From the NCBI GenBank assembly GCA_018817385.1, contig JAHIUA010000012.1, forward strand, positions 1-64,000: 64,000 nt of DNA. The letters are read 5' to 3'. The translations under genes were made by a program, and so were the position numbers. Below, piece by piece: positions 1 to 64,000 of this stretch. This stretch comes from Pseudomonadota bacterium. GTDB lineage: Bacteria > Desulfobacterota > Desulfobulbia > Desulfobulbales > Desulfocapsaceae. How positions within the stretch are numbered: the stretch's first letter is position 1; the number at the start of each line of letters is the position of its first letter. Below the pieces are notes generated by a model. The model ran no database searches and was not told where the DNA came from. It was given only the letters and a program-made list of their open reading frames with translations.

Positions 1-150
1 CTTAGACATAAATCTGCTGCAAATTTGACAAATCGGCCCATATTTCCATAGATTTTCGTTAAATAGGCCTGCTATTCGCCTCAAATCCATGAAAATCTGG
101 TCTCGATTTTTCTAATTTTCGCTACGATTCTCTAAATCCGACAGACTCCT
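1..150 (-). repeat. MITE-like repeat family A, copy 1 (cut by window edge)
   Basis: Read on the minus strand, bases 150 to 1 match 32263-32408 in the opposite orientation with only about eight differences over some 143 bases. The fuller copy at 32 kb shows imperfect terminal inverted repeats of about 16 bp (GGAGYCTGTCGGAYTT). Here the outer terminal repeat lies beyond base 1. The inner end begins exactly where the adjacent DJ-1/PfpI reading frame stops resembling its family, so this copy appears to have inserted into that gene. No coding potential is seen inside. A miniature inverted-repeat element moved by a transposase encoded elsewhere is the simplest reading. Confidence 0.75.
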
Positions 151-539
151 AGATCGGCAATATCCTCCCAATGGGTTGTGACATTTTCGCTTGTCAATAC
201 GCCAGCTGCTGCCAACAAAAAGCCCCCCGTGCAAACGGATGTCACAAGCTTTGCTTTCTTTGCCTGTTGCGCAATCCACTCGAGTACCTGTCCTTTAGCC
301 ATCTCTTGACTGTGTACCCCACCTGCGTCAATCAAGACATCTATTTTGGCCTGATCGTGAAATCCATAAGCAGGAATCACCCTATACCCGCCCCGAGCCA
401 GAACAGTACCACCTGTTTCACCAACTAAAAAGACATTAAATGGCTGGCCAGCGTTACAAATCCTTGATGCCGTCGAAAAGACCTCAAATGATCCTGAAAA
501 ATCAAGGTCCTCTGCCTGATCATATATAAATTCCCACAT
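132..539 (-). pseudogene. DJ-1/PfpI family protein, 3' end lost to repeat A
   Basis: The 135-residue product starts like a PfpI-type class I glutamine-amidotransferase-like protein (IYDQAEDLDFSGSFEVFS) and carries the nucleophile elbow VCTGGFLLAAAG, whose Cys is the family's reactive residue, followed by the usual TTHWEDIADL. The family normally runs to about 190-200 residues. After ADL the frame reads only GVCRI and stops, and those codons are the terminal repeat of element A. The gene is therefore truncated by insertion and has lost its C-terminal third. These proteins act as glyoxalase/chaperone-like or amidase-like enzymes, or as sensor domains of AraC-type regulators; the function here is unknown. 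Start: an ATG behind an AAAGGTGA-like ribosome site; a second ATG four bases upstream is in another frame. Confidence 0.75.
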
Positions 540-572
540 TCATACTGTCACCTTTCAGCCACGACTCCACTC

Positions 573-1268
573 TCAGCGGACGCGCAGGACCATGAGAATA
601 ACGATTCCTGCCTCATAGAGAAGATATAAGGGACCGCCCATGAGCAGCATATTGACAATATCCGGAGTTGGTGTCAGCAAGGCGGCCAGGATGGCAATCA
701 ACAGGAGCGCATACCGCCTGTTTTTCTCATAAAAACTCCTGGAGAAGACGCCAACCTTGGCCATAAAAACCATAAAAATTGGCAATTCAAAAACAACTCC
801 GAAGGCCAGAATAAATATGGTGGTGAAATTGACGAAACGTCCGATGGAAATAACCGGCTGCAGGTCGGCAGAGCCAAAGCCGAGAAGAAACGTAATACCT
901 AGAGGCAGGGTGACAAAAAAACAGAACAGAGTCCCTGCATAAAAAAGGAGACAGGTAAAGAGGATAAAGAAAAAAAGGTGCCTCCCCTCCACCCCGAAAG
1001 GTTTTCCCAGCGCCCGCCAGAGGACGGTCATAATCCAGGGCATGAGGCCGTAGAGAGCAGCAAAAAGGGCCAGCTTGACATGGGCCAGGAAAGGGCCGGC
1101 CACAGAGAAGAAATAGAGTTTATCTGCCAGGTGCTCCTGGACAAGGTGCAGCAGTTCCGGAGAAAGAAAAAAGACCACCGCTGTCATCAGCATGATACTG
1201 AGACCCAGAGCACGGATCGACTTTCTCAGTTCAGAAAGAAAAATAACCAGGGTGTTATGTGTGTCCAT
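573..1268 (-). CDS. tatC: Sec-independent protein translocase TatC
   Basis: TatC is the multi-spanning receptor of the twin-arginine translocase; with TatA/TatB it exports folded proteins across the inner membrane. The 231-residue product is strongly hydrophobic with about six membrane helices. It contains the family stretch FGVVFELPIFMVFMAKVGV and the late segment LLTPTPDIVNMLLMGGPLYLLYE, in which the TPTPD loop and the PLYLLYE helix are typical. The N-terminus (FLSELRKSIRALG) matches the family's HLxELRxR start. I chose ATG at 1268 over an in-frame TTG nine bases upstream; neither has a strong ribosome site. No tatA or tatB lies next to it, which is common when tat genes are dispersed. It is slightly shorter than the usual 240-260 residues. 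Confidence 0.9.
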   Translation of the reverse strand: MDTHNTLVIFLSELRKSIRALGLSIMLMTAVVFFLSPELLHLVQEHLADKLYFFSVAGPFLAHVKLALFAALYGLMPWIMTVLWRALGKPFGVEGRHLFFFILFTCLLFYAGTLFCFFVTLPLGITFLLGFGSADLQPVISIGRFVNFTTIFILAFGVVFELPIFMVFMAKVGVFSRSFYEKNRRYALLLIAILAALLTPTPDIVNMLLMGGPLYLLYEAGIVILMVLRVR

Positions 1269-1502
1269 TGCAGGCAAAATCCGATACCCGGGCTGATGTT
1301 TGCGGTAAAGAGCAGCTTCAGTGCTTTGTGTGAGAATCTGCGGCTAAGATAGCAGATGCCATTTCGAAAAGCAATTTGATAGAGGTTGATTTCACCCCCC
1401 AGCCATGATAAAAACGAAGACCACGGTACTTAGGTCTCTCATGACCAGAGGGACACCCTCACCTACAGTTAACGATCATCATAACCTGAGACAAACTTCA
1501 CC

Positions 1503-2780
1503 ATGCTTGAACTACGTTTTATCAGAGAAAACCTGGATCTCATCCGCAAAAAAACAGGAAAAAGAGGCCTGCCAACGGACAACGTTGACGAATTTGCCAC
1601 CATAGACCAGCAGCGTCTGCACCTGCTGCAGGAGGTGGAGGGCTTAAAGAATACCCGCAACACCGTCTCCAAAGAGATCGCCCAGCTCAAAAAGGGCAGC
1701 GCAGAAGAGAAAAAAGAGGCAGATCGTCTTATCCCTGAGATGCGCAAGACCTCTGACCACATTAAGAAGTTGGATCAAAAACTCGCTGAGATTCAAAGCA
1801 GGCTGCAGGACCTGGTCCTCTCCATCCCCAACCTCTGCAGCGATGATGTCCCTGAAGGACAAGACGACAGCGACAACCTGGAAATCAGGAAATGGGGGGA
1901 GAAACCTCAATTCTCTTTCCCGGCCAAGCCCCACTGGGAAATTGGCGAGGCCCTGAAGATCCTCGACTTTGAACGGGCCGCCAAACTCTCCGGTGCCCGT
2001 TTTGCCCTCCTCACCGGTCTTGCCTCTAAGCTGGAACGGGCATTAACAAATTTCATGCTCGATCTCCACACCGAGAGACATGGCTACCAGGAGGTCCTCC
2101 CTCCTTTTCTGGTCAACTCCGCGTCCTTGACGGCCACCGGTCAGCTGCCAAAATTTGCCGATGATCTCTTCCGAATCAAAGATTGGGATCTCTACCTTAT
2201 CCCCACTGCCGAGGTGCCAGTCACCAACATCTACCGCGATGAAACTCTGGATGAGAAGGATCTACCCATCAAATTGACTGCCTACACCCCCTGCTTCCGT
2301 TCCGAGGCCGGCTCCTACGGTCGAGACACCAAAGGACTCATCCGTCAACACCAGTTTGACAAGGTAGAACTGGTCAAGTTCACCACTCCCGAGACCTCTA
2401 GCCAGGAACTGGAAAATCTGCTGGCTGATGCAGAAGAAGTTCTGCAACTGCTGGGCCTCCACTATCGGGTGGTTACCCTCTGTAGTGGAGACCTCGGTTT
2501 TTCCGCAACCAAGACCTATGACATCGAGGTCTGGCTTCCAGGCCAAAATGCCTATCGCGAGATCTCCTCCTGTTCTAACTTCCTCGACTTCCAGGCTCGA
2601 CGAGGAGGCATCCGCTATCGCCCCAGTGGTCAGAAAAAAAGCCGGCTGGTTCACACCCTGAACGGTTCTGGACTGGCCGTGGGCAGGACCCTGCTTGCCG
2701 TCCTCGAAAACTACCAACAGGAAGACGGAAGCGTTATCATCCCTGAGGTCTTGGCCCCCTACTTCGAAAAACGCTTTTAG
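1503..2780 (+). CDS. serS: Serine--tRNA ligase
   Basis: Seryl-tRNA synthetase charges tRNA-Ser, and tRNA-Sec as the first step to selenocysteine, in the cytoplasm. The 425-residue product has the family's N-terminal domain [17 protein letters not shown] followed by a charged helical hairpin (about residues 30-105) that recognises the long variable arm of the tRNA. The class II catalytic core follows, with motif 2 ([19 protein letters not shown]), the substrate-binding stretch [15 protein letters not shown] and motif 3 ([16 protein letters not shown]). Length is standard. It stands alone, divergent from tatC and convergent with the sigma-54 activator downstream; a strong hairpin separates the two 3' ends. 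Confidence 0.97.
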
Positions 2781-2782
2781 CA

Positions 2783-2834
2783 CCATTCCGACGCCACAGC
2801 CACTTCTTCCCTGGTGACTGTGGCGTCGGAATGG
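2783..2834. terminator. Long perfect hairpin between convergent genes
   Basis: Seventeen bases at 2783-2799 (CCATTCCGACGCCACAG) are perfectly complementary to 2818-2834, leaving an 18-base loop that can pair further. It lies between the stop codons of serS (+) and the sigma-54 activator (-). There is no U-tract after either arm, so it may act as a bidirectional 3'-end barrier or with Rho rather than as a classic intrinsic terminator. Confidence 0.65.
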
Positions 2835-2933
2835 GAAATTCCAGGAGCAGGCGAAGATGCCTGCGCCCTTGGCCCCTGGACAAGAGGACAGCAATGGAGA
2901 ACCATCGAATCTGAAAGGACTTTTTTTCTGCAA

Positions 2934-4469
2934 CTAAACCGTCAAGCCGTACCGTTTTATCTTTTTGAACAGGCCTTGCCGGGTTATCTGTAATAGCTTG
3001 GCAGCCTGAGTCTTGTTTCCCTCTGTCTCCGCAAGGGCCTTGACTATGAGTCTTTTTTCCAGGGTCGTAACTTGGTCAGGAAGGGCATACTCGTTCTCCA
3101 GTACGTGCATCTCTCCCATCCGGTTACTAGAGGCAAAGGCGCGCAGGTCACGAGAACAGGTTTCCACCTCCATCGGCAGATCATTTCCAGTCAAGGCCAC
3201 CAGACGTTCTACCTCTTTCAACAGCTGACGGACATTACCGGGCCAGGGATATTCCTCAAAGAGGGCCAGCAGCTTAGGACTGAATCCAGCCACCTTCTTT
3301 TTGAAACGGCGATTGGTGTCCTCCAGAAAAGAAAGCGCCAGAGGAAGTATATCTTCCCTTCGTTCACGGAGGGGAGGAATTTCAATCTCCACAGAAAAAA
3401 GTCGAAAAAACAGATCCTTACGAAAATTCCCCTTTTCAACTTCTTCGGCAAGGTTGCGATTGGTCGCCGAAATAAGACGTACATCGTAAGGAATAATGAC
3501 ACTGCTGCCAAGCCTGCTTCCCTCCTGTTCCTGAATGGCCCGCAGAAATTTGGGCTGGACCTGGAGAGGCATCTCACCGATCTCATCCAGAAACAAGGAG
3601 CCGCCTTCTGCTTCTTCAAAACGTCCCTTGCGACTGTGATCTGCACCGGTAAAGGCCCCTTTTTCGTGACCAAAAAACTCACTTTCCACCAGTGACTCCG
3701 GAATACAGGCGCAGTTGACCGGCAGAAAGACATGGTCACTTCTTTCTCCGTTTTCATGGATCATCCTGGCCACAAGCTCCTTTCCTGTCCCGTTTTCTCC
3801 CTGAATGAGGACATTGACAGGGGTATTACGAACGACCCAGACCATTTCAAGTACCGCCCGCATAGACGGACTCTCAGCAATAAATCGTCCTCCCCGCACT
3901 GATGCAAGCTCCAGACGATTAACTTCCGTATCAAGCTCATCTGCAATCTTCAGAATTTTCTTGTTCAGCAGCATCGACTCTATGGAGGTGGAAAGATAGC
4001 CTGTAAACTCTTCCAGTTCCTCTTGATCCTCCTGATCGAAATATCCTTTTCCCTCACTATTCAAGAGTTGTATGACACCAATAACTTCATTGCCGGTGAA
4101 ATTTTTAATGGGTGTACAGAGCGTATTACGACTATCAAACCCTGTCTGTTCATCGGCCTGCAGATGATAGCCGGCCACGGTATGCATATTATTTTCGATG
4201 ACACTCTTGCCACTGGCCATAACCCGACCGACAATACTCCCTTCCAGGGGTGGCTCAATGACATTCTTCTCCAGTCCTGTCCCGTACATTGAAATCAACG
4301 AACCAGTACCGGTCTCATCGAGAAAGATGGTACAGCGCTCCACGTGCATCAACTTAGGCAATACCCCAATATAAAACATTACCAGAGAGTTATATTCATC
4401 CATAGTCCAGCTGGCAGTCACTTGGGAGAGCCTGCGCCTGAGGACAGAGAGTTGATTTCCGAATTCCAT
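2934..4469 (-). CDS. Sigma-54-dependent activator with GAF sensor domain
   Basis: A bacterial enhancer-binding protein of 511 residues that should open sigma-54 promoters. Domains in order: an N-terminal GAF sensor (about residues 25-165, including FLDETGTGSLISMYG and VIGVIQLLNSEG), an AAA+ core with Walker A GENGTGKE, the sigma-54 contact loop GAFTGA and the LFLDEIGEMPLQVQPKFLRA segment, then a Fis-type helix-turn-helix at the C-terminus (GNKTQAAKLLQITRQGLFKK). There is no receiver domain, so it is likely to sense a small ligand or redox state directly, as NorR and FhlA do. No target can be assigned from the neighbours (serS and a sigma-70 factor). A good sigma-70-type promoter lies upstream at 4551-4579. 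Confidence 0.93.
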   Translation of the reverse strand: MEFGNQLSVLRRRLSQVTASWTMDEYNSLVMFYIGVLPKLMHVERCTIFLDETGTGSLISMYGTGLEKNVIEPPLEGSIVGRVMASGKSVIENNMHTVAGYHLQADEQTGFDSRNTLCTPIKNFTGNEVIGVIQLLNSEGKGYFDQEDQEELEEFTGYLSTSIESMLLNKKILKIADELDTEVNRLELASVRGGRFIAESPSMRAVLEMVWVVRNTPVNVLIQGENGTGKELVARMIHENGERSDHVFLPVNCACIPESLVESEFFGHEKGAFTGADHSRKGRFEEAEGGSLFLDEIGEMPLQVQPKFLRAIQEQEGSRLGSSVIIPYDVRLISATNRNLAEEVEKGNFRKDLFFRLFSVEIEIPPLRERREDILPLALSFLEDTNRRFKKKVAGFSPKLLALFEEYPWPGNVRQLLKEVERLVALTGNDLPMEVETCSRDLRAFASSNRMGEMHVLENEYALPDQVTTLEKRLIVKALAETEGNKTQAAKLLQITRQGLFKKIKRYGLTV

Positions 4470-4550
4470 AAAAACCCATATCCAGAAGATATTACAACAA
4501 TAAACGAAAACTTAGTTCACAATCGCAAACTATCTTTACAAATATTGTTT

Positions 4551-4579
4551 GTTGTATGCAACTTCAGTTACTTTGTCAA
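4551..4579 (-). promoter_or_regulatory. Putative sigma-70 promoter of the GAF activator gene
   Basis: On the minus strand a perfect TTGACA (4579-4574) is followed after 17 bases by TACAAC (4556-4551). Transcription would start near 4544, giving a leader of about 75 bases. Prediction from sequence only. Confidence 0.5.
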
Positions 4580-4597
4580 GCCAATCCCTTACCCTGC

Positions 4598-4864
4598 TCA
4601 TTTCCACACTGATAATAAGAGACGAAGCCTCATGAAAAGAATACAGATTATCGCCGCCAAGCCCAAGATCGGAAACTGGGTTGTCAGATCCATATCTCCT
4701 GCGCGATCAGCACCCGCTGCCAACCAAGCAAATATCTCGCCAACATGCTGGATCAACGCCAAAACAAGACAACAACAAACAATGGCCCGCTTATTGCTTA
4801 GAACCTCATGAAAAGTTCTCATTGACCAATCTCTTTCATTCATAAGGAAAAGCCAATGCAACAC
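4598..4864 (-). CDS. Possible small two-helix membrane protein
   Basis: A reading frame of up to 88 codons; a shorter start at MRTFHEVLSNKRAIVCC is also possible and has a purine-rich AAAGAG stretch upstream. The product has two clear hydrophobic segments (AIVCCCLVLALIQHVGEIFA and FPILGLAAIICILFMRLRLL) separated by a short polar loop. I recognise no family. It lies divergently against the sigma factor gene, and its 5' end overlaps that gene's first codons. It ends just upstream of the activator promoter. The alternating hydrophobic pattern argues for a real gene, but nothing else does, so it may be a chance frame. Confidence 0.3.
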   Translation of the reverse strand: MLHWLFLMNERDWSMRTFHEVLSNKRAIVCCCLVLALIQHVGEIFAWLAAGADRAGDMDLTTQFPILGLAAIICILFMRLRLLLSVWK

Positions 4865-5986
4865 ACATATGAAGAAAAGCAGGATAAATGCCCGAACAAC
4901 ATGATCCGCCGCTCGTTAAGTCAAGCTATGGAGAACAAACAACCCCCCTCTCTCGTTGAACAGGAGCTCCAATCGACAAGGCTCCTCAGCCATGAAGAGG
5001 AAATCAGACACACGAAAACAATTCGAGAAAACTTCCACACCATCATTCTCGGTATTAGAGCGATCCAGTCCCCTTGCCAAGAGATCCTTACTCTGCAGAA
5101 CCTTCTGCAGACATGGGAGAAAAAAGACAGCCCGATCAAACCAGGAAAACGGCGTCTGGATCACACGATTACCACCTTGGAATCAGCCGCCAAAAAACGA
5201 CCGCAAGACCATGCCCTGGTCAGCCTTTTGACACAGCACAAAGCGCTGGCCAAGGAAATCGAGACAGCTAAAGATATCCTTATCACCACCAATATCCGCC
5301 TGGTCTCTTCCATTGCCAAGCGCTATACCGACAGAGGCTTAAGCCTGGCCGACCTCACCCAGGAAGGATGCATTGGCCTCATGCGTGCCGTCTTCCGCTT
5401 TGACCACAACACCGGCAGACGCTTTTCCACATATGCCTCCTGGTGGATCCGCCAGGCCATTACCAGGGCCATCCCGGAAAAGACCAGAACGATCAAACTG
5501 CCAGCCCACTTCCTTGTCTCCTGCAACCATTTCAACAAGTCCTTCACTTCCCTCCATCAGCGATTAGGAAGAAGACCAACCATAGGCGAATTATCGCAGA
5601 CCACCTACATGCCATACAACAAGATGCTCTCCATCATGGAGACCAGCAGGGAGCCGGTCTCCCTTGAAGAACCCGTAGGAGATAACGCTCAGACCCTGAT
5701 CCATGTCATTGCCGACCATAATTCATGTTCACCTGCTGACAACGCCATCACAGCAGACCTGAGCAGACAGATAGAAGGCATATTAGCCACCCTCAACGCC
5801 CGCGAGGCACAGGTCATTCGTCTCCGCTTCGGCATCGGGGTGAGCTGCGAATGCACACTGGATGAGGTGGGGAAAAAGTTCAACGTCTCCCGGGAACGAA
5901 TTCGTCAGATCGAGCAGGAGGCCCTGCAACGCCTCCGCCACCCAAACCGGAGCGATCACATCAGATGTTTCTTGGAGAGCAACTAA
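4856..5986 (+). CDS. RpoD/RpoS-like sigma-70 factor (group 2)
   Basis: An RNA polymerase sigma factor of 376 residues. The conserved core is intact: region 2 with NIRLVSSIAKRYTDRGLSLA, DLTQEGCIGLMRAVFRFD and the -10 reading segment STYASWWIRQAITRAI; a region 3 that is more divergent (KLPAHFLVSCNHFNKSF); and region 4.2 TLDEVGKKFNVSRERIRQIE for -35 contact. It lacks the long N-terminal region 1.1 and the large non-conserved insertion of the primary sigma, so I place it among the alternative group 2 factors. The N-terminal 100 residues are unusual and carry region 1.2-like LLSHEEEIRHTKTI. Start ATG follows AAGGAAA at good spacing. The regulon cannot be told from the neighbours. Confidence 0.88.
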   Translation: MQHTYEEKQDKCPNNMIRRSLSQAMENKQPPSLVEQELQSTRLLSHEEEIRHTKTIRENFHTIILGIRAIQSPCQEILTLQNLLQTWEKKDSPIKPGKRRLDHTITTLESAAKKRPQDHALVSLLTQHKALAKEIETAKDILITTNIRLVSSIAKRYTDRGLSLADLTQEGCIGLMRAVFRFDHNTGRRFSTYASWWIRQAITRAIPEKTRTIKLPAHFLVSCNHFNKSFTSLHQRLGRRPTIGELSQTTYMPYNKMLSIMETSREPVSLEEPVGDNAQTLIHVIADHNSCSPADNAITADLSRQIEGILATLNAREAQVIRLRFGIGVSCECTLDEVGKKFNVSRERIRQIEQEALQRLRHPNRSDHIRCFLESN

Positions 5987-6004
5987 CCTCTGCCAAAGGC
6001 CCCA

Positions 6005-6964
6005 CTACTCCAGAGCCAGTTCAAGCAGCCTGCTGATAAGACGAGTAAAGTCAATACCGGCAGCGGCGGCAGCCTGGGGAAAAAGGCTCGTCGGCGTCAT
6101 ACCGGGAATGGTATTTGTCTCAAGGAGATAAAGAGAGCCATCAGGAGTCAGGATCATATCGGTCCGCGAATAGCCCCTGAGACAGAGAGCTTTGTGGGCT
6201 TCAACGGCCAAGGCCTGCGCCCTGGCCGTTATCTCCGCATCAACTTCTGCAGGACAGATCTCCCGTGTCGCGCCCTCCTTGTACTTGGCGGTATAGTCAA
6301 AAAACTCATACTCCGCACCAGGGATGATCTCCACCAGCGGCAGAGGGGTCAAGTCACTATTTCCCAGCACCGCAACCGTGATCTCTCTTCCGGCCAGGAA
6401 CTGTTCCACCATCACTTCCGAATCATACTCGTAAGCAAGACGTATCCCCTCCCCTAACTGCTCCCTGTCATGGGCGATGGTCATGCCCAGACTGGACCCC
6501 TCACGGACCGGCTTGACCACCAGGGGAAGGGTAAGTATCTCCAGCAGACGATCAGGATCCTGACCATCCTCTGGCCTGGCCATTTCCCACTCGGCCACAG
6601 GCAATCCGTGGACACGATAAAGGGTCTTGGCCATGTTTTTATCCATGGCCAGGGCACTGCCCAAGACTCCCGAGCCCTGGTAGGGAATATCGAGCAGGTC
6701 AAGATAGCCCTGCACCCTCCCATCCTCCCCATAGCTCCCATGGAGGAGGATAAAAGCCACATCAATAGAGTCGGCGTCCTGGGCCAACAGGGTCAGATCC
6801 GTTTTAGGATCATATCTGCGAAGATCATATCGTTCACGATCCATGGCCGCTTCAACCCCGGCAGCGCCGGCCAGAGACACCTCCCGCTCTCCCGAGCGTC
6901 CACCGGCAAGCAACGCCACTCGAATCTTTTTCTTCTCTCCCACAACCACTCCTTCAATTCTCAT
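6005..6964 (-). CDS. ddl: D-alanine--D-alanine ligase
   Basis: Ddl joins two D-alanines with ATP to make the dipeptide cap of the peptidoglycan precursor. The 319-residue product shows the family start VALLAGGRSGEREVSL, the HGSYGEDGRVQGYLDLLDIP block, the ATP-grasp segments LVVKPVREGSSLGM and EQFLAGREITVAVLG, and the metal-binding end LLETNTIPGMTPTSL. Normal length. The gene stands alone, convergent with the sigma factor gene only 18 bases away, rather than in a mur cluster. The ribosome site is weak (GGAAAA before ATG). Confidence 0.95.
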   Translation of the reverse strand: MRIEGVVVGEKKKIRVALLAGGRSGEREVSLAGAAGVEAAMDRERYDLRRYDPKTDLTLLAQDADSIDVAFILLHGSYGEDGRVQGYLDLLDIPYQGSGVLGSALAMDKNMAKTLYRVHGLPVAEWEMARPEDGQDPDRLLEILTLPLVVKPVREGSSLGMTIAHDREQLGEGIRLAYEYDSEVMVEQFLAGREITVAVLGNSDLTPLPLVEIIPGAEYEFFDYTAKYKEGATREICPAEVDAEITARAQALAVEAHKALCLRGYSRTDMILTPDGSLYLLETNTIPGMTPTSLFPQAAAAAGIDFTRLISRLLELALE

Positions 6965-7351
6965 TTATTTTCCATAGCAGCTAACAATAGCACATCCCCC
7001 AAGAGACTCTCCCGGAGAATCTCGAATCAGAGTGCTTCCATATCTGCCATTACCCCTTCGCCAAACATGTCTTTTCCCACCGTAAGGAGATCACTGTCCC
7101 CTCAACAGCGATTGGCAACATTCCCCCAGCCCAAACAGCGAGCCCCATATGCATTCACAGTGACGAACCACAAAGAGTCCTCACCTTGAATGCTGAATCC
7201 CGACGCAGTGGATACTGTATTCCCTCTTGGCCATCAACGCCCTTGAGGATGCCGACAAGCACCATAACTATACATCAAGGTTTGTTCAACATCCACTTCC
7301 ACAGAGAATTCTTTGCTATTTTTTCCCTGTTGCCCGATATGATAAAAAAAT
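6965..7351. other. Intergenic stretch without recognisable features
   Basis: About 390 bases between the divergent ddl and glcD-type genes. Both strands hold only short frames without family resemblance or good ribosome sites. It must contain the ddl promoter. It ends at repeat B. Confidence 0.5.
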
Positions 7352-7504
7352 GGTACCTTTTCAGCAGCACTTCAGCTTCATCTCTTTCAGGTCTTCTCCA
7401 ATTGCACCAGTATGTTGCGAAGTCCTGACTGAAAAATATAAACCACTGCTAACCAATTCCAGAGCAGTTGGTTGTCAACCATTGAGTATTACTTGAATAG
7501 TTAC
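7352..7504 (+). repeat. MITE-like repeat family B, copy 1
   Basis: About 153 bases matching 48378-48529 in the same orientation at roughly 70 percent identity. The best-conserved blocks are TTCAGCAGCAC, AGGTCTTCTC and TTCGAAGTCCTG or its near match. Its right end (CTTGAATAGTTAC) corresponds to the terminal inverted repeat GTAACCRTTCAGC of the better preserved copy. The element stops five bases before the start codon of the glcD-type gene. Confidence 0.65.
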
Positions 7505-7509
7505 TGAAA

Positions 7510-8928
7510 ATGGATAAAGATCTCTTCGCCAAAATTGCTGCCATAGTCGGGCGCGAACACTGCAGTACCAGTGTCGAAGATCTGCATTGCTACTCCTATG
7601 ACGGCAGCAAGCAGTGTTTTCTCCCCGAGGCGGTAGCCATGCCGGACTCGACAGCTCAGGTTTCAGCCCTTCTCAAATTGGCCAATCACTATGAATTTCC
7701 TGTGGTGGCACGTGGTGCAGGAAGCGGAATGACAGGAGGGGCCCTGCCCATAGCAGGGGGCCTGGTAATAGCGTGTTCCCGCCTCAATCGCATCCTCGAA
7801 ATTGACCCGGACAATCAGATCGCCATAGTCCAGCCGGGAGTAATCACCGGAGAATTTCAGCAGACGCTGAAAAAATACAAGCTCTTCTATCCTCCTGATC
7901 CAGCCAGTCTCAAATTCTGCACCCTGGGAGGCAATGCTGCCGAGTGCGCCGGAGGTCCATCTGCTATCAAATATGGCGTGACCAAGGACTCCATCATCGG
8001 CCTGGAGGTGGTGCTGGCAGGCGGAGACATCCTTACCACCGGTACCCGTACGGAAAAAGGGGTTGTGGGCTACGATCTGACCAGGCTTTTCATCGGTTCC
8101 GAAGGCACTCTCGGGATTATCACCAAAATAGTCACCAGACTCCAGCCCCTGCCGGAGTGGAAAGAGACCTTCCTCCTTCAATCCACCTCCCTGCAAAAAA
8201 CCACGGAACTGGTGGCCAAAATCCTGCAGAACAACATACTCCCCTGCACCCTGGAGTACCTGGACCGAACCGCCCTCCGCATCGTCTCCCACCTCCTCCC
8301 CCAGACACCTGGAGAAGACATCCAAGCCATGCTCATCATTGAGATTGATGGCAGCAGAGACCATGTCCGCGACATGGCGGATCGCCTGCAAATACTGACC
8401 CGGAAGGAAAGCCACTGCACCCTGAAACAGGCAACAAGCGAGGGAGACATCAAAGAAATATGGCTGGCCAGACGCTCCATTTCACCTGCCTGTTTTAAGC
8501 TCAGCCCGACCAAGACCAGTGAAGACGTGGTCGTGCCCAGGACCCGTATTCCCGACCTTGTTCACTTCTGTGAGGCCCTGTCACAGAGACTGGAGCTCAC
8601 CATTCTTACCTTTGGACACGCCGGAGACGGCAACATCCACGTCAATATTATGACAGGCAATGGGGCCCCCCGGGAAATAACCAACGCTACAGAGGCCAAG
8701 AAAGAGCTCTTTGAGGAGGTAATTCGACTGGGAGGGACTCTTTCCGGAGAACATGGCGTGGGAATTACCAAATCCTCCTATCTCAGCCTTGAGCTGGACG
8801 CCACCACTCTCGGAGTCATGCGCAGCATAAAGAAGCTTTTCGATCCCAAAAATATCCTGAACCCAGGAAAAATATTCCCTGACGCCACCAAAAACAACAA
8901 CTCTCACTTTTCCAGAAAAAGCCATTGA
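7510..8928 (+). CDS. FAD-binding 2-hydroxyacid oxidase, GlcD / D-lactate dehydrogenase type
   Basis: A 472-residue FAD-linked oxidoreductase of the GlcD/Dld family, which oxidises D-lactate or glycolate and passes electrons to a membrane or Fe-S partner. The FAD-binding PCMH domain is seen in VVARGAGSGMTGGALPIAGG and in LGGNAAECAGGPSAIKYGVT. The C-terminal oxidase domain has the metal/substrate motif TFGHAGDGNIHVN and ends with SGEHGVGITKS and FDPKNILNPGKIF. Substrate cannot be fixed by eye. No partner Fe-S subunit (GlcF/LldE) is adjacent. The start codon is preceded by TACTGAAA with no Shine-Dalgarno sequence, because repeat B ends just before it; initiation may be weak or leaderless-like. 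Confidence 0.9.
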   Translation: MDKDLFAKIAAIVGREHCSTSVEDLHCYSYDGSKQCFLPEAVAMPDSTAQVSALLKLANHYEFPVVARGAGSGMTGGALPIAGGLVIACSRLNRILEIDPDNQIAIVQPGVITGEFQQTLKKYKLFYPPDPASLKFCTLGGNAAECAGGPSAIKYGVTKDSIIGLEVVLAGGDILTTGTRTEKGVVGYDLTRLFIGSEGTLGIITKIVTRLQPLPEWKETFLLQSTSLQKTTELVAKILQNNILPCTLEYLDRTALRIVSHLLPQTPGEDIQAMLIIEIDGSRDHVRDMADRLQILTRKESHCTLKQATSEGDIKEIWLARRSISPACFKLSPTKTSEDVVVPRTRIPDLVHFCEALSQRLELTILTFGHAGDGNIHVNIMTGNGAPREITNATEAKKELFEEVIRLGGTLSGEHGVGITKSSYLSLELDATTLGVMRSIKKLFDPKNILNPGKIFPDATKNNNSHFSRKSH

Positions 8929-8988
8929 CAGAAAGCCAACTTTTTTTTATATAAAAAGGATTGTTGTTTTTACTTTTTGTCTTTTTTA

Positions 8989-9017
8989 TTGAAAACCCGG
9001 GAAGCAAGTCCTATCTC
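8989..9017 (+). promoter_or_regulatory. Putative rpsU promoter
   Basis: TTGAAA at 8989 is followed after exactly 17 bases by TATCTC at 9012, within a very AT-rich leader upstream of rpsU. The -10 match is modest. Confidence 0.35.
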
Positions 9018-9058
9018 CGGCGTTTTTCCTAACTATATTGTTCTAACGGAGCCCCCAA

Positions 9059-9250
9059 ATGATAGAAGTTGAAGTTCGTGGAGATCTTGAATATGCCATT
9101 CGTCAGCTCAAAAAGAAACTCCAGATTGATGGAATCAAAAGAGAACTGAAGCGTCGCGAGCAGTATGAAAAACCCAGTGTAAAAAAACGGCGCAAACAGG
9201 CCGAGGCTCGACGCAAACTTCGCAAGTTCAACCGCGTCAAACGGGGTTGA
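9059..9250 (+). CDS. rpsU: 30S ribosomal protein S21
   Basis: A 63-residue, very basic protein of the small ribosomal subunit, needed for initiation on natural mRNAs through its position near the 16S 3' end. The sequence follows the family throughout: VEVRGDLEYAIRQLKKK, then the lysine/arginine-rich helix KKRRKQAEARRKLRKFNRVK. ATG follows CGGAGC at normal spacing. It sits ahead of a xerC/D-type gene with a terminator-like structure starting at its stop codon, so it is probably monocistronic. Confidence 0.96.
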   Translation: MIEVEVRGDLEYAIRQLKKKLQIDGIKRELKRREQYEKPSVKKRRKQAEARRKLRKFNRVKRG

Positions 9251-9316
9251 GAACAGGGACAGAATTTCCAGAAATGCCCTCTGCAGCTCTCCTGTAGCGG
9301 GCGTTCTCTTTTTTTT
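9249..9316 (+). terminator. Putative intrinsic terminator of rpsU
   Basis: GAGAAC overlapping the rpsU stop (9249-9254) pairs with GTTCTC (9303-9308), which is followed at once by eight T residues (9309-9316). The intervening bases include further pairing options such as AGGG/CCCT. If real, transcripts of the recombinase gene must start downstream of it or read through. Confidence 0.5.
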
Positions 9317-9342
9317 CTTTCCTCCGTCTCCCTCACACTGCC

Positions 9343-10260
9343 ATCGATACCACACTCCTCCCTCCAGAGTTCGTTTCTGCAAGAGAGCTTTTTCTCCACT
9401 ACCTGATCACGGAAAAACGTTTTGCGGTAAACACCATCAAGGCCTACGAGGCCGACATTGACTTCTTTCTTGCATTTCTCTGCCAAAAGCCCAGAGTAAA
9501 TTCCCTGCAGGAGGTCAACAGTAATGCCATCCATCGTTTTCTCGAACAATGCCGAAATAAAAAGATTTCCCATCGTAGCAACGGCAGAAGGATATCGGCC
9601 CTGAAAAGTTTTTTCTCTTTTCTGGCCGCCCAGGGTCAGACCTCAAGCAATCCCTTTGCCGTCATAACAATCCCCAAAAGCAGACAAACGCTCCCCCAAG
9701 GTCTGTCCCTTGACCAGGTGGAAAGACTTCTCACCCCGCCGTCCGTGTCCAGCCCTCTGCTCAATCGCAATTATACCATGCTCCGTCTCCTCTATTCCAC
9801 CGGACTCAGGGTCTCAGAACTGGTCAATCTCCCCCTTGCGGCCTGCAATCTTTCCTCCTGTTTCGTTCGAGTCATTGGCAAAGGTGAAAAAGAACGACTG
9901 GTCCCTTTCGGAATTCCCGCCAAGGAGTTCCTGGAGTCTTACCTGGAATCTGCCCGCCCCCTGATCCTGAAAGGCAGACGCAGCAACACCCTCTTTGTTA
10001 CCAGTCGCGGTAAGGGAATGACTCGACTTCGTTTCTGGCAAATCATAAAGGAAGCGGCCCGCGCTGCAGGTATCCGGGAAAAACTCTCACCACACACCCT
10101 CCGTCATTCCTTTGCAACCCACCTTCTGACCCACGGAGCAGACCTGCGCTCAGTACAACTCATGCTCGGTCACTCCGATATCGCCACCACTCAGATCTAT
10201 ACCCATGTCGACGAAGAACGGTTAAAATCCATCCATAAAAAGTTCCACCCCCGGGGATAA
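9343..10260 (+). CDS. Tyrosine recombinase XerC/XerD, start codon unresolved
   Basis: A Xer-type site-specific recombinase, which resolves chromosome dimers at dif with FtsK. The catalytic domain is complete: Arg in TGLRVSEL, Lys in [32 protein letters not shown] and the nucleophile Tyr in [10 protein letters not shown]. The N-terminal SAM-like core-binding domain is also present and in frame ([20 protein letters not shown], then [12 protein letters not shown]). However, this frame has no ATG, GTG or TTG between a TAG at 9295 and a GTG at 9718, which lies well inside the protein. ATC at 9343 would give 305 residues, the normal Xer length, so I use it provisionally. An ATG at 9274 is in frame but is separated by the TAG. 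Confidence 0.75.
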
Positions 10261-10351
10261 AACAGACCTTTCCTCCACTTGCCAGCAACAGGTCTCTCAT
10301 TCTCCTCTCTCGGCTCCATATTCTTCATAACATTCCACAGGATGTCGCTCT

Positions 10352-10386
10352 CAGTTGACAGTTAAGAGTAGATAGTGGATAGTGAA
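10352..10386 (+). repeat. Degenerate tandem heptamer tract (5 units)
   Basis: Five consecutive 7-base units: CAGTTGA, CAGTTAA, GAGTAGA, TAGTGGA, TAGTGAA. They lie in the 230-bp gap between the recombinase gene and the nucleotidyltransferase gene. Two other tracts in the window (48269 and 58623) also have exactly five heptamers. Confidence 0.55.
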
Positions 10387-10491
10387 AGGAGATCGCTTCC
10401 GTGGCCAACGAGGCGAAAACTCTAAAATCCTGATGGCGTCCGCCCTGTTAACAAAAAACGCATACCGGCATACTGAAAACTTTCCTCAACC

Positions 10492-13176
10492 ATGAAAGTC
10501 ATCACCACTCACCTCAATGCAGATTTTGACGGGCTTGCCTCCATGATAGCTGCCCAAAAGCTCTATCCAGATGCGGTGATGTCTTTTCCCGGCTCTCAGG
10601 AAAAGACTGTCCGCCAATTTATCAACGAAACACTTCAATATCGTTACGAATTCACAAAAGCCAAGCATATTGACCTGAGCCTGGTCACCACCCTGATCGT
10701 GGTGGACACCCGGCAAGAAAGCCGTATCGGCGTCTTTGCCGGGTGTCTGAATAATCCCGGCTTCTCTCTTCACCTCTATGACCATCACCCCGACACTCCG
10801 GACGCCATGCAGGGTGACGTGGAGATACTCGCCCCCACCGGGGCAACTACCACCATTTTCTGTCAACTCTTCCAGCAAAGAGATATCGCCATCAGTGAGG
10901 AGGAGGCAACCCTGTTCGAACTCGGTATATACGAGGACACTGGCGCCCTCACCCACCTGACAACCAGGCCAGATGACCTTCGCGCCGCAGCCTGGCTCCT
11001 GGAAAAAGGGGCCCGGCTTGATATCATCTCTCAGTTTCTTTCCTTCGACCTCACATCACGCCAGGTCACCCTCCTCCATGAACTGACAAAAACTGCCCGC
11101 AGCTACATGATTGCCGGAACCGAAATCGTGGTGGTAAGTCTCACCCTGCAAGAATACGAAGACGATTTTTCTCTTATTGTCCGTCGCTTCATGGTCATGG
11201 AAAACCTTGACTGTATCTTTGCCCTGGTCTGCATGGAAGGACGCATCTACCTCATTGCCAGGTCTCGTATCCCAGAGGTCAATGTGGGCAATATCGCCAG
11301 AGACTTCAGCGGTGGTGGCCACAGCACAGCAGCCTCGGCTACGATACGCGACATGAGCATGATCGAGGCCCAGGAAACCCTGATTCGTAGTCTCCACAGA
11401 CATATCATGCCCCAGGCCATTGCCAAGGAAATGCTCTCTCAACCGGCCATCTCTATCCCTGAAAACACTTCCATCCTCGAAGTCAACAGACTGCTCACCC
11501 GTTATAATATCACAGCCTTGCCGGTAGTCAAAGCCATGCCCCCCGGACAAGAGCAATCGACAGCTGTAAGCGTGATCGGGATTATCTCCCGTCACATTGT
11601 CGAAAAAGCCATCCATCACAACCTCGGATCACTTCCTGTCAGCGAATATATGACCAGCGACATCGAAATATTGCCGCTCAGCGCTACTCTTGCAGACATC
11701 GAAGGCTTGATCATCGAACAGAGGCAACGCCTGATCCCCATCGTTCACGAAGGACAACTCATCGGTGTGATCACTCGAACCGACCTCCTCAACCGGCTGG
11801 TCAACGATCCAGGTCATCTCCCTCGTGACCTCTTCCAGCAAAATGAGCAACCAGCCCGGGAAAAGAGCAGAAACGTCCTCCAACTCATGAGTGGATTTCT
11901 CGATCGCGAGCTCATCATCGTCCTCCGCACCATTGGTGAAGTTGCCGATAGCGTCGGTTTCAAGGCCTATGCCGTAGGGGGATTTGTCCGCGACCTGCTC
12001 CTGAAACAGAGCAATCTGGATCTTGATATCGTAGTGGAAGGCGACGGAATCGTCTTTGCCAAAAGACTGGTACAACAGATGGGAGGCCGGCTCAGGACCC
12101 ATGAGCGATTTATCACAGCCAATGTTATCCTCCCTGACGGATTCAAGATCGACATAGCCACTGCCAGACTTGAATACTACGAATATCCGGCTGCCCTCCC
12201 CACCGTGGAGCTCTCTTCGATCAAGCTTGATCTCTATCGCCGCGACTTCACCATCAACGCTATGGCCTTACAACTCAACCCTGCCCAATTCGGCACCCTG
12301 ATCGACTTTTTTAACAGCCAGAACGATCTCAAGGAAAAATCAATCAAGGTCTTACACAACCTGAGTTTTGTCGAAGACCCAAGCCGGATATTCCGGGCCA
12401 TTCGCTTTGAAAAGAGGATGGATTTCAAGATCGCCCGACATACTGAGCGCTTAATTCTGGGGGCCGTAAAGATGGACCTGTTCGGCAAAGGGAATGATCC
12501 GCGTTTTTTTTCCGAACTGCAGCAGATTTTTTCAGAAGACAACCCCCTGCCAGCTATCAGAAGACTTACTGAATTCAACCTGTTCCCATTTCTCTGGCCC
12601 GACCTCAAGCCCAATCTCAAGATCGATCGTCGTTTTATGCACATCCTGACCCAGGCCCATCAAGCCATTTCCTGGTTCCAATTCCTCTACCTTGAAGAAG
12701 AGATCGAAGCCTGGCGCATTTATCTTCTGGCAATCATGGGCCGATCCAAGCCCAGACAGCTGGAGACCTTTTGTGAACGTTTTCAGCTTCCCCAAAGGAC
12801 ACGTGATGAGCTGATCCAACAGAAGGTGATGGCCGACGAGGTGGCCAACCGTCTCCATGGTCGACAGGTGGAGAAAAAGAGCGAGATATACCAAATGTTC
12901 GCCCCCCTCTCCAATGACGGTCTTCTCTACCTCATGGCCATTGCCAGAAAAAATGAAATCAAAAGACTCGTCTCACTCTACGTTACTTCCCTGCGCGATA
13001 CCAAACCCCTGCTGAACGGTCAGGATCTGATGGCAATGGGTTATGTCCCCGGTCAACAGTTCAAGAAGATGCTGACCGCTCTGACAAATGCCAGGCTGGA
13101 TGGTGCAGTGCACCACCTGGAAGAGGAAAAGGATTTTCTCCGCCAGCATTTTCCCCTCTCAGTAATCACTTCTTAA
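10492..13176 (+). CDS. DHH/CBS/tRNA nucleotidyltransferase-poly(A) polymerase fusion
   Basis: An 894-residue multidomain protein. Residues 1-310 are a DHH/DHHA1 phosphoesterase module (NADFDGLAS, LYDHHP, and the glycine-rich FSGGGHSTAASA of DHHA1). About residues 315-445 hold two CBS domains (SQPAISIPENTSILEVN; LPVSEYMTSDIEILPLSA). From about residue 465 comes a class II nucleotidyltransferase head (AVGGFVRDLLL then LDLDIVVEG, giving the metal-binding Asp pair; RRDFTINAMAL; EDPSRIFRAIRFEKRM). It probably adds CCA, CC or A to tRNA 3' ends. This architecture is known in deltaproteobacteria, where CC- and A-adding activities may be split between paralogues; which one this is cannot be told by eye. 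The DHH part suggests linked phosphoesterase or nuclease activity, perhaps sensing nucleotides through CBS. Its last 11 bases overlap the convergent znuB end. Confidence 0.9.
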   Translation: MKVITTHLNADFDGLASMIAAQKLYPDAVMSFPGSQEKTVRQFINETLQYRYEFTKAKHIDLSLVTTLIVVDTRQESRIGVFAGCLNNPGFSLHLYDHHPDTPDAMQGDVEILAPTGATTTIFCQLFQQRDIAISEEEATLFELGIYEDTGALTHLTTRPDDLRAAAWLLEKGARLDIISQFLSFDLTSRQVTLLHELTKTARSYMIAGTEIVVVSLTLQEYEDDFSLIVRRFMVMENLDCIFALVCMEGRIYLIARSRIPEVNVGNIARDFSGGGHSTAASATIRDMSMIEAQETLIRSLHRHIMPQAIAKEMLSQPAISIPENTSILEVNRLLTRYNITALPVVKAMPPGQEQSTAVSVIGIISRHIVEKAIHHNLGSLPVSEYMTSDIEILPLSATLADIEGLIIEQRQRLIPIVHEGQLIGVITRTDLLNRLVNDPGHLPRDLFQQNEQPAREKSRNVLQLMSGFLDRELIIVLRTIGEVADSVGFKAYAVGGFVRDLLLKQSNLDLDIVVEGDGIVFAKRLVQQMGGRLRTHERFITANVILPDGFKIDIATARLEYYEYPAALPTVELSSIKLDLYRRDFTINAMALQLNPAQFGTLIDFFNSQNDLKEKSIKVLHNLSFVEDPSRIFRAIRFEKRMDFKIARHTERLILGAVKMDLFGKGNDPRFFSELQQIFSEDNPLPAIRRLTEFNLFPFLWPDLKPNLKIDRRFMHILTQAHQAISWFQFLYLEEEIEAWRIYLLAIMGRSKPRQLETFCERFQLPQRTRDELIQQKVMADEVANRLHGRQVEKKSEIYQMFAPLSNDGLLYLMAIARKNEIKRLVSLYVTSLRDTKPLLNGQDLMAMGYVPGQQFKKMLTALTNARLDGAVHHLEEEKDFLRQHFPLSVITS

Positions 13177-14017
13177 AGACCTTTGCCACCTTGCCTCCCA
13201 CGAGGATAAGAAGATAGACCATTGCGGCAATGACGATAATAATCGGACCGCTGGGAAGATCCAGAGTAAAACTCACTCCAAGCCCGGCCACCACAAATCC
13301 GGCACAAAACAGGACTGCCAGCAACATCATCTGGAGGATGTTGCTGGAAAAATTTCCGGCAACCGCCGCCGGCAGGGTCAAGAGGGCAATCACCATGACA
13401 ATCCCCACCACCCGGACCAAAAGGACAATGGTCAGGGCTGTAAGGCAGAGCAGGAGCAGATAGAGCCAGCCAGTACGCAGCCCCCGCAACCTGGAAAATT
13501 CCTCATCAAAACAGATGGCCAGGAACTTATGATAAAAAACTCCAACCAGTCCCAGGACCACAACATCCAGGATCAAGACAAAAATAAAATCGCTTTTGCT
13601 GACAAGTAGAATATTGCCAAAAAGGTAGCTCATGGGATCGACATACCCCGGGGTCTTGGCGATGAAAAGAAGGCCCGTTGCCATACCCACTGCCCAGAGA
13701 GCACCAATGACACTGTCTTCACGCTGTCTGGCATGACGGCTGACCAGCGCGAGAACCACGGCAGCAAGGAGAGAGGCCACGACTGCTCCCTGCAGAGGAC
13801 CAAACCAACTAACCCCAACCGCCTTTTCCAGATAGAGCCCTAGACCAATACCGCCCAGGACACAGTGAGAAATAGCACCGGCAATATAACTGATTCTGCG
13901 GACAACGACCAGGGTGCCAATAATGCCAAAAGGCAGGGAGGCAAAGATCCCGGTGAGCAGGGCATACCGAAAAAAACAGATATTCGGATCAAAGAGCACA
14001 CTCCACAATTCACTCAT
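13166..14017 (-). CDS. znuB: Zinc/manganese ABC transporter permease
   Basis: The membrane subunit (283 residues, about eight helices) of an ABC-3 family metal importer. It has the family features ASLPFGIIGTLVVVRRISY, AGAISHCVLGGIGLGLYL and the long core segment VVGIVMVIALLTLPAAVA. It overlaps the upstream ATPase gene by 8 bases and is last in the operon regulator-znuA-znuC-znuB. Zinc rather than manganese is suggested by the His-rich loop of the binding protein and the zinc-finger-like regulator; that assignment is inference. Confidence 0.92.
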   Translation of the reverse strand: MSELWSVLFDPNICFFRYALLTGIFASLPFGIIGTLVVVRRISYIAGAISHCVLGGIGLGLYLEKAVGVSWFGPLQGAVVASLLAAVVLALVSRHARQREDSVIGALWAVGMATGLLFIAKTPGYVDPMSYLFGNILLVSKSDFIFVLILDVVVLGLVGVFYHKFLAICFDEEFSRLRGLRTGWLYLLLLCLTALTIVLLVRVVGIVMVIALLTLPAAVAGNFSSNILQMMLLAVLFCAGFVVAGLGVSFTLDLPSGPIIIVIAAMVYLLILVGGKVAKVFKK

Positions 14018-14777
14018 GGCTGTGTCCCTCGCCGCTGCAACAGTGATCGTGCCGGATCATCTGCAGATCGCCACCATACATCTCCCGGATCAAGTCTCCG
14101 GTAAGGGTGCTGGTCGGATGAATCTTCACCTTTTTATTGACACAGGCTACGCGCTTGAAAAAGGTAGAAGCAAAACCAACCTCGTGGGTCACCATAAGAA
14201 TGGTCATCCGCTGATTCAGCTTGGCCAGAAGATCAAAAAACTTGACCTCTGACTCATGATCAATATTGGCTGTGGGTTCATCTAGGATCAGGATATCCCC
14301 TCTGGATGCCAAGGCCCGGGCAATCAGTACCCGCTGTCTTTGTCCCCCGGAAATGGAAGAAAATGGACGGGAGGCAATATCAACAAGATTTATCTCAGCC
14401 AGGGCCGCCAGGGCCTGTTCCCTGTCATGCCTGCTGTACCTGCCGGTAAATGACTGGCCCAGCCGTCCCATGCACACCACCTCCAGAACAGAGATGGGAA
14501 ACTGGGGATCATACTGGGCATACTGGGGCACATAGCCAATCCGCAGACGGGCCGCTTCCGGTTTCCTGCCAAAGACACGAACAGTCCCCGTCTCCGGGAT
14601 CAACAGCCCCAAGATAAGCTTGATCAGGGTAGTTTTGCCACCACCATTTGGGCCTACCACACAGATGGAATCGAGGGGATCTATATCGAGGTTTACATCA
14701 ACGAGCACCGCCTGAGCGTCATAGCGGAAGGAGAGATTGCAAATGGAGATAGCACTCTTCTCTGGATCTCCAATCAT
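14010..14777 (-). CDS. znuC: Zinc ABC transporter ATPase
   Basis: A 255-residue ABC ATPase powering metal uptake. Walker A is GPNGGGKTTL, the signature is SGGQRQRVLIARAL and Walker B is ILILDEPTANID, with the H-loop in TILMVTHEVGF. The C-terminus is unusually rich in His and Cys (MIRHDHCCSGEGHSHE), so it could bind zinc itself; this tail is beyond the conserved ATPase fold. It overlaps znuA upstream by 4 bases (ATGA) and znuB downstream, indicating translational coupling. Confidence 0.93.
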   Translation of the reverse strand: MIGDPEKSAISICNLSFRYDAQAVLVDVNLDIDPLDSICVVGPNGGGKTTLIKLILGLLIPETGTVRVFGRKPEAARLRIGYVPQYAQYDPQFPISVLEVVCMGRLGQSFTGRYSRHDREQALAALAEINLVDIASRPFSSISGGQRQRVLIARALASRGDILILDEPTANIDHESEVKFFDLLAKLNQRMTILMVTHEVGFASTFFKRVACVNKKVKIHPTSTLTGDLIREMYGGDLQMIRHDHCCSGEGHSHE

Positions 14778-15688
14778 CGTTTTTCCTCGCTCACCATGGC
14801 CTGGACTATCCTTTCTGCCATGATTTTCAAATTTTTCTCCACATCTTCGGCAAGAGGATCCAAGGCTACAACCTTAGCACCTATGGCAGCGGCCACCACG
14901 GCCGCACTTTTGGAATCAAACTGCGACTGGACAAAAATCACCTTGACGCCTTCGGCCCTGGCCCGGCGAATAAAGAGAGATAATTGCCTGGGCGTGGATG
15001 ATTTGCCCCCGGTTTCCACTGCCACCTGTTGCAGATGATAGCTCTGGCCAAAATAAGCAAAGGCCGGATGAAAAACAAAGAAGGAGGCCCCGTAAAAAGG
15101 AGCCAGCATTCCACTTATCTCCTGGTCAAGGGAGTCAAGCTTCCTGTTCAAGGCCTGAAGATTATTCTCATAGTCTCGCCGATGCTCTGGGTCCTCAGTA
15201 GCCAGGGCTGCGGCCATATTGGCAGCCATAATTTTCAGGTTCTGAGGTGACAGCCAAACATGGGGATCAAAAGCGATTCTGTGACGCTGACTTTCTCCCT
15301 TTTCCTGCTCACCCTTGTGCTCATGACCTGACATCTCCATGGCAATCTTATGAATCCCCTCAGTGGTATCGATGATGCGCAGATCAGGGGAATTTTGCCC
15401 CAGACGCCGCATAATCTCCTGTTCAAATTCCAGACCTACACCAAAAAACAGGCTGGCTCGTGAAAAGTCGAGGATCTGGGTTGGCCGAGGCTCAAAGGTG
15501 TGGGGCTCCTGGCCATTGTCCACCAGGACATAGGTCTTGACCAGATCTCTACCGACATGCTCACAGATCCATCTCTGGGGTGGGATGGAGACAAAGACCT
15601 CTACCTTATCCGATGCCGCAGCGAGCCCATGGACGGAACAAAGGAGAAGCAAGAGGAGGAAGAAAAACTGGAGATGATTTTTTTTCAC
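14774..15688 (-). CDS. znuA: Zinc ABC transporter substrate-binding protein
   Basis: A periplasmic cluster 9 (A-I family) metal-binding protein of 304 residues with a signal peptide (KKNHLQFFFLLLLLLCSVHG). The metal-ligand His residues are seen in GQEPHTFEPRP, FDPHVWLSPQN and VFHPAFAYFGQ. Between the first two lies the charged, His-containing loop SGHEHKGEQEKGESQRH typical of zinc-binding ZnuA proteins. Its start overlaps the stop of the upstream regulator by ATGA. It should capture Zn(II) in the periplasm and deliver it to ZnuBC. Confidence 0.92.
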   Translation of the reverse strand: MKKNHLQFFFLLLLLLCSVHGLAAASDKVEVFVSIPPQRWICEHVGRDLVKTYVLVDNGQEPHTFEPRPTQILDFSRASLFFGVGLEFEQEIMRRLGQNSPDLRIIDTTEGIHKIAMEMSGHEHKGEQEKGESQRHRIAFDPHVWLSPQNLKIMAANMAAALATEDPEHRRDYENNLQALNRKLDSLDQEISGMLAPFYGASFFVFHPAFAYFGQSYHLQQVAVETGGKSSTPRQLSLFIRRARAEGVKVIFVQSQFDSKSAAVVAAAIGAKVVALDPLAEDVEKNLKIMAERIVQAMVSEEKR

Positions 15689-15990
15689 AAGAGTTCTCTC
15701 TTTTCCAGATCAGGATGACCGCCCTCTGCGGAACCATCGGAGTGACAAACAAAGTGCATGGCCTGACATTCCTCACACCGGGTCAATGGGTGCACGGTGA
15801 GAAATTGTTCCAGATGTTTTCCCTGCTCAAGGGTCAGCACCCCGCTACCCTTACAGAGAGGGCATTCATGTTCCAGGGTAGTGAGAAGGGCCTTACGAAT
15901 AAATTCAGACCGGTTGGGGGTGTTCTCCAGGGCCTCGGCAAGGTCGCCATCAGCCTTGAATGAAAAGACTCGTTCTCTCTTCTTTTCCAT
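15685..15990 (-). CDS. Ribbon-helix-helix regulator with C-terminal zinc-finger-like domain
   Basis: A 101-residue protein heading the znu operon. The N-terminus reads as a CopG/MetJ-like ribbon-helix-helix: strand VFSFKAD, helix GDLAEALENT, turn PN, helix RSEFIRKALLTTLE. The rest holds two cysteine pairs, CPLCKGSG and CEEC, then HFVCHSDG, a likely zinc site. I infer a zinc-responsive repressor of its own operon, distinct from Zur (Fur family) and AdcR (MarR family). I chose ATG at 15990, which follows AGGAGGAATTT, over a start 42 bases upstream that would lie across the operator. The palindromic operator and a TTGACG -35 lie just upstream. I do not know a named family for this combination. 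Confidence 0.75.
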   Translation of the reverse strand: MEKKRERVFSFKADGDLAEALENTPNRSEFIRKALLTTLEHECPLCKGSGVLTLEQGKHLEQFLTVHPLTRCEECQAMHFVCHSDGSAEGGHPDLEKRELL

Positions 15991-16003
15991 AAATTCCTCC
16001 TTG

Positions 16004-16030
16004 TTAATACTGGTATTAATTTTTAATACC
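16004..16030 (-). promoter_or_regulatory. Palindromic operator of the znu operon
   Basis: Three half-sites alternate in orientation: TTAATAC (16004-16010), GTATTAA (16013-16019, or GGTATTAA from 16012) and TTAATACC (16023-16030). The first pair forms a perfect 7-bp inverted repeat with a 2-bp gap, the second pair a perfect 8-bp inverted repeat with a 3-bp gap. The block sits between the likely -35 (TTGACG, 16048-16043 on the minus strand) and the ribosome site of the regulator gene, covering the -10 region, so binding should block transcription. Confidence 0.7.
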
Positions 16031-16061
16031 ACCCTTCTTATTCGTCAAGATAAAAATTGAA

Positions 16062-16331
16062 TCACTCCCCAGAGAAGGTTTCCAGACAAAATCGGTTGCT
16101 GTCCCACATATTCCTCAGTATATCATTGCGCGGGTTCTCCTTGGCGCCAACTACTGGATCATCATTGGCAGTCGCTTTTCCATGGCCTGTATGGTCACCT
16201 TTCTCCTCGGCCGATTCCTTTCCTTCCACCAAGCAAAGACAGAGAGAGAAGAATAGTCCCAGAAGAAACCTGCCCCCCAGTGACACGAACAACCCGGGAA
16301 CCTGCCTGGTCTTTCCCTGGACATTTGCCAA
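16062..16331 (-). CDS. Possible small exported protein upstream of the znu operon
   Basis: An 89-codon frame. After a short basic start comes a hydrophobic run (GGRFLLGLFFSLCLCLVEG) that could be a signal peptide or anchor, then a polar His-containing tail (EEKGDHTGHGKATAND). A GAGGG purine run precedes ATG by about nine bases. It ends 30 bases before the znu operator, in the same direction. No family is recognised. A role in metal handling would be pure context guess, and the frame may be spurious. Confidence 0.25.
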   Translation of the reverse strand: MANVQGKTRQVPGLFVSLGGRFLLGLFFSLCLCLVEGKESAEEKGDHTGHGKATANDDPVVGAKENPRNDILRNMWDSNRFCLETFSGE

Positions 16332-16556
16332 GAGCCCTCGTGGAAAAAAGACATTTCAATGCTGCCCATTACCAGGAGCCTGTGAATAAAGAAAATGAAG
16401 GGACAGCACCTCATACTCAGTACAATTTCACTGACAAAGCATCTTCCCGAAAGAAGGCTCTTATTCCCGCTACTCTCCTCTCTGCCAGGAAACAGCAGTC
16501 ACTGACACTCCACAGTTCCTTCTTCCCCCTGTTATTCTGAAAAAAAATATCCCGCC
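16332..16556. other. Intergenic stretch, nothing recognised
   Basis: Between the znu region and the GTTACCT repeats of the accessory locus. Only short, unsupported frames occur on either strand. Confidence 0.4.
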
Positions 16557-16600
16557 GTTACCTATTTGTTACCAATTTGTTACCTCTAAGGACGTATGTT
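16557..16600 (+). promoter_or_regulatory. SARP-type direct repeats and -10, site 1
   Basis: GTTACC occurs at 16557, 16568 and 16579, an exact 11-bp period, with T-rich spacers (CTATTT, then AATTT-type). The last heptamer GTTACCT ends at 16585, and after nine bases comes a -10-like TATGTT (16595-16600). SARP/BTAD activators bind heptamer direct repeats with 11-bp periodicity placed about 8 bp from the -10 in lieu of a -35. A second copy with the same geometry is at 28719. The gene driven is the 770-residue protein and probably the genes after it. Confidence 0.7.
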
Positions 16601-16739
16601 ATAAGGTAAGGAATCGACGGCTCCACAGATCGTATATGATGCCGAAAATACAGTCAACAACCGTCCGGTAACGAATTGATCCTGACAAGATGCTGTACTT
16701 GCAAATACGTATCGGCAAGTACAAGGGGGAGAAGAAACA

Positions 16740-19052
16740 ATGCATCCACAAAAGATAGAAAAAGAGGAGATGCTCCCATTTACCATCAAGGTCCAGCTGG
16801 AACAGACAGAAGAACAGGAGCTGCCCGAAGGCATTGTTTATGCCTATGACCGCAATGGCAGTTTTCTTGATGCTGCTTCCTTTCGCGGCACAGAAAAATT
16901 CACGGTAACATTGTCACTCCCCTTTGCATTGCACGGTGATACCATACGGATACTCATAGGGCCGAAAATTTCTGATGATACAGAAGGGGTACCGGAATGG
17001 ATGCGGGAATCCATCGAAACAAAAGAGAGTGCTGGCAACGGCATTTCACCGTCGATTCTGGTTCGCAAGGGCGCGTATGAAAAGAGGATTCAGCTTAATG
17101 CTGAAGACAATACCCTTCTCTTGAATCTTTTCCCCCATGATTGGGAAAAGTGGATTCGCTGCCGCTGTCTAGTCAGGGGCCGATTGATTAAAATACTCCA
17201 GATGCCCGATGGGACAAATGAAGAACTCGGGGTGAGCAATGGTTGCGTCAAAATATACGAAGTTGACAAGTTCTCAAAGATTATTTCCCGGTTGCCTGAT
17301 CGTGATCTCTCACGAATCCGAGACGACCTGCTAACCCTCATCAAGCATTGGCCTCCCGAATCCTCTCTGAGAACAACCCCCTCCATAGCAGGGCCAACGA
17401 TTGGGCAACCTCCATTCCTCTCTGGCAAATCTGAAGAAACATGGCCAGGAGGAGAAGTCCCTGCCAACGTGTTCGATACAGGGAGCAGCTATCCGGCGCC
17501 ACCCCTGGAGCCACCACACCCTGACCCACAAAATCCTTGTCAATACGAACAGCTTGCGGCACTGATTGCCCAGGATCTGGAAAGCGTCTTCCTGGCTGCT
17601 TCTGCCAGTCAACTGCGCAATGCGCTTATCGGCAAGGCAGGCATCCTCGCCCAACTCATCTGCCAATGGAAATGGCTCCATTTCCATTTTTCCAAAGATT
17701 TGATCAAGTACACATCCACCGATGAGCAAGGCAGATTTGAGACCTCCATCACCTACCCCTGCGGGGGCGACAAACCTGATCTCTACTTCAAGGCCGTGCA
17801 GTGCATTGCCTCCAGCCTGCATACCCTTTACGATCCCAACGTGGCCTGTCATACCTATTGGAACTACGAATGTGGCCGCGAAGTTGTTTTGATCACCACC
17901 GATCCAGCCGCCATAACCTCCATGCCCCCAAAAACAGTGCAACCGCCCTCAGGAGTCCCCGTCTGGATTATGCCATATGCAGTGGGAGGTATTCCGTTGA
18001 ATAAGATCAAGCAACCCAGTGGCCTCACCAGCTATGATACCATCATCGACGCCCCTTTTGGCAATCTTCCCGGGCACAGACTCGGTTTCCAGCATGGGTA
18101 TTCAAGTACTATCCCCACGAGCACTCTCTTTTTCTATCGCTGGCAGTATAAAAAAGATGGAGAAACAGCATGGCATGAGTTACGTGAACCCGTTGTCCGC
18201 CACTATATCAAAGAGGAGCCTGGCCAACTCCCTGCCTACCCTGTCTGTACGCTGGGGCCCAAATCAGTGCACGGCAAACATCTGTACCACTTCAAACCAC
18301 ATACGCCCGAGGACTGCGATGATTTCATCCCTGGCGGCCATAACTCCTGGCCGGTGGACGACTGGTTTGTCGATATCTATTCCGGGTTCATCGACACCTT
18401 CGACCTCCCAGGCGAAGGGGATGCTTCCGCAGGCAGATACAAAGTGAAACTGGAAATCTATACAGAACAGGGGACAATCGTTCCACCCGGTCCAGCGACC
18501 TTCCAGTTCATCATCCCCACTGGCAAGGATAGTGATGGGACAACCATTCTCAGCCGTAAAGCCGAAAATGATGAGCTTGACGGGGATGGTTTTATTTTCT
18601 CCCTCCACATTGACAACCGCAGTTGCCAGGCCAGGATCAATGCCCCCACCATCGGCCCCAGCAACGCTGACCCCGAATGTGGCTTTCTTCATTATCAGAA
18701 CCTCAACGAGCAGCTCCTAATTGATTTTCATGCCCACCATCCCGCGCATTGCGCCATATTCAACTTTCGAATCGAAAGAAACAGCACCGAAATCAACAGT
18801 TGTGACGGTGCAGTGACAGATCTCTCGGTCAATGGCTATTCCAGTGATGGGAGTGGCCACTTCAGCAAGCGTTTTGCCCTGAGCAACCTGCTCAGCACCG
18901 GCAATAGTGCCACCTTTTCCGAGAGTCTATGGGTCAAGGCCAAGGCCACAAATGGCTGGGCAAGACTCTATCAATACGACAGTTATTGCACCCGGGCATT
19001 TGCGCTGGCACCGGCAGCAGCTGATACGCCAATAAAAGAAGCAGTTCAGTAG
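16740..19052 (+). CDS. Large beta-rich protein of unknown function, first gene of accessory locus
   Basis: A 770-residue soluble protein that I cannot assign. It has no signal peptide or membrane helix. Residues 1-115 look like a beta-sandwich (FTIKVQLEQTEEQELPEG; EKFTVTLSLPFALHG). About residues 135-205 form a distinctive segment with VRGRLIKILQMPDG, then CVKIYEVDKFSKIISRLPDR and DLSRIRDDLLTLIK. A proline-rich linker follows (about 210-265, APPLEPPHPDPQNP). The C-terminal 500 residues are aromatic- and glycine-rich with several His/Cys positions (FHAHHPAHCAIFNF). Start ATG follows GGGGGAG. It follows GTTACCT repeat site 1. I have a vague memory of similar hypothetical proteins containing the EVDKxxxIIxRLPDR segment in other phyla, but no function for them. 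Confidence 0.8.
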   Translation: MHPQKIEKEEMLPFTIKVQLEQTEEQELPEGIVYAYDRNGSFLDAASFRGTEKFTVTLSLPFALHGDTIRILIGPKISDDTEGVPEWMRESIETKESAGNGISPSILVRKGAYEKRIQLNAEDNTLLLNLFPHDWEKWIRCRCLVRGRLIKILQMPDGTNEELGVSNGCVKIYEVDKFSKIISRLPDRDLSRIRDDLLTLIKHWPPESSLRTTPSIAGPTIGQPPFLSGKSEETWPGGEVPANVFDTGSSYPAPPLEPPHPDPQNPCQYEQLAALIAQDLESVFLAASASQLRNALIGKAGILAQLICQWKWLHFHFSKDLIKYTSTDEQGRFETSITYPCGGDKPDLYFKAVQCIASSLHTLYDPNVACHTYWNYECGREVVLITTDPAAITSMPPKTVQPPSGVPVWIMPYAVGGIPLNKIKQPSGLTSYDTIIDAPFGNLPGHRLGFQHGYSSTIPTSTLFFYRWQYKKDGETAWHELREPVVRHYIKEEPGQLPAYPVCTLGPKSVHGKHLYHFKPHTPEDCDDFIPGGHNSWPVDDWFVDIYSGFIDTFDLPGEGDASAGRYKVKLEIYTEQGTIVPPGPATFQFIIPTGKDSDGTTILSRKAENDELDGDGFIFSLHIDNRSCQARINAPTIGPSNADPECGFLHYQNLNEQLLIDFHAHHPAHCAIFNFRIERNSTEINSCDGAVTDLSVNGYSSDGSGHFSKRFALSNLLSTGNSATFSESLWVKAKATNGWARLYQYDSYCTRAFALAPAAADTPIKEAVQ

Positions 19053-19190
19053 ATCGCAAAGAGGACAGCAAGACTCGCAACCATAACAATATGAATTCAA
19101 ACAGGTGTTACATGAAAAAAAAGAGAGGCTGCGATGGCCAGACTCGTTTCCTGGGCCGAATAAAAGCACCCTACCAGAAGGGAGCAGTGA

Positions 19191-19760
19191 ATGAAGATAT
19201 GTATTGATCCTGGCCATGGCGGTACAGATCCAGGTGCAGTGGGTAGATGCGGTGATCAGGATCTGTGTGAGCATGATATCGCATTGCAAATTTGCCTCTC
19301 TCTTGAGGAACTCTTGCTGGAGCAGGGGCATCTGACCTATCTGACCCGACGGGTTGACCGCAACCTGTCATTGCCGGCCAGAACACAATTTGCCAACCGC
19401 TACCAGGCCGACCTCTTTATATCCATCCACTGCAACGCCGCTTATCAGCCCACGGCCGCCGGAATAGAGACTTGGATTCATCCCTTTTCAAATGTCGGCA
19501 GACAGTATGCCACCCCCATACAGAAAAGTTTGACGCAAGCGCTTTCCGACCACAAAAATAGAGGCGTCAAGGAAGCCGATTTTCATGTACTCCGAGAAAC
19601 GGCCATGCCTGCTGTATTGGTGGAAACAGAATTTATCAGCAATCCAGAGCAAGCAGAGTTTTTAGCAAAAGGTGAAAATCAACGTCGTATCGCCCAGGCG
19701 ATCGCAGAGGGTATTTCTCAGGCCTGTTTGCAGCCAGCCCCGGCAGGTGACGAATCATAA
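19191..19760 (+). CDS. N-acetylmuramoyl-L-alanine amidase (Amidase_3)
   Basis: A 189-residue zinc amidase consisting of the catalytic domain alone. The metal ligands and catalytic Glu are visible: His9 in DPGHGG, Glu27 in LCEHDIALQ, His80 in FISIHCNA and Glu145 in VLVETEFISN. The family cleaves the bond between muramic acid and the stem peptide. Unlike AmiA/B/C it has no signal peptide, and it has no SPOR, AMIN or binding domain. It may therefore be released by lysis or another route, or act inside the cell on recycled fragments. ATG follows GGGAGCAG. It is the second gene of the accessory locus, upstream of a papain-like peptidase. Confidence 0.92.
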   Translation: MKICIDPGHGGTDPGAVGRCGDQDLCEHDIALQICLSLEELLLEQGHLTYLTRRVDRNLSLPARTQFANRYQADLFISIHCNAAYQPTAAGIETWIHPFSNVGRQYATPIQKSLTQALSDHKNRGVKEADFHVLRETAMPAVLVETEFISNPEQAEFLAKGENQRRIAQAIAEGISQACLQPAPAGDES

Positions 19761-19805
19761 AAGTGGCGCCAGAAAAAGCGAATGGTCCAAGAGGAGAAAA
19801 AAAGT

Positions 19806-19994
19806 ATGACTGCACCGGGTCGCAAAAAACAGAGCAAAAAAACACACCATAATGCCCCCATGCCAAAGGAGCAACTGAAGCCAGCCAGGAACGTGGCCGG
19901 ATTGACAGGATCAGCAGATGGTTCTGCTATCGTTTGCTCGATCTTATATTTTTCTTTTTCCGAGATGCCGTCATCAAGGATCATGGGTAGGTGA
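19806..19994 (+). CDS. Possible small basic protein
   Basis: A 62-codon frame with a good ribosome site (AAGAGGAG, nine bases before ATG). The first 30 residues are basic and polar (GRKKQSKKTHHNAPMPKEQ), the rest mildly hydrophobic. No family recognised. It fills the gap between the amidase and peptidase genes in the same direction; the spacing and ribosome site favour a real gene, the composition is unconvincing. Confidence 0.35.
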   Translation: MTAPGRKKQSKKTHHNAPMPKEQLKPARNVAGLTGSADGSAIVCSILYFSFSEMPSSRIMGR

Positions 19995-20100
19995 GTACGA
20001 ATGAGAAAAGCTGGTACGGAGTTCGCTTAGCCAAATAGCAGCAAAGAAACACCAAACCAGAGAGTGTAACAAGCAGATCCATTCAACAAGGAGAATCGCA

Positions 20101-21021
20101 ATGAACAGGCTTTATACTGAAGTGACACTTTCAAGCACAGGGGAAAAGGTCGGCACCGGATGGTTACCGCCAATGCCTGATTTGCGCGACTATACTGACC
20201 AGGAACCTGAAATTGCAAAGATGACAAAAAAACTTGGCCTCACTGCCAGTCAGAAGAAAAAAGCAGTTCTTCCTGAAAAGGTGGATCTTCTCCCCTGGTG
20301 TTCTCCGGTGGAGAATCAGGCCAGCCTCGGGTCCTGTACGGCAAATGCCGCCGTGGGAATTATCGAATACTTTCAGCGTCGCGCTTTCAACAAACATCTC
20401 GATGGATCCCGGCTCTTTATCTACAAAACGACCCGCAACCTGATGCAGGTTACAGGTGACACCGGGGCCTGGCTCAGGAATACCATGGGCGCCCTGGCCC
20501 TGTGCGGGGTCCCAGAAGAAAAATATTGGCCCTATACCGATGTAAGCCCCGATTTCGACAAAGAGCCACCAAATTTTGTCTATGCCGTGGCCGATAATTT
20601 TGAGGCCCTGCGATATTTCTGCCATGATCCCCTTGGCGCCAACATTTCCGGGAAAGAGGTGCTCTCCAAGGTAAAAATTTTTCTTTCAGCCGGTGTTCCT
20701 TCTATGTTTGGTTTTTTTGGATTCCCGTCCTTTAACAACAACACAGCTCCTGGAGAAATCCCCTATCCATGTCCCGGTGAACAGGCAGAATGGGGCCATG
20801 CCATCATGGCTGTCGGCTATGATGACAAAAAAGAAATTCACAATCCACTATGCGATCAGACAACAACCGGAGCCCTGTTGATCCGAAACTCATGGGGACC
20901 GGACTGGGGTAATGCGGGCTATGGATGGTTACCCTATGACTATGTAACCAACAAGCTGGCTCTCGATTTCTGGTCCCTTTTGAGCATGGAGTGGGTGGAC
21001 ACCAAACAGTTTGGTATCTAA
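20101..21021 (+). CDS. Papain-like (C1 family) cysteine peptidase
   Basis: A 306-residue C1A-fold peptidase with all active-site residues: oxyanion Gln73 and nucleophile Cys79 in VENQASLGSCTANA, His233 in WGHAIMAVGYDD and Asn263 in LIRNSWGPDWG. The N-terminal 60 residues contain LPPMPDLRDYT, a stretch common in bacterial C1 peptidases of the MPDxRD type, in place of a long inhibitory propeptide. No signal peptide is present, so secretion by a non-Sec route or intracellular action is implied. ATG follows AAGGAG. It follows an amidase and precedes the large duplicated protein, in the same direction. Confidence 0.9.
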   Translation: MNRLYTEVTLSSTGEKVGTGWLPPMPDLRDYTDQEPEIAKMTKKLGLTASQKKKAVLPEKVDLLPWCSPVENQASLGSCTANAAVGIIEYFQRRAFNKHLDGSRLFIYKTTRNLMQVTGDTGAWLRNTMGALALCGVPEEKYWPYTDVSPDFDKEPPNFVYAVADNFEALRYFCHDPLGANISGKEVLSKVKIFLSAGVPSMFGFFGFPSFNNNTAPGEIPYPCPGEQAEWGHAIMAVGYDDKKEIHNPLCDQTTTGALLIRNSWGPDWGNAGYGWLPYDYVTNKLALDFWSLLSMEWVDTKQFGI

Positions 21022-21093
21022 TCCAAACAGGGGTTTCCCCCATCAACAGATGGCCAATCATAAAGATCGAGGAAAATTTACTGGAACAAAACC

Positions 21094-23511
21094 ATGACCG
21101 AATATCTCAACAGCAGTCATTTCCCCTCTTCATCAGCCGCCGAAGCGGATAGGCTGGCGACCGCCCTGGCACAGCTCCTGGACAAGGATTTTACCGGGAA
21201 CCTCTATGCTCTATTGGCCGGATATCAGAAGATCCTTGCTGACAACAGCAAACGCCAGGAGTGGCCAGATGTCCACAACAAACTTGAGGTCCTCTTTAAG
21301 TGCGGCCGCTATCAAGTTGTAAATGGCCCCATGATCGGCATTCCTGTTTCCATCAGAGACACTGATTATTTCCGAGAGACCATCAAGAAAGCCGGTCGGG
21401 AACGGTCGCTGATAGCCGGGATCGAATGGATGGCCACGGCCTGGAACATGACTTTTGCCGACACCGGGCTTTGGATGGGGAAGACATTTGAACCGGTCAG
21501 CAAAGAGATTGTCGCCGCAAAAACCGGCAACAATAAACAATTATTAGCAAAATACAATAGAGCCAGCACACGGATAGGCCGCAATTTCTTCCGAGAACCC
21601 AATGATCCCGATATGATCCAGGGCCTTGGTCTGCCAGCCCTGACGCCACTGTGGAACCTGCAGCCGCGTCCTACATTTGAGCAGAAGACCCTGTTTGATG
21701 CAGAACTCCTGCCAGAAAATCTGACTCGGGAAAAAAATATTCCCTACAGTATGACCGGAGGAATATTCCTGGCCACTCCAGGCCAGTCGGTAGTGCCGGA
21801 AATGAATGGCAAAGAGGTCTATCAGCTGAACTATCGCTGGCCTCTGTTGGAGCCTGCTTTTCCCATGACTCGTCTTATCGATGAACTGGTAGAGATTGGA
21901 GAGGGCATCTATCTTGGACAGCTGGTTTTTGCGAGCAGACATTACAGTCTTGGCACGCTGCCTCTCCCCATAGCGAAGCAAGGCTCCGCAACACTTGGAG
22001 AGCCCTACACTGCAGATAGTGCTCTTGATTACGGATACCAGAACAATGGCTATTTCTTGATGATGGCCCCGGACCGAGCCGCAGAGGTCTATGCCGACAC
22101 TGCCTTCCCCCAACTCCGGCCACGGTCAGGGGAAAGCGGATATGTGGAGTTGGGATACAATAAACTGGCCGCCCCCTCTCCTCCTTCATCAGGCAAAACA
22201 GGCAAAAAGGTGTATGATGTCGGAGACTGGACAACGGGTTGGCGGCATAACAACGAATTACGGACTAAATTCACCACCTTCATTGTGGAAGATTCGCCAA
22301 AGGACTCAGACACAACAGATGTACGGGAGATGCGTCGGGAAGATGAGTCCATTCTCCAGATGCTGCAACGGATAAGTCATGAAATTTCTACCAAGAGCAA
22401 AGAAGATGATCGTCTCCATCATTTTGAAAAATTACATCACCTGTTCAGGTGTGGAGTCGCACCTCTGGTCAACAACGGTCTGTTTCAGGGGCATGGCAAA
22501 AAGGGCTTTAACTGCCGGGTTGAGGGCCAGGAGAAACGAGACTGGTATGGCCAGGCTGATGTTGCCCATGGCTGGGATTACTATCACGGCGCCAACCTGA
22601 ACCTGCATCTGGGTCTTGCCGACTCCTTCAATCCGCGCCCCGCAGAGAAGATTGATGACAGTCGTCTCTTTCCTGCAGCCATTGCCGAATCTCTTCTCAA
22701 CAGCAGCGGCAGGGGACCAAATGTGCTGGACATGACCTGGCACAGTATCGGCAAGTATATCTTTCCCTGGGCCGGCAAATCATTTGAAACAATCAGCGGT
22801 CGTAAATTGAGCATGTTGCTCGACGAGAGCAAAGATCTTCAGGCCAGGTATCCGCTGCGGGTACAGGAATTGAAGTTGCATCTGGCCTCCAGACCCCATT
22901 ACGAACTGGTGAAGAAGGCCGCCCAGGGATACTGGCAGCAGCCGGGGCTCTTTGATGAACATCTCCGGCATGGGTCCTGGGACGAGGGGATGCCTGGGGA
23001 GGACAAGGCCTTCTGGGAACAGGAAGCAGGCAATCATTGGCTGGACGGCTGCAATATCCAGGACAAGCGCATCCTGCTGGCAGATCCCCTGTTTCGAGTG
23101 ATCGATATGAATTATCGCGTTCCTGACCCGGCATTACAGGCCGTTTCCGAGGCCGGCCCCTCCCCATTTGCCAGACAGGGATACATTTTTCTCGGTGTTT
23201 CCGAACGGCAATCCATACTGCCCATGAACAACAGCCAGGAAAAGAAGAAAAGGGTCTTTCAATTCCACTATCGCAGTCCCATGGTGGGCGGACCGGCACC
23301 CATAGGTCTGTGCCTCGATGAGCTGGTGGAAATCGCAGACGGCCTTTTTCTGGGCCAGCTCATCTACGCAACCGCCCTCGATGTTCCATACCATTCATCT
23401 GTTGATCCGGGACAATACCGCTACCAACTCTTTGGCTATTTCCTCCTCCTGGATGATGTCTGGCAGCAGCATCGCAAGGCCATCAAACTCGACACCTGGC
23501 AGGAGCGCTGA
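21094..23511 (+). CDS. Large unknown protein with internal tandem duplication
   Basis: An 805-residue soluble protein, no signal peptide, no recognised family. Two halves of about 400 residues repeat the same order of motifs: LEVLFKCGRYQVVNGPM against LHHLFRCGVAPLVNNGL; WMGKTFEPVS against WAGKSFETIS; QLNYRWPLL against QFHYRSPMV; and most clearly LIDELVEIGEGIYLGQLVFA against CLDELVEIADGLFLGQLIYA, each followed by a GYF(L)xx segment (NNGYFLMMAP, LFGYFLLLDD). The duplication looks old, as identity is moderate outside these blocks. It lies 46 bases before the glycyl-radical enzyme gene, so it probably belongs to the same transcript. The role is unknown; a substrate-handling, lipid- or haem-related function would be speculation. 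Confidence 0.8.
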   Translation: MTEYLNSSHFPSSSAAEADRLATALAQLLDKDFTGNLYALLAGYQKILADNSKRQEWPDVHNKLEVLFKCGRYQVVNGPMIGIPVSIRDTDYFRETIKKAGRERSLIAGIEWMATAWNMTFADTGLWMGKTFEPVSKEIVAAKTGNNKQLLAKYNRASTRIGRNFFREPNDPDMIQGLGLPALTPLWNLQPRPTFEQKTLFDAELLPENLTREKNIPYSMTGGIFLATPGQSVVPEMNGKEVYQLNYRWPLLEPAFPMTRLIDELVEIGEGIYLGQLVFASRHYSLGTLPLPIAKQGSATLGEPYTADSALDYGYQNNGYFLMMAPDRAAEVYADTAFPQLRPRSGESGYVELGYNKLAAPSPPSSGKTGKKVYDVGDWTTGWRHNNELRTKFTTFIVEDSPKDSDTTDVREMRREDESILQMLQRISHEISTKSKEDDRLHHFEKLHHLFRCGVAPLVNNGLFQGHGKKGFNCRVEGQEKRDWYGQADVAHGWDYYHGANLNLHLGLADSFNPRPAEKIDDSRLFPAAIAESLLNSSGRGPNVLDMTWHSIGKYIFPWAGKSFETISGRKLSMLLDESKDLQARYPLRVQELKLHLASRPHYELVKKAAQGYWQQPGLFDEHLRHGSWDEGMPGEDKAFWEQEAGNHWLDGCNIQDKRILLADPLFRVIDMNYRVPDPALQAVSEAGPSPFARQGYIFLGVSERQSILPMNNSQEKKKRVFQFHYRSPMVGGPAPIGLCLDELVEIADGLFLGQLIYATALDVPYHSSVDPGQYRYQLFGYFLLLDDVWQQHRKAIKLDTWQER

Positions 23512-23557
23512 TGATTAAAAAACAAGCAATTACCCGTTTCATTGGACGAGGTCTCTC

Positions 23558-26020
23558 ATGACACCCATAACCCTTGCCGACATTGGCCTGAAAGAGTTCA
23601 CCCTCCAAAACCTGCCACGTCTCCAGGAACTGCGGAGCCAATATTTTTCCCGCCGCCCCGAGATCTGTATTGAACGAGCCCGCTATATCACAAAATATCT
23701 GCGTCTCCATGATGATCTTGAAGATTCTCCAGAAATCAGGCAGGCCAAAAAAGTCAGTTACTTTCTCCATCGCAAGAGTGCCCAGTTCCATGACCGTAAC
23801 CTCCTTGCCGGCAACACCACCAGCAAGGCTCTCGGGGCACCGCTTTTCCCCGAATTTTTTGCCCTGACCCTGTGGCCTGAACTGGAAACGGTTAGCAAGC
23901 GGACAAAAAACCCGCAGTTACTGACTGATGCGGAAGCCAATGAACTCAACCTGGAGATATTCCCCTTCTGGATGGACAGGAATGTCCTTGAGATTACCCG
24001 GACCCGCTTCGGCAACCCGAAATGCCTGCAGCTCTTTGAAAACCTGGTCTTTTTTATTGCCGCCAAGGCCGGTTGCATTTCCCATGCGGTCCCGGCCTAC
24101 AGCCTCATGCTTGAACAGGGGGTATCTGGCCTCATCACAATGGCTGCCGAACGTGAAGGAGAACTGGCTGCGGCAGGAGACCCCAAAAACAAGCAACAGA
24201 TTGATTTTTTTCGAGCCGTGCAAATCGCTCTGGAGGGGATCATAGCCCATGCAAAACAACTGGCGAAAGAGGCGGAACAACTTGCCAGGGCGGCTAACGA
24301 TCCTGCAGAGGCCGCTGAATTTGCCGAGATAGCGGCTATCTGCCGCCAGGTTCCAGCCGGACCGGCCCGCACCTTCCGAGAGGCCATAAATGCTCTCTGG
24401 ATCTGTCAGGTGGGAATTCATGCTGAAAATATTAACATGGCCATGAGTCCCGGCCGCTTAGATCAGATTCTCTACCCCTATTATCGGCGTGATATTACAG
24501 AGGGACGCCTGGATGTGGGCCAAGCCATTGAACTGGTCGGCTGCCTGTGGTTAAAAATAGCTGACAATGTGACCATGGTGCCGGAAGCCTCCGAAGAATT
24601 GTTCGGCGGCGCCGGTACAGTACCCGCTATTACCCTGGGTGGCGTCGATGCTAACGGTGAGGATGCAGTAAACGATCTGACCTATATCATGCTCCGGGTT
24701 ACGGAACTCCTTGCGATTCGCGACCCCAACGTCAATGCCCGTTATGACTATGAAAAAAATTCTACAGCCTATTGCCGGCGGGTCTCGGAAGCTATTCTCA
24801 ACACAAAATCTGTACCGGCTTTTTTCAATGATACAGCGAATATCACAGCCCTGACCGGGCAGGGTGAGACCCTGGAGCATGCCCGGGACTACGCGGTCAT
24901 CGGTTGTGTGGAACTTGCCAGCAGTGGCCGTGACTACCCGGCTTCCAGCTCAATCATGATGAACCTGGCTGCGCCTCTGGAAATGGCTCTCTTTCGCGGT
25001 AAGCGGCCAATAACCGGAGACGAGCAGATAGGACCGGTCACTGAGGATCCATCAACGTTAAGGAGTTTTGAGGAGTTCTGGCAGGTCTTCAAGATCCAGT
25101 TGGACTGGCTCATAGGACAGGCCATTCAACTTAATGAATACATGGGCTCTGTGCATCAGGAAATGATGCCGTCACCGCTGTTATCTGCCCTTTTCATTGG
25201 CCCGATGGACAAAGGGAAAGACCTGATCCAGGGCGGCGCCTTGTATAATTCGTCTGGGGCCACCCACATTGGCTTTGCTGATGTAGTTGATTCACTGAAC
25301 GCCATCGAACAAACCGTCTTCATCGCCAAGAAATTCACTTTCAGCGAGCTTCTGGAACAGGTCCGAGCCAACTTCAGTGGCCCGCAAGGGGAAAAGGTAC
25401 GGCTTTACCTGCAGAACCATGCTCCCAAATATGGAACCGAGGCCCCGATCGCCCGAAAGAATAGTCGTAATCTGGTCCAGCACCTCTTTAATCTCTACCA
25501 ATCCCATATCAATTATCGAGGCGGGCGCTATCGTCCCTCCTATTGGACCATGACCAATCATGCCGGTCTGGGTGGAATCAGTGGCGCCCTCCCCCATGGA
25601 CGTAAGGCAGGGGAAGTCTTTTCCAGTGGCATGACACCGGTTTCCGGGGCGGCACCGGAACTGACCGCCTGTCTCAATGCTGTCGCAGAACTGGGAGGCG
25701 AACTGGTACCAGGAGGCTGGGCCTTGAATATCAAATATACCCCTGAAGCCGATGTGGCAAAGATGGCAGAACGTTTTGCCCAGACCATAGATGCCTATTT
25801 CCGGGCTGGAGGCCAGCAGGTACAGTTTAATATCATGACCTACGAAATGCTCCTTGATGCCAAAAAACATCCGGAAAAGTATCCTGAGCTGATGGTTCGC
25901 GTCTCCGGCTATTCCGCCTATTTTAAAGATCTGAATGAGATGATGAAGGACGAGTTGATTACCCGAACCCAGTATGGATTGGCGGACGGTCAGGCTGTGC
26001 CCCTGCCGGCTCTGCAATAA
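23558..26020 (+). CDS. Glycyl-radical enzyme (pyruvate formate-lyase family), substrate unknown
   Basis: An 820-residue glycyl-radical enzyme. The thiyl-radical Cys450 lies in VIGCVELASS and the glycyl radical is Gly784 in RVSGYSAYF near the C-terminus. The C-x-E pair (Cys450, Glu452) is the arrangement of dehydratase/lyase members (glycerol dehydratase, choline TMA-lyase, isethionate sulfite-lyase, 4-hydroxyphenylacetate decarboxylase) rather than PFL itself, which has adjacent Cys-Cys. The usual Pro after Glu is Leu here. I cannot place it in a substrate class by eye. Strictly anaerobic chemistry is implied. ATG follows GAGG. Downstream are an SCP2-like protein and the activase, so the three form an enzyme module. 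Confidence 0.9.
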   Translation: MTPITLADIGLKEFTLQNLPRLQELRSQYFSRRPEICIERARYITKYLRLHDDLEDSPEIRQAKKVSYFLHRKSAQFHDRNLLAGNTTSKALGAPLFPEFFALTLWPELETVSKRTKNPQLLTDAEANELNLEIFPFWMDRNVLEITRTRFGNPKCLQLFENLVFFIAAKAGCISHAVPAYSLMLEQGVSGLITMAAEREGELAAAGDPKNKQQIDFFRAVQIALEGIIAHAKQLAKEAEQLARAANDPAEAAEFAEIAAICRQVPAGPARTFREAINALWICQVGIHAENINMAMSPGRLDQILYPYYRRDITEGRLDVGQAIELVGCLWLKIADNVTMVPEASEELFGGAGTVPAITLGGVDANGEDAVNDLTYIMLRVTELLAIRDPNVNARYDYEKNSTAYCRRVSEAILNTKSVPAFFNDTANITALTGQGETLEHARDYAVIGCVELASSGRDYPASSSIMMNLAAPLEMALFRGKRPITGDEQIGPVTEDPSTLRSFEEFWQVFKIQLDWLIGQAIQLNEYMGSVHQEMMPSPLLSALFIGPMDKGKDLIQGGALYNSSGATHIGFADVVDSLNAIEQTVFIAKKFTFSELLEQVRANFSGPQGEKVRLYLQNHAPKYGTEAPIARKNSRNLVQHLFNLYQSHINYRGGRYRPSYWTMTNHAGLGGISGALPHGRKAGEVFSSGMTPVSGAAPELTACLNAVAELGGELVPGGWALNIKYTPEADVAKMAERFAQTIDAYFRAGGQQVQFNIMTYEMLLDAKKHPEKYPELMVRVSGYSAYFKDLNEMMKDELITRTQYGLADGQAVPLPALQ

Positions 26021-26050
26021 CCAAGAGCTTACCAGTACCCCACCTTCACA

Positions 26051-26098
26051 TAATCAGGCCGACGCCGGAAACAGACTCCGGATTCGCCCTCCTGATTA
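26051..26098. repeat. Hairpin after the glycyl-radical enzyme gene
   Basis: TAATCAGG (26051-26058) pairs perfectly with CCTGATTA (26091-26098); inside, CCGG repeats can pair again. It stands between the enzyme gene and the SCP2-like gene, without a U-tract. It may stabilise the upstream message or reduce expression of the genes after it. Confidence 0.45.
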
Positions 26099-26147
26099 CC
26101 TGAATCCGTGGCTCAAGTAAGTTATTCAATAACGAGGATTATTGACA

Positions 26148-26642
26148 ATGATAATTCCCTTCATTGAGGAGTTAAATGCTATGAAAATGAAAGAGGAGAT
26201 GTTTGATATCATCAGCACAAAGGGCATAGAAGAACTATGGGCGGATTTCAGAAATTGTTTTGACTCTGAAGTAGCAGAGGAGTTTTTAGAGAGCCTGTTG
26301 ACCTTGATGCATATCATGTTTGTGGTGAATCATCACTATCGCCGTAATATCAATCAATTCAATGGTCGCTACCAATTCTGCAGCGAAGATGGTGAGATAA
26401 CCGTTGGTGTGATTTTTGCTCACGGCCGCATGAAGGTGGTGGAGGGAATGGTTGACGCCCCGCATATTACCGTAACATTTCGTAACGGTAGGACCTTACT
26501 GAATTTTATCATCTCCCCGCGCCAGGATATACTCGGCTCCATGCTCAAACATGACGTCAGAACCGAAGGAAATCTGAATTATCTCTACAAATTCGGTTTC
26601 ATGGCAAAGCAGCTGCAACTGATGATCCCGCAACTGGGATGA
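26148..26642 (+). CDS. SCP2-like sterol/lipid-binding domain protein
   Basis: A 164-residue protein whose C-terminal two thirds resemble the SCP2 fold: VGVIFAHGRMKVVEGMV, then ITVTFRNGRTLLNFII, and LKHDVRTEGNLNYLYKFGF, where the D-x-x-x-x-G-N segment is typical. SCP2 domains bind hydrophobic ligands in a tunnel. I chose ATG at 26148 (behind CGAGGA) over a TTG two codons upstream. Its stop overlaps the start of the activase gene (ATGA), so the two are translationally coupled. A lipid-binding partner coupled to a glycyl-radical enzyme and its activase suggests that the enzyme's substrate or product is hydrophobic; that is inference. Confidence 0.7.
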   Translation: MIIPFIEELNAMKMKEEMFDIISTKGIEELWADFRNCFDSEVAEEFLESLLTLMHIMFVVNHHYRRNINQFNGRYQFCSEDGEITVGVIFAHGRMKVVEGMVDAPHITVTFRNGRTLLNFIISPRQDILGSMLKHDVRTEGNLNYLYKFGFMAKQLQLMIPQLG

Positions 26643-27535
26643 AAGCCCTGGTCGGAAATATAAACCGCTATGCTCTCCATGACGGCCCAGGTATCAGGAC
26701 AACTGTCTTTTTAAAGGGATGCACCCTGCACTGCCCCTGGTGTCATAATCCGGAGCTCATCTCTCCCGAGCCGGAAATCGCCTTTTATCTTCAACGATGT
26801 ATCAGCTGTGGGGACTGTCAGGCAATATGCCCCCAGAAGGCCATATGCATGGAGAGTGAAAATCGCCTTGATCGCAGGCGCTGCACCGGATGCGGTCTCT
26901 GCGTAGAAAGTTGTCCAACCGGGGCTCTGGTGCTGACAGGGAGAGAATATGAGCTGGAAGAACTTGTCGAATTACTCCTCCGGGATCGATTGTTCTATGC
27001 ACGATCAGGCGGCGGAGTAACCCTGTCAGGAGGCGAACCAACGCAACAGCTACTCTTTATCAGCGCCCTACTGGAGAGGCTGCACCGTGAAAAAATCCAT
27101 ACAATCATTGAGACCAATGGCCTTTTTTCATACGAACAATTTGCAGCAGCCTGCCTCGACCACCTGAATATGATATTCTTTGATCTGAAATATTTGGATG
27201 CCAGACAACACCAACAAATGATCGGCAGCAGCAATACTCTCATTCTGGCCAATTTATGCCGTTTGTTAACCAGCAGAGCCCAGGACGTCGTTGTCCGTAT
27301 TCCGCTGATCCCTGGTTATACGGCTACAGCTGAAAATATAGAGCAGATTGGCAAATTCCTCCGTCACCAGAAAGCACGCCACTTTTCACTGCTGCCATAT
27401 CATCCATATGGCCTGGCCAAGGCGGCTGCAGTTGGCATGACTCCAGACCAGACACTCCCAACGCAGGCAATGGATCAGTCGGAGCTGCTTCCATGGCAGG
27501 AATTTTTCTATGAGTTAGAGATGGTAACCCCATAG
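26639..27535 (+). CDS. Glycyl-radical enzyme activating enzyme (radical SAM)
   Basis: A 298-residue radical SAM activase that installs the glycyl radical on the enzyme encoded upstream. The radical SAM cluster Cys residues are 28, 32 and 35 (CTLHCPWC). Two inserted ferredoxin-type 4Fe-4S motifs follow: Cys54/57/60/64 (CISCGDCQAICP) and Cys82/85/88/92 (CTGCGLCVESCP). SGGGVTLSGGEPTQQ is the SAM-binding GGE block. The two extra clusters are typical of activases for non-PFL glycyl-radical enzymes and absent from PflA. It starts within the stop codon of the SCP2-like gene. Confidence 0.94.
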   Translation: MKALVGNINRYALHDGPGIRTTVFLKGCTLHCPWCHNPELISPEPEIAFYLQRCISCGDCQAICPQKAICMESENRLDRRRCTGCGLCVESCPTGALVLTGREYELEELVELLLRDRLFYARSGGGVTLSGGEPTQQLLFISALLERLHREKIHTIIETNGLFSYEQFAAACLDHLNMIFFDLKYLDARQHQQMIGSSNTLILANLCRLLTSRAQDVVVRIPLIPGYTATAENIEQIGKFLRHQKARHFSLLPYHPYGLAKAAAVGMTPDQTLPTQAMDQSELLPWQEFFYELEMVTP

Positions 27536-27571
27536 AAGAATCCTGAAAAAAAGACAAAGAGGAGAAAAACA

Positions 27572-28654
27572 ATGCAGATCGACTTTCATCATGCCACAAC
27601 CTATGTGGCAGCACGGATAGCAGGATTTGACAGGATCCGAGCAGATATCATCGCCTATGCAGCCCAGTATGTTGATGATGCAACCAGCGACGGACCGGTC
27701 AGGTTTACCAATAAATTTCTCTATCAGCGCATCTCTCCGGCCCATCGAATGATTGATACCAGAAACACCAGGGACCTGGATAACCATCAAGTCTGGATCC
27801 CTTTCCACTTTTTACCCGGAAATGGGGGGATGGCGGCAGGCACAAATCCGTCCGGAAAGGCTGTCAACAGGTTGATCTGCACACCAGATTCGCCAATTGC
27901 CCGAGACATGGTCAAGCAGGCCATTATTGAACAAGACAAGCCCTATGGCTTACATCGGCTGGGGATAAGCATGCATGTTTATGCCGATACCTGGGCCCAT
28001 CAGGGTTTTGCCGGCCTCCTGGATTCGGTGAATGAGGTGGAGGATGTCAAAGAAACCGGAAATTCCGGTGTCTTCAAATCAGGACTAAGGACCTATCTGG
28101 CGGATTTTCTAGATGATGCCATTCCAGCCCTCGGCCATGGTCGGGCAACCATATTTCCAGACATGCCTTTTTTAAAATGGCAGTACAGAAATCAGGACAA
28201 AGAACTTATTGAGCTGGATAACAGCGAAGAATTCTGTACAGCGGCCAATGAGATGTGCAAGGCCATGCAGCGCTACCTGCTCGGCGATACCAATGCCCAA
28301 AGCGAAGGCATTGGAGCTGCAGACATGCAAGAAATAAAGAAACTGTTTGAGACAAACAGAGAAAAAGAGGGGCCCGACAGACACAAAAAATGGCTGGAGG
28401 CCATCCGCAACGGCACCTTCAGTTTTGGTTCCGAAGATATCTCCTACAAGGGAAAATCGGAAAATTTCTGTAACGATGGGCCAGACAAATCATGGAAGGA
28501 ACAGGCTCTCGGGACCAATGCCAATATATGTAAATATCAATACCGGCCATCGTTTCTCAAGAGTGACTGGAAACTGTTTCACGATGCAGCGCTTGCACAC
28601 CGGTTTTATGTCATCACTGAACTGTTACCGGCCTATGGAATTTGTGCCGCCTGA
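27572..28654 (+). CDS. DUF6765-like protein, phospholipase C / P1-nuclease-like His/Asp site
   Basis: A 360-residue soluble protein resembling proteins I know as DUF6765; that name is from memory. The start MQIDFHHATTYVAARIAG places two His at residues 6-7. The central motif GISMHVYADTWAHQGFAG has the H-x3-D-x3-H spacing found in zinc-dependent phospholipase C and P1-type nucleases, where a trinuclear zinc centre hydrolyses phosphate esters. A C-terminal helix also carries His (FHDAALAHRFYVITEL). No signal peptide. ATG follows AGAGGAG, 36 bases after the activase gene, so it is the last gene of the presumed operon before repeat site 2. Confidence 0.7.
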   Translation: MQIDFHHATTYVAARIAGFDRIRADIIAYAAQYVDDATSDGPVRFTNKFLYQRISPAHRMIDTRNTRDLDNHQVWIPFHFLPGNGGMAAGTNPSGKAVNRLICTPDSPIARDMVKQAIIEQDKPYGLHRLGISMHVYADTWAHQGFAGLLDSVNEVEDVKETGNSGVFKSGLRTYLADFLDDAIPALGHGRATIFPDMPFLKWQYRNQDKELIELDNSEEFCTAANEMCKAMQRYLLGDTNAQSEGIGAADMQEIKKLFETNREKEGPDRHKKWLEAIRNGTFSFGSEDISYKGKSENFCNDGPDKSWKEQALGTNANICKYQYRPSFLKSDWKLFHDAALAHRFYVITELLPAYGICAA

Positions 28655-28718
28655 GTGAAAGGGAGCTCGAATAAGGACCGGGATTTTATTGGCCGTAAGC
28701 TGCCATTTTCCAGGATCG

Positions 28719-28751
28719 GTTACCTGTTTGTTACCTTATGGCCTGTATTCT
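28719..28751 (+). promoter_or_regulatory. SARP-type direct repeats and -10, site 2
   Basis: GTTACCTGTTT at 28719 is followed 11 bases later by GTTACCTTATG at 28730. The last heptamer GTTACCT ends at 28736 and nine bases later comes TATTCT (28746-28751). Heptamer, period and gap equal those of site 1 at 16557. It lies between the DUF6765-like gene and the GH13 gene and so probably drives the latter. Confidence 0.7.
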
Positions 28752-28768
28752 CTTTACTGAGAATACAG
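28743..28768. promoter_or_regulatory. Perfect 10-bp inverted repeat at the amylase promoter
   Basis: CTGTATTCTC (28743-28752) and GAGAATACAG (28759-28768) are perfectly complementary around a 6-base TTTACT loop. The repeat overlaps the -10 and probable start site of promoter site 2, so it could be a repressor operator or a 5'-leader hairpin. Confidence 0.5.
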
Positions 28769-28931
28769 TGTGCTCTCCCTGTCACCGGCAAATACCGGCA
28801 GGCCACAGCTGTCTCCCCTTACGGAAACCTTTCCCCTGCAGGCGCGGGAAGCGAGGTGAAGGAAGTGGGAGACAGGCAGGTGGCAGCGCCTTCACTCTTT
28901 ATTGGCCATAGCCCCTTACGAGGTGTCATTC

Positions 28932-30860
28932 ATGCAAAGCCTGCAAGATATCGACTGGTCTTCCCTGATCAGCGGCAAGGAATTTTATCCCTCCCCGGTG
29001 GCCTGGCAGGATGAACTGCTCTACTTTCTCTTTGTCGACCGTTTTTCCGATGGCAGGGAATATGGTGGCTTTGCCAATATCAGTGGTACCGACAATGATG
29101 GCCCAACAGCTGCACGGACGACATCACTCTTTAGAGCAGAGAAGCATGCCTGGCAGGCGAACCGCGAATCATGGTTTGAGGCCGGCCAGAACTGGTGCGG
29201 CGGCACTCTCGCAGGTCTTCAGGATAAACTTGGATACCTGCAACGGCTGGGGATCACCGCCCTGTGGCTGAGTCCCGTCTTCAAACAGGTCACCGGCAGT
29301 CATGACTACCACGGCTATGGGGTCCAGAATTTTCTGGAGGTCGACCCCCATTTCGGTACCCGTGATGATCTGAAAAATCTCGTCGCCAAAGCCCATGCCG
29401 CTGGTATCCGGGTTATCCTCGACATTATCCTCAACCACAGCGGCGACGTTTTCGCCTATCAGGGAAACTACCGTTATTACTATCACAGAGGAGAGCAGTG
29501 GCCGGTAGCCGGCTTCCGGACTCACAGCCAGGACCACGGCACCCTGCCCTTTGCTCCCCTTGCCATGGATCTCTATCCCCAGGCCTCGCCGGACGAAGCC
29601 GTCTGGCCCCTTGAATTTCAATCAGCAGAGGCCTGGACCCGACAGGGAGAAATCAGGAACTGGGATAGCTTTCCTGAATATCTGGATGGTGACTTTCTCT
29701 CCCTCAAGGACATCTACCATGGCTCCGGCACCGATAATCCGGCCACGGCCTGGGATATTCTCGAATCTATCCGCTGCTTCAGGACGGCACCTGCCCTGAC
29801 CCATCTGGCAGAGGTATACAAATTTTGGATCGGATTTGCCGATCTTGACGGGTTCCGAATTGATACCGTAAAACATATGGAACCAGGGGCTGTCCGCTAT
29901 TTCACGAACGTTATCCATGAGTTCGCCCAGTCCCTGGGCAAGGAAAACTTTTACATGATCGGCGAGGTGACCGGTGGCCGGCCGCATGCAGTAAATATGG
30001 TCAACACCACAGGCCTTGATGCCGCCCTTGGTATCAACGACATCCCTGACAAACTCGAATTCCTGGCCAAGGGCTGGCGCAGCCCTGGAAATCCTGATAC
30101 TGCTCAAGAGGAAGGATATTTTGACCTCTTCCGCAACAGCCTCCTGGACAACAAGCACACCCATCAGTGGTACTCCGGCCATGTGGTCACCCTCTTTGAC
30201 GATCATGATCAGGTGGGAGTGAAGCATAAGTTCCGCTTCTGCGGTCAGCAGCAAGACAGTCACCAGTTTCTGCCTCCTGCTCTTGCCATCAACCTCCTCA
30301 CTGCAGGGATCCCGTGTCTCTACTACGGAACGGAACAGGCCTTTAACGGCGCAGATAAACGAACGGAAGAGGCAGACTACAGTGATGTCTTTCTCCGCGA
30401 ATGCATGTTTGGCGGCTCTTTTGGCTCATTCCAGAGTAGTGGCCACCATTTCTTTAACGAGGGGCAGCCCATCTATGGATTGATCCATGCCCTCAGCAGC
30501 TTACGCAAGAACCATATCAGTCTCCGCCGCGGCCGCCAGTATCTGCGCCAAGTCTCTCCAACAGGAACGGAAGGTGATTTTCATTTTCCACAGCCAATCG
30601 GCGAAGAGCTGCGCTGGGTAGTGGCCTGGTCACGTATCTTTGCCGGCCGGGAATATTTGTGCGCCATCAATACCGATGCAACACAGGCGCTCACGGTCTG
30701 GGTCACCGTTGATCATGGTATCAATCCGCCCGGCGCCCAGATGGTCTGTCTGCTGGCAACAGACAGTTCCGAACTGGGGACAACAGTAGAGGTTGAAGAG
30801 AAAAACGGCTCAGCAGTGCGCCTCACGCTGCCAGCGGCAGGTGTCATAGTTCTCCATTAA
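28932..30860 (+). CDS. GH13 alpha-amylase family glycosidase, cytoplasmic
   Basis: A 642-residue glycoside hydrolase of family 13, retaining enzymes acting on alpha-glucans or related alpha-glucosides. The four conserved regions are present: VILDIILNHSGD (region I), GFRIDTVKHME with nucleophile Asp311 (region II), IGEVTGG with acid/base Glu345 (region III) and FDDHDQVG with Asp426 (region IV). A C-terminal beta domain follows (about 540-642). Region IV reads DDHD where NHD is usual. No signal peptide, so glycogen or internal maltodextrin is a likely substrate. I chose ATG at 28932 behind CGAGG rather than a TTG ten codons upstream. It lies under GTTACCT repeat site 2. Confidence 0.9.
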   Translation: MQSLQDIDWSSLISGKEFYPSPVAWQDELLYFLFVDRFSDGREYGGFANISGTDNDGPTAARTTSLFRAEKHAWQANRESWFEAGQNWCGGTLAGLQDKLGYLQRLGITALWLSPVFKQVTGSHDYHGYGVQNFLEVDPHFGTRDDLKNLVAKAHAAGIRVILDIILNHSGDVFAYQGNYRYYYHRGEQWPVAGFRTHSQDHGTLPFAPLAMDLYPQASPDEAVWPLEFQSAEAWTRQGEIRNWDSFPEYLDGDFLSLKDIYHGSGTDNPATAWDILESIRCFRTAPALTHLAEVYKFWIGFADLDGFRIDTVKHMEPGAVRYFTNVIHEFAQSLGKENFYMIGEVTGGRPHAVNMVNTTGLDAALGINDIPDKLEFLAKGWRSPGNPDTAQEEGYFDLFRNSLLDNKHTHQWYSGHVVTLFDDHDQVGVKHKFRFCGQQQDSHQFLPPALAINLLTAGIPCLYYGTEQAFNGADKRTEEADYSDVFLRECMFGGSFGSFQSSGHHFFNEGQPIYGLIHALSSLRKNHISLRRGRQYLRQVSPTGTEGDFHFPQPIGEELRWVVAWSRIFAGREYLCAINTDATQALTVWVTVDHGINPPGAQMVCLLATDSSELGTTVEVEEKNGSAVRLTLPAAGVIVLH

Positions 30861-31020
30861 TCTCTTCACCATGGAGAACGGTTCAATCGCAGCCAGAGCC
30901 AGAGAGAAGGGGAAGAGATCCATCAGAAACGCTTTGTTGGCCCTGGTCAGCCGTTGCCGCACGCTTTCTGAAACATCAATTACGACAAAGCTATACAGAG
31001 CTGAGGGAGGAAAATCAACT

Positions 31021-32229
31021 ATGCGAGCACTCTTAAAAGCCTTCGTGACAGGAGCGGTGATATGTTTTTTTCTCTCACCTCATTCTCTGGCCTGGGCCGA
31101 GAGCAACAGTGCCCAGATCGGTCCGGGACTGGTACGTTACACCAATCCGATGCACCAAGGCCATCGACTTGACTGGTGTCTGAGCTGGGCAACTCAGTGC
31201 GGTGAACCTGCAGCCTCGGCCTGGTGTAAATCGAAAAGTTTTGACCAGGCCAACAGTTGGCAGAAGGCACCAGATATCGGAGAAAACACAGCCACGATAG
31301 TTTTTCAGAGCGGCAAGATTTGCGACCAACCTTTTTGTGACGGTTTTGCAGAAATTGTCTGTGATTCCCTGGAGCCCGACATACTCGTTGATTTCATAGG
31401 CCAGGCAGCGACGGCGAAATGGACAAATGCCTGGCAGGCCCTGCCCTTCCCGGGGAATGCTTCTGACTCCAAGGGGTTTGCGCGACTTCTTGACAGTGTC
31501 AGACTTGAAGATAAACAGATATACCGCCACGTCCTGGAAACGCACCCTCACTGGCAAGCTCGGGGCAGGATAATTGGTCGTTATCCTAATATCACTATTC
31601 CGCATCATGGCGCAGAATTTCGGGCTGAAATTGGCTTTTTGGACGGAGCCGCAGCATCAGATGGGGCCTACTTTGAGGTCTGGGCTGAGTTCCCTCAATA
31701 TCAAGGCATTCCCCTGCGACGCGGGTATCATAAAAAATACAGCGGCTCGGTAATCAATGCCTTCAGCCAGGACCTTTCCCTCTTCCGTGGCCTCACTGGC
31801 ACCGTGGCACTTGCTGTGGAGGCGGGAGAAAAAACAGCGACTCAAGACTGGGCGGTGTGGGTAAAACCGCGCCTTGTTTCTCTGGAGAACGAACATGCCT
31901 TTGCCTCCTTTATCGGTGGAGCCGTTGGCTCTCGTCGGAGCGGAAACAGGCTTCTGAACCCCTGGGGTGGTAAATCCGGGCAACTGTATGGCAATGTAGC
32001 CCTGTACCTGGCCTTTGCCCATGTACAAATGAACTATTCTGTACGAATAGATTCCTATTACCAGGACCAGTTCATCAGCAGCACCGATTTGGGCACTGTC
32101 CGGGCAGGTCAAAAAGAACTCTGGTACTCACTGCCAAGAACCCAGGAAGGGTCTTGGCGGGAAAGCGTTATATTTAATGGCACCTACGTCGGTGATTTAC
32201 GCTATATGATTTCCAGGATCGGAGAATGA
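31021..32229 (+). CDS. Secreted Cys-rich / beta-sandwich protein of unknown function
   Basis: A 402-residue exported protein with a signal peptide (RALLKAFVTGAVICFFLSPH, cleavage likely after SLAWA). Residues about 45-100 form a small cysteine-rich module: LDWCLSWATQCGEPAASAWC, then KICDQPFCDGFAEIVC, seven Cys and two Trp that could make three disulfides. I have seen this WCxxW-type module in other exported bacterial proteins but cannot name it. Two further stretches look like beta-sandwich binding domains (FRAEIGFLDGAAASDGAYFE and TATQDWAVWVKPRL). ATG follows GGAGGAAAA; a frame extension of 50 codons upstream has no good ribosome site. It follows the amylase gene by 160 bases. Carbohydrate or surface binding is a guess. 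Confidence 0.75.
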   Translation: MRALLKAFVTGAVICFFLSPHSLAWAESNSAQIGPGLVRYTNPMHQGHRLDWCLSWATQCGEPAASAWCKSKSFDQANSWQKAPDIGENTATIVFQSGKICDQPFCDGFAEIVCDSLEPDILVDFIGQAATAKWTNAWQALPFPGNASDSKGFARLLDSVRLEDKQIYRHVLETHPHWQARGRIIGRYPNITIPHHGAEFRAEIGFLDGAAASDGAYFEVWAEFPQYQGIPLRRGYHKKYSGSVINAFSQDLSLFRGLTGTVALAVEAGEKTATQDWAVWVKPRLVSLENEHAFASFIGGAVGSRRSGNRLLNPWGGKSGQLYGNVALYLAFAHVQMNYSVRIDSYYQDQFISSTDLGTVRAGQKELWYSLPRTQEGSWRESVIFNGTYVGDLRYMISRIGE

Positions 32230-32262
32230 GCCGGGATGCAGGCTGCGCTTGACATCTGGGAT

Positions 32263-32421
32263 GTCTGTCGGATTTAGAGAATCGTAGCGAAAATTAGAGA
32301 AATCGAGACCATATTTTCATGGATTTGATGCGAATAGCAGGCCTATTTAACGAAAAACTATGGAAATCTGGGCCGACTTGTCAAGTTTGCAGCAGATTTA
32401 TATCTAAGTCCGACAGGCTCC
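32263..32421 (+). repeat. MITE-like repeat family A, copy 2
   Basis: About 159 bases, roughly 94 percent identical to the minus strand of 1-150. The right end reads AAGTCCGACAGGCTCC, which as reverse complement matches GGAGTCTGTCGGATTT at the inner end of copy 1, defining the terminal inverted repeats. The left terminal repeat here is worn (begins GTCTGTCGGATTT). Both copies are followed by CTAG at the outer side of one end, which may be part of the end or the target site. It lies in an otherwise empty 313-bp gap. Confidence 0.75.
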
Positions 32422-32542
32422 TAGAGCAGCAACAAAGTGAAAGAGAGAAGGGACATTCCCCGGAAGAGGAATTTTGGAAACGGAGGCACGGGCAACCCTG
32501 CTGAGCTGATTGCCTTAAACACAGGAAATAAAGTGAGGAACA

Positions 32543-33157
32543 ATGGCAAATAACAATATTCTTTTCATATTACTCTCTTTTGGCCTCTATCTTCTCTTTG
32601 TCCTGGTGCCAATCATACCAGCGGCCCTGCTCTACAAATGGTTTCCTGACTCTAAAGTTTCGGCCAACGGCGTCTTGTCCAATTTTAAAATAAATTCATC
32701 TGGAGCCTTTGCCGCATATATTGTCACAGTGCTCTTGGGATATTTCGTTGTTGCAGATATCAAAGAGACAGTCCTTGATCTCGCCAAGAGCAGCTCTTCC
32801 TATGTCTGGATAGTTCGCGGGAACCTGCAACTTCAAGACAAGAACGGAAACAATTTAGACGAAGCATCACTGTTTGACAGGCTGTCTTTTGATTTTAAGC
32901 CTGATTTTTTACTGCAAAAAAATGGGAATGTGGACTTACAGATTCCAGGCCCGGCAAGCGGAGAAGTTCCCCAATTTTTTATTACCATCAATGTGGATGG
33001 CTTTGGTCAGGAAACCCTTTGCCTCTCGAAACTGACAGAGGATGAGGCCATTATAGATCGGGATTCCCATCTCATTCACCTTAAAAAACCTGTAATTGTA
33101 CGGACCCTCAATGATCCGGAGCAACTCTACGGAGGGGGTGACTATATTAATCAATAG
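32543..33157 (+). CDS. Membrane-anchored protein of unknown function
   Basis: A 204-residue protein with two N-terminal membrane helices (ILFILLSFGLYLLFVLVPII and AFAAYIVTVLLGYFVVADI), followed by a soluble domain of about 120 residues of mixed strand character (SYVWIVRGNLQLQDKNGNN; PQFFITINVDGFGQ). ATG follows TGAGGAAC. No family is recognised. The soluble domain with VRGNLQLQD at its start resembles a regulatory beta-sandwich in outline only. It lies in the accessory locus after repeat A copy 2, in the same direction as its neighbours. Confidence 0.7.
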   Translation: MANNNILFILLSFGLYLLFVLVPIIPAALLYKWFPDSKVSANGVLSNFKINSSGAFAAYIVTVLLGYFVVADIKETVLDLAKSSSSYVWIVRGNLQLQDKNGNNLDEASLFDRLSFDFKPDFLLQKNGNVDLQIPGPASGEVPQFFITINVDGFGQETLCLSKLTEDEAIIDRDSHLIHLKKPVIVRTLNDPEQLYGGGDYINQ

Positions 33158-33186
33158 GAGCTTATCCAAGAATAGATAGTCCTTCT
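33157..33186. repeat. Stop-codon-associated motif GGAGCTTATCCAAGAATAG
   Basis: The motif begins at the last base of the upstream stop codon. It resembles GGAGCCTGTCCGAGGATAG at 44875 and GAGCTTGTCCGAGAA at 55490, which also abut stop codons. Confidence 0.4.
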
Positions 33187-33371
33187 CAAATCGAGAAATT
33201 AGCAAAAAAGCAGCACAGCCATCTGTCTGGTTTTACGAACATCATTTTTTAACAATTCTGAAGAGTTGGGGAAAAATGGCATTCTCGGACACGCTCTTAG
33301 AGTAACAGCATTCGAGAGTAAGAGAAAGGCCACACCAAAAACAAAATCACAAAAAAGAAGAGAGGAAGAAC

Positions 33372-33701
33372 ATGAAACTGAGAGTGTTACTGGTCATTAT
33401 CTGTTTCTTTTTTTACGGAACCACCCCTGTCGGTGCGACCGACTTAAGAGGACGAGTGGATGGCATCGGCCAGTGGGCGTCAGCCCCCTTTCCCCTGGCA
33501 AAAGCCTCTGTTGAGATCAAACGGCAGGACAACAGCCAATCGGTGGTAGCCGTCTATCGTACTGGTCGAGACGGTATGTATTACTTTCGCAATGTGTCAC
33601 CAGGGCAATACCTGTTGGTTGTCAATAATTCCCTCACCGTCCCCATTCAGGTCGAAACCACACCACTCCAGGATATTGGCCCCTTATTGTTTCGCTATTA
33701 A
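33372..33701 (+). CDS. Small secreted protein with carboxypeptidase-regulatory-like fold
   Basis: A 109-residue exported protein. The signal peptide is KLRVLLVIICFFFYGTTPVG with likely cleavage after VGA. The mature part looks like a single transthyretin-like/CarboxypepD_reg beta-sandwich: LRGRVDGIG at the start, PLAKASVEIKRQ, VVAVYRTGRDGMYYFRNVSP and GQYLLVVNNSL, the classic G-x-Y-x-F...P-G-x-Y-x-L pattern. Such domains bind ligands or build surface structures. ATG follows GAGAGGAAG. It is the last small gene of the accessory locus before the regulator. Confidence 0.75.
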   Translation: MKLRVLLVIICFFFYGTTPVGATDLRGRVDGIGQWASAPFPLAKASVEIKRQDNSQSVVAVYRTGRDGMYYFRNVSPGQYLLVVNNSLTVPIQVETTPLQDIGPLLFRY

Positions 33702-34327
33702 CAAAGCTCAACGCCTCTGTTGGAAGCCGAAGCAGCTGAGAATAAGCGTCCTCCTGTATTGGCGACGGTGAAGTATTCATCTCCTGCCTCTCGAGTTTTC
33801 TTTTTCTCTTCCCGATGATAATCCCAGTTTATCCGGTCAAGTGATCAGAGTACGATCAGCCCTCGATGCCAGATGGCCAGCCGTAGACAATCTTTTTTTT
33901 CGCAAGGGTGCCTTGAAAAAATAGAATTTTCCTTCCAAATCGATGCATGAGAAAATTTTAGTGCAGGCATCTCTTTGCTATTCATAGAATAATGTTTTTC
34001 TTATAACGAAGAGTTTGAGCGAAAAGGCACAGTTGCAAGGTGCCTCAAACCTGCTTGCCTCTGACAGACTCAGATAATTCTTCGCTGCCTCTGGTGACAC
34101 TTGCCCCAGCATCCGATTCTCCCCGCAAAATTACAGAGTACCCTCTGCTGCCTTCCGTTTGCGCGGCCAGAAGAGACAAAACAAGAAGATTTCCCCTTGC
34201 CAGAGCAGGCGCCATTCTTGTACTGAGCACTCCCCATATCTCCTGAAAGGACAGGAAAGAGGAGGTTACCTTTCTGGTCGCCGCCCACACAAACCGCCAC
34301 CAATGTCATATAAAAGTCGAAAAAACA
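33702..34327. other. Intergenic stretch, nothing recognised
   Basis: About 600 bases of relatively AT-rich DNA. Frames on both strands around 34040-34310 overlap each other without family resemblance, ribosome sites or consistent codon use, so I call none. Confidence 0.45.
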
Positions 34328-34356
34328 TTGACTTATAACTTACTGTTTTGTATTAG
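34328..34356 (+). promoter_or_regulatory. Putative promoter of the BTAD regulator
   Basis: TTGACT (34328) and TATTAG (34351) are separated by exactly 17 bases in AT-rich DNA. The leader would be about 250 bases and includes a CCCCTT/AAGGGG hairpin (about 34383-34406). No GTTACCT repeats are present here, so the regulator gene seems not to be under its own proposed site. Confidence 0.45.
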
Positions 34357-34613
34357 TAATTACAAAGGTATTTTTTGTTTTTGCCCCTTGTGGAAGGCAA
34401 AAAGGGGTTATTAGAGTTGCCGATATGAGGAACTTCTGCGGCGAAGAGCGTCCTGAGAGAGGATACTGGCAGCATGGACGTCAGATTGCATCCGCCTTGA
34501 CTGGACTTTTTTTTCGCCAGAGTCGTTCGCCAGAGCAGTAGATTTTAATCATCTTATGAGATAACAACAACTCCTTATCTCCCTGACTTTTTCTGACAGT
34601 GAGGACGGACCAC

Positions 34614-36707
34614 ATGGATTCTCCGGCACTCCCTCAAATGTATAGTACTCAGTCTTCGACCTCAAAAGTATCAACTGAGGCCACAACAGGACTCGGGCAC
34701 ATTGGCCTCGTATCATGGTTCAACCTGGATTTCCGCCACCTTGCAAGACTGCTATACCAGGCCTCCCTTGCTGAACAGCAAGGTTCTTTGTCTCCCCGCC
34801 TCCAATTCCTGCAGGAGTCCCTTCAAGACACCCCTTCACTGGAGGTTTATGAACAGCTCTACACCACCTTTCTTTTACTGGATGACCATGATGCCTGTTA
34901 CGCCTGCACAGGTGCGGCGATCAGCTCTATCTGGGCCAGTGGCCAAGATTTTGGTCGCTACGACATCTGGCTTTCAAGAACGAATTTTCTCCTCAAGCGA
35001 TCCGCCAAGGCTTCCCCACTAGCCGTTGCTTCCCTGCTGGGCTACAAGACCCTTGTCGAGCTTACCGGCCAGGGGAATCTAGACCTTGCGGCTATCCCGT
35101 ATACTGAGCAACAACACTGGGCGGAAAAGTCCGGGTCTGTCTCCTTGCGTCTTCTCCATGCATCCACTGCCGCTTTTTGTTCCTTCTGGGCAGGTGACCT
35201 CACAGCTGCTGAACTCCTGTTAACGGAAACGCTCCCCTTAAGCAGGATGGCAAACAGCTCAATTTTGGCAACGCTTCTCTATAACTCCTGTCTTGGTCTC
35301 TGTAAGGTGATAAAAGGTGACATTACCCATGGAGTTGCCTTATTAGAGGGAGTCGTTGGTCACAAAGCCTTTTCCCTGATGCCCTTGGCCGTCTATCTCC
35401 ACCTGTACACAACGTACCTGTACGGACTCTGTCTTTCCGATGATCGGGCCAAAATCGAGGAAGTCTCCAATCTGATCATGTTGAAAACCATTCCGCCATG
35501 CAACTACTACCATCTTGCCTGTCTCCATTTGTGCCTGGGTATCGCTGCCCTACGGCTGGGAAAACCACGCAAGGCATTGCTGCACACTGAAATTGCCGAG
35601 CAACGGGGAAAAATAAGCGGCAGTCCGCTCATTCAACCGATTGCGGCCTTGATTCATAGCCAGGCACTTGCAGACCTGGAGGAGGATGCCCAGGCCCTCA
35701 AGCATTTGAGCGCCTGGCTACCCCGTTGGCAAAAAAAAGGATTTGCCTTATTTGCGGCCACCGGTTCCCTCGAAATGACGGCCATCTACCTCTCTCACAA
35801 CAACTTCAAAATGGCCGCCAGGCATCTTGATATAGCCCAAAAAAGCCTTCCCCGCGGAGAACAGTTGATGCCATTATTCCGCAATGAAGAATTTATCCAG
35901 CAGATAAGGGTCGCAACGAACAGGGAAAAAGCTCCGGCCTATCCTGTTCCGACTGTTGAAAAAAACCCGATTGTAGCCATTCAGACCCTTGGCAATTTTT
36001 GCCTGACGATTAATTACCAACAACTCTACGACAGGGAATGGAAGGGACGGCGGCTCAAACAATTACTCAAAGCCATCATTGCCCTTGGCGGAACCAAGGT
36101 TTCCTTGGAAAAACTTTCTCGTCTGTTCTGGCCAGACAGTGACGGAGACCACGCCCTGAACAATCTCAAAATGGCCCTGTCGCGATTACGGAGGGTCGGT
36201 AGTGACGATTGCACCTCCCCTGCCAACTGGCTGGTCGTGAAACATCGACGGGTTTCACTGGTTCAATCAATCTGCAAAATTGATGCCTTGGAGTTTAGCC
36301 GAGCCATGAAGAAAATTGACGATTCGGAGAACGAGATGTCCTTGCAACAGACCCTTGCATTGTATAAAAACGATTTTCTTCCTAATGATGAAGATCCATG
36401 GATTTGTAACTACCGTAACCATCTGCGCAAACTTTTCATCGAAGGTGTACTTCGCCTCGCCTCTCTCAGGGAAACAGATGATGCAATCCTCCTTGCCTTT
36501 CTTGAACAGGCCCGTCATTCTGACCCGCTCAATGAAGGTGTTTACGCCTGCCTGATGGAACATTATATAACCACAGGATTTCCCGCCTACGCCCTGGATA
36601 TTTTCCATAAGGCAGAAAAAGTCATTTCCCTGCACACCGGCCTTCAGCCTGGTGTTTCTCTGCAGACCCTTGCTGCGCAGGCAAAAAAAACCCAGCCATA
36701 CCACTGA
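34614..36707 (+). CDS. SARP/BTAD-type transcriptional regulator with N-terminal TPR-like half
   Basis: A 697-residue regulator. Residues 1-440 are helical and repetitive, TPR/MalT-like (LHLCLGIAALRLGKPRKALL; IAALIHSQALADLEEDAQAL). About residues 450-550 form a winged helix of the OmpR/SARP type (IQTLGNFCLTINYQQL; GRRLKQLLKAIIALGG; ALNNLKMALSRLRR). The last 140 residues are the bacterial transcriptional activation domain (LALYKNDFLPNDEDPWICNY; FLEQARHSDPLNEGVYACLM). No ATPase or receiver domain is seen. SARPs usually carry the DNA-binding domain at the N-terminus; here a sensor-like half precedes it. ATG at 34614 follows GAGGA. Closing the accessory locus, it is the natural candidate to bind the GTTACCT repeats. 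Confidence 0.85.
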   Translation: MDSPALPQMYSTQSSTSKVSTEATTGLGHIGLVSWFNLDFRHLARLLYQASLAEQQGSLSPRLQFLQESLQDTPSLEVYEQLYTTFLLLDDHDACYACTGAAISSIWASGQDFGRYDIWLSRTNFLLKRSAKASPLAVASLLGYKTLVELTGQGNLDLAAIPYTEQQHWAEKSGSVSLRLLHASTAAFCSFWAGDLTAAELLLTETLPLSRMANSSILATLLYNSCLGLCKVIKGDITHGVALLEGVVGHKAFSLMPLAVYLHLYTTYLYGLCLSDDRAKIEEVSNLIMLKTIPPCNYYHLACLHLCLGIAALRLGKPRKALLHTEIAEQRGKISGSPLIQPIAALIHSQALADLEEDAQALKHLSAWLPRWQKKGFALFAATGSLEMTAIYLSHNNFKMAARHLDIAQKSLPRGEQLMPLFRNEEFIQQIRVATNREKAPAYPVPTVEKNPIVAIQTLGNFCLTINYQQLYDREWKGRRLKQLLKAIIALGGTKVSLEKLSRLFWPDSDGDHALNNLKMALSRLRRVGSDDCTSPANWLVVKHRRVSLVQSICKIDALEFSRAMKKIDDSENEMSLQQTLALYKNDFLPNDEDPWICNYRNHLRKLFIEGVLRLASLRETDDAILLAFLEQARHSDPLNEGVYACLMEHYITTGFPAYALDIFHKAEKVISLHTGLQPGVSLQTLAAQAKKTQPYH

Positions 36708-36838
36708 ACACAAGCGTATCTTCCCCATATATAGGCAGGATATCTTGCCGGCTTAGCCCCCAATCAACTCTTCATTCAAGGTACCTCTTCAGGGAATGGC
36801 CAATAATTGCAAACAACGGCTCTGTAACTGGTTAGCAT

Positions 36839-39800
36839 TCAAGATCGTTGCAGTTTCATTTCTTCAACCCAGCAGTAAAGGACCGGCACCACAAAGACGG
36901 TGAGCAAGGCGATGATCATACCGCCAAAAGAGGGAATGGCCATGGGAACCATGATATCCGACCCTCGACCACTTGAGGTGAGGATGGGGATCAGGGCAAG
37001 AATGGTGGTTGCCGAAGTCATCAAGGCCGGCCGAATACGTCTTTGGGCGCCAAAGAGGACCATCTGCCGAATATCCTCTTTGCTGGCCATGGGGAAGCGA
37101 GTACGAGAATCGTCGAGATAGGTGGCCATCAAGACGCCATCGTCGGTGGCGATACCAAACAGGGCCAGAAAACCGACCCAGATGGCCACGGACAGGTTAA
37201 TGGTATGGACCTGAAACAGCTGGCGCATGTCTGTACCAAAGAGTGAGAAACCGAGAAACCACTCCTGACCATAGAGCCAGACCATCAGGAACCCGCCGGA
37301 CCAGGCCACCAGGATCGCCGAAAAAACCATCATGGTGGTGGCCATGGATTTAAACTGGAGGTAGAGAATGATCATGATAAGCAAGAGAGAGAGCGGCAAA
37401 ATCATAGCCAGACGCTTCTGGGCCCGAATCTGATTTTCATAGTTCCCGGCAAAGGTATAGGAAACGCCAGCCGGAAGCATGAGCTCAGCGGATTCAATTT
37501 TTCCCTCCAGAAAGGCCTTGGTCTCTTCCACCACATCGACCTCGGCAAAACCGGACTTTTTGTCAAAGAGGACATAGGCCGTAAGAAAAGTATCTTCACT
37601 CTTAATCATCTGTGGCCCCCGGACATAGCGGATATCGGCAAGCTGGACGAGCGGGATCTGGACGCCACCCGGAGCAGCCACCAGAATTCGTTCCAGGGCC
37701 TCAATGGAATCCCGCCGCTCGCGAAGATACCGAACCCTGACCGGATAGCGTTCCCGGCCCTCAACCGTGGTGGTTATCGTTTTGCCGCCAACGGCCACCG
37801 CAATCACCTCCTGCACCTTACCGATCTGAATGCCATAGCGGGCAATGGCCTCACGGTCAATGACTATCTCCAGGTAGGGTTTCCCCACCACTCGGTCAGC
37901 CAGCACAGTGAGGGGAGCCACCGATGGGACCTGCTTGAGCAGTTCTTCCATCTGGAGGCCGACCTCTTCGATGGTCTCCAGGCTCGGCCCCTTGATTTTT
38001 ATTCCCATGGGGGCCCGCATTCCGGTCTGCAGCATAACAATACGGGTGGCAATGGGTTGCAGTTTGGGAGCAGATGTCACTCCAGGGATCTCAGCTGCGC
38101 CAACAATAGCCTGCCAAATATCATCGGAACTGCGAATCCCAGGCCAAAGGGTCCGACCAGGATTCAAGGATGGATCAAGGGGCATGCGCCAGATCCTGAA
38201 GGGCCTGCCTCTGGAATCTGGAATCAGTCGGCCATCGTCGTCTCTTTCAAATCGTCCCTGCACCAGATAGGGAAGGCCATCATCTGCCGGTAAAGGGACT
38301 CCATTCGGGTTTCTGAAATAATCTTTTCTGTCCCATCTGAAGGCAAAACGGAGCCGTTTACCCTGATCATCAAGGAGATACTCCGAATGATAATTGATAA
38401 CGGTCTCAATCATGGACAGTGGTGCCGGATCAAGTGGCGTATCTGCCCTGCCCAGTTTTCCCACCGCCGTTGCAACCTCAGGAATGGCGGTGATTTCCCT
38501 GTCCTGGTGAGCAAGTACTTCCTGCACTTCCGAGAGACCGGCATGGGGCATGGTGGTAGGCATGAAAAGGAAAGAACCCTCATCCAGAGGAGGCATGAAC
38601 TCCTTGCCCAGACCGGGAAAACTATGAGCCAGCCGGACCATGGGTCTACTCTGACGAAAGGTGTCAGGCGCCCAGCCAGTGAGCTGCGGCACACCGAGCC
38701 AGACCATGGCTCCAGCGAGGATAACAAAGAGGGGCAAGAGGAGAAAGAGCACTTTATAGCGCAGGCACCAGCCGAGCAGCCAGGGATATAGATGCTGAAA
38801 AAGCTGGAGGAAGCCAAGCACTCCCCCGATCAGTAAAAAAACAAAAAGGCAATTCACAACAGTGCCTTTTTCCACACCCAGCGGCTGCCATGTATAGGCC
38901 AGGAGCAAGGTGATGATGAGGATGGCAACCCAGTTTTCCAGCCGACCAAGGAGAGGCATAACAGAATTGGGTACCCATTTGAGAAGCAACCGATAAAGCC
39001 CTAAACCGACCAGGATCAGCGCCAGGAGATGCACCTTCAACGCCAGGACAACGCCGGCGATAATGAGCAGGAGAGGCAAGACAAACTGAAGCAGCCCCGG
39101 CCTTTTCACTTTTTTAACCCTGGAAAACAAGAGATGGGCCAGGGGAGGCAAGACGGTAAGAGCGATGATCACCGAGGCGATCAAGGCAAAGGTCTTGGTG
39201 TAGGCCAGGGGTTTAAATAATTTCCCCTCAGCTGCCTGCATGGTAAAGATAGGCAGGAAACTGACAATGGTGGTCGCCACAGCAGTGAGTACGGCGCTTC
39301 CAACTTCCGTGGCAGCCTGGTAAATGATGAGCAGGGTCGATTCCTCCGGGGCGGATTCGTCGAGTTTTGTGAGGATATTTTCACAGATGATGATGCCCAT
39401 ATCGACGATGGTACCAATGGCAATGGCAATTCCAGACAGGGCTACAACGTTGGCATCCACCCCAAAGACTTTCATACCGATAAAGGCCATCAGCACTGCC
39501 AGCGGCAACAGGGCAGAGACCAGGAAGGAACTCTTAAAATGCATTACCATCACCAGGACAACAATGATGGTGATGAGGATCTCCTGACCAAGGGCAGTCT
39601 TGAGGGTACCCAGGGTTTCATAGATCAGACCGGAACGATCATAAAAAGGAACAATGGTCACCTTACTCACTGTCCCGTCGGCCAGGGTCTTGCTCGGCAG
39701 GCCGGGACTGATCTCCTTGATCTTTTCCTTGACTCTCTCAATGGCTGCCAGGGGATTATCTCCGTAACGAACCACGGCCACTCCCCCTACGGTCTCTGCC

Positions 39801-40729
39801 CCGGCCCTGTCCAGCACTCCCCGCCTCAGTGCCGGACCAAGCGTCACAGTTGCGACGTCGGACACACGGATGGGAATATTATCCACGGCCTTGATCACTG
39901 CCTTTTCCAAATCCCCCAGACTTTTGACAAAACCAATGCCCCGGATCACGTATTCTACCCGGTTAATCTCAATGGTGCGCGCGCCAACATCGAGATTGGA
40001 CTGTTTGATTGCAGCAAAGACCTCAGCCAGGCTTACCCCCTTGTCATGCATGGCATCAGGGTCGACATCTATCTGATACTCTTTGACAAAACCTCCTACC
40101 GAGGCGACCTCTGAAATACCCGATACCCCCATCAAGGCGTAGCGGACATACCAGTCCTGAATAGAGCGCAGCTCCGCCAGGTCCCAGCCTCCGGCAGGGT
40201 TTCCTGCCGGGTCGCGGCCTTCCAAGGTATACCAGAAAATCTGCCCCAGCCCCGTGGCATCGGGTCCCAGTGCTGGTCGTACGTCCTCCGGCAGGGTTCC
40301 CTGGGGGAGACTGGACAGTTTTTCCAACAACCGTGATCTGGACCAGTAAAATTCGACGCTGTCGTCAAAGATGACGTAGATGGAGGAAAAACCAAACATG
40401 GAGTAACTGCGCACCGTTTTGACCCCGGGCAGACCCAGGAGGGACACAGTGAGTGGATATGACACCTGATCTTCCACGTCCTGTGGTGAACGCCCCGGCC
40501 ACTGGGTGAAGACAATCTGTTGGTTTTCCCCGATATCGGGGATAGCGTCTACCGGAACCGGGTCACGGGGCAAGCCACTGAGCGAGAGGTCAAAAGGTGC
40601 AACGATAATCCCCCACCCAACGACACCCAATAACAAGAGGGCTATGATCATCTTATTCAACAGGCAAAAGCGAATAAGGGCACTGAGAAATGAAGTAGGC
40701 GGAGGCAGTTGTTGGCTGGAGTTTGTCAT
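36839..40729 (-). CDS. cusA: Cus/Czc-type heavy-metal efflux RND transporter
   Basis: The inner-membrane pump of a tripartite HME-RND system, exporting Cu(I)/Ag(I) or divalent metals across the envelope by proton antiport. The 1296-residue product has the family start (LLNKMIIALLLLGVVGWGII; AIPDIGENQQIVFTQWPGR) and the membrane proton-relay region GIAIAIGTIVDMGIIICENI with its Asp, and ends with the usual helix bundle (TSSGRGSDIMVPMAIPSFGG). It is about 250 residues longer than E. coli CusA. The excess is mostly in the middle, where several extra hydrophobic segments (LLQFVLPLLLIIAGVVLALK; VAILIITLLLAYTW) precede the second half. Last gene of the operon cusC-YHS-cusB-cusA. Metal specificity is inferred from the neighbours. 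Confidence 0.93.
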   Translation of the reverse strand: MTNSSQQLPPPTSFLSALIRFCLLNKMIIALLLLGVVGWGIIVAPFDLSLSGLPRDPVPVDAIPDIGENQQIVFTQWPGRSPQDVEDQVSYPLTVSLLGLPGVKTVRSYSMFGFSSIYVIFDDSVEFYWSRSRLLEKLSSLPQGTLPEDVRPALGPDATGLGQIFWYTLEGRDPAGNPAGGWDLAELRSIQDWYVRYALMGVSGISEVASVGGFVKEYQIDVDPDAMHDKGVSLAEVFAAIKQSNLDVGARTIEINRVEYVIRGIGFVKSLGDLEKAVIKAVDNIPIRVSDVATVTLGPALRRGVLDRAGAETVGGVAVVRYGDNPLAAIERVKEKIKEISPGLPSKTLADGTVSKVTIVPFYDRSGLIYETLGTLKTALGQEILITIIVVLVMVMHFKSSFLVSALLPLAVLMAFIGMKVFGVDANVVALSGIAIAIGTIVDMGIIICENILTKLDESAPEESTLLIIYQAATEVGSAVLTAVATTIVSFLPIFTMQAAEGKLFKPLAYTKTFALIASVIIALTVLPPLAHLLFSRVKKVKRPGLLQFVLPLLLIIAGVVLALKVHLLALILVGLGLYRLLLKWVPNSVMPLLGRLENWVAILIITLLLAYTWQPLGVEKGTVVNCLFVFLLIGGVLGFLQLFQHLYPWLLGWCLRYKVLFLLLPLFVILAGAMVWLGVPQLTGWAPDTFRQSRPMVRLAHSFPGLGKEFMPPLDEGSFLFMPTTMPHAGLSEVQEVLAHQDREITAIPEVATAVGKLGRADTPLDPAPLSMIETVINYHSEYLLDDQGKRLRFAFRWDRKDYFRNPNGVPLPADDGLPYLVQGRFERDDDGRLIPDSRGRPFRIWRMPLDPSLNPGRTLWPGIRSSDDIWQAIVGAAEIPGVTSAPKLQPIATRIVMLQTGMRAPMGIKIKGPSLETIEEVGLQMEELLKQVPSVAPLTVLADRVVGKPYLEIVIDREAIARYGIQIGKVQEVIAVAVGGKTITTTVEGRERYPVRVRYLRERRDSIEALERILVAAPGGVQIPLVQLADIRYVRGPQMIKSEDTFLTAYVLFDKKSGFAEVDVVEETKAFLEGKIESAELMLPAGVSYTFAGNYENQIRAQKRLAMILPLSLLLIMIILYLQFKSMATTMMVFSAILVAWSGGFLMVWLYGQEWFLGFSLFGTDMRQLFQVHTINLSVAIWVGFLALFGIATDDGVLMATYLDDSRTRFPMASKEDIRQMVLFGAQRRIRPALMTSATTILALIPILTSSGRGSDIMVPMAIPSFGGMIIALLTVFVVPVLYCWVEEMKLQRS

Positions 40730-40897
40730 AATCTCATTGGTTGCAGGAATGGGTCAAGCAAGGAAGAAAAACACCTGTTTCCCATTCTCTTCTCGAAGGG
40801 GGGAACAATGCTCTGTCTTCATTCTATCAGACAGGCCGAACAGCAGTCCTGGCAGGAAAATGAGCAGATGGAATACAGGTGAGATTCTGGTGAGCAG

Positions 40898-42997
40898 TTA
40901 CTCTGTTATCTGTTGGCGAACCTCACCGCAGCGCAGCATCATGGCACCGAAGTATGGATTGCTGATCTCTTCCGAAGGTGCCAGCCAGGTGGCACCCTTG
41001 TTATCAAAAGCCATGGGACAGAATTGGACGTAGATCGGCACATCGTCCACACTGCCGAAGGTCTCCACGACCTGGGCCAGCGTCAGGCTCAAGGAATAAA
41101 AGAATGTCCGCATCTCGGCCAGGGTCTCTGCTCCTCCAAGAAGATGGATATCCTTGGTCAAGCGACTGACAAAACTATTTACCTGTTCAAACCCTGTCTC
41201 CTGAAGTCCTGCAATGACAGCATCTGCAGGAGGACTCAGGGAAGCACTGTCTGCAAGGGCGGCTTCAAGATTATCTGCAGCCAGGTCTTGCTGGAGGACG
41301 AAATAACGAGTCAGCAAAAGACTGATCTTTTCTCTCAGTTCAACTGATCCAAGACGGGTTGCAGCTACGTCATTTAAGGCAAAACGATTGCGCAGCTGGT
41401 GAAAGTGTTCGGCCATGGTGCCATACAGATGTTTGGTTTCACGGCTTCCTTCAGCTTCCTGAAGCAAAATGAGGTCACTGCGAAGGAGCATGGACAATTC
41501 CAACCAACTCAAGAGATCTTTCTTGGGAAGGTTGTCCTCCTTGATTCTATTCAAACTGGTGGAAAATTGGGTCAGTGTTGCTTTTTGCTGGCCAACATCC
41601 CCCCCATGAAAGGCCTGGGAAAGCTTGGCAAAGCTACGGTTGAGGAGATTGAGCCTGGAGACAAAAAGTAAAGGCAAAGAGGTATCCACGCCTAACACTT
41701 CTTCCCGGTAAGGATTCATCAGAGAAGGACGGCCCTGGAGCTGGATAGCCGAATCAATCTTAAAATTGCCCCGGGTAACCACCAGTTCTCCTTCCTTGAG
41801 GCCGCTGTGTACCTGATAAAATTCGCCACGCCGCTGACCCAGAATCACCTCCCGTCCCACATAGACTCCCTTCTCGTTGGGCAACTGGACATAGACCAGG
41901 GCACGTTTCCCGGTGACCAGGGGGGCTGAAGCCGGAATGAGCAGTGAACTTCTTCCAGGATCGTCGCTGGCCATACTGGAAGAGGTGGCCCGAACAAACA
42001 TGCCTGGTTTGAGCTTTGCTCCCACATTGATAACATTGAGCCGAACCCGGACGGTTCTACTTTTATCATCTACCAGGGAATCTATATAGGCAACCTCACC
42101 CTGAAAGGAGGTGCCTGGATAGGATTCCACCGTAAAATGGACCTGCTGCCCCAGGGCTATGGCCTGAATATCAGACTCATAGGCCTCCAGAATAACCCAG
42201 ACCTGATCAAGATCGGCCACGGTATAAATGGGACTGCCGGTCTTGACATACATCCCCTCATTGACATCTTTTTTGATGACAATACCACTCAAAGGGGCAA
42301 TCAAGGTAAGGTGTTCAGTGGGTTTCCCCTGCTGTTCAATTCCCCTCAACTGTTCATCACCAAGACCTAACAGGCGCAGCTTCTCCCTGCTTGCCTCCAG
42401 GGTGCGTGCTGCTGTCTTTTTGATAATCTCGTTGGAGGAATGCTCCGCCCGTTGCAAGGCAGAAGATGCCTGGATGAGTTCGGCCTGAGCACTCAGCAGT
42501 TCCGGGCTGTACACCCTGGCCATAGCTTGTCCACGTCGGACATGAGAACCGGTATAGTCAACAAAGAGTTTATCAATACGACCATTCACCCAAGAGGTGA
42601 TGGTACCCACCCGCGTCTCATCATAATCCACCTTGCCCACCATCCGTACCTCTCTGGCGGTGTTACCCCGGACCACCGGCTGCACCTCGACCTGGGCCAT
42701 TCTCCGCGCCCGTTCGTCAAAGCTTATCTGCCGCAAGCTCTGTCTGTCTGCACCACTTTCTTTTTTAATCTCAATAAGATCCATAAAACAGATGGGACAT
42801 TGACCAGACTCCGGCAGCCGTATCTGCGGATGCATGGAACAGGTCCAGACCGTTTCCACTGTTCCGGCAGCGGCTTGCTCCTCTGAGTCATGCTGATGCT
42901 CCGCCCCTGACTGGGCCGCAACAGCCCCCGCTCCCCCTGCCCACAGGAGGAGGAAAATGGAAAAAACAATAAAAAAGCGTAATGATGCATTCCGCAT
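40898..42997 (-). CDS. cusB: Cus-type periplasmic adaptor with metal-binding and DUF3347 domains
   Basis: The membrane-fusion subunit linking CusA to CusC, 699 residues. After a signal peptide (RFFIVFSIFLLLWAGGAGAV) comes a His-rich stretch (AEHQHDSEEQ) and a heavy-metal-binding module (TCSMHPQI and GQCPICFMDL). The HlyD/CusB core follows (about 95-400: barrel-sandwich, alpha hairpin with AQAELIQASSALQRAE, beta-barrel IAPLSGIVIKKDVNEGMYVK). The C-terminal 230 residues end in a DUF3347-like domain with CPMAFDNKGATWLAP and NPYFGAMMLRCGE, a likely second copper site. The two extra metal domains make it nearly twice the length of E. coli CusB. Confidence 0.92.
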   Translation of the reverse strand: MRNASLRFFIVFSIFLLLWAGGAGAVAAQSGAEHQHDSEEQAAAGTVETVWTCSMHPQIRLPESGQCPICFMDLIEIKKESGADRQSLRQISFDERARRMAQVEVQPVVRGNTAREVRMVGKVDYDETRVGTITSWVNGRIDKLFVDYTGSHVRRGQAMARVYSPELLSAQAELIQASSALQRAEHSSNEIIKKTAARTLEASREKLRLLGLGDEQLRGIEQQGKPTEHLTLIAPLSGIVIKKDVNEGMYVKTGSPIYTVADLDQVWVILEAYESDIQAIALGQQVHFTVESYPGTSFQGEVAYIDSLVDDKSRTVRVRLNVINVGAKLKPGMFVRATSSSMASDDPGRSSLLIPASAPLVTGKRALVYVQLPNEKGVYVGREVILGQRRGEFYQVHSGLKEGELVVTRGNFKIDSAIQLQGRPSLMNPYREEVLGVDTSLPLLFVSRLNLLNRSFAKLSQAFHGGDVGQQKATLTQFSTSLNRIKEDNLPKKDLLSWLELSMLLRSDLILLQEAEGSRETKHLYGTMAEHFHQLRNRFALNDVAATRLGSVELREKISLLLTRYFVLQQDLAADNLEAALADSASLSPPADAVIAGLQETGFEQVNSFVSRLTKDIHLLGGAETLAEMRTFFYSLSLTLAQVVETFGSVDDVPIYVQFCPMAFDNKGATWLAPSEEISNPYFGAMMLRCGEVRQQITE

Positions 42998-43007
42998 AGT
43001 TAGGCTC

Positions 43008-43280
43008 CTACTTATTAGTTTCGATCTTTTCCGGATCCTGTCCCATTTCCTTCAGCTTCTTGATATATTTTTCCGGATCCTTGGCAAACTGTTCCGGACA
43101 GGCCAGACAGCAGAAGTAGACCCGCTCGCCCTTATAATCAGCAAACAGTTCTTTATTGACGATGGTACCGCCCATGACCGGGCAGGTCGTCTGAGCTTCA
43201 GCAAAAGCGCCGGTAGCCAGAGAGAGCAACAGAAAAGCAGAAAAGATGCTGCTCATACTGAGTGTTTTCAAGGTATACAT
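43008..43280 (-). CDS. Secreted YHS-domain metal-binding protein
   Basis: A 90-residue exported protein: signal peptide (MYTLKTLSMSSIFSAFLLLS, cleavage near AFA) and one YHS domain (CPVMGGTIVNKELFADYKGE; VYFCCLACPEQFAKDP). The Cys residues suit binding of a soft metal such as copper. I chose the ATG behind GAGGAAG; an upstream in-frame start adds 15 residues before the signal. It lies between cusC and cusB, so it probably hands metal to the efflux complex, the role played by CusF elsewhere; that parallel is inference. Confidence 0.85.
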   Translation of the reverse strand: MYTLKTLSMSSIFSAFLLLSLATGAFAEAQTTCPVMGGTIVNKELFADYKGERVYFCCLACPEQFAKDPEKYIKKLKEMGQDPEKIETNK

Positions 43281-43367
43281 ACGTAACTTCCTCTTCGTTA
43301 TGGTTATGGTTTGAGCCTCTGACAACAGGGAACATGATCTCCTGTCCCCCCATTCATTGTCTCTTTT

Positions 43368-44666
43368 TTATTCGGCAGTTCCCCAATCAGCCAGGGTCAC
43401 GCCGGTCCGGAACTCCAGGCGGGCAACAGCCAGGGCACGATCGGCAACAGCCCGGTTCACTGCAAGCCTGAAATCAAGTAAACTTTTCTCCGCATCGATG
43501 AGTTCCAGGATACTTGACTCCCCCGTCTGGAAGCCATTGACAGCGACCTCCAATTGCTGTTCAACCTTAGGCAACAGATCATCTCTATAGAGGGCAATCC
43601 TGCGCTGCGCTTCGCGGTAGGCATAGAATTCCTTTTCCATTTCGACAGTGAGCATACGAATCTGCTGCTGCTGGGAAGATTGTGCCGAACGGATACCTGC
43701 TTCTGTTTCAGCCAGCCTGCCATGACGTCGGTCGCGGAAGATGGGGAGATCAACCGTCACCCCGGCGATAATTGGATCCCGACCGCTGTCCGGGGGGGTA
43801 CCGAACTCCGCAGAACCGGTAAAAATGGTTTTCAGAGAAATATTGAAATCCGGATAAAATTCTTTTTCTGCCAGCTCGTTGCCAATCCTGGCTTGAACAA
43901 TACGCTGCTCGGCCTCATGAAGTAAGGGGGCATTCCTCAAACCAAGGGAGAGGATCTCTTCTTCTCCCCGGACCAGGACAACCTGGGGCAGGCTGTCCGG
44001 GATGGCACGACTTCGCTCAGACTCACTTCCAAGGAGGTTATTGAGAGAGATCCGCAGCGGACCGGCCTGATCAACAAGGGAACGACCCTTTTCTTCAGAT
44101 TGGGAAAGTTCAATCTGAATCTTCAAGACATCAAAATAGGTGGCCTTACCAGCAGCATAACGGCTGCGGGCAACCCCTTCAAGATAACGTAACAATTCAA
44201 GATTATCAGCAACCGTCTGCTGTGAACGACCGAGGAATCCGTACTCGATGTAGGCCTCTTTCACCTGTCTGGCCACATCTAGTTCAACAGTTGCCATCCT
44301 TGTCCCGGCGATAGCGGCATCATGGTCACTGAGATCACGCGCCAGCGCACGTTTATTGTACCAGGGGAACGTTTGACTGAGGGCGACAGAGCCATTCTGG
44401 GGTCCGGTCCTGGTCTCAATCGGCACCAGGTAATAGTTAACTACCAGTTTTGGATCCGGCAATACGCCTGCCTGCCGGATCTTTTCCGTGCTGGCCCGAA
44501 ATTCAGCCCGGGCCTTCAGCAGGGCATCATTCCCCTCCAGGGCCTGTTGGAGATAATTCGCCAGGCTGGCTGATCCCTCTGCCAGACAGAATCCAGCGGT
44601 GAGGAAAACAAGAACCATCACCAAAGGAATCATTTGAGCTGTAGTCTTCATTTTTTCGATAGGCAT
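43368..44666 (-). CDS. cusC: Outer-membrane efflux channel (TolC/CusC family)
   Basis: The outer-membrane factor of the efflux system, 432 residues. Signal peptide in LVMVLVFLTAGFCLAEG, then the duplicated helical-hairpin TolC repeats: LQQALEGNDALLKARAEFRA opens the first, LRNAPLLHEAEQRIVQARI the second, and the end carries the typical ESSILELIDAEKSLLDF block. It is the first gene of the operon. Its start lies about 37 bases downstream of the transcription start predicted from the -24/-12 element. Ribosome site weak; starting at the internal MKTTAQM is possible. Confidence 0.92.
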   Translation of the reverse strand: MPIEKMKTTAQMIPLVMVLVFLTAGFCLAEGSASLANYLQQALEGNDALLKARAEFRASTEKIRQAGVLPDPKLVVNYYLVPIETRTGPQNGSVALSQTFPWYNKRALARDLSDHDAAIAGTRMATVELDVARQVKEAYIEYGFLGRSQQTVADNLELLRYLEGVARSRYAAGKATYFDVLKIQIELSQSEEKGRSLVDQAGPLRISLNNLLGSESERSRAIPDSLPQVVLVRGEEEILSLGLRNAPLLHEAEQRIVQARIGNELAEKEFYPDFNISLKTIFTGSAEFGTPPDSGRDPIIAGVTVDLPIFRDRRHGRLAETEAGIRSAQSSQQQQIRMLTVEMEKEFYAYREAQRRIALYRDDLLPKVEQQLEVAVNGFQTGESSILELIDAEKSLLDFRLAVNRAVADRALAVARLEFRTGVTLADWGTAE

Positions 44667-44713
44667 ACCAGTTCAACCCGCTGCTGAGATTATCTTTCCC
44701 TGCTTTTATGTTT

Positions 44714-44730
44714 AGCATTTACTATGCCTA
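44714..44730 (-). promoter_or_regulatory. Putative sigma-54 promoter of the cus operon
   Basis: On the minus strand AGGCAT (-24) is followed by AGTAA and ATGCT (-12): the GG and GC dinucleotides are separated by exactly ten bases as sigma-54 requires, matching GGCA and TGC of the consensus. The predicted start is near 44703. The activator gene lies directly upstream. Confidence 0.6.
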
Positions 44731-44827
44731 AACAACAAAGAGGGCCAAAAACAAGACAAGCAATTGAATCAACGCAAGTAATTACATATTGAGGACAAAG
44801 AAAAAATCAAACGACCCGGGAGCAATA

Positions 44828-44861
44828 GAGAATATTCTTCATTGGTGTGGAGAATATTCTC
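44828..44861. promoter_or_regulatory. Upstream activating palindromes for the cus promoter
   Basis: Two copies of a 12-bp palindrome: GAGAATATTCTT (44828-44839, one mismatch) and GAGAATATTCTC (44850-44861, perfect). Their centres are 22 bp apart, two helical turns, so bound dimers would lie on one face. They are about 125-160 bp upstream of the predicted transcription start, the usual place for enhancer sites of sigma-54 activators. The neighbouring response regulator is the natural binder. Confidence 0.65.
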
Positions 44862-44874
44862 TATTATTCAGACG

Positions 44875-44898
44875 AGGAGCCTGTCCGAGGATAGACTC
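44875..44898. repeat. Hairpin GGAGCCTGTCC / GGATAGACTCC after the response-regulator gene
   Basis: An imperfect 11-bp stem (9 of 11 pairs) with a 2-base GA turn, ending at the stop codon of the response regulator. It could end that transcript. It shares GGAGCYTRTCCRAG with motifs at 33157 and 55490 and resembles the ends of repeat A. Confidence 0.45.
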
Positions 44899-46242
44899 CT
44901 ATAGCGCTATAGCAAATTTTTCCAAGCGGTAGATCAGCACGTGACGGGGAATCTGCAGGAGGCGCGCCGCCTGGGAGCGATTTCCTTCTGCCTGGGAGAG
45001 GGCCTGTTCGATCAGAGTTTTTTCCACCGCTTCCAGAGAGACCCCCCCGGGCGGTAACTGAAACTTGCCAGTGGAATTCTGTTGTTCGCCATGGGGAAGG
45101 AGAATGTCTTGAGCGTTAATTTTCGGACCTGAGCGCAGAATAATGCTCCGTTCCACCACATTCTGCAGCTCTCTGATGTTGCCAGGCCAATCATAGTCCT
45201 GCAGTTTCTGCAACCCTTCAGGACTGAAGGACACCTCTGCTGGAGCGTCATGTTTCTTTAAAAAATGGCAGACCAAGGCAGGGATATCATCCTTCCGCTC
45301 TCTGAGAGGGGGAAGGTGCAGGGGAATCACCGACAAACGATAATAGAGATCTTCACGAAAATATCCCTTGGCAATGGCATCCTGGAGATTACGATTGGTG
45401 GCAGCAATAATACGAACATCCACTTCTTCCTCTTGCTGACCGCCCACAGCTTCGACCTTTTTTTCCTGGAGAACCCGGAGAAATTTGACCTGCATATCCG
45501 GTTGCAAATCACCAATTTCATCGAGAAAGAGCGTTCCCCTCTCGGCCCGCTGGAATCGTCCCTGACGATCTGTTATGGCACCGGTAAATGCCCCCTTCAC
45601 GTGACCAAAGAGTTCGGATTCAATAAGATTTTTGGGAATGGCTGCACAGTTCAAGCCGATAAAAGGTTCTTTTCGCCGCGGACTACGGCGGTGGATCAGC
45701 CGAGCCAGCACCTCTTTTCCTGTTCCCGATTCACCGGTGATAAGGACTGTAGCCGTTGATTCAGCCACCTTCAAGGCTGTCTGCAGCAGTTCGGCCATGG
45801 CCGTGTTCACCGTTTCCATACCGGCGGCCCCGGTGAGGCGATTAATTTCCTCAGTCAGGTTACGGGTACGGCGATGGAGATTGTGCATCTCCAGGGCCTT
45901 GATGCAGGAAAGACGCAATGCATTGCGATCAAAGGGTTTGGCGATAAAGGTAAAGGCACCCAGCTCCATGGCTCGAACCGCGAGTTCGATGGAGCCGAAG
46001 GCAGTGATGATAATCACCGGTATGTCCGGCTGCTCCTGCTTGATCTGTTTCAGAACATCCAGACCATCCACATCACCCAGCTGGACATCGGTGACAACAA
46101 TATCCGGCTGGACCTTGTGGAAGGCGACAAGCCCCTCCAGGCCGGAAGATGCGGCAAAAACGGTAAATCCAGCCTGACTCAGATTATACTCCGTTACTCG
46201 CAGCAGACTGGCATCATCGTCTATCAGCAAGACCGTCTTCAT
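44899..46242 (-). CDS. Sigma-54-dependent response regulator (NtrC/ZraR type)
   Basis: A 447-residue two-component activator. Receiver domain residues 1-120 with phosphoacceptor Asp52 (IVVTDVQLGDVDG), AAA+ domain with Walker A GESGTGKE, the sigma-54 loop GAFTGA and LFLDEIGDLQPDMQ, then a Fis-type helix-turn-helix (GNRSQAARLLQIPRHVLIYR). Its start overlaps the stop of the kinase gene by 4 bases. With paired palindromes and a -24/-12 promoter immediately downstream ahead of cusC, it most likely controls metal efflux, as ZraR does in E. coli. Confidence 0.93.
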   Translation of the reverse strand: MKTVLLIDDDASLLRVTEYNLSQAGFTVFAASSGLEGLVAFHKVQPDIVVTDVQLGDVDGLDVLKQIKQEQPDIPVIIITAFGSIELAVRAMELGAFTFIAKPFDRNALRLSCIKALEMHNLHRRTRNLTEEINRLTGAAGMETVNTAMAELLQTALKVAESTATVLITGESGTGKEVLARLIHRRSPRRKEPFIGLNCAAIPKNLIESELFGHVKGAFTGAITDRQGRFQRAERGTLFLDEIGDLQPDMQVKFLRVLQEKKVEAVGGQQEEEVDVRIIAATNRNLQDAIAKGYFREDLYYRLSVIPLHLPPLRERKDDIPALVCHFLKKHDAPAEVSFSPEGLQKLQDYDWPGNIRELQNVVERSIILRSGPKINAQDILLPHGEQQNSTGKFQLPPGGVSLEAVEKTLIEQALSQAEGNRSQAARLLQIPRHVLIYRLEKFAIAL

Positions 46243-47357
46243 GGAACACCTTCATACGCCATGGGCAGGAAAACAGTGAAAACTGCACCGCTGCCGTGCT
46301 CCGGGCTCTTCACTGTAATCGTACCGCCATAGCTCGCCACAATACGACTGGAGATGGCAAGTCCCAGGCCGGTTCCCTCTTTACGGGTAGAGTAAAAAGG
46401 GGTGAATATTTTTTCACGGTCCGCTTCCGCAACCCCGGGCCCGTTATCGGAAAAGACAATTTCCACCTGACCAGCATTCAGTCTGCTTTCCACCTCAATT
46501 ATGCCATGTGCTTTCAGCATATCACAACTGTTGAGCAAAAGGTTCATAAAAACCTGAGCCATCTTATCTCCAGCGATCAGGACATGATCCGTCTCCTTTG
46601 AGAGTTTCATCTTCAGGACAATATTTTTGTGGCGAATATTATTATCCAAGAGCCTGACCACCCGCTCAATGACCTGCGGCAGAGCTTCGAGTTTTGGGTT
46701 TTCCGGGATTGGTCTTTGATTTCTTGAGAAGCGGAGAACCTCTTCCACCGTTGACGACAGACGATCCGTTTCCTTGAGCAGGATTTCAGCAAACTCATGT
46801 TTAGGGTGATCCCGGGGAAAGTCATCGGCAAGAATCTCCACAGCTCCCCTGATTGAGGCAAGGGGGTTTTTTACCTCATGGGCCAGAGAAGCAGAAAGCT
46901 GACCCAGGGCAGAAAGTTTCTGACTGGCATGCAGCTGTTCTTCAGCCTCAACCAGAGTACAGGTTTGTTTGTGGAGTTTTTTGTAGGATCGTTCCAGTTG
47001 CCCGGAAAGGTCTTGATACTTGATCCGCAGCTGTTTTTCCCTGTTGGTGATACTCCCGACAACAATCCCCGCACCAAGATAAAGAATTATTTCAGGGAGT
47101 TCTGAAAAATAAACATTGGGTCCCAGGTGATAGAAGTGGCGAAGATGGGGAATAAAGGCTAGAGAAGTACAGACTGCCAGGAACAGGCCTCCACGAACTC
47201 CGTAGAATATGGCAGCCACTACAATGGGAAAATAGCTGACCCTGCGATAAAAATCATGGAGAGCAAGCTTTTCGGTTGGAGTGACGGCATGCAGCACCCC
47301 AATACTCACAACGATCAGGAGCAACAGAAAAATAGTTGTGTTCCGGGTTGTTGACAT
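46239..47357 (-). CDS. Membrane histidine kinase partner of the cus regulator
   Basis: A 372-residue sensor kinase. Residues 1-115 hold about four membrane helices with hardly any periplasmic loop (TTIFLLLLIVVSIGVLHAV; YFPIVVAAIFYGVRGGLFLA), then a coiled-coil linker, the HisKA box SLAHEVKNPLASIRGAVEIL and the ATP-binding domain (MNLLLNSCDML; FSDNGPGV; STRKEGTGLGLAIS). The lack of a ZraS-like periplasmic sensor domain suggests the signal is sensed in the membrane. It is the first gene of the pair with the response regulator, translationally coupled to it. Confidence 0.9.
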   Translation of the reverse strand: MSTTRNTTIFLLLLIVVSIGVLHAVTPTEKLALHDFYRRVSYFPIVVAAIFYGVRGGLFLAVCTSLAFIPHLRHFYHLGPNVYFSELPEIILYLGAGIVVGSITNREKQLRIKYQDLSGQLERSYKKLHKQTCTLVEAEEQLHASQKLSALGQLSASLAHEVKNPLASIRGAVEILADDFPRDHPKHEFAEILLKETDRLSSTVEEVLRFSRNQRPIPENPKLEALPQVIERVVRLLDNNIRHKNIVLKMKLSKETDHVLIAGDKMAQVFMNLLLNSCDMLKAHGIIEVESRLNAGQVEIVFSDNGPGVAEADREKIFTPFYSTRKEGTGLGLAISSRIVASYGGTITVKSPEHGSGAVFTVFLPMAYEGVP

Positions 47358-47639
47358 GGTTGCTTACCGTGAAGGAAATATTCGACGCTGTCAATATAAC
47401 AACTATCATCGCCTCTATCGAAATGCAAGAGTGCCTTTTCTGGAGATGAAAAAGATGGCCAATACCGACATCCAGAGTGTGCGGAGTTGCGGCCCCACAA
47501 GTTAGCCGGCCTGGCAATGATTCATCCCCTTGCATTCTCCTTCGGCAATGATTAGTTTTTGCTTTTCCTCCATATAATCTGTACACGTCAACTCATAGAA
47601 TCACCTGCCCCTCCCCATCTATAAGGTCCTTATTCCATT

Positions 47640-48269
47640 ATGAACGATTTTATTCTCCAACTCATCATCCTGGCCCCACCAATTCTCCTGGCGCTCACAG
47701 TTCATGAATTCGCCCACGGGTATGTGGCATACCGCCTGGGAGACCCCACGGCCAAAGCCATGGGCAGACTGACCCTGAACCCCTTGAAACACCTGGACCC
47801 CCTCGGCACTTTGGCCTTCTTCATTATTAAGATCGGCTGGGCGAAACCAGTGCCGGTGAACCCAGCCTATTTTCACAATCCACGCAAAGACATGCTCTGG
47901 GTGGCCCTGGCAGGACCGGCAGTGAACCTGGCATTAGCCATTATCAGTGCCCTGGCCACAAAAATAGTCTGGTTCATCGCATCCACCATTCCCTATTCGC
48001 AGTTGGCGGAAGCCATCCTTGTGCCCCTGAATCAGGTCCTGATGGCCTCTGTCTGGATCAATCTGGTTCTTTGCATCTTCAACTTTCTTCCCATTCCGCC
48101 TCTGGATGGAAGCAAAATCCTGGCAGGCATCCTGCCCCCGGATATGGCCCGTTCTTATGCCTCTGTGGAGCGCTATGGATTTGTCATCATCCTCGTCCTC
48201 GCCTTCTCCGGACTCCTTTCCAAGATGATCCTGCCAGTCATCTCATTTGCCAGGAATATCTTGTTGTAG
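47640..48269 (+). CDS. Site-2 protease family protein (M50)
   Basis: A 209-residue intramembrane metalloprotease of the small, PDZ-less M50 type related to SpoIVFB/YwhC. The zinc motif is HEFAHG in TVHEFAHGYVAYRLGD, and the second motif is FNFLPIPPLDGSKIL, in which the Asp completes the metal site. About five to six membrane helices. Natural substrates of this group are usually unknown; anti-sigma factors and sporulation factors are known for relatives. The gene stands alone between the divergent kinase gene and a convergent hybrid kinase gene, and a heptamer tract begins at its stop codon. Confidence 0.9.
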   Translation: MNDFILQLIILAPPILLALTVHEFAHGYVAYRLGDPTAKAMGRLTLNPLKHLDPLGTLAFFIIKIGWAKPVPVNPAYFHNPRKDMLWVALAGPAVNLALAIISALATKIVWFIASTIPYSQLAEAILVPLNQVLMASVWINLVLCIFNFLPIPPLDGSKILAGILPPDMARSYASVERYGFVIILVLAFSGLLSKMILPVISFARNILL

Positions 48270-48303
48270 GGTTGCGGTTTGCGGGTTGCGGGTTGCGGGT
48301 TGC
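48269..48303 (+). repeat. Tandem heptamer tract GGGTTGC (5 units)
   Basis: Five 7-base units: GGGTTGC, GGTTTGC, then GGGTTGC three times. The first base is the last base of the protease stop codon. The unit is close to that at 58623 (GGTCTGC, also five copies, also with one GGTTTGC). Confidence 0.85.
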
Positions 48304-48314
48304 CAAAAAAGCGA

Positions 48315-48347
48315 AAGCCCTCGTTGACACAAGTCAACAGAGGGCTT
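48315..48347 (-). terminator. Terminator on the minus strand, probably of the hybrid kinase gene
   Basis: AAGCCCTC and GTTGAC pair with GTCAAC and GAGGGCTT around an ACAA loop, with a single bulged A: a stem of 14 pairs. On the minus strand it is followed by TTTCGCTTTTTT, the U-tract. It lies some 200 bases beyond the kinase stop codon, on the far side of repeat B. Confidence 0.6.
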
Positions 48348-48377
48348 GGGGTGGATAGAACTGAGCAGTGAATTGTT

Positions 48378-48529
48378 GTAACCGTTCAGCAGCACTCCAT
48401 CTTCATCCATTGAGGTCTTCTCGAATAGCATGAGTATGCTTCGAAGTCCTGGCTGAACGAATAGAAGGCAATGCTAAACAGTTACAGAGCACTTATCTGC
48501 CAATTATTGGCCATTAGCTGAATGGTTAC
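48378..48529 (+). repeat. MITE-like repeat family B, copy 2
   Basis: A 152-base element with 13-bp terminal inverted repeats: GTAACCGTTCAGC at the left and GCTGAATGGTTAC at the right, one mismatch. No coding capacity. Related to 7352-7504 in the same orientation. Confidence 0.8.
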
Positions 48530-48552
48530 GAATTCTTTTGCTCCTGACGCAC

Positions 48553-50718
48553 TCAGCTGGCCAATGCTTCCTTTACCGCCCGACCGAGTTGGACTATGGA
48601 GTAAGGTTTTTTTATAAACCCGCCAGCTCCACGTTGGAGAGTCATTTGCACATCATCACTCTCAGAAAAACCACTGGCAATGATTGCCCTCTGCCCGGGA
48701 TAGCGCTCGAGTATCTCCTCATATGCCTGCCGCCCGTTCATACCCGGCTCCATGAGCATATCTATGACAATTAAGTCAACCGCTTGTTTCTTTACAAATT
48801 CAACAGCCGACTCACCAGAGTCAACAGAATCAACCAGGTAGCCGAGAGATCCTAACATCTGAGCAGCGATATCCCGCAGTTGCGGTTCGTCATCGACAAC
48901 CAGAATAGACTCACCGTTGCCATCGATTTTTTCTATGAGAACCTTTTCTCTTTGGACAACATCTGTTTCCGTGGCCACGGGGAAATAGAGTTGAAAACGT
49001 GTTCCCTTATCACTGCTTTCAACAAATATTTTACCAGCATGATCTATCATGGTATTCCAGACTACTGCCAGACCAAGCCCGGTACCGCTTCTCCCCATAG
49101 CCTTCTTGGTATAAAACGGTTCGAAGATATGTTCGATGCAAGTCTTGGGAATTCCAGGTCCTGTATCTGTTATCGTAAGGACAACATACTCCTTCTCTGC
49201 CAGCTCATGCTCCTTCGCCCACTGTGGATCCGGAATAATGCTTGAGGTCTTGAGAACAATATCTCCGGATTTACCTATGGCTTCAGCAGCATTCATCACC
49301 AGGTTCATGATACATTTTTTGATATGAACCGGTGAACAGGATATATCCGGCAGATTCTCAGCAAGATTTTGCAGGCATTGAACTTGTGGGCATAACGAAA
49401 AGATGTGCCGATGCTCTGGCGAATCAAGATATTCCCTGATTAAGGTGTTCAAGCTGGAAACTTTCTTGATACTGGCCACTCCGCGGGCCACGGTGAGCAG
49501 ATCAGCAACAACTGCTGCTGCCCGCTCTCCTGATTTTTTGATCTCTTCGATGGGTTTTCGCAGTTCACTTTCCTCGGACAGCTGCAAAAGGAGGAGCTCT
49601 GGATACCCAGTAATACCAGTGAGAATGTTGTTCAGATCATGGGCAACACCGCCGGCCATGAGACCGATGGCCTCCATCTTCGAAGCACGAAATAATTGTT
49701 CCTGCAGGACTTTCTTTTCCTGTTCTTGTCTTTTTCGTTCTCCGATGTCATGGCAGGAACAGAGGATAGCGATCTCATTATCCAGAACAATACGTTGAGC
49801 CCGTACCTCCACAGAAAACAATTCACCAGAACGTGCCCTCTGGGTTGTCTCGAACTGGACAGAACCACTCCTTAAAACCTCTTGCAACATGGCACTGATC
49901 CCCCCGCCTTCACTGTCCATATAAATATCTATTATTGTTCTTGCTTTTAATTCATCCTCACTAAGACCCAGTCGATTACAAAATTGTTTATTAGCACTTA
50001 AATAATGGCCCTCAGCATTAATAATACTAATTCCATCACCCGCATTGTCGTAAAGGGTCCGGTAACGGGCCTCATTGATGCGCAGTTCTTCAGTGCGCTC
50101 GACAACTTTTTTCTCAAGGGTATTCGCTGATTCAACCAGGGCCCGCTGCGAACTTTCCCGGAATTTTTCATAGACCAGGGCAAAAAGGAGAACCGCAGCA
50201 AAGGAGGGTATAAAACGAAGGACCAGATCCTTACTGTAGAGATTGATCATTGACGAGTTGAGATCAACGATCATAACCACCAGACAAGATATAAAAAAGA
50301 GAACCGACACCAGAAGACCCTTTTTGCTGCCGAGTAAAAAAAATGCAAAAAGGGGAAAGGTGTAGCTCCAGAGAAAAGCAGTTCCGGAGATGCCGCCGTC
50401 AATGAAGAGATAGAGGTACAGGCAGTACATGACGGCAATGCCTGTGTAGATGCAAAAAATGAGATAGCCCTTGAGACGTAAGAAAAAAAGAATCCCGAAC
50501 AGGATGAGAGCGACCAGAAAATCAAGAGTAGCAAGTACCAAGCCTCCCTGCATGAAGGCAATGGCACCAAGGAGGCTGAGAAAGAAAATCCCAATGGAAA
50601 CGATGCCATACATCAGGCCGGTTTTTCTTACCGCATCTTCGTCAAAGGTACTGGTTATAAAAAGATGCTTCCGAATAGCAGCTATACAGGCGGGAGGAAA
50701 AAAAGAAGTAAAATCCAT
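48553..50718 (-). CDS. Hybrid sensor histidine kinase with PAS and receiver domains
   Basis: A 721-residue membrane kinase. Residues 35-195 hold six to seven membrane helices (GIVSIGIFFLSLLGAIAFMQ; VLFFISCLVVMIVDL), then a coiled coil, a PAS domain (RYRTLYDNAGDGISIINAEG), the HisKA box GGVAHDLNNILTGITGYPEL, an ATPase domain (MNLVMNAAEAIG; DTGPGIP; SGTGLGLAVV) and a C-terminal receiver with phosphoacceptor Asp in DLIVIDMLMEPGMNG. The HDLNN variant is common in kinases acting through phosphorelays. No cognate output regulator is adjacent, so the target is unknown. Confidence 0.92.
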   Translation of the reverse strand: MDFTSFFPPACIAAIRKHLFITSTFDEDAVRKTGLMYGIVSIGIFFLSLLGAIAFMQGGLVLATLDFLVALILFGILFFLRLKGYLIFCIYTGIAVMYCLYLYLFIDGGISGTAFLWSYTFPLFAFFLLGSKKGLLVSVLFFISCLVVMIVDLNSSMINLYSKDLVLRFIPSFAAVLLFALVYEKFRESSQRALVESANTLEKKVVERTEELRINEARYRTLYDNAGDGISIINAEGHYLSANKQFCNRLGLSEDELKARTIIDIYMDSEGGGISAMLQEVLRSGSVQFETTQRARSGELFSVEVRAQRIVLDNEIAILCSCHDIGERKRQEQEKKVLQEQLFRASKMEAIGLMAGGVAHDLNNILTGITGYPELLLLQLSEESELRKPIEEIKKSGERAAAVVADLLTVARGVASIKKVSSLNTLIREYLDSPEHRHIFSLCPQVQCLQNLAENLPDISCSPVHIKKCIMNLVMNAAEAIGKSGDIVLKTSSIIPDPQWAKEHELAEKEYVVLTITDTGPGIPKTCIEHIFEPFYTKKAMGRSGTGLGLAVVWNTMIDHAGKIFVESSDKGTRFQLYFPVATETDVVQREKVLIEKIDGNGESILVVDDEPQLRDIAAQMLGSLGYLVDSVDSGESAVEFVKKQAVDLIVIDMLMEPGMNGRQAYEEILERYPGQRAIIASGFSESDDVQMTLQRGAGGFIKKPYSIVQLGRAVKEALAS

Positions 50719-50914
50719 TAAAAAAAGTACCTTTTGTTCTTATTGATAAAAAAAAACAGCAGGGCCATTTTTCATTTGTATCCTGTTATCCTTCCCATGT
50801 AAATAAGATTCCGTACAAAAAAAAGTGTGAGAGGCGGGAATGTAAGGGAAAACAGGTACACCTACATAAAAAGATAGCCTCTTTTGTTACAGTTTTGGCG
50901 GTCCGAAAAAGTAA

Positions 50915-50949
50915 AAGCCCCCTGCAGACAGAAAGTCGACAAGGGGCTT
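50915..50949 (-). terminator. Intrinsic terminator after fadL
   Basis: AAGCCCC (50915-50921) pairs with GGGGCTT (50943-50949), with a GTCGAC inner palindrome in the right half. On the minus strand the hairpin is followed by TTTTACTTTTT. It lies 30 bases beyond the fadL stop. Confidence 0.75.
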
Positions 50950-50978
50950 CATTTTACAACTGCTGCCAACGATTCCTT

Positions 50979-52208
50979 TTAGAAATCGTAGCTCAGACCA
51001 AAGCTCAGGAGATGGGCTGAGGCGTCAGTAAAGGTGCCGTTTATGGTATCATTGCTGACACTGCGGCTGGTTTTATAGTCATAGAGGTAAGCCACTCCCA
51101 ACTCTATCTGCTCATTCACTCGGTAACGGGCCCCAAGGGAATAGAGGAAAGAATCACTGTCAGGCAGCTCAAACCCAAGGGTAGATTCAGGTACAGCAGT
51201 TTCATCATAGGCAAAACCTGCCATCAGAGTCCAGGTCGGATTCAGCTCATAGCTCAACCCTATCCGATAGGAATCACTGTCTTCCCAGTTTTTGGGAATA
51301 GGTTGATTAAAAACAGCAAGCACCGGATGGGTAACAGGGGCATCGTACTGAAAGGCAATATTTTCATACTCTGACCAGTAGGTCCTGTCCCAGGTCAAAT
51401 CAACAGTGGCCTTTTCTATGGTGTAGGCCATGGAAACACTGAGAACGGCCGGAGCCGGCACAGAAACGCTGCCACCGGTGAATAGAGAGTAAGGCCGGGG
51501 ATAATTGGTACCCATGTTCACATCCCCCTCAAGATCCAGATCGACGTTGGAACGATAGGTCACGGACAGATTCATGTTGTCCATGGGACGAAGAGAAGCA
51601 GCCAGGTTCCAGCCCCACTCAACAGTGTCCCCATCCATCCCCCGATTGACAGCAATTCCGCTGTCAGAACGAACCGCGTAGTTGCTGAGCTTGGCCGAAC
51701 TGTAGAGCATACGAACACCGCCAGCCAGGGAAAACTTGTCGCCAATCTGGTAGGCCACAGTAGGATTGATATCAAAAACCTTGAGACTGTACTCCTGGGC
51801 ATAACTCCGGGGAAAAGGCTGTGTCCAACGCTTGGCCAGTCCGAACGGGGCGGTGACGGAAAAGCCGAAACGGAAATTGTTCATCTCGGGAGAAACCAAA
51901 AAGATGGTGGGCAGAACAAAATGCTCAGTTTCTGACTCACCATTATATGAGGGAGTACGATTGTCGGTATAAGTAATCGCTGGCAGATTAATATAGGTCA
52001 AAGCCCCCTCAAATTGCCAGGCATCCTTCAGCCAGGACATGTTGGCAGGGTTATAATAACTGGCATCAGCATCCATAGACGAGGCGACATTGGCCCCGGC
52101 CTTAGCCACGGAATCCACAGACTGCTCAGGAATACGATACCCTGCTGCCCAGGCAGATCCAGTGATCAAAATGGAGCTCAAGGCCAACACAGAAATCTTC
52201 TTTTTCAT
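50979..52208 (-). CDS. fadL: FadL/OmpP1/TodX family outer-membrane transporter
   Basis: A 409-residue outer-membrane beta-barrel that lets long-chain fatty acids or other hydrophobic compounds through the outer membrane. Signal peptide KKISVLALSSILITGSAWA, then the family start GYRIPEQSVDSVAKAGANVA and DADASYYNPANMSWL (the NPAN motif of the N-terminal hatch). Alternating strands follow, ending in an aromatic residue (LLSFGLSYDF) as barrel assembly requires. The acyl-CoA synthetase gene lies upstream on the same strand, so the two probably serve fatty acid (or hydrocarbon) uptake and activation together. Confidence 0.9.
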   Translation of the reverse strand: MKKKISVLALSSILITGSAWAAGYRIPEQSVDSVAKAGANVASSMDADASYYNPANMSWLKDAWQFEGALTYINLPAITYTDNRTPSYNGESETEHFVLPTIFLVSPEMNNFRFGFSVTAPFGLAKRWTQPFPRSYAQEYSLKVFDINPTVAYQIGDKFSLAGGVRMLYSSAKLSNYAVRSDSGIAVNRGMDGDTVEWGWNLAASLRPMDNMNLSVTYRSNVDLDLEGDVNMGTNYPRPYSLFTGGSVSVPAPAVLSVSMAYTIEKATVDLTWDRTYWSEYENIAFQYDAPVTHPVLAVFNQPIPKNWEDSDSYRIGLSYELNPTWTLMAGFAYDETAVPESTLGFELPDSDSFLYSLGARYRVNEQIELGVAYLYDYKTSRSVSNDTINGTFTDASAHLLSFGLSYDF

Positions 52209-52369
52209 ATTCTCCTCTCATTTTCCTTTATAAAAACAATTAACTCGCCAGCCTGACTCGATGTTCCAGACTGACAGCTCTTCCTCTTCTCTATACTTAA
52301 ACACAAACGAACAATGCCATGCGAACACCACCCTCCCCGAAAAGCAGTAATCGCTGAGATGTGGCAAAT

Positions 52370-54073
52370 CTATGGCAGCAGGGCACCTCCGTCATAGAGG
52401 TAGCGCTTGATTTTATGAGTTGCCGTCTTGATAAAGGGTTCCCGTCTTTCTACTATTCGTGCCAGACGTGACGAGGTCGACAACTGCTTGTTTACCTCCT
52501 TGCGCATGTCAGCAATCAGAGAGTTGATATATTCACGGCGCTCAACCCTGGACTGCCCCTGAGTCTCTTCATCAATAAGCTCATAATCTGGATAAATCCA
52601 GCCGTCAAGCTTACCATTATTTTCCACCACCAGAGCTTCCACCACCCACGGATACACATTCAACTTATGCTCGATGGGTTCAGGGTAAACGTTCTCACCG
52701 TTAGCCATGACGATGACATTCTTCGATCGTCCGCGAATATGGAGATTTCCCAATTCATCAAGATACCCCAGATCACCAGTTGCCAGCCAGCCATCTTCGC
52801 TAAGCACCTCTGCCGTGGCATCAGGATCATTACAGTAGCCCTGCATTATATTTGGCCCACAGCCATAGATCTCACCAATTCCACTCGTGGGATCAGGATT
52901 AACAATCTTAATCTCTACTCCGGGGAAGGGTTTCCCTGCTGAGCCCACGACAATGGTGGCGTCGCCGGGAGGGCCACCTGACAATATAGGTGCTGCCTCA
53001 GTGAGGCCATAGCCGATGAGATAGGGAAACCCAGCCTCTTCCAGAAATTTTTCCACCTCAGGATTCAGGGCCGCCCCGCCGATCCCCATCAACTTGAGAT
53101 CTCCACCAAAAAATTCTACGAGCTTCGCCCCAATCTTCCGGTACACAAACTTTCGACCAAAAGAAAAGCGACAAAGAAAAGAGAGCAGACGGCTCTTTTC
53201 GATCTGCGGCATAACCCGTTTCTTATAGATCTTTTCCATGATCAGAGGCACTACAAACATCACCTTTGGCTTCTCATAGTTACAGATTTTCTGGAGGATA
53301 GCCGGGGTTGGGGTCTTGCCGGCATAGGCAATCTTACACCCCTTGATCAGGGGAAGAATGAAGCCCAATGTAAATTCATAGGTATGTGACATGGGGAGCA
53401 CCGAGAGAAAAACGGCCCCGCTCTCTACTGGAATCATGGCCGCGGCGGAATAGGCATTGGCTGTTAGATTTTTATGGCTGAGCATCACCGCCTTGGAATA
53501 ACCGGAAGTACCGGAAGTATAGAGAATGGAGGCGAGATCGCCCTCATCCACTTCAGGGAAGGATATGCCCTCACCCGCCTCCACTTCTTCCTTCATTGCC
53601 ATGGCCTCCTGGAGGTAGGTAGAGAAGGGGATTACATCCACCACTCCCGAAGTCCCTTCCGAGTCATCCAGAGTAATAACCTGATGCATATTTTTTTTGT
53701 TCAGCTCATAGATTTTTTCAATCTGACGCTGGGTGATAAAAAGGACCGGAGCCGCCATTTCATTGAGGATATGATGGACATCAGCTTCCGGAAGGTCGGG
53801 AAGAATGGGTACCGCAATGGTCCCGACACGAATAATGGCGAAATAGGCGATTCCCCAGTTATGAGAATTCTCGGCCAGAATAGCGACATGATCCCCCTTT
53901 TTTACCCCTTCTCTCGTAAGACGAACAGCAATGGCTATGATACGAGTATAAAAATCGTCATAGCTCAGAGGAGGTTCGGTAGCCATGCAAATGGCAGGCA
54001 GATCAGCATACCGATCAACGCTGATATCAAGTATGTAGTTCAGGGTCATCCGCACATCATTCAAATCCGGCAT
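52370..54073 (-). CDS. Long-chain acyl-CoA synthetase / AMP-dependent ligase
   Basis: A 567-residue ANL-superfamily ligase, which activates a fatty acid with ATP and CoA. Motifs: LASILYTSGTSGYSKAVMLS (P-loop), YGLTEAAPILSGG, the hinge segment WLATGDLGYLDELGNLHIRG and a final catalytic Lys in FIKTATHKIKRYLYD. A Gly/Ala-rich pocket typical of long-chain enzymes is plausible. I chose the ATG (MPDLNDVRMTLN) behind AAGAGG; an upstream extension of 36 codons is unlikely. It lies 161 bases upstream of fadL on the same strand. Confidence 0.92.
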   Translation of the reverse strand: MPDLNDVRMTLNYILDISVDRYADLPAICMATEPPLSYDDFYTRIIAIAVRLTREGVKKGDHVAILAENSHNWGIAYFAIIRVGTIAVPILPDLPEADVHHILNEMAAPVLFITQRQIEKIYELNKKNMHQVITLDDSEGTSGVVDVIPFSTYLQEAMAMKEEVEAGEGISFPEVDEGDLASILYTSGTSGYSKAVMLSHKNLTANAYSAAAMIPVESGAVFLSVLPMSHTYEFTLGFILPLIKGCKIAYAGKTPTPAILQKICNYEKPKVMFVVPLIMEKIYKKRVMPQIEKSRLLSFLCRFSFGRKFVYRKIGAKLVEFFGGDLKLMGIGGAALNPEVEKFLEEAGFPYLIGYGLTEAAPILSGGPPGDATIVVGSAGKPFPGVEIKIVNPDPTSGIGEIYGCGPNIMQGYCNDPDATAEVLSEDGWLATGDLGYLDELGNLHIRGRSKNVIVMANGENVYPEPIEHKLNVYPWVVEALVVENNGKLDGWIYPDYELIDEETQGQSRVERREYINSLIADMRKEVNKQLSTSSRLARIVERREPFIKTATHKIKRYLYDGGALLP

Positions 54074-54409
54074 GAAAAACCTCTTAACAAAGATTGTGGT
54101 CAGGAGAGATGAGACACTTTTGGGTTGCTCCAGCAGCCTTGGCCATTTCCTCTCCACCAACAATAAAATGGATATCTGCAAAATTGATCACAACGAGCTT
54201 TTTTTTGGAATTTATAGTACCTAAAAGTAACTTTTTGGTCAATTAAGAACAAAAATGGCCCGCAGCCAAGATAACAAAACTCCTTTCTTTCGATGAGATA
54301 GCTGTTTTGCCTTGACAGAAAAACATGAAACATATAGATTTTTAAAGAAGAAACTGTACATTGTGGACGTATGTTGCTTCGACATCCTGAGGTAAAATAG
54401 AGGCCATTG

Positions 54410-55489
54410 ATGCATTCAACCAGACATTTTTTTATGTATACTCAACGCCCTTCCCAACTCTTTTCATTACTCCTTTGCATTCTCTTCGTTCTTTGCTGTA
54501 CGACTCTGCACAGCTCCACCCTCCCTGTCCTCGACGACACTACCAAATGGGAAGTGGAAGAAAACACAACCACCACCGCAGACCCAAGCCCACCAGTTGC
54601 CCAGCCAGTGAGCGCTGTCAGTTCGCACCCTGTCGTTCTCGGGTCTGCTGCCGATATCAGCCAAACAAAAAACAGAATTTGTGCTGTTGTCACCACCGCA
54701 ACCACAAGCAAACTGGAAAGAAAGATTTCCTCCAGAAGTGCTATCATCATTGATGCCAAGACTGGAAAAACCCTGTTTTCCAGGAATCCGGATGCACCAC
54801 GCCAGCCTGCCTCCACCATTAAGGTGCTGACCGGCATGATCGCCCTTAAATCACTGAACAGCAGTGAAAGCGTATCCGTAAGTAGTAAAGCGGCACGACA
54901 ACCCCGTTCCAAGATATACCTGGATCAGCGCAAGGTGTATATGGCAGACGATCTGATTAACGCCGTTCTCCTGGCCTCTGCCAATGATGCCAGTGTCGCC
55001 CTGGCGGAGAAAATTGCCGGAGATGAACAGCAATTTGCCAAGATGATGACCCTGCGGGCCAAACTCTGGGGAGCCCAGAACACCGTATGCAAGACCGCCA
55101 CCGGACTTACAGCAAAAGGACAGACGAGTACAGCAAGTGACCTGGCCACCATCTTTCGTCATGCCATGAACGATGAAGAATTTTCAGACAGGATGAAAAA
55201 AGTCAAGACCCGGACCACCGATGGTCAACTTCTGCGCAACCACAACAAGGCCCTCTGGCAGGTCAAGGGAACTCTGGGCGGCAAGACCGGCTACACCAAT
55301 GCAGCCAGACAAACCTATGTGGGGAAATTCAAACGGGGAAAAGACGAGATCATTGTGGCTATCATGGGCAGTGAGACCATGTGGGCTGACATCAAAAATT
55401 TAGTCGAATACGGTTTCCAGAAAAAGATAACCCTCTCCGAAGAGATTGACGACCTTACCCAAAAGACAACGCTGGTGGCTGAACTCTAA
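54410..55489 (+). CDS. D-alanyl-D-alanine carboxypeptidase (S11)
   Basis: A 359-residue low-molecular-mass penicillin-binding protein that trims the terminal D-Ala of peptidoglycan stem peptides. N-terminal signal/anchor (LFSLLLCILFVLCC; the Cys-Cys may be a lipidation site), then a Thr/Pro-rich linker of about 60 residues. The three active-site motifs are intact: SxxK in PASTIKVLTG, SxN in LASANDAS and KTG in LGGKTGYTNAARQT. It lacks the C-terminal PBP5 domain and membrane-anchor helix, so it is short. Start: ATG behind GAGG; a TTG directly before it is in frame. Confidence 0.9.
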   Translation: MHSTRHFFMYTQRPSQLFSLLLCILFVLCCTTLHSSTLPVLDDTTKWEVEENTTTTADPSPPVAQPVSAVSSHPVVLGSAADISQTKNRICAVVTTATTSKLERKISSRSAIIIDAKTGKTLFSRNPDAPRQPASTIKVLTGMIALKSLNSSESVSVSSKAARQPRSKIYLDQRKVYMADDLINAVLLASANDASVALAEKIAGDEQQFAKMMTLRAKLWGAQNTVCKTATGLTAKGQTSTASDLATIFRHAMNDEEFSDRMKKVKTRTTDGQLLRNHNKALWQVKGTLGGKTGYTNAARQTYVGKFKRGKDEIIVAIMGSETMWADIKNLVEYGFQKKITLSEEIDDLTQKTTLVAEL

Positions 55490-55514
55490 GAGCTTGTCCG
55501 AGAAGCTGCTCACC
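55490..55514. repeat. Stop-codon-associated motif GAGCTTGTCCGAGAAGC
   Basis: Begins right after the TAA of the carboxypeptidase gene; GAGC at its start can pair with GCTC near 55509. Same core as the motifs at 33157 and 44875. Confidence 0.35.
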
Positions 55515-55578
55515 CTGGGCATATGCCCCTCGACAGAGTATCCGCTTTGACCAAAGATAGTGTGCTGCCCACCTCGCC

Positions 55579-58566
55579 TCACAGCCTGCGCAAGCCTTCC
55601 ACAGTCAAAGTTACAACCCCATATTCTTCTTCCACTCGTCCCCACAACATATACGGACAGCCTGAGAAAAGATGTGGGGCATAGCGGCGATAGACCCGGG
55701 GAAAAAATGTTGTTTCTACCACCCCTGTTTCATCCTCAAAAGTCAGAAATTCCATGACTTCTCCACTTTTTGTCGATACCAGTTTTCTACTGAGCAACCA
55801 CCCGGCAAATGAGACCTGTTTTCCTGTGCAATGGTCCATTTCAGAGGCCCGGGTCCGTCCCTGCAGCTTAGGGCCACAGAGCAAAAGAGGATGCCCCCGG
55901 CACAAAAAACCGAGTACCTGATATTCCCGACGCAGCAACTCTCTGGGGGCCAGCGCCTGCAGACAGGGCGCATCAGGCAACTGCAACCCAAAGAGAGGGC
56001 TGCTTTTTTTGCTCCTGGCCAGACAGCGAAACTGGGAAAGCTGCCAGAAAAGCGTGCTCCGATTCCTGTCTGCTGTCAAGCCATCCAGGGCCCCTGACTG
56101 AATCAAGGCCCTGGACTCATCTTGGGGGGGCTGGACCCGCTGCCAGAAATCAACACTGGATGAATATGGCTGCTTTTGCCGGTATTGGACAATCTTCCCC
56201 ATCACCTCAATTGAAAGCCCCTTTACGGCCATCAGCCCTACCCGGATACTTTTCTTGCTGCCCTTCCAGCGAATTTCACTCTCCTTGACACAGGGAGGCA
56301 AGACACTCACCCCCAAGCGCTTGGCCTCCGAAACATAGGCGAAGGTGGAATAATAGCCCCCTTGGTTAGAAATAACGGCGGCCATAAATTCTGCAGGATA
56401 GTGGGTTTTGAGCCAGGCGGCCTGAAAGGATACCCGGGCATAAGAGGCAGAATGCGGTTTGCAGAACGAGTAGCCGTCAAAGCTCATCATCATCTGCCAC
56501 AACTTCTTTCGCGTTTCTCCATCCACCCCCTGGGCGGCACAGCCTGCATCAAACTCCTGTTCATAATCTCGCAGGCACAGCGCTCTATCCTTCTTGGACA
56601 GGACCTTGCGCAGCCCGTCGGCCCGGGCATGACTGAAGCCGGCCAGGGCCACCGCCACTCGCGACACATCTTCCTGATAGACCATGAGTCCGAAAGTCTC
56701 ATCCAGGACTTCGGCCAGCCGTGGATGGAGGTGCTGCCATTTCCCTCCGTGCAGGCGGCGCACATACTCGCGCACAAAGTCATTGGCTGCCGGACGAATG
56801 ATGGAAGACTGGAGGACGAGCTGCTCGAAATCGCCTGTGCCTGCCTTTTGCTGCAGCAGTCGCATGGCCGGGCTTTCAATATAAAAGCAGCCCATGGTTT
56901 GGCCTGCTGCCACTGTTTTCCTGGTCTCGAGGTCCTCTTCGGGCTGCCAGTACTCCTCATCAAAATTGCAACCGCTATCCTCTATGGCGGCAATACTGTC
57001 CCGGATCACCCCCAGGCTGCGATTGCCGAGGATATCGATCTTCACCAGCCCTGCCTCTTCTGCCGCATCCTTGTCCCACTGCATCACCACTACGCCCTTG
57101 GCAGCACACTCCACCGGCACATAATCTGTAACCGGCTCAGGAGTAATGACCACGCCGCCGGGATGGACAGAGAGATAACGGGGCACACCAATCAGCCGGG
57201 AGGCCAAGGCCACAATTTCCGGCCATGGGGCGGCAAGTTCTCGTCCCTTCAGGGCCGGCAGTCTGTGCAAAGAGGCAAGCAGAGGTTCCCCGTGCTCCCC
57301 CCCCAGACCGGAGAGGTATTTGCCAAGGCCTGAGACCTCTCCCGGCGGCAGGCCAAAGGCCTTGGCCGTTTCCCGTATGGCCATTCGCGGCTGGAAACAG
57401 ATAATGGTGGAAACCATGGCCGCATGGCTGCCATACTCCCTAAATATTTGCGCTAATACCCCATCCCGCTCATCCCAGGAAAAATCGATATCGATATCCG
57501 GAGGATCGAGACGGCCAGGGTTCAGAAAACGGGCAAAATAGAGATTGTGTTTCAGGGGACAGACATTTGTGATTTCCAGGCAATAGGCCACCAGCGAGGC
57601 CGCACCAGATCCCCGGCCACAGATACGAGAAGGACGGCCTCCCTTCTTGGCCCGGGAACCATGAACAATATCCCGCACCACCAGAAAGTAAGAGGAAAAG
57701 CCCATGGAATCAATCACCCGCAACTCATACTCCAGCCGCTCCACCACGGCCTCGGAGAGGTCGGTACCGTAACGTTTACAGGCCCCCCTGTAAGATGCCC
57801 GACGCAGGGCCGCAGCCACCTCTTCCCCTTTTCCTTTCCAAGGGGGCATGACAATTCCAAAACTGGGGCCGGAAAAGTTGCAACGCCTGGCAAGATGGTG
57901 GCTGGCGGCCACGACCTCAGGCCAGACCGCAAAGCGTTCCCGGTAGACCGCTGGCGCCTCCAGCCACGCAGGCAGCGGCCTCTTCCTGTCTGCTTTCAGA
58001 TCCAGACGGCTATTGGTCCTGATCGCCTCCATGAGCAGGAAGAGATCGCGATCTTTTTCCTCGCCCAGGGCGGCTGAGGGTGTGGCCACAGCAGGAATAT
58101 GATGCTCCTTGGCCCACTTCCTCAAACGCCCCCCATTCTCCGTGGGCCTGTCTCCCAGATCGGCAGCCAGATCCATTCCCTGTTTTTGGAGGCCCTGGAG
58201 AAGGGCCAGAGACTGAGACAAGAGCAGAAGGCCCTCACCATATATTCTAACTTCTCTCAGCAGGGAGAAATCCGTTTCTCCTTTTCTTCTGCTTATCAAA
58301 TGACATAAATTGACATAGCCAGCAGGATTTTTCACCAGACAGATAACAGTTTCCTCATTTTTCAGGTCAGTTACTTTTGCCCCTACCAAGGGACGCAACT
58401 GCTCCTGCCTGCAGGCGGCAAGAAATGGCCAGAGCCCGGTGAGGGTATCAGTGTCGGTGAGGGCCAGCCCTGAATAGCCAAGCTCCTTTGCCAGACGACA
58501 GAGCTTGGCCGGCGAACTCGTTGCCTGCATCAGGGAATAATAAGAATGAAGAGAAAGGGGAAACAT
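55579..58566 (-). CDS. dnaE2: Error-prone DNA polymerase III alpha subunit (DnaE2)
   Basis: A 995-residue C-family polymerase of the DnaE2/ImuC type, used for SOS translesion synthesis. The N-terminal PHP domain (LHSYYSLMQATSSPAKLCRL; GLALTDTDTLTGL) lacks several metal-binding His, as usual for proteobacterial alpha subunits. The catalytic Asp residues are in DPPDIDIDFSWDERDGV and VKIDILGNRSLGVI, and the finger segment is GRGSGAASLVAYCLEIT. An OB domain closes the protein (VSFAGWLLSRKLVSTKSGEV). Length and gene context (lexA, imuB-like) identify DnaE2 rather than replicative DnaE. It is the last gene of the cassette, separated from imuB by 189 bases that contain a heptamer tract. Confidence 0.93.
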   Translation of the reverse strand: MFPLSLHSYYSLMQATSSPAKLCRLAKELGYSGLALTDTDTLTGLWPFLAACRQEQLRPLVGAKVTDLKNEETVICLVKNPAGYVNLCHLISRRKGETDFSLLREVRIYGEGLLLLSQSLALLQGLQKQGMDLAADLGDRPTENGGRLRKWAKEHHIPAVATPSAALGEEKDRDLFLLMEAIRTNSRLDLKADRKRPLPAWLEAPAVYRERFAVWPEVVAASHHLARRCNFSGPSFGIVMPPWKGKGEEVAAALRRASYRGACKRYGTDLSEAVVERLEYELRVIDSMGFSSYFLVVRDIVHGSRAKKGGRPSRICGRGSGAASLVAYCLEITNVCPLKHNLYFARFLNPGRLDPPDIDIDFSWDERDGVLAQIFREYGSHAAMVSTIICFQPRMAIRETAKAFGLPPGEVSGLGKYLSGLGGEHGEPLLASLHRLPALKGRELAAPWPEIVALASRLIGVPRYLSVHPGGVVITPEPVTDYVPVECAAKGVVVMQWDKDAAEEAGLVKIDILGNRSLGVIRDSIAAIEDSGCNFDEEYWQPEEDLETRKTVAAGQTMGCFYIESPAMRLLQQKAGTGDFEQLVLQSSIIRPAANDFVREYVRRLHGGKWQHLHPRLAEVLDETFGLMVYQEDVSRVAVALAGFSHARADGLRKVLSKKDRALCLRDYEQEFDAGCAAQGVDGETRKKLWQMMMSFDGYSFCKPHSASYARVSFQAAWLKTHYPAEFMAAVISNQGGYYSTFAYVSEAKRLGVSVLPPCVKESEIRWKGSKKSIRVGLMAVKGLSIEVMGKIVQYRQKQPYSSSVDFWQRVQPPQDESRALIQSGALDGLTADRNRSTLFWQLSQFRCLARSKKSSPLFGLQLPDAPCLQALAPRELLRREYQVLGFLCRGHPLLLCGPKLQGRTRASEMDHCTGKQVSFAGWLLSRKLVSTKSGEVMEFLTFEDETGVVETTFFPRVYRRYAPHLFSGCPYMLWGRVEEEYGVVTLTVEGLRRL

Positions 58567-58622
58567 AGAAGATCAGGAAGTGTCGAATATTGAAGAGGGA
58601 AAAGTTTAAAAGATAAAAAATA

Positions 58623-58657
58623 GGTTTGCGGTCTGCGGTCTGCGGTCTGCGGTCTGC
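58623..58657 (+). repeat. Tandem heptamer tract GGTCTGC (5 units)
   Basis: GGTTTGC followed by four GGTCTGC units in the gap between imuB and dnaE2. Same unit length and number as the tracts at 10352 and 48269. Confidence 0.85.
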
Positions 58658-58755
58658 GGGAAAAATCTTACCTGCCGAGTGAATACATTGTTTCTTTATC
58701 TTCAGTTCTTAGTCTATCTTTAGCTAAAAATTTATTTTCAGACTGTCCGCCTTCC

Positions 58756-59925
58756 TTAACAGGCCGTCCCCAGGCGGATACTGCCACTTCCAAACCTGGC
58801 ATACACCGCATCCATGGCAGTCATCACCTTCTCCTGTTGCAGCTCCCGGGCTGAACGAAGGACAAAGAGGGTCTGCTGCCGTGAACGGGGCAGGAGCCGA
58901 TCGCAAACCAGGATACAGCTGCGAATCCGCACACGACGCTGCCAGGCCCGACTCAAGGCAGTCAGGGCCAGTTGCCGCAGGAGGAAGTCATTATCCGTCC
59001 CTCCCGCCTGGGTGGCCTGGCGTACCGCACCTCTGCCATCGCTGTATGTCAGGCGAACGCCAATCCGCTGTCCGACCTTTCCCTCCTGACGCAGCTGCCT
59101 GCCTATGACCTGGATCAGAGCGGTAAGAACGCCTTGCAATTCGCCGGGATCAGCGGTATCGCCCTCAAAATGGTGCTCACGGGAGAGCTGGCTGCCCCCG
59201 GTTCCTCCAGGTATGACAGGTGTCCTGTCCTGGCCCCGACTGGCAGCATACAGGTATTCACCCCGTCCCTGAAAAGGAACCGCCAGCTGTTCCCGCTTCA
59301 ACTGCGCCAGCTGCCCAATACGGTCCAGGTTAAAATCCCGCAGTAAACCAAGTTCCTGAGCACTGAGCCCGGGAAGCAAGGACAGGGGCAAAGGGGCGAG
59401 AAATTCAGCCTCTTCGCCCACACCAACGATGTATTCCCCCAGAGGCCGAACCATTCTCGAGGCCACCTTGGATACCAGTTTATTAGAGGCCAGGCTCCAG
59501 ACCGGATCAAGGCCCAGTTCCTTCAACACCTGCCTCCGCAGGCGCCAGGCAATATCCGGAGCAGGACCAAAGAGGCGATGGGTGCCGGTGACATCCATAA
59601 AGAGATGCCCGTCTTCCTCTCCCTGCTCCAGCAGTGGTGTGTAGGGAAGAACCTTGGCCACCAGCGCCCCCATGGCCCTGCGATAGAGCCTGGGCCTGGG
59701 CGTCAGAATCCTGGCCCGCCTGCAATAACGACGTGCCTGGTCCAGACGCATGCCTTTGCGCACCCCATCCCCATAGGCCTCTTCACTCATATCATAGACC
59801 AGGGCCCTGGCCGCCTGTTGGGGGGCAACAATTACCGGGTGCCGCTGCAGGGAAGTGTCCTGGAGCCGTTCCACGGCCACCGCAAAATCGGTAACATTCA
59901 AATGAATAATAGATCGATCCTCCAT
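58756..59925 (-). CDS. imuB: ImuB-like Y-family polymerase homologue lacking catalytic acids
   Basis: A 389-residue Y-family fold protein. The fold is recognisable from IIHLNVTDFAVAVERLQD at the N-terminus, YGDGVRKGMRLDQARRYCR, MDVTGTHRLFG and SLASNKLVSKVASRM, and the helix-hairpin-helix region LPGLSAQELGLLRDFNLD. In active DinB enzymes the first motif is HIDMDxFF; here the metal-binding Asp is Asn. In the second, DE of SIDEAYLD is replaced by Gly-His. Loss of these acids is the hallmark of ImuB, which bridges DnaE2 and the beta clamp rather than synthesising DNA. It starts 5 bases after the DUF72 gene stop region on the same strand and precedes dnaE2. Confidence 0.85.
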   Translation of the reverse strand: MEDRSIIHLNVTDFAVAVERLQDTSLQRHPVIVAPQQAARALVYDMSEEAYGDGVRKGMRLDQARRYCRRARILTPRPRLYRRAMGALVAKVLPYTPLLEQGEEDGHLFMDVTGTHRLFGPAPDIAWRLRRQVLKELGLDPVWSLASNKLVSKVASRMVRPLGEYIVGVGEEAEFLAPLPLSLLPGLSAQELGLLRDFNLDRIGQLAQLKREQLAVPFQGRGEYLYAASRGQDRTPVIPGGTGGSQLSREHHFEGDTADPGELQGVLTALIQVIGRQLRQEGKVGQRIGVRLTYSDGRGAVRQATQAGGTDNDFLLRQLALTALSRAWQRRVRIRSCILVCDRLLPRSRQQTLFVLRSARELQQEKVMTAMDAVYARFGSGSIRLGTAC

Positions 59926-59930
59926 CTCTC

Positions 59931-60779
59931 CTACTCCCGCCAGAGCAGTTCTCTTAAAAGAACGGCATTCGCCGGTGCCTGGGCACGAACATGATTATTA
60001 AAAAAGACCACCCCTTTCTCTGCCTGTAAACGGAGGGAAACAAGATACCGATCATTCCATTGTTGCAACTCTTGGGCTGAATAGGAATAATCAAATTTTT
60101 TCTGCATATTGCCGGACTGCCAGCCCTGACAATTACGACCGTGAAAGCGAACAAAAAAGAAAGAGGGGTTCGTGACCACGTCCAGGCAGGGAAAAAGCCC
60201 GGGCAGAGACGGTCCATCCACAGTCACCAGGGTTACCTGCCGACGTTGCAATTCAGCAAAGACTGAGTCCTTGGCCCATGAGACATGACGGAATTCCACG
60301 GCCAGGGGAAAACCCTGCAACCCATCCAGGAGCTGCGCCAGATAACAGCGATTGTTCCGGGTCCACTCAAAATCCGGCGGCAACTGAATAAGGATGGCTG
60401 CAAGTTGTCTCTGCAGGGGCTTAATCCCTTCCCGATACCGTTTCAACTCCTGGCGCCAGTCCCGCTCCCGCTCATGGGTGAGGGTCCGGGTCAACTTGGC
60501 GGCAAAGAGAAAACTGTCCGGGGCCTTGGCGATCATCCGGCTGATGGCCTCAGCCCGGATCATCTGGTACCAGGTGTAGTTGAGCTCGACTATGGGAAAG
60601 GAGTCCGCATAGAGGGGCAACATCTGCGGAGCCCGCGTCCCCCGGGGATAGAAACCACTATCCACCCATTCGGTATAGGAATAGCCGCTGGTGCCTATCA
60701 GAACAGGACAAAGCCCGTCTTTTCTCTCCACCACACCTCTTGCCGCTGCACAAGAGTGACCCTGGACCTTATCATTCAT
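59931..60779 (-). CDS. DUF72 family protein in the SOS cassette
   Basis: A 282-residue DUF72 (YecE-like) protein, a TIM-barrel family of unknown activity. Family features: LIGTSGYSYTEWVDSGFYPR, MLPLYADSFPIVELNYTWYQ, FLFAAKLTRTLTHER, LPLAVEFRHVSW-like GFPLAVEFRHVSW and FVRFHGRN, and VVFFNNHVRAQAPANAVLL. It starts at an ATG that overlaps the lexA stop (ATGA), so the two are translationally coupled. It occupies the place usually taken by imuA in lexA-imuA-imuB-dnaE2 cassettes. Whether it replaces ImuA is unknown; ImuA is RecA-like and DUF72 is not. Confidence 0.9.
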   Translation of the reverse strand: MNDKVQGHSCAAARGVVERKDGLCPVLIGTSGYSYTEWVDSGFYPRGTRAPQMLPLYADSFPIVELNYTWYQMIRAEAISRMIAKAPDSFLFAAKLTRTLTHERERDWRQELKRYREGIKPLQRQLAAILIQLPPDFEWTRNNRCYLAQLLDGLQGFPLAVEFRHVSWAKDSVFAELQRRQVTLVTVDGPSLPGLFPCLDVVTNPSFFFVRFHGRNCQGWQSGNMQKKFDYSYSAQELQQWNDRYLVSLRLQAEKGVVFFNNHVRAQAPANAVLLRELLWRE

Positions 60780-61438
60780 CTCATGCGACCAGAAACACTG
60801 GTGTGCTGCTGCGATGCCTGGGAGCACGTACTTCTCATCACACCCACCACCTTACCCTGCACCAGAAGATCGGAAAATGGATAACGAGTCGGGGAAAATT
60901 TCTTGTTTTCAGGGCGCAGCTCGATATAATCAGGTCCCAGAAAAAAACGCTTCACCGTGGCCTCTTCCTCCTGGATGAGTACAGCCACAATCTCTCCATT
61001 TTCCGCATACTGCCTGGGCTCACAGACCACCAGGTCCCCATCCAGTATGCCAGCATCCTGCATCGAATCCCCCTGAATCCGCAGACAAAAAAGATTATTG
61101 CCGGGAAAAAGATCTCCATCTATCACCACCGAACCATCCCACTCCTCCTGGGCATACATGGGCAGACCGGCAGTAATCCGTCCCACCACGGGCACTTCCC
61201 GAACACGCCCGCTTCTGCCCTGCCCACTCTCTTGCGGCAGGATACGGATGGAACGGCTATAATGTCCTTCCCTTGCAATCACCTTCTTTCGTTCCAACTG
61301 ACTGATCAGCTGAGCCACGGCATTGCGACTGACGCCAAGATCATCTGCGGCCTGCCGCAGACTGGGTGCACGGCCATCCTGCCCCAGATTCTCCCGGAGG
61401 TAATCAAAGAGCAATTGCTGTTTTTTGGTCAAATCCAT
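60776..61438 (-). CDS. lexA: LexA-type SOS repressor
   Basis: A 220-residue repressor. The N-terminal winged helix is LTKKQQLLFDYLRENLGQ with the recognition part LRQAADDLGVSRNAVAQLIS. The C-terminal protease domain has the Ala-Gly cleavage site in VVGRITAGLPM, the catalytic Ser in IQGDSMQDAG and the Lys in EEATVKRFFLG. The first gene of the cassette lexA-DUF72-imuB-dnaE2, it presumably represses the cassette until RecA filaments trigger self-cleavage. The last 20 residues are an extra Ser/Gln/His-rich tail. ATG follows AAGGAGGATGT-like sequence. This is likely a LexA2-type paralogue, since its operator is not the E. coli CTGT-N8-ACAG. Confidence 0.92.
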   Translation of the reverse strand: MDLTKKQQLLFDYLRENLGQDGRAPSLRQAADDLGVSRNAVAQLISQLERKKVIAREGHYSRSIRILPQESGQGRSGRVREVPVVGRITAGLPMYAQEEWDGSVVIDGDLFPGNNLFCLRIQGDSMQDAGILDGDLVVCEPRQYAENGEIVAVLIQEEEATVKRFFLGPDYIELRPENKKFSPTRYPFSDLLVQGKVVGVMRSTCSQASQQHTSVSGRMR

Positions 61439-61448
61439 ACATCCTCCT

Positions 61449-61502
61449 TATGTCCATGTACTTTTTTCAATTACACCACAATAGACAGATATGTCAATGT
61501 AC
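61449..61502 (-). promoter_or_regulatory. Paired operators upstream of lexA
   Basis: TATGTCCATGTAC (61449-61461) and TATGTCAATGTAC (61490-61502) differ at one base and are 41 bp apart, about four helical turns. Both are followed by a T-rich stretch. They lie just upstream of the lexA start codon and are the best candidates for autoregulatory LexA binding sites. Confidence 0.6.
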
Positions 61503-61859
61503 ATTTTAAAGAAGCCAAAAGGCCGGCAAGGCTGACCATGGTTCAACGCCAAATATTCCTCTCCCTGTAAAGGTGTCGTGCCATCCACCAGCATTCTCCC
61601 CCCCGTTTAGCCAGAGAGGTACCCCATAACCAATTCCTGCTGGTGAACAAACCTCACCCCTGCAGATATTTTTTTGCAGTATTTCATGTAACTAAATCTT
61701 CTTTCCCACGTTTATATATATATGAGAGACAGTTTGGGACAATCAAGGCAAGAGTTGACCTTACTCACATCCCGACCTATTCCTGACTGACTGGTTGAGT
61801 TCTTTTCTGCAACAGATGAAAATTGCCGAAAGGTAACTTAAAAAACAAGGAGATTGACT

Positions 61860-62291
61860 ATGAAAACAATCGGAACCACCTTAACCCTTTGTTTAGTTCT
61901 GGCTGCCAGCCCTGCCCTCGCCCATCATCCCGCTGCAGACACCGTTGATCCGGTAATCTATGCAATGATAGATGAGATGGTGTCCGATACCCCCCATGCC
62001 GATCTGGTTTTTGACGACGAAATGGGAACATCCACATTCGAAATAGACTCTGTGAGTGCGGCAGAAGATCTCATTGACGATGGCTTACTTGCCACTTTGT
62101 CCCTGCTTGACGTCGAGGATATGACAGTTACCATTACCTTCGGTGATGACCTTGAAGCAACAAGCAGCAGCTCTGAAGGTTCCACGGATAAGCAGTGGAC
62201 AGAAAGGAATGACTGGGGAACGCAGGTATTTATCACCGTGAACACCGAACTCTGCGAACTCCCGCCCTGTCTGGATATGATAAGCGACTGA
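61860..62291 (+). CDS. Small secreted acidic protein of unknown function
   Basis: A 143-residue exported protein. Signal peptide MKTIGTTLTLCLVLAASPAL with likely cleavage after ALA, giving a mature N-terminus HHPAADTVDP that could bind a metal. The mature part is strongly acidic (VFDDEMGTSTFEIDSVSAAE; ITFGDDLEA), with a pair of Cys near the end (LCELPPCLD). No family is recognised. ATG follows AAGGAG; an in-frame TTG two codons upstream is less likely. A strong terminator follows, so it is monocistronic. Confidence 0.75.
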   Translation: MKTIGTTLTLCLVLAASPALAHHPAADTVDPVIYAMIDEMVSDTPHADLVFDDEMGTSTFEIDSVSAAEDLIDDGLLATLSLLDVEDMTVTITFGDDLEATSSSSEGSTDKQWTERNDWGTQVFITVNTELCELPPCLDMISD

Positions 62292-62344
62292 AAGCCCTTC
62301 AGGCGTTCTTCAATATCCCCCTCTGAGCGTTTAAAAGGGGGATC

Positions 62345-62382
62345 AACCAGGCGACAGCGCCCCCTTTCTCTGTCGCCTGGTT
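62345..62382 (+). terminator. Terminator after the small secreted protein gene
   Basis: AACCAGGCGACAG (62345-62357) pairs perfectly over 13 bp with CTGTCGCCTGGTT (62370-62382), with a 12-base loop and a short TTT run at the end. Confidence 0.75.
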
Positions 62383-62594
62383 TCCTACCCTGTGCAAAGC
62401 AATCCTTCCCTCCACCTTTTTCATCCTCTTTCCCCCGTTAATCCTCATCCATACTGTCCACAACCTTTTCGCTGAGCTCCTGCATGCCGGGACACATTAC
62501 ATCTGGTAGTCTTTGCTGAGGTAGAGTATTTTATTTTTTTAAGCCACCCTGCGACTACAGAACTTCTCAATTTAACAATTCCCCTTTGCCAGCC

Positions 62595-64000
62595 ATGGAT
62601 AACAATCAACGCCACCACAACCGTATTTCCGCAGCTCTGCAGGTCTCTGTCAACCAGGTAGCGTCTACAGCCCGTCTCCTGGAAGAAGGGGCAACCGTCC
62701 CCTTTATCTCCCGGTACCGAAAAGAGGTGACCGGATCCCTTAATGAGGTTCAGGTAGCAGCCATCCGTGATCAACTCGCCAGCCTGGCCGAAGTGGATAA
62801 ACGGCGGCAGACTATCATAGCTTCCCTCTCCGCAAGAGATCTTTTGACTGACCAGCTGCAGGCAGGTTTAGACCGTGCCCAAGACCTTGCCACCCTGGAA
62901 GATATCTACCTGCCGCACAAACAGAAGAGAAAGACCCGCGCCATGGTGGCCCGGGAAAAGGGCCTGGAAGCCATGGCCCACTCAATATTTACCGGCCAGG
63001 ATACAGGTCTCACCCTTCCAGCCTTTATTGATGCTGAAAAAGGAGTGACCTCTGAGAATGAGGCCCTGGCCGGAGCCAGAGATATTATCGCCGAGTGGAT
63101 CAATGAAGATGCGGCAATACGGGCACGTCTGCGCAGGCTCTTTGGCGAAAAATCGATAATCCATTCCGCAGTTGTGAAAAAAAACGAAGAGGCCGGCAGC
63201 AAATTCCGAGATTATTTCGACTGGCAGGAAGAGGCCCGTAAGGCCCCGGGACATCGCTTGCTGGCCATGTTCCGCGGCGAGACCGAGAAGGCCCTGCGAC
63301 TCTCCGTCAGACCCGATGATGATCTGGCCCTGACCATTCTCAATCACCACTATCTGCCCAAAGGAAAATTCCGTGCACAGATACCCCTGGCCGTGGCAGA
63401 CAGTTATAAGCGATTGCTCGGTCCCTCCCTGGAAAAGGAACTTCGAACCAGCCTCAAGGAACGGGCTGACCGGGAAGCCATACAGGTCTTTGCCGACAAC
63501 CTCCGCGAGTTGCTCCTGGCCCCGGCCTTAGGGCAAAAGCGAGTCATTGCCCTTGACCCAGGATTTCGTACCGGAGCCAAGCTGGTCTGTCTGGACGGCC
63601 AGGGCAGGTTACTCGATTTCACCACCGTCTACCCCACCCACGGCGGGGGCAGACAACAGGATGCGGCAAAAAAAGTTAAGGAGCTCTGCCGTCGACATCA
63701 GATCCAGGCCATTGCTATCGGCAACGGTACGGCCGGTCGGGAGACAGAACAATTTATCCACGACCTTGATCTGGACAGCAAGATCCTTGTCACCCTGGTC
63801 AACGAAAGCGGTGCCTCAATCTATTCTGCCTCCGAAGTTGCCCGCCGGGAATTCCCCGACCATGACATTACTGTCCGCGGTGCCGTCTCCATAGGTCGGC
63901 GCCTCCAGGACCCCCTGGCAGAACTGGTCAAACTCGACCCCAAATCAATCGGGGTCGGTCAGTATCAGCATGATGTCAACCAGACAGAACTGAAAAAAGG
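62595..64000 (+). CDS. tex: Tex family RNA-binding transcription accessory protein (3' end outside window)
   Basis: The first 468 codons of a Tex protein, a large RNA-binding factor affecting transcription; full members are about 750-780 residues. The N-terminal helical domain is clear (LLEEGATVPFISRYRKEVTG; TLEDIYLPHKQKRKTRAMVA), followed by the YqgF/RNase H-like domain (VIALDPGFRTGAKLVCLDGQ; AIAIGNGTAGRETEQF) and LVNESGASIYSASEVARREF, which leads to the helix-hairpin-helix and S1 domains beyond the window. Start ATG at 62595 has no strong ribosome site. No frame break is seen up to base 64000. Confidence 0.93.
   Translation, partial: MDNNQRHHNRISAALQVSVNQVASTARLLEEGATVPFISRYRKEVTGSLNEVQVAAIRDQLASLAEVDKRRQTIIASLSARDLLTDQLQAGLDRAQDLATLEDIYLPHKQKRKTRAMVAREKGLEAMAHSIFTGQDTGLTLPAFIDAEKGVTSENEALAGARDIIAEWINEDAAIRARLRRLFGEKSIIHSAVVKKNEEAGSKFRDYFDWQEEARKAPGHRLLAMFRGETEKALRLSVRPDDDLALTILNHHYLPKGKFRAQIPLAVADSYKRLLGPSLEKELRTSLKERADREAIQVFADNLRELLLAPALGQKRVIALDPGFRTGAKLVCLDGQGRLLDFTTVYPTHGGGRQQDAAKKVKELCRRHQIQAIAIGNGTAGRETEQFIHDLDLDSKILVTLVNESGASIYSASEVARREFPDHDITVRGAVSIGRRLQDPLAELVKLDPKSIGVGQYQHDVNQTELKK

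Follow-up and report, generated by a model that had tools for sequence, protein, structure and literature searches.

The closest described relatives of the system considered here are built around SARP regulators, whose target promoters carry direct repeats with a period of 11 or 22 bp (PMC10936776, excerpt). In AfsR, the large SARP of Streptomyces coelicolor (8hvr, 8jke, 8k60), a winged helix-turn-helix (wHTH) and a BTAD domain form a module that is common to AfsR and the regulator of the present locus, and the 11-bp direct repeats overlap the -35 region, as they do here (PMC10936776, excerpt). However, the AfsR module is N-terminal, with NOD and TPR parts behind it, whereas ours is C-terminal, behind a TPR-like half; the box letters, the host phylum and the targets differ as well. 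EmbR of Mycobacterium (2fez/2ff4) has the wHTH-BTAD fold in common with our regulator but, unlike it, bears an FHA domain (PMC10936776, excerpt). Outside actinomycetes, GSU1771 of Geobacter sulfurreducens resembles our regulator in its SARP-type C-terminal region, differs from it in having an N-terminal receiver domain, and binds several promoters in gel shift, no repeat box being given for them (PMC10599522, excerpt). Finally, Geller et al. (2021) described BTAD as a shell domain of contractile injection systems (eCIS) and a likely regulator, a link drawn there from gene neighbourhood and here from a shared box, with the genes on separate contigs (PMC8213781, excerpt).

In the 64-kb stretch of a Desulfocapsaceae genome analysed here (the window), we read two arrays of short direct repeats and one regulator gene (34599-36707) as an activator circuit of the SARP type in a non-actinomycete, the SARP domain lying at the C-terminus of a protein that would bind the arrays and activate transcription. 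Very probably, this one regulator uses both arrays as activator boxes, and it would serve about nine promoters. Such a circuit would mean that a mechanism well studied in antibiotic regulators also operates in anaerobic sulfur bacteria.

Repeat boxes in the window and in its genome

Box 1 consists of three GTTACC copies at an 11-bp period (16557, 16568 and 16579; 16557-16584, forward strand) and box 2 of two copies at the same period (28719 and 28730; 28719-28735, forward strand); re-reading of the sequence, a pattern scan and a weight matrix all agree with what the initial annotation had stated. Equally exact at both boxes are the nine bases reported between the last GTTACCT and the -10-like elements, which are TATGTT at 16595-16600 and TATTCT at 28746-28751 (sequence, forward strand); counted from the final GTTACC, TAnnnT follows exactly 10 nt on in both cases. 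The SARP rule puts 8 bp between the 3' repeat and the -10; here the distance is 9 nt if measured from GTTACCT and 10 nt if measured from TGTTACC, and so hinges on the assumed end of the repeat. The hexamer 17 bp upstream of TATGTT is CCAATT, hence no -35 element is seen at box 1; the one 17 bp upstream of TATTCT is CCTGTT. Transcripts would be expected to start near 16607 (box 1) and 28758 (box 2).

The GTTACC core of the heptamer proposed earlier stands, whereas its limits do not: over 38 sites, comprising 29 exact and 9 of 14 one-mismatch rows, the conserved heptamer is TGTTACC rather than GTTACCT, with T at position -1 in 34/38 and T ahead of the second copy in 36/38. Five one-mismatch rows, chosen on their spacers, were omitted from this logo (G083:C10, G083:C52, G179:C60, G079:C64 and G079:C214); when they are added back, T precedes the second copy in 38 of 43.

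Could these arrays have arisen by chance, or be neutral repeats? Allowing up to two mismatches, GTTACCT-N4-GTTACC has three matches in the window, all inside the two arrays, as compared to a mean of 0.58 in shuffled sequences, where three were reached once in 100 shuffles. A weight matrix built from 36 sites, all of them outside the window, gives the two window sites 40.0 and 38.8 and the next independent window position 3.6, and the shuffles fall short of the box scores, the top score in 10 base-shuffled windows being at most 15.6. The earlier statements that the window holds no further such arrays and that their geometry is unlikely by chance are both borne out by these figures. In the whole genome, the pattern GTTACC-N5-GTTACC has 8 matches at 7 places (2 for a control pattern), and each of the 7 is followed at exactly 10 nt by TAnnnT, a feature that the search had not demanded; two further one-mismatch sites have counterparts in sister genomes, and several sites recur there ahead of matching genes. 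Hence the genome-wide search, which had been named beforehand as a check, did not reveal the random scatter that would have spoken against the proposed circuit. It is only at two mismatches that the pattern sits at noise level, and these sites were dropped (the genome itself has 9 forward and 2 reverse matches, the reversed control 7 and 9). With the same -10 distance at every exact place, an origin of the arrays as chance or neutral repeats is practically inconceivable, and for the exact sites we judge it already refuted.

The putative regulator

The regulator (702 aa, forward strand; domain search, profiles and structure models) comprises an N-terminal helical, TPR-like half, a winged helix from about residue 459 with its recognition helix at about 516-531, and a BTAD domain at 578-693; it is the sole BTAD match at E 0.001 in its genome. 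In profile comparisons, the C-terminal 256 residues (447-702) align end to end with AfsR (4.5e-18) and with EmbR (3.9e-12), and R92 of AfsR, a conserved base-contacting arginine, aligns with R529. Because the full-length model is poor across the wHTH (pLDDT under 50 at 444-561), the module was modelled separately, with pLDDT 92, and a Foldseek search with this model gave six matches below 1e-3, every one an AfsR or EmbR chain (7.6e-9 for AfsR). A phmmer search with the single C-terminal sequence gave no matches.

Thus, an OmpR-type winged helix followed directly by BTAD, as defines a SARP, is present, and the apparent target promoters, as predicted from their boxes, have direct repeats at 11 bp, one of the two periods of SARP sites. 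A SARP domain at the N-terminus with extra domains behind it is not found; the module occupies 447-702 of 702 residues and the protein is therefore classed as a non-canonical variant that would act in the manner of a SARP.

Predicted regulon and the genes behind the boxes

The two-unit regulon envisaged initially is too small: the seven exact and two one-mismatch sites correspond to about nine promoters, and the regulator is predicted to be, probably, the one SARP-type protein that switches on this set. Among the apparent targets are a cluster for contractile injection (eCIS) and a subtilase of 2061 aa. On contig C33, genes for a sheath, a gp19-like tube, a Pvc16_N protein and an AAA ATPase stand together, as is characteristic of an eCIS; the regulator gene lies on a different contig, and the shared box, which provides the link, may be a cis-element of the eCIS genes. 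The eCIS stretches examined in genomes G079 and G096 contain no site above 8.2. A regulon marked in this way would be readable from DNA.

Mechanistically, the C-terminal wHTH-BTAD modules would bind side by side on the 11-bp TGTTACC repeats, which, lying 10 nt ahead of the -10, would stand in for a -35 element, and the bound regulator would recruit RNA polymerase to about nine promoters, those of the operon from the 770-aa to the DUF6765 protein, of the GH13 cluster, of the eCIS cluster, of the 2061-aa subtilase and others. The probable sensor would be the TPR-like half at the N-terminus. The GH13 cluster runs towards the regulator gene, which may allow positive feedback; as a matrix scan found no box in the gap upstream of that gene, feedback within the window would need 5.9 kb of read-through. 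Alternatively, a SARP-type protein could bind the boxes as a repressor or use them as an architectural site, and GSU1771 of Geobacter, called a SARP-family protein, has been proposed to repress some promoters while activating others (PMC10599522, excerpt). We consider this very unlikely here: the box fills the place of the -35 at a fixed distance from the -10, with no -35 seen, as described for the activator AfsR (PMC10936776, excerpt).

If the boxes are activator sites, the first gene served by box 1 would be that of a 770-aa protein (16740-19052) without Pfam or NCBIfam match, whose family has members behind a box also in G079 and G096, two in each. On the same forward strand, as are all genes listed here, follow an N-acetylmuramoyl-L-alanine amidase (Amidase_3 domain match, 19191-19760); a papain-like protein (Peptidase_C1 domain match, 20101-21021), the homologue of which is the first gene after the box in G172; an 805-aa protein without Pfam match (21094-23511), matched in 21 of 193 genomes, fragments among them; and a glycyl radical enzyme with PFL-like and Gly_radical domain matches (23558-26020), which stays under the cut-off of each NCBIfam model matched and is assigned no substrate. 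The operon continues with a 166-aa protein (26142-26642), a glycyl-radical-enzyme activase of the radical SAM type (26639-27535; domain and NCBIfam search) and a DUF6765 protein (domain match, 27572-28654). Behind box 2 lie a GH13 (alpha-amylase family) protein (28902-30860, listed with a TTG start, and with an ATG at 28932), which has a 68% homologue as the second ORF after a box in G083; a 452-aa protein for which no family was found (30871-32229); a 204-aa membrane-like protein (32543-33157), whose counterpart is the first gene after a box in G079 and G096; and a 109-aa protein with a sub-threshold CarboxypepD_reg match (33372-33701). In G172, the first ORF after a box has a start similar to that of the GH13 protein, the likeness being one of the start alone.

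Boxes and regulators in other genomes

The full pattern occurs in 6 of the 193 genomes of the order, all six having an orthologue of the regulator or its DNA-binding module, and in none of the remaining 187, the reversed control giving 0 as well (Fisher 4e-10 for the motif-regulator association, without kinship correction). Counts across genomes come from few lineages and are not independent. Among genomes with the 805-aa protein, the exact motif is found in 5 of the 6 that have a regulator orthologue (the sixth, G088, where the 805-aa protein is matched as a fragment, carries a copy with one mismatch) and in 0 of the 15 that do not, four of these being fragment matches. In G083, G172 and G012, the box follows the stop codon of the regulator gene at some 40-45 bp; in G088 this distance is 169 bp. 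In G012, a PilZ-PAS part replaces the sensor half, while the wHTH-BTAD module is 65% identical and two boxes are kept. In the sister clade of the regulator (32-34%), 5 of 6 loci adjoin TGTAACC boxes of the same period, the locus without one being L057.

These distributions bear on the question of whether an OmpR/PhoB-type response regulator could be the binder. Regulators of this type are widespread, have the winged helix in common with our protein and are able to bind direct repeats at the -35 or close to it; a profile of the wHTH only, in which all matches are weak, reaches ParD first (0.0082), AfsR second (0.043) and OmpR at about 0.1. An OmpR-type regulator of Sulfurospirillum indeed has direct repeats overlapping the -35, with a different motif and spacing, CTATW-N17-CTATW (PMC7755780, excerpt). 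Nevertheless, such a binder seems quite improbable, inasmuch as the exact motif always comes with the BTAD orthologue or module, the box persists with the module after the swap of the sensor half, and its letter varies between BTAD clades. We set it aside on the motif distribution, no motif independent of a BTAD protein having been seen in the order (there are four lone sites outside). The proposal that a SARP-type promoter pair is tied to the BTAD protein draws support from the geometry of the sites, their co-occurrence with the regulator in different genomes, the regulator's SARP fold and a domain swap found in nature.

Two orthologues (60% each) lack the exact motif, that of G179 in a whole-genome search and that of L161 within the 13.6 kb read; in G179, a degenerate triple, GTAACC, GTTTCC and GTAACT, lies 3' of the regulator gene. 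Outside the order, four genomes have one exact site each, about 2.2 such sites being expected by chance; three of them have no regulator homologue at E 1e-5 and the fourth has distant homologues only.

The statement that SARP circuits of this kind are mainly described in actinomycetes has to be qualified, since boxes of the same geometry were found beside SARP-like genes well outside actinomycetes. An 11-bp TGTnAnn box accompanies 26 of 62 regulator ORFs (from 89 loci) in a first set and 9 of 54 in two held-out sets (44 loci, 34 ORFs, 32 kept; and 40 loci, 14 without ORF after the filter, 26 ORFs, 22 kept), as compared to 0-4 for other spacings, and in 28 of the 35 box-bearing ORFs the box is 3' of the regulator and on the same strand. 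Across this broader set of proteins, TA is raised over the gaps from 9 to 14 rather than at 10 alone; the sharp -10 distance is therefore shown for the TGTTACC clade only.

Judging from sequence, the box letters appear to follow, in part, the residues of the recognition helix. In a code fitted post hoc, Met 525 goes with T at base 4, and Val 525 or His 528 with A, which agrees with 24 of 25 cases in the first set and with 5 of 8 predictions in the held-out sets (misses L310, L329 and L346). His 528 goes with A in 13 of 13 cases, the sequences being related; in the held-out part alone the rule gives 4/4 versus 2/5 (Fisher 0.12). We give an even chance to the broader view that C-terminal SARP-like regulators outside actinomycetes form a large class whose targets are marked, next to the regulator gene, by 11-bp TGTnAnn boxes, with letters evolving along with the recognition helix, so that a partial code could predict regulons from sequence, and that here such a regulator links an injection system, together with hydrolases of which some seem to be exported, with a glycyl radical operon that is sensitive to oxygen. 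The boxes of some relatives in other bacteria, with equal spacing and other letters, could make their targets predictable, and the natural series of regulators and boxes, including the PilZ-PAS sensor swap, would make a protein-DNA code of SARP domains testable. The code is broken by a homologue in G466 (31%), which has T525, Y528 and base T and whose gene is followed, after about 172 bp, by an exact site; it was left out of the code counts. A plasmid search returned 15 weak matches.

Promoter boxes in the window and across the genome

Three copies of GTTACC (16557, 16568 and 16579; box 1) precede the gene for the 770-aa protein, and two copies (28719 and 28730; box 2) precede the GH13 gene, these genes being the first ORFs behind the boxes. 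In both cases, TAnnnT lies exactly 10 nt past the last GTTACC copy, and neither box has a -35 element because the hexamers that stand 17 bp upstream of the -10 are CCAATT (box 1) and CCTGTT (box 2). A weight matrix built solely from 36 sites outside the window bears out the initial annotation, which held that the window contains no further such arrays: over the whole window, the matrix picks both boxes, with scores of 40.0 and 38.8, and the next score is 3.6.

A genome-wide repeat search of the kind that the annotation had called for gave, in the 5.38 Mb of this genome, 8 matches to GTTACC-N5-GTTACC at 7 places, as compared to 2 matches for the backwards-read control pattern; TAnnnT, which is absent from the query pattern, is found at the same distance in all seven places. 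The predicted regulon is larger than the two units originally proposed: in addition to the seven exact places, there are two one-mismatch sites (C2:9896 and C82:21338), which precede genes for a 2061-aa subtilase-VWA protein and a 351-aa protein. The site is also kept at the counterparts of these genes, identified by like starts and lengths, in the genomes G079 and G096, or in G096.

Behind the box on contig C33 (loci L010 and L028), a small ORF is followed, at 449-859 bp and beyond, by a 122-aa gene and genes for the sheath, tube, Pvc16_N and AAA proteins of an extracellular contractile injection system (eCIS); the first clear genes of this cluster begin 449 and 859 bp past the box. On contig C40, shorter ORFs intervene before a 476-aa protein with a sub-threshold M48 match, 912 bp on. 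The further sites precede a 189-aa ORF, a protein that is cut by the contig end and resembles the 770-aa family, and a 223-aa protein that, judging from its start, is lipoprotein-like. In related genomes, proteins encoded by the first or second ORF past a box include a sulfatase, a sortilin/BNR-repeat protein and peptidases resembling matrixin and reprolysin; an alpha/beta hydrolase with sub-threshold matches is also found there. In our reading, putatively exported hydrolases are the common theme. The box precedes whichever gene leads: this is the papain-like gene in G172, the 805-aa gene in G012 and, in the window as well as in G079 and G096, the 770-aa gene. In G096 (contig C12, locus L135), boxes at 8075 (-) and 8097 (+) stand back to back as a divergent promoter pair.

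The regulator and its co-occurrence with the motif

The protein encoded by the regulator gene (34599-36707, forward strand) is helical in its N-terminal half and carries a wHTH-BTAD module at the C terminus. Its annotation as a BTAD/SARP-type regulator is upheld by a profile of residues 447-702, whose matches to AfsR and EmbR run from end to end; higher scores in the same search go to designed TPR proteins, via the BTAD repeats alone. The model of the module has a pLDDT of 92.1 and a pTM of 0.88, and all six of its Foldseek matches below E 1e-3 are AfsR or EmbR chains. In a weak alignment of the wHTH, Met525 corresponds to AfsR T88 and Arg529 to R92, a residue of AfsR that makes contact with a base (PMC10936776). 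In G012, the sensor half consists of PilZ and PAS domains, with the wHTH-BTAD module and the boxes kept; this natural domain swap (locus L140, contig C49) hints at a c-di-GMP input.

The mechanism of AfsR is already known, as are the 11-bp repeats of SARP boxes (PMC10936776), a SARP-type regulator in Geobacter (PMC10599522) and BTAD genes adjoining eCIS loci (PMC8213781). In the titles, abstract openings and passages of the literature matches listed, from a collection with a minority of the subscription papers, neither the motif nor such a regulon is described. We file the regulator as new in the sense of a variant: it would work like a SARP, but with the module at the opposite end.

Among the 193 genomes of the order Desulfobulbales, orthologues of the regulator (49-81% over most of the length; in G012, 65% over the DNA-binding module) are found in 8, the window's own included, and all 6 genomes with the exact pattern fall among these. 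In G088, a copy with one mismatch lies 169 bp 3' of the regulator, and G179 has just a degenerate triple 3' of its own regulator. Among named relatives, the one closest to the regulator (81%) comes from a MAG called Desulfocapsa sp. The 805-aa protein belongs to a glycyl radical enzyme (GRE) operon (window 21094-28654: 805 aa, GRE, 166 aa, activase, DUF6765) and has matches in 21 of the 193 genomes. Within this set of 21, the motif tracks the regulator rather than the operon: the exact motif occurs in none of the 15 genomes without the orthologous regulator (two of which, G080 and G105, have distant homologues, and four of which are fragment matches) and in 5 of the 6 with it, the sixth being G088, itself a fragment match, with its inexact copy. 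Outside the order (by our count, 379 of the 395 genomes of the phylum set), four genomes have one exact site each, versus about 2.2 that we calculate for chance. The 805-aa protein (21 genomes) and Pvc16_N (34) occur together in 12 of the 193 genomes (Fisher 1.4e-5), a co-occurrence that kinship may explain.

Boxes with an 11-bp period beside other SARP-like genes

Homologues of the regulator in genus g61 (32-34%) adjoin TGTAACC-tttt-TGTAAC(C/T), with TA 10 nt on, at five of six loci, L057 being the one without this box. We counted TG[TC]nAnn repeated with a 4-nt spacer (period 11 bp) within 600 bp of SARP-like genes. In the first set, 26 of the 62 regulator ORFs (from 89 loci) have such a box; with any other spacer of 0-10 nt, the count lies between 0 and 4. 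In two held-out sets of ORFs less than 80% identical to those already used, the counts are 5/32 and 4/22, with at most 1 per set for other spacers; hence, most held-out regulators have no box nearby. The joint Poisson value for these two sets, about 1.6e-8, overstates the significance, as do the P values of the box counts generally, since many loci are related. For any exact heptamer followed by TA at 10 nt, period 11 is found at 17 of 85 loci, versus 0 to 2 for other periods; without the TA requirement, on the 3' side, the numbers are 24 versus 1 to 10. In this wider family, TA is enriched at gaps 9 to 14, and the -10 distance is therefore less sharp.

The fourth base of the TGTnAnn box varies with residues 525 and 528 of the recognition helix: Met525 goes with T and Val525 with A, while Thr525 goes with A when combined with His528 and mostly with G otherwise. 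This rule describes 24 of 25 cases in the first set, to which it was fitted after the fact, and 5 of 8 in the held-out sets. Lys528 occurs with C at this base twice, at L299 and L346, where TGTCAC(C/T) boxes adjoin the regulators; by sequence, this pairing is possibly a further letter of the code. At L170, from a Desulfovibrionales MAG, five TGTGA(T/C)C copies with 11-bp spacing lie between two SARP-like genes.
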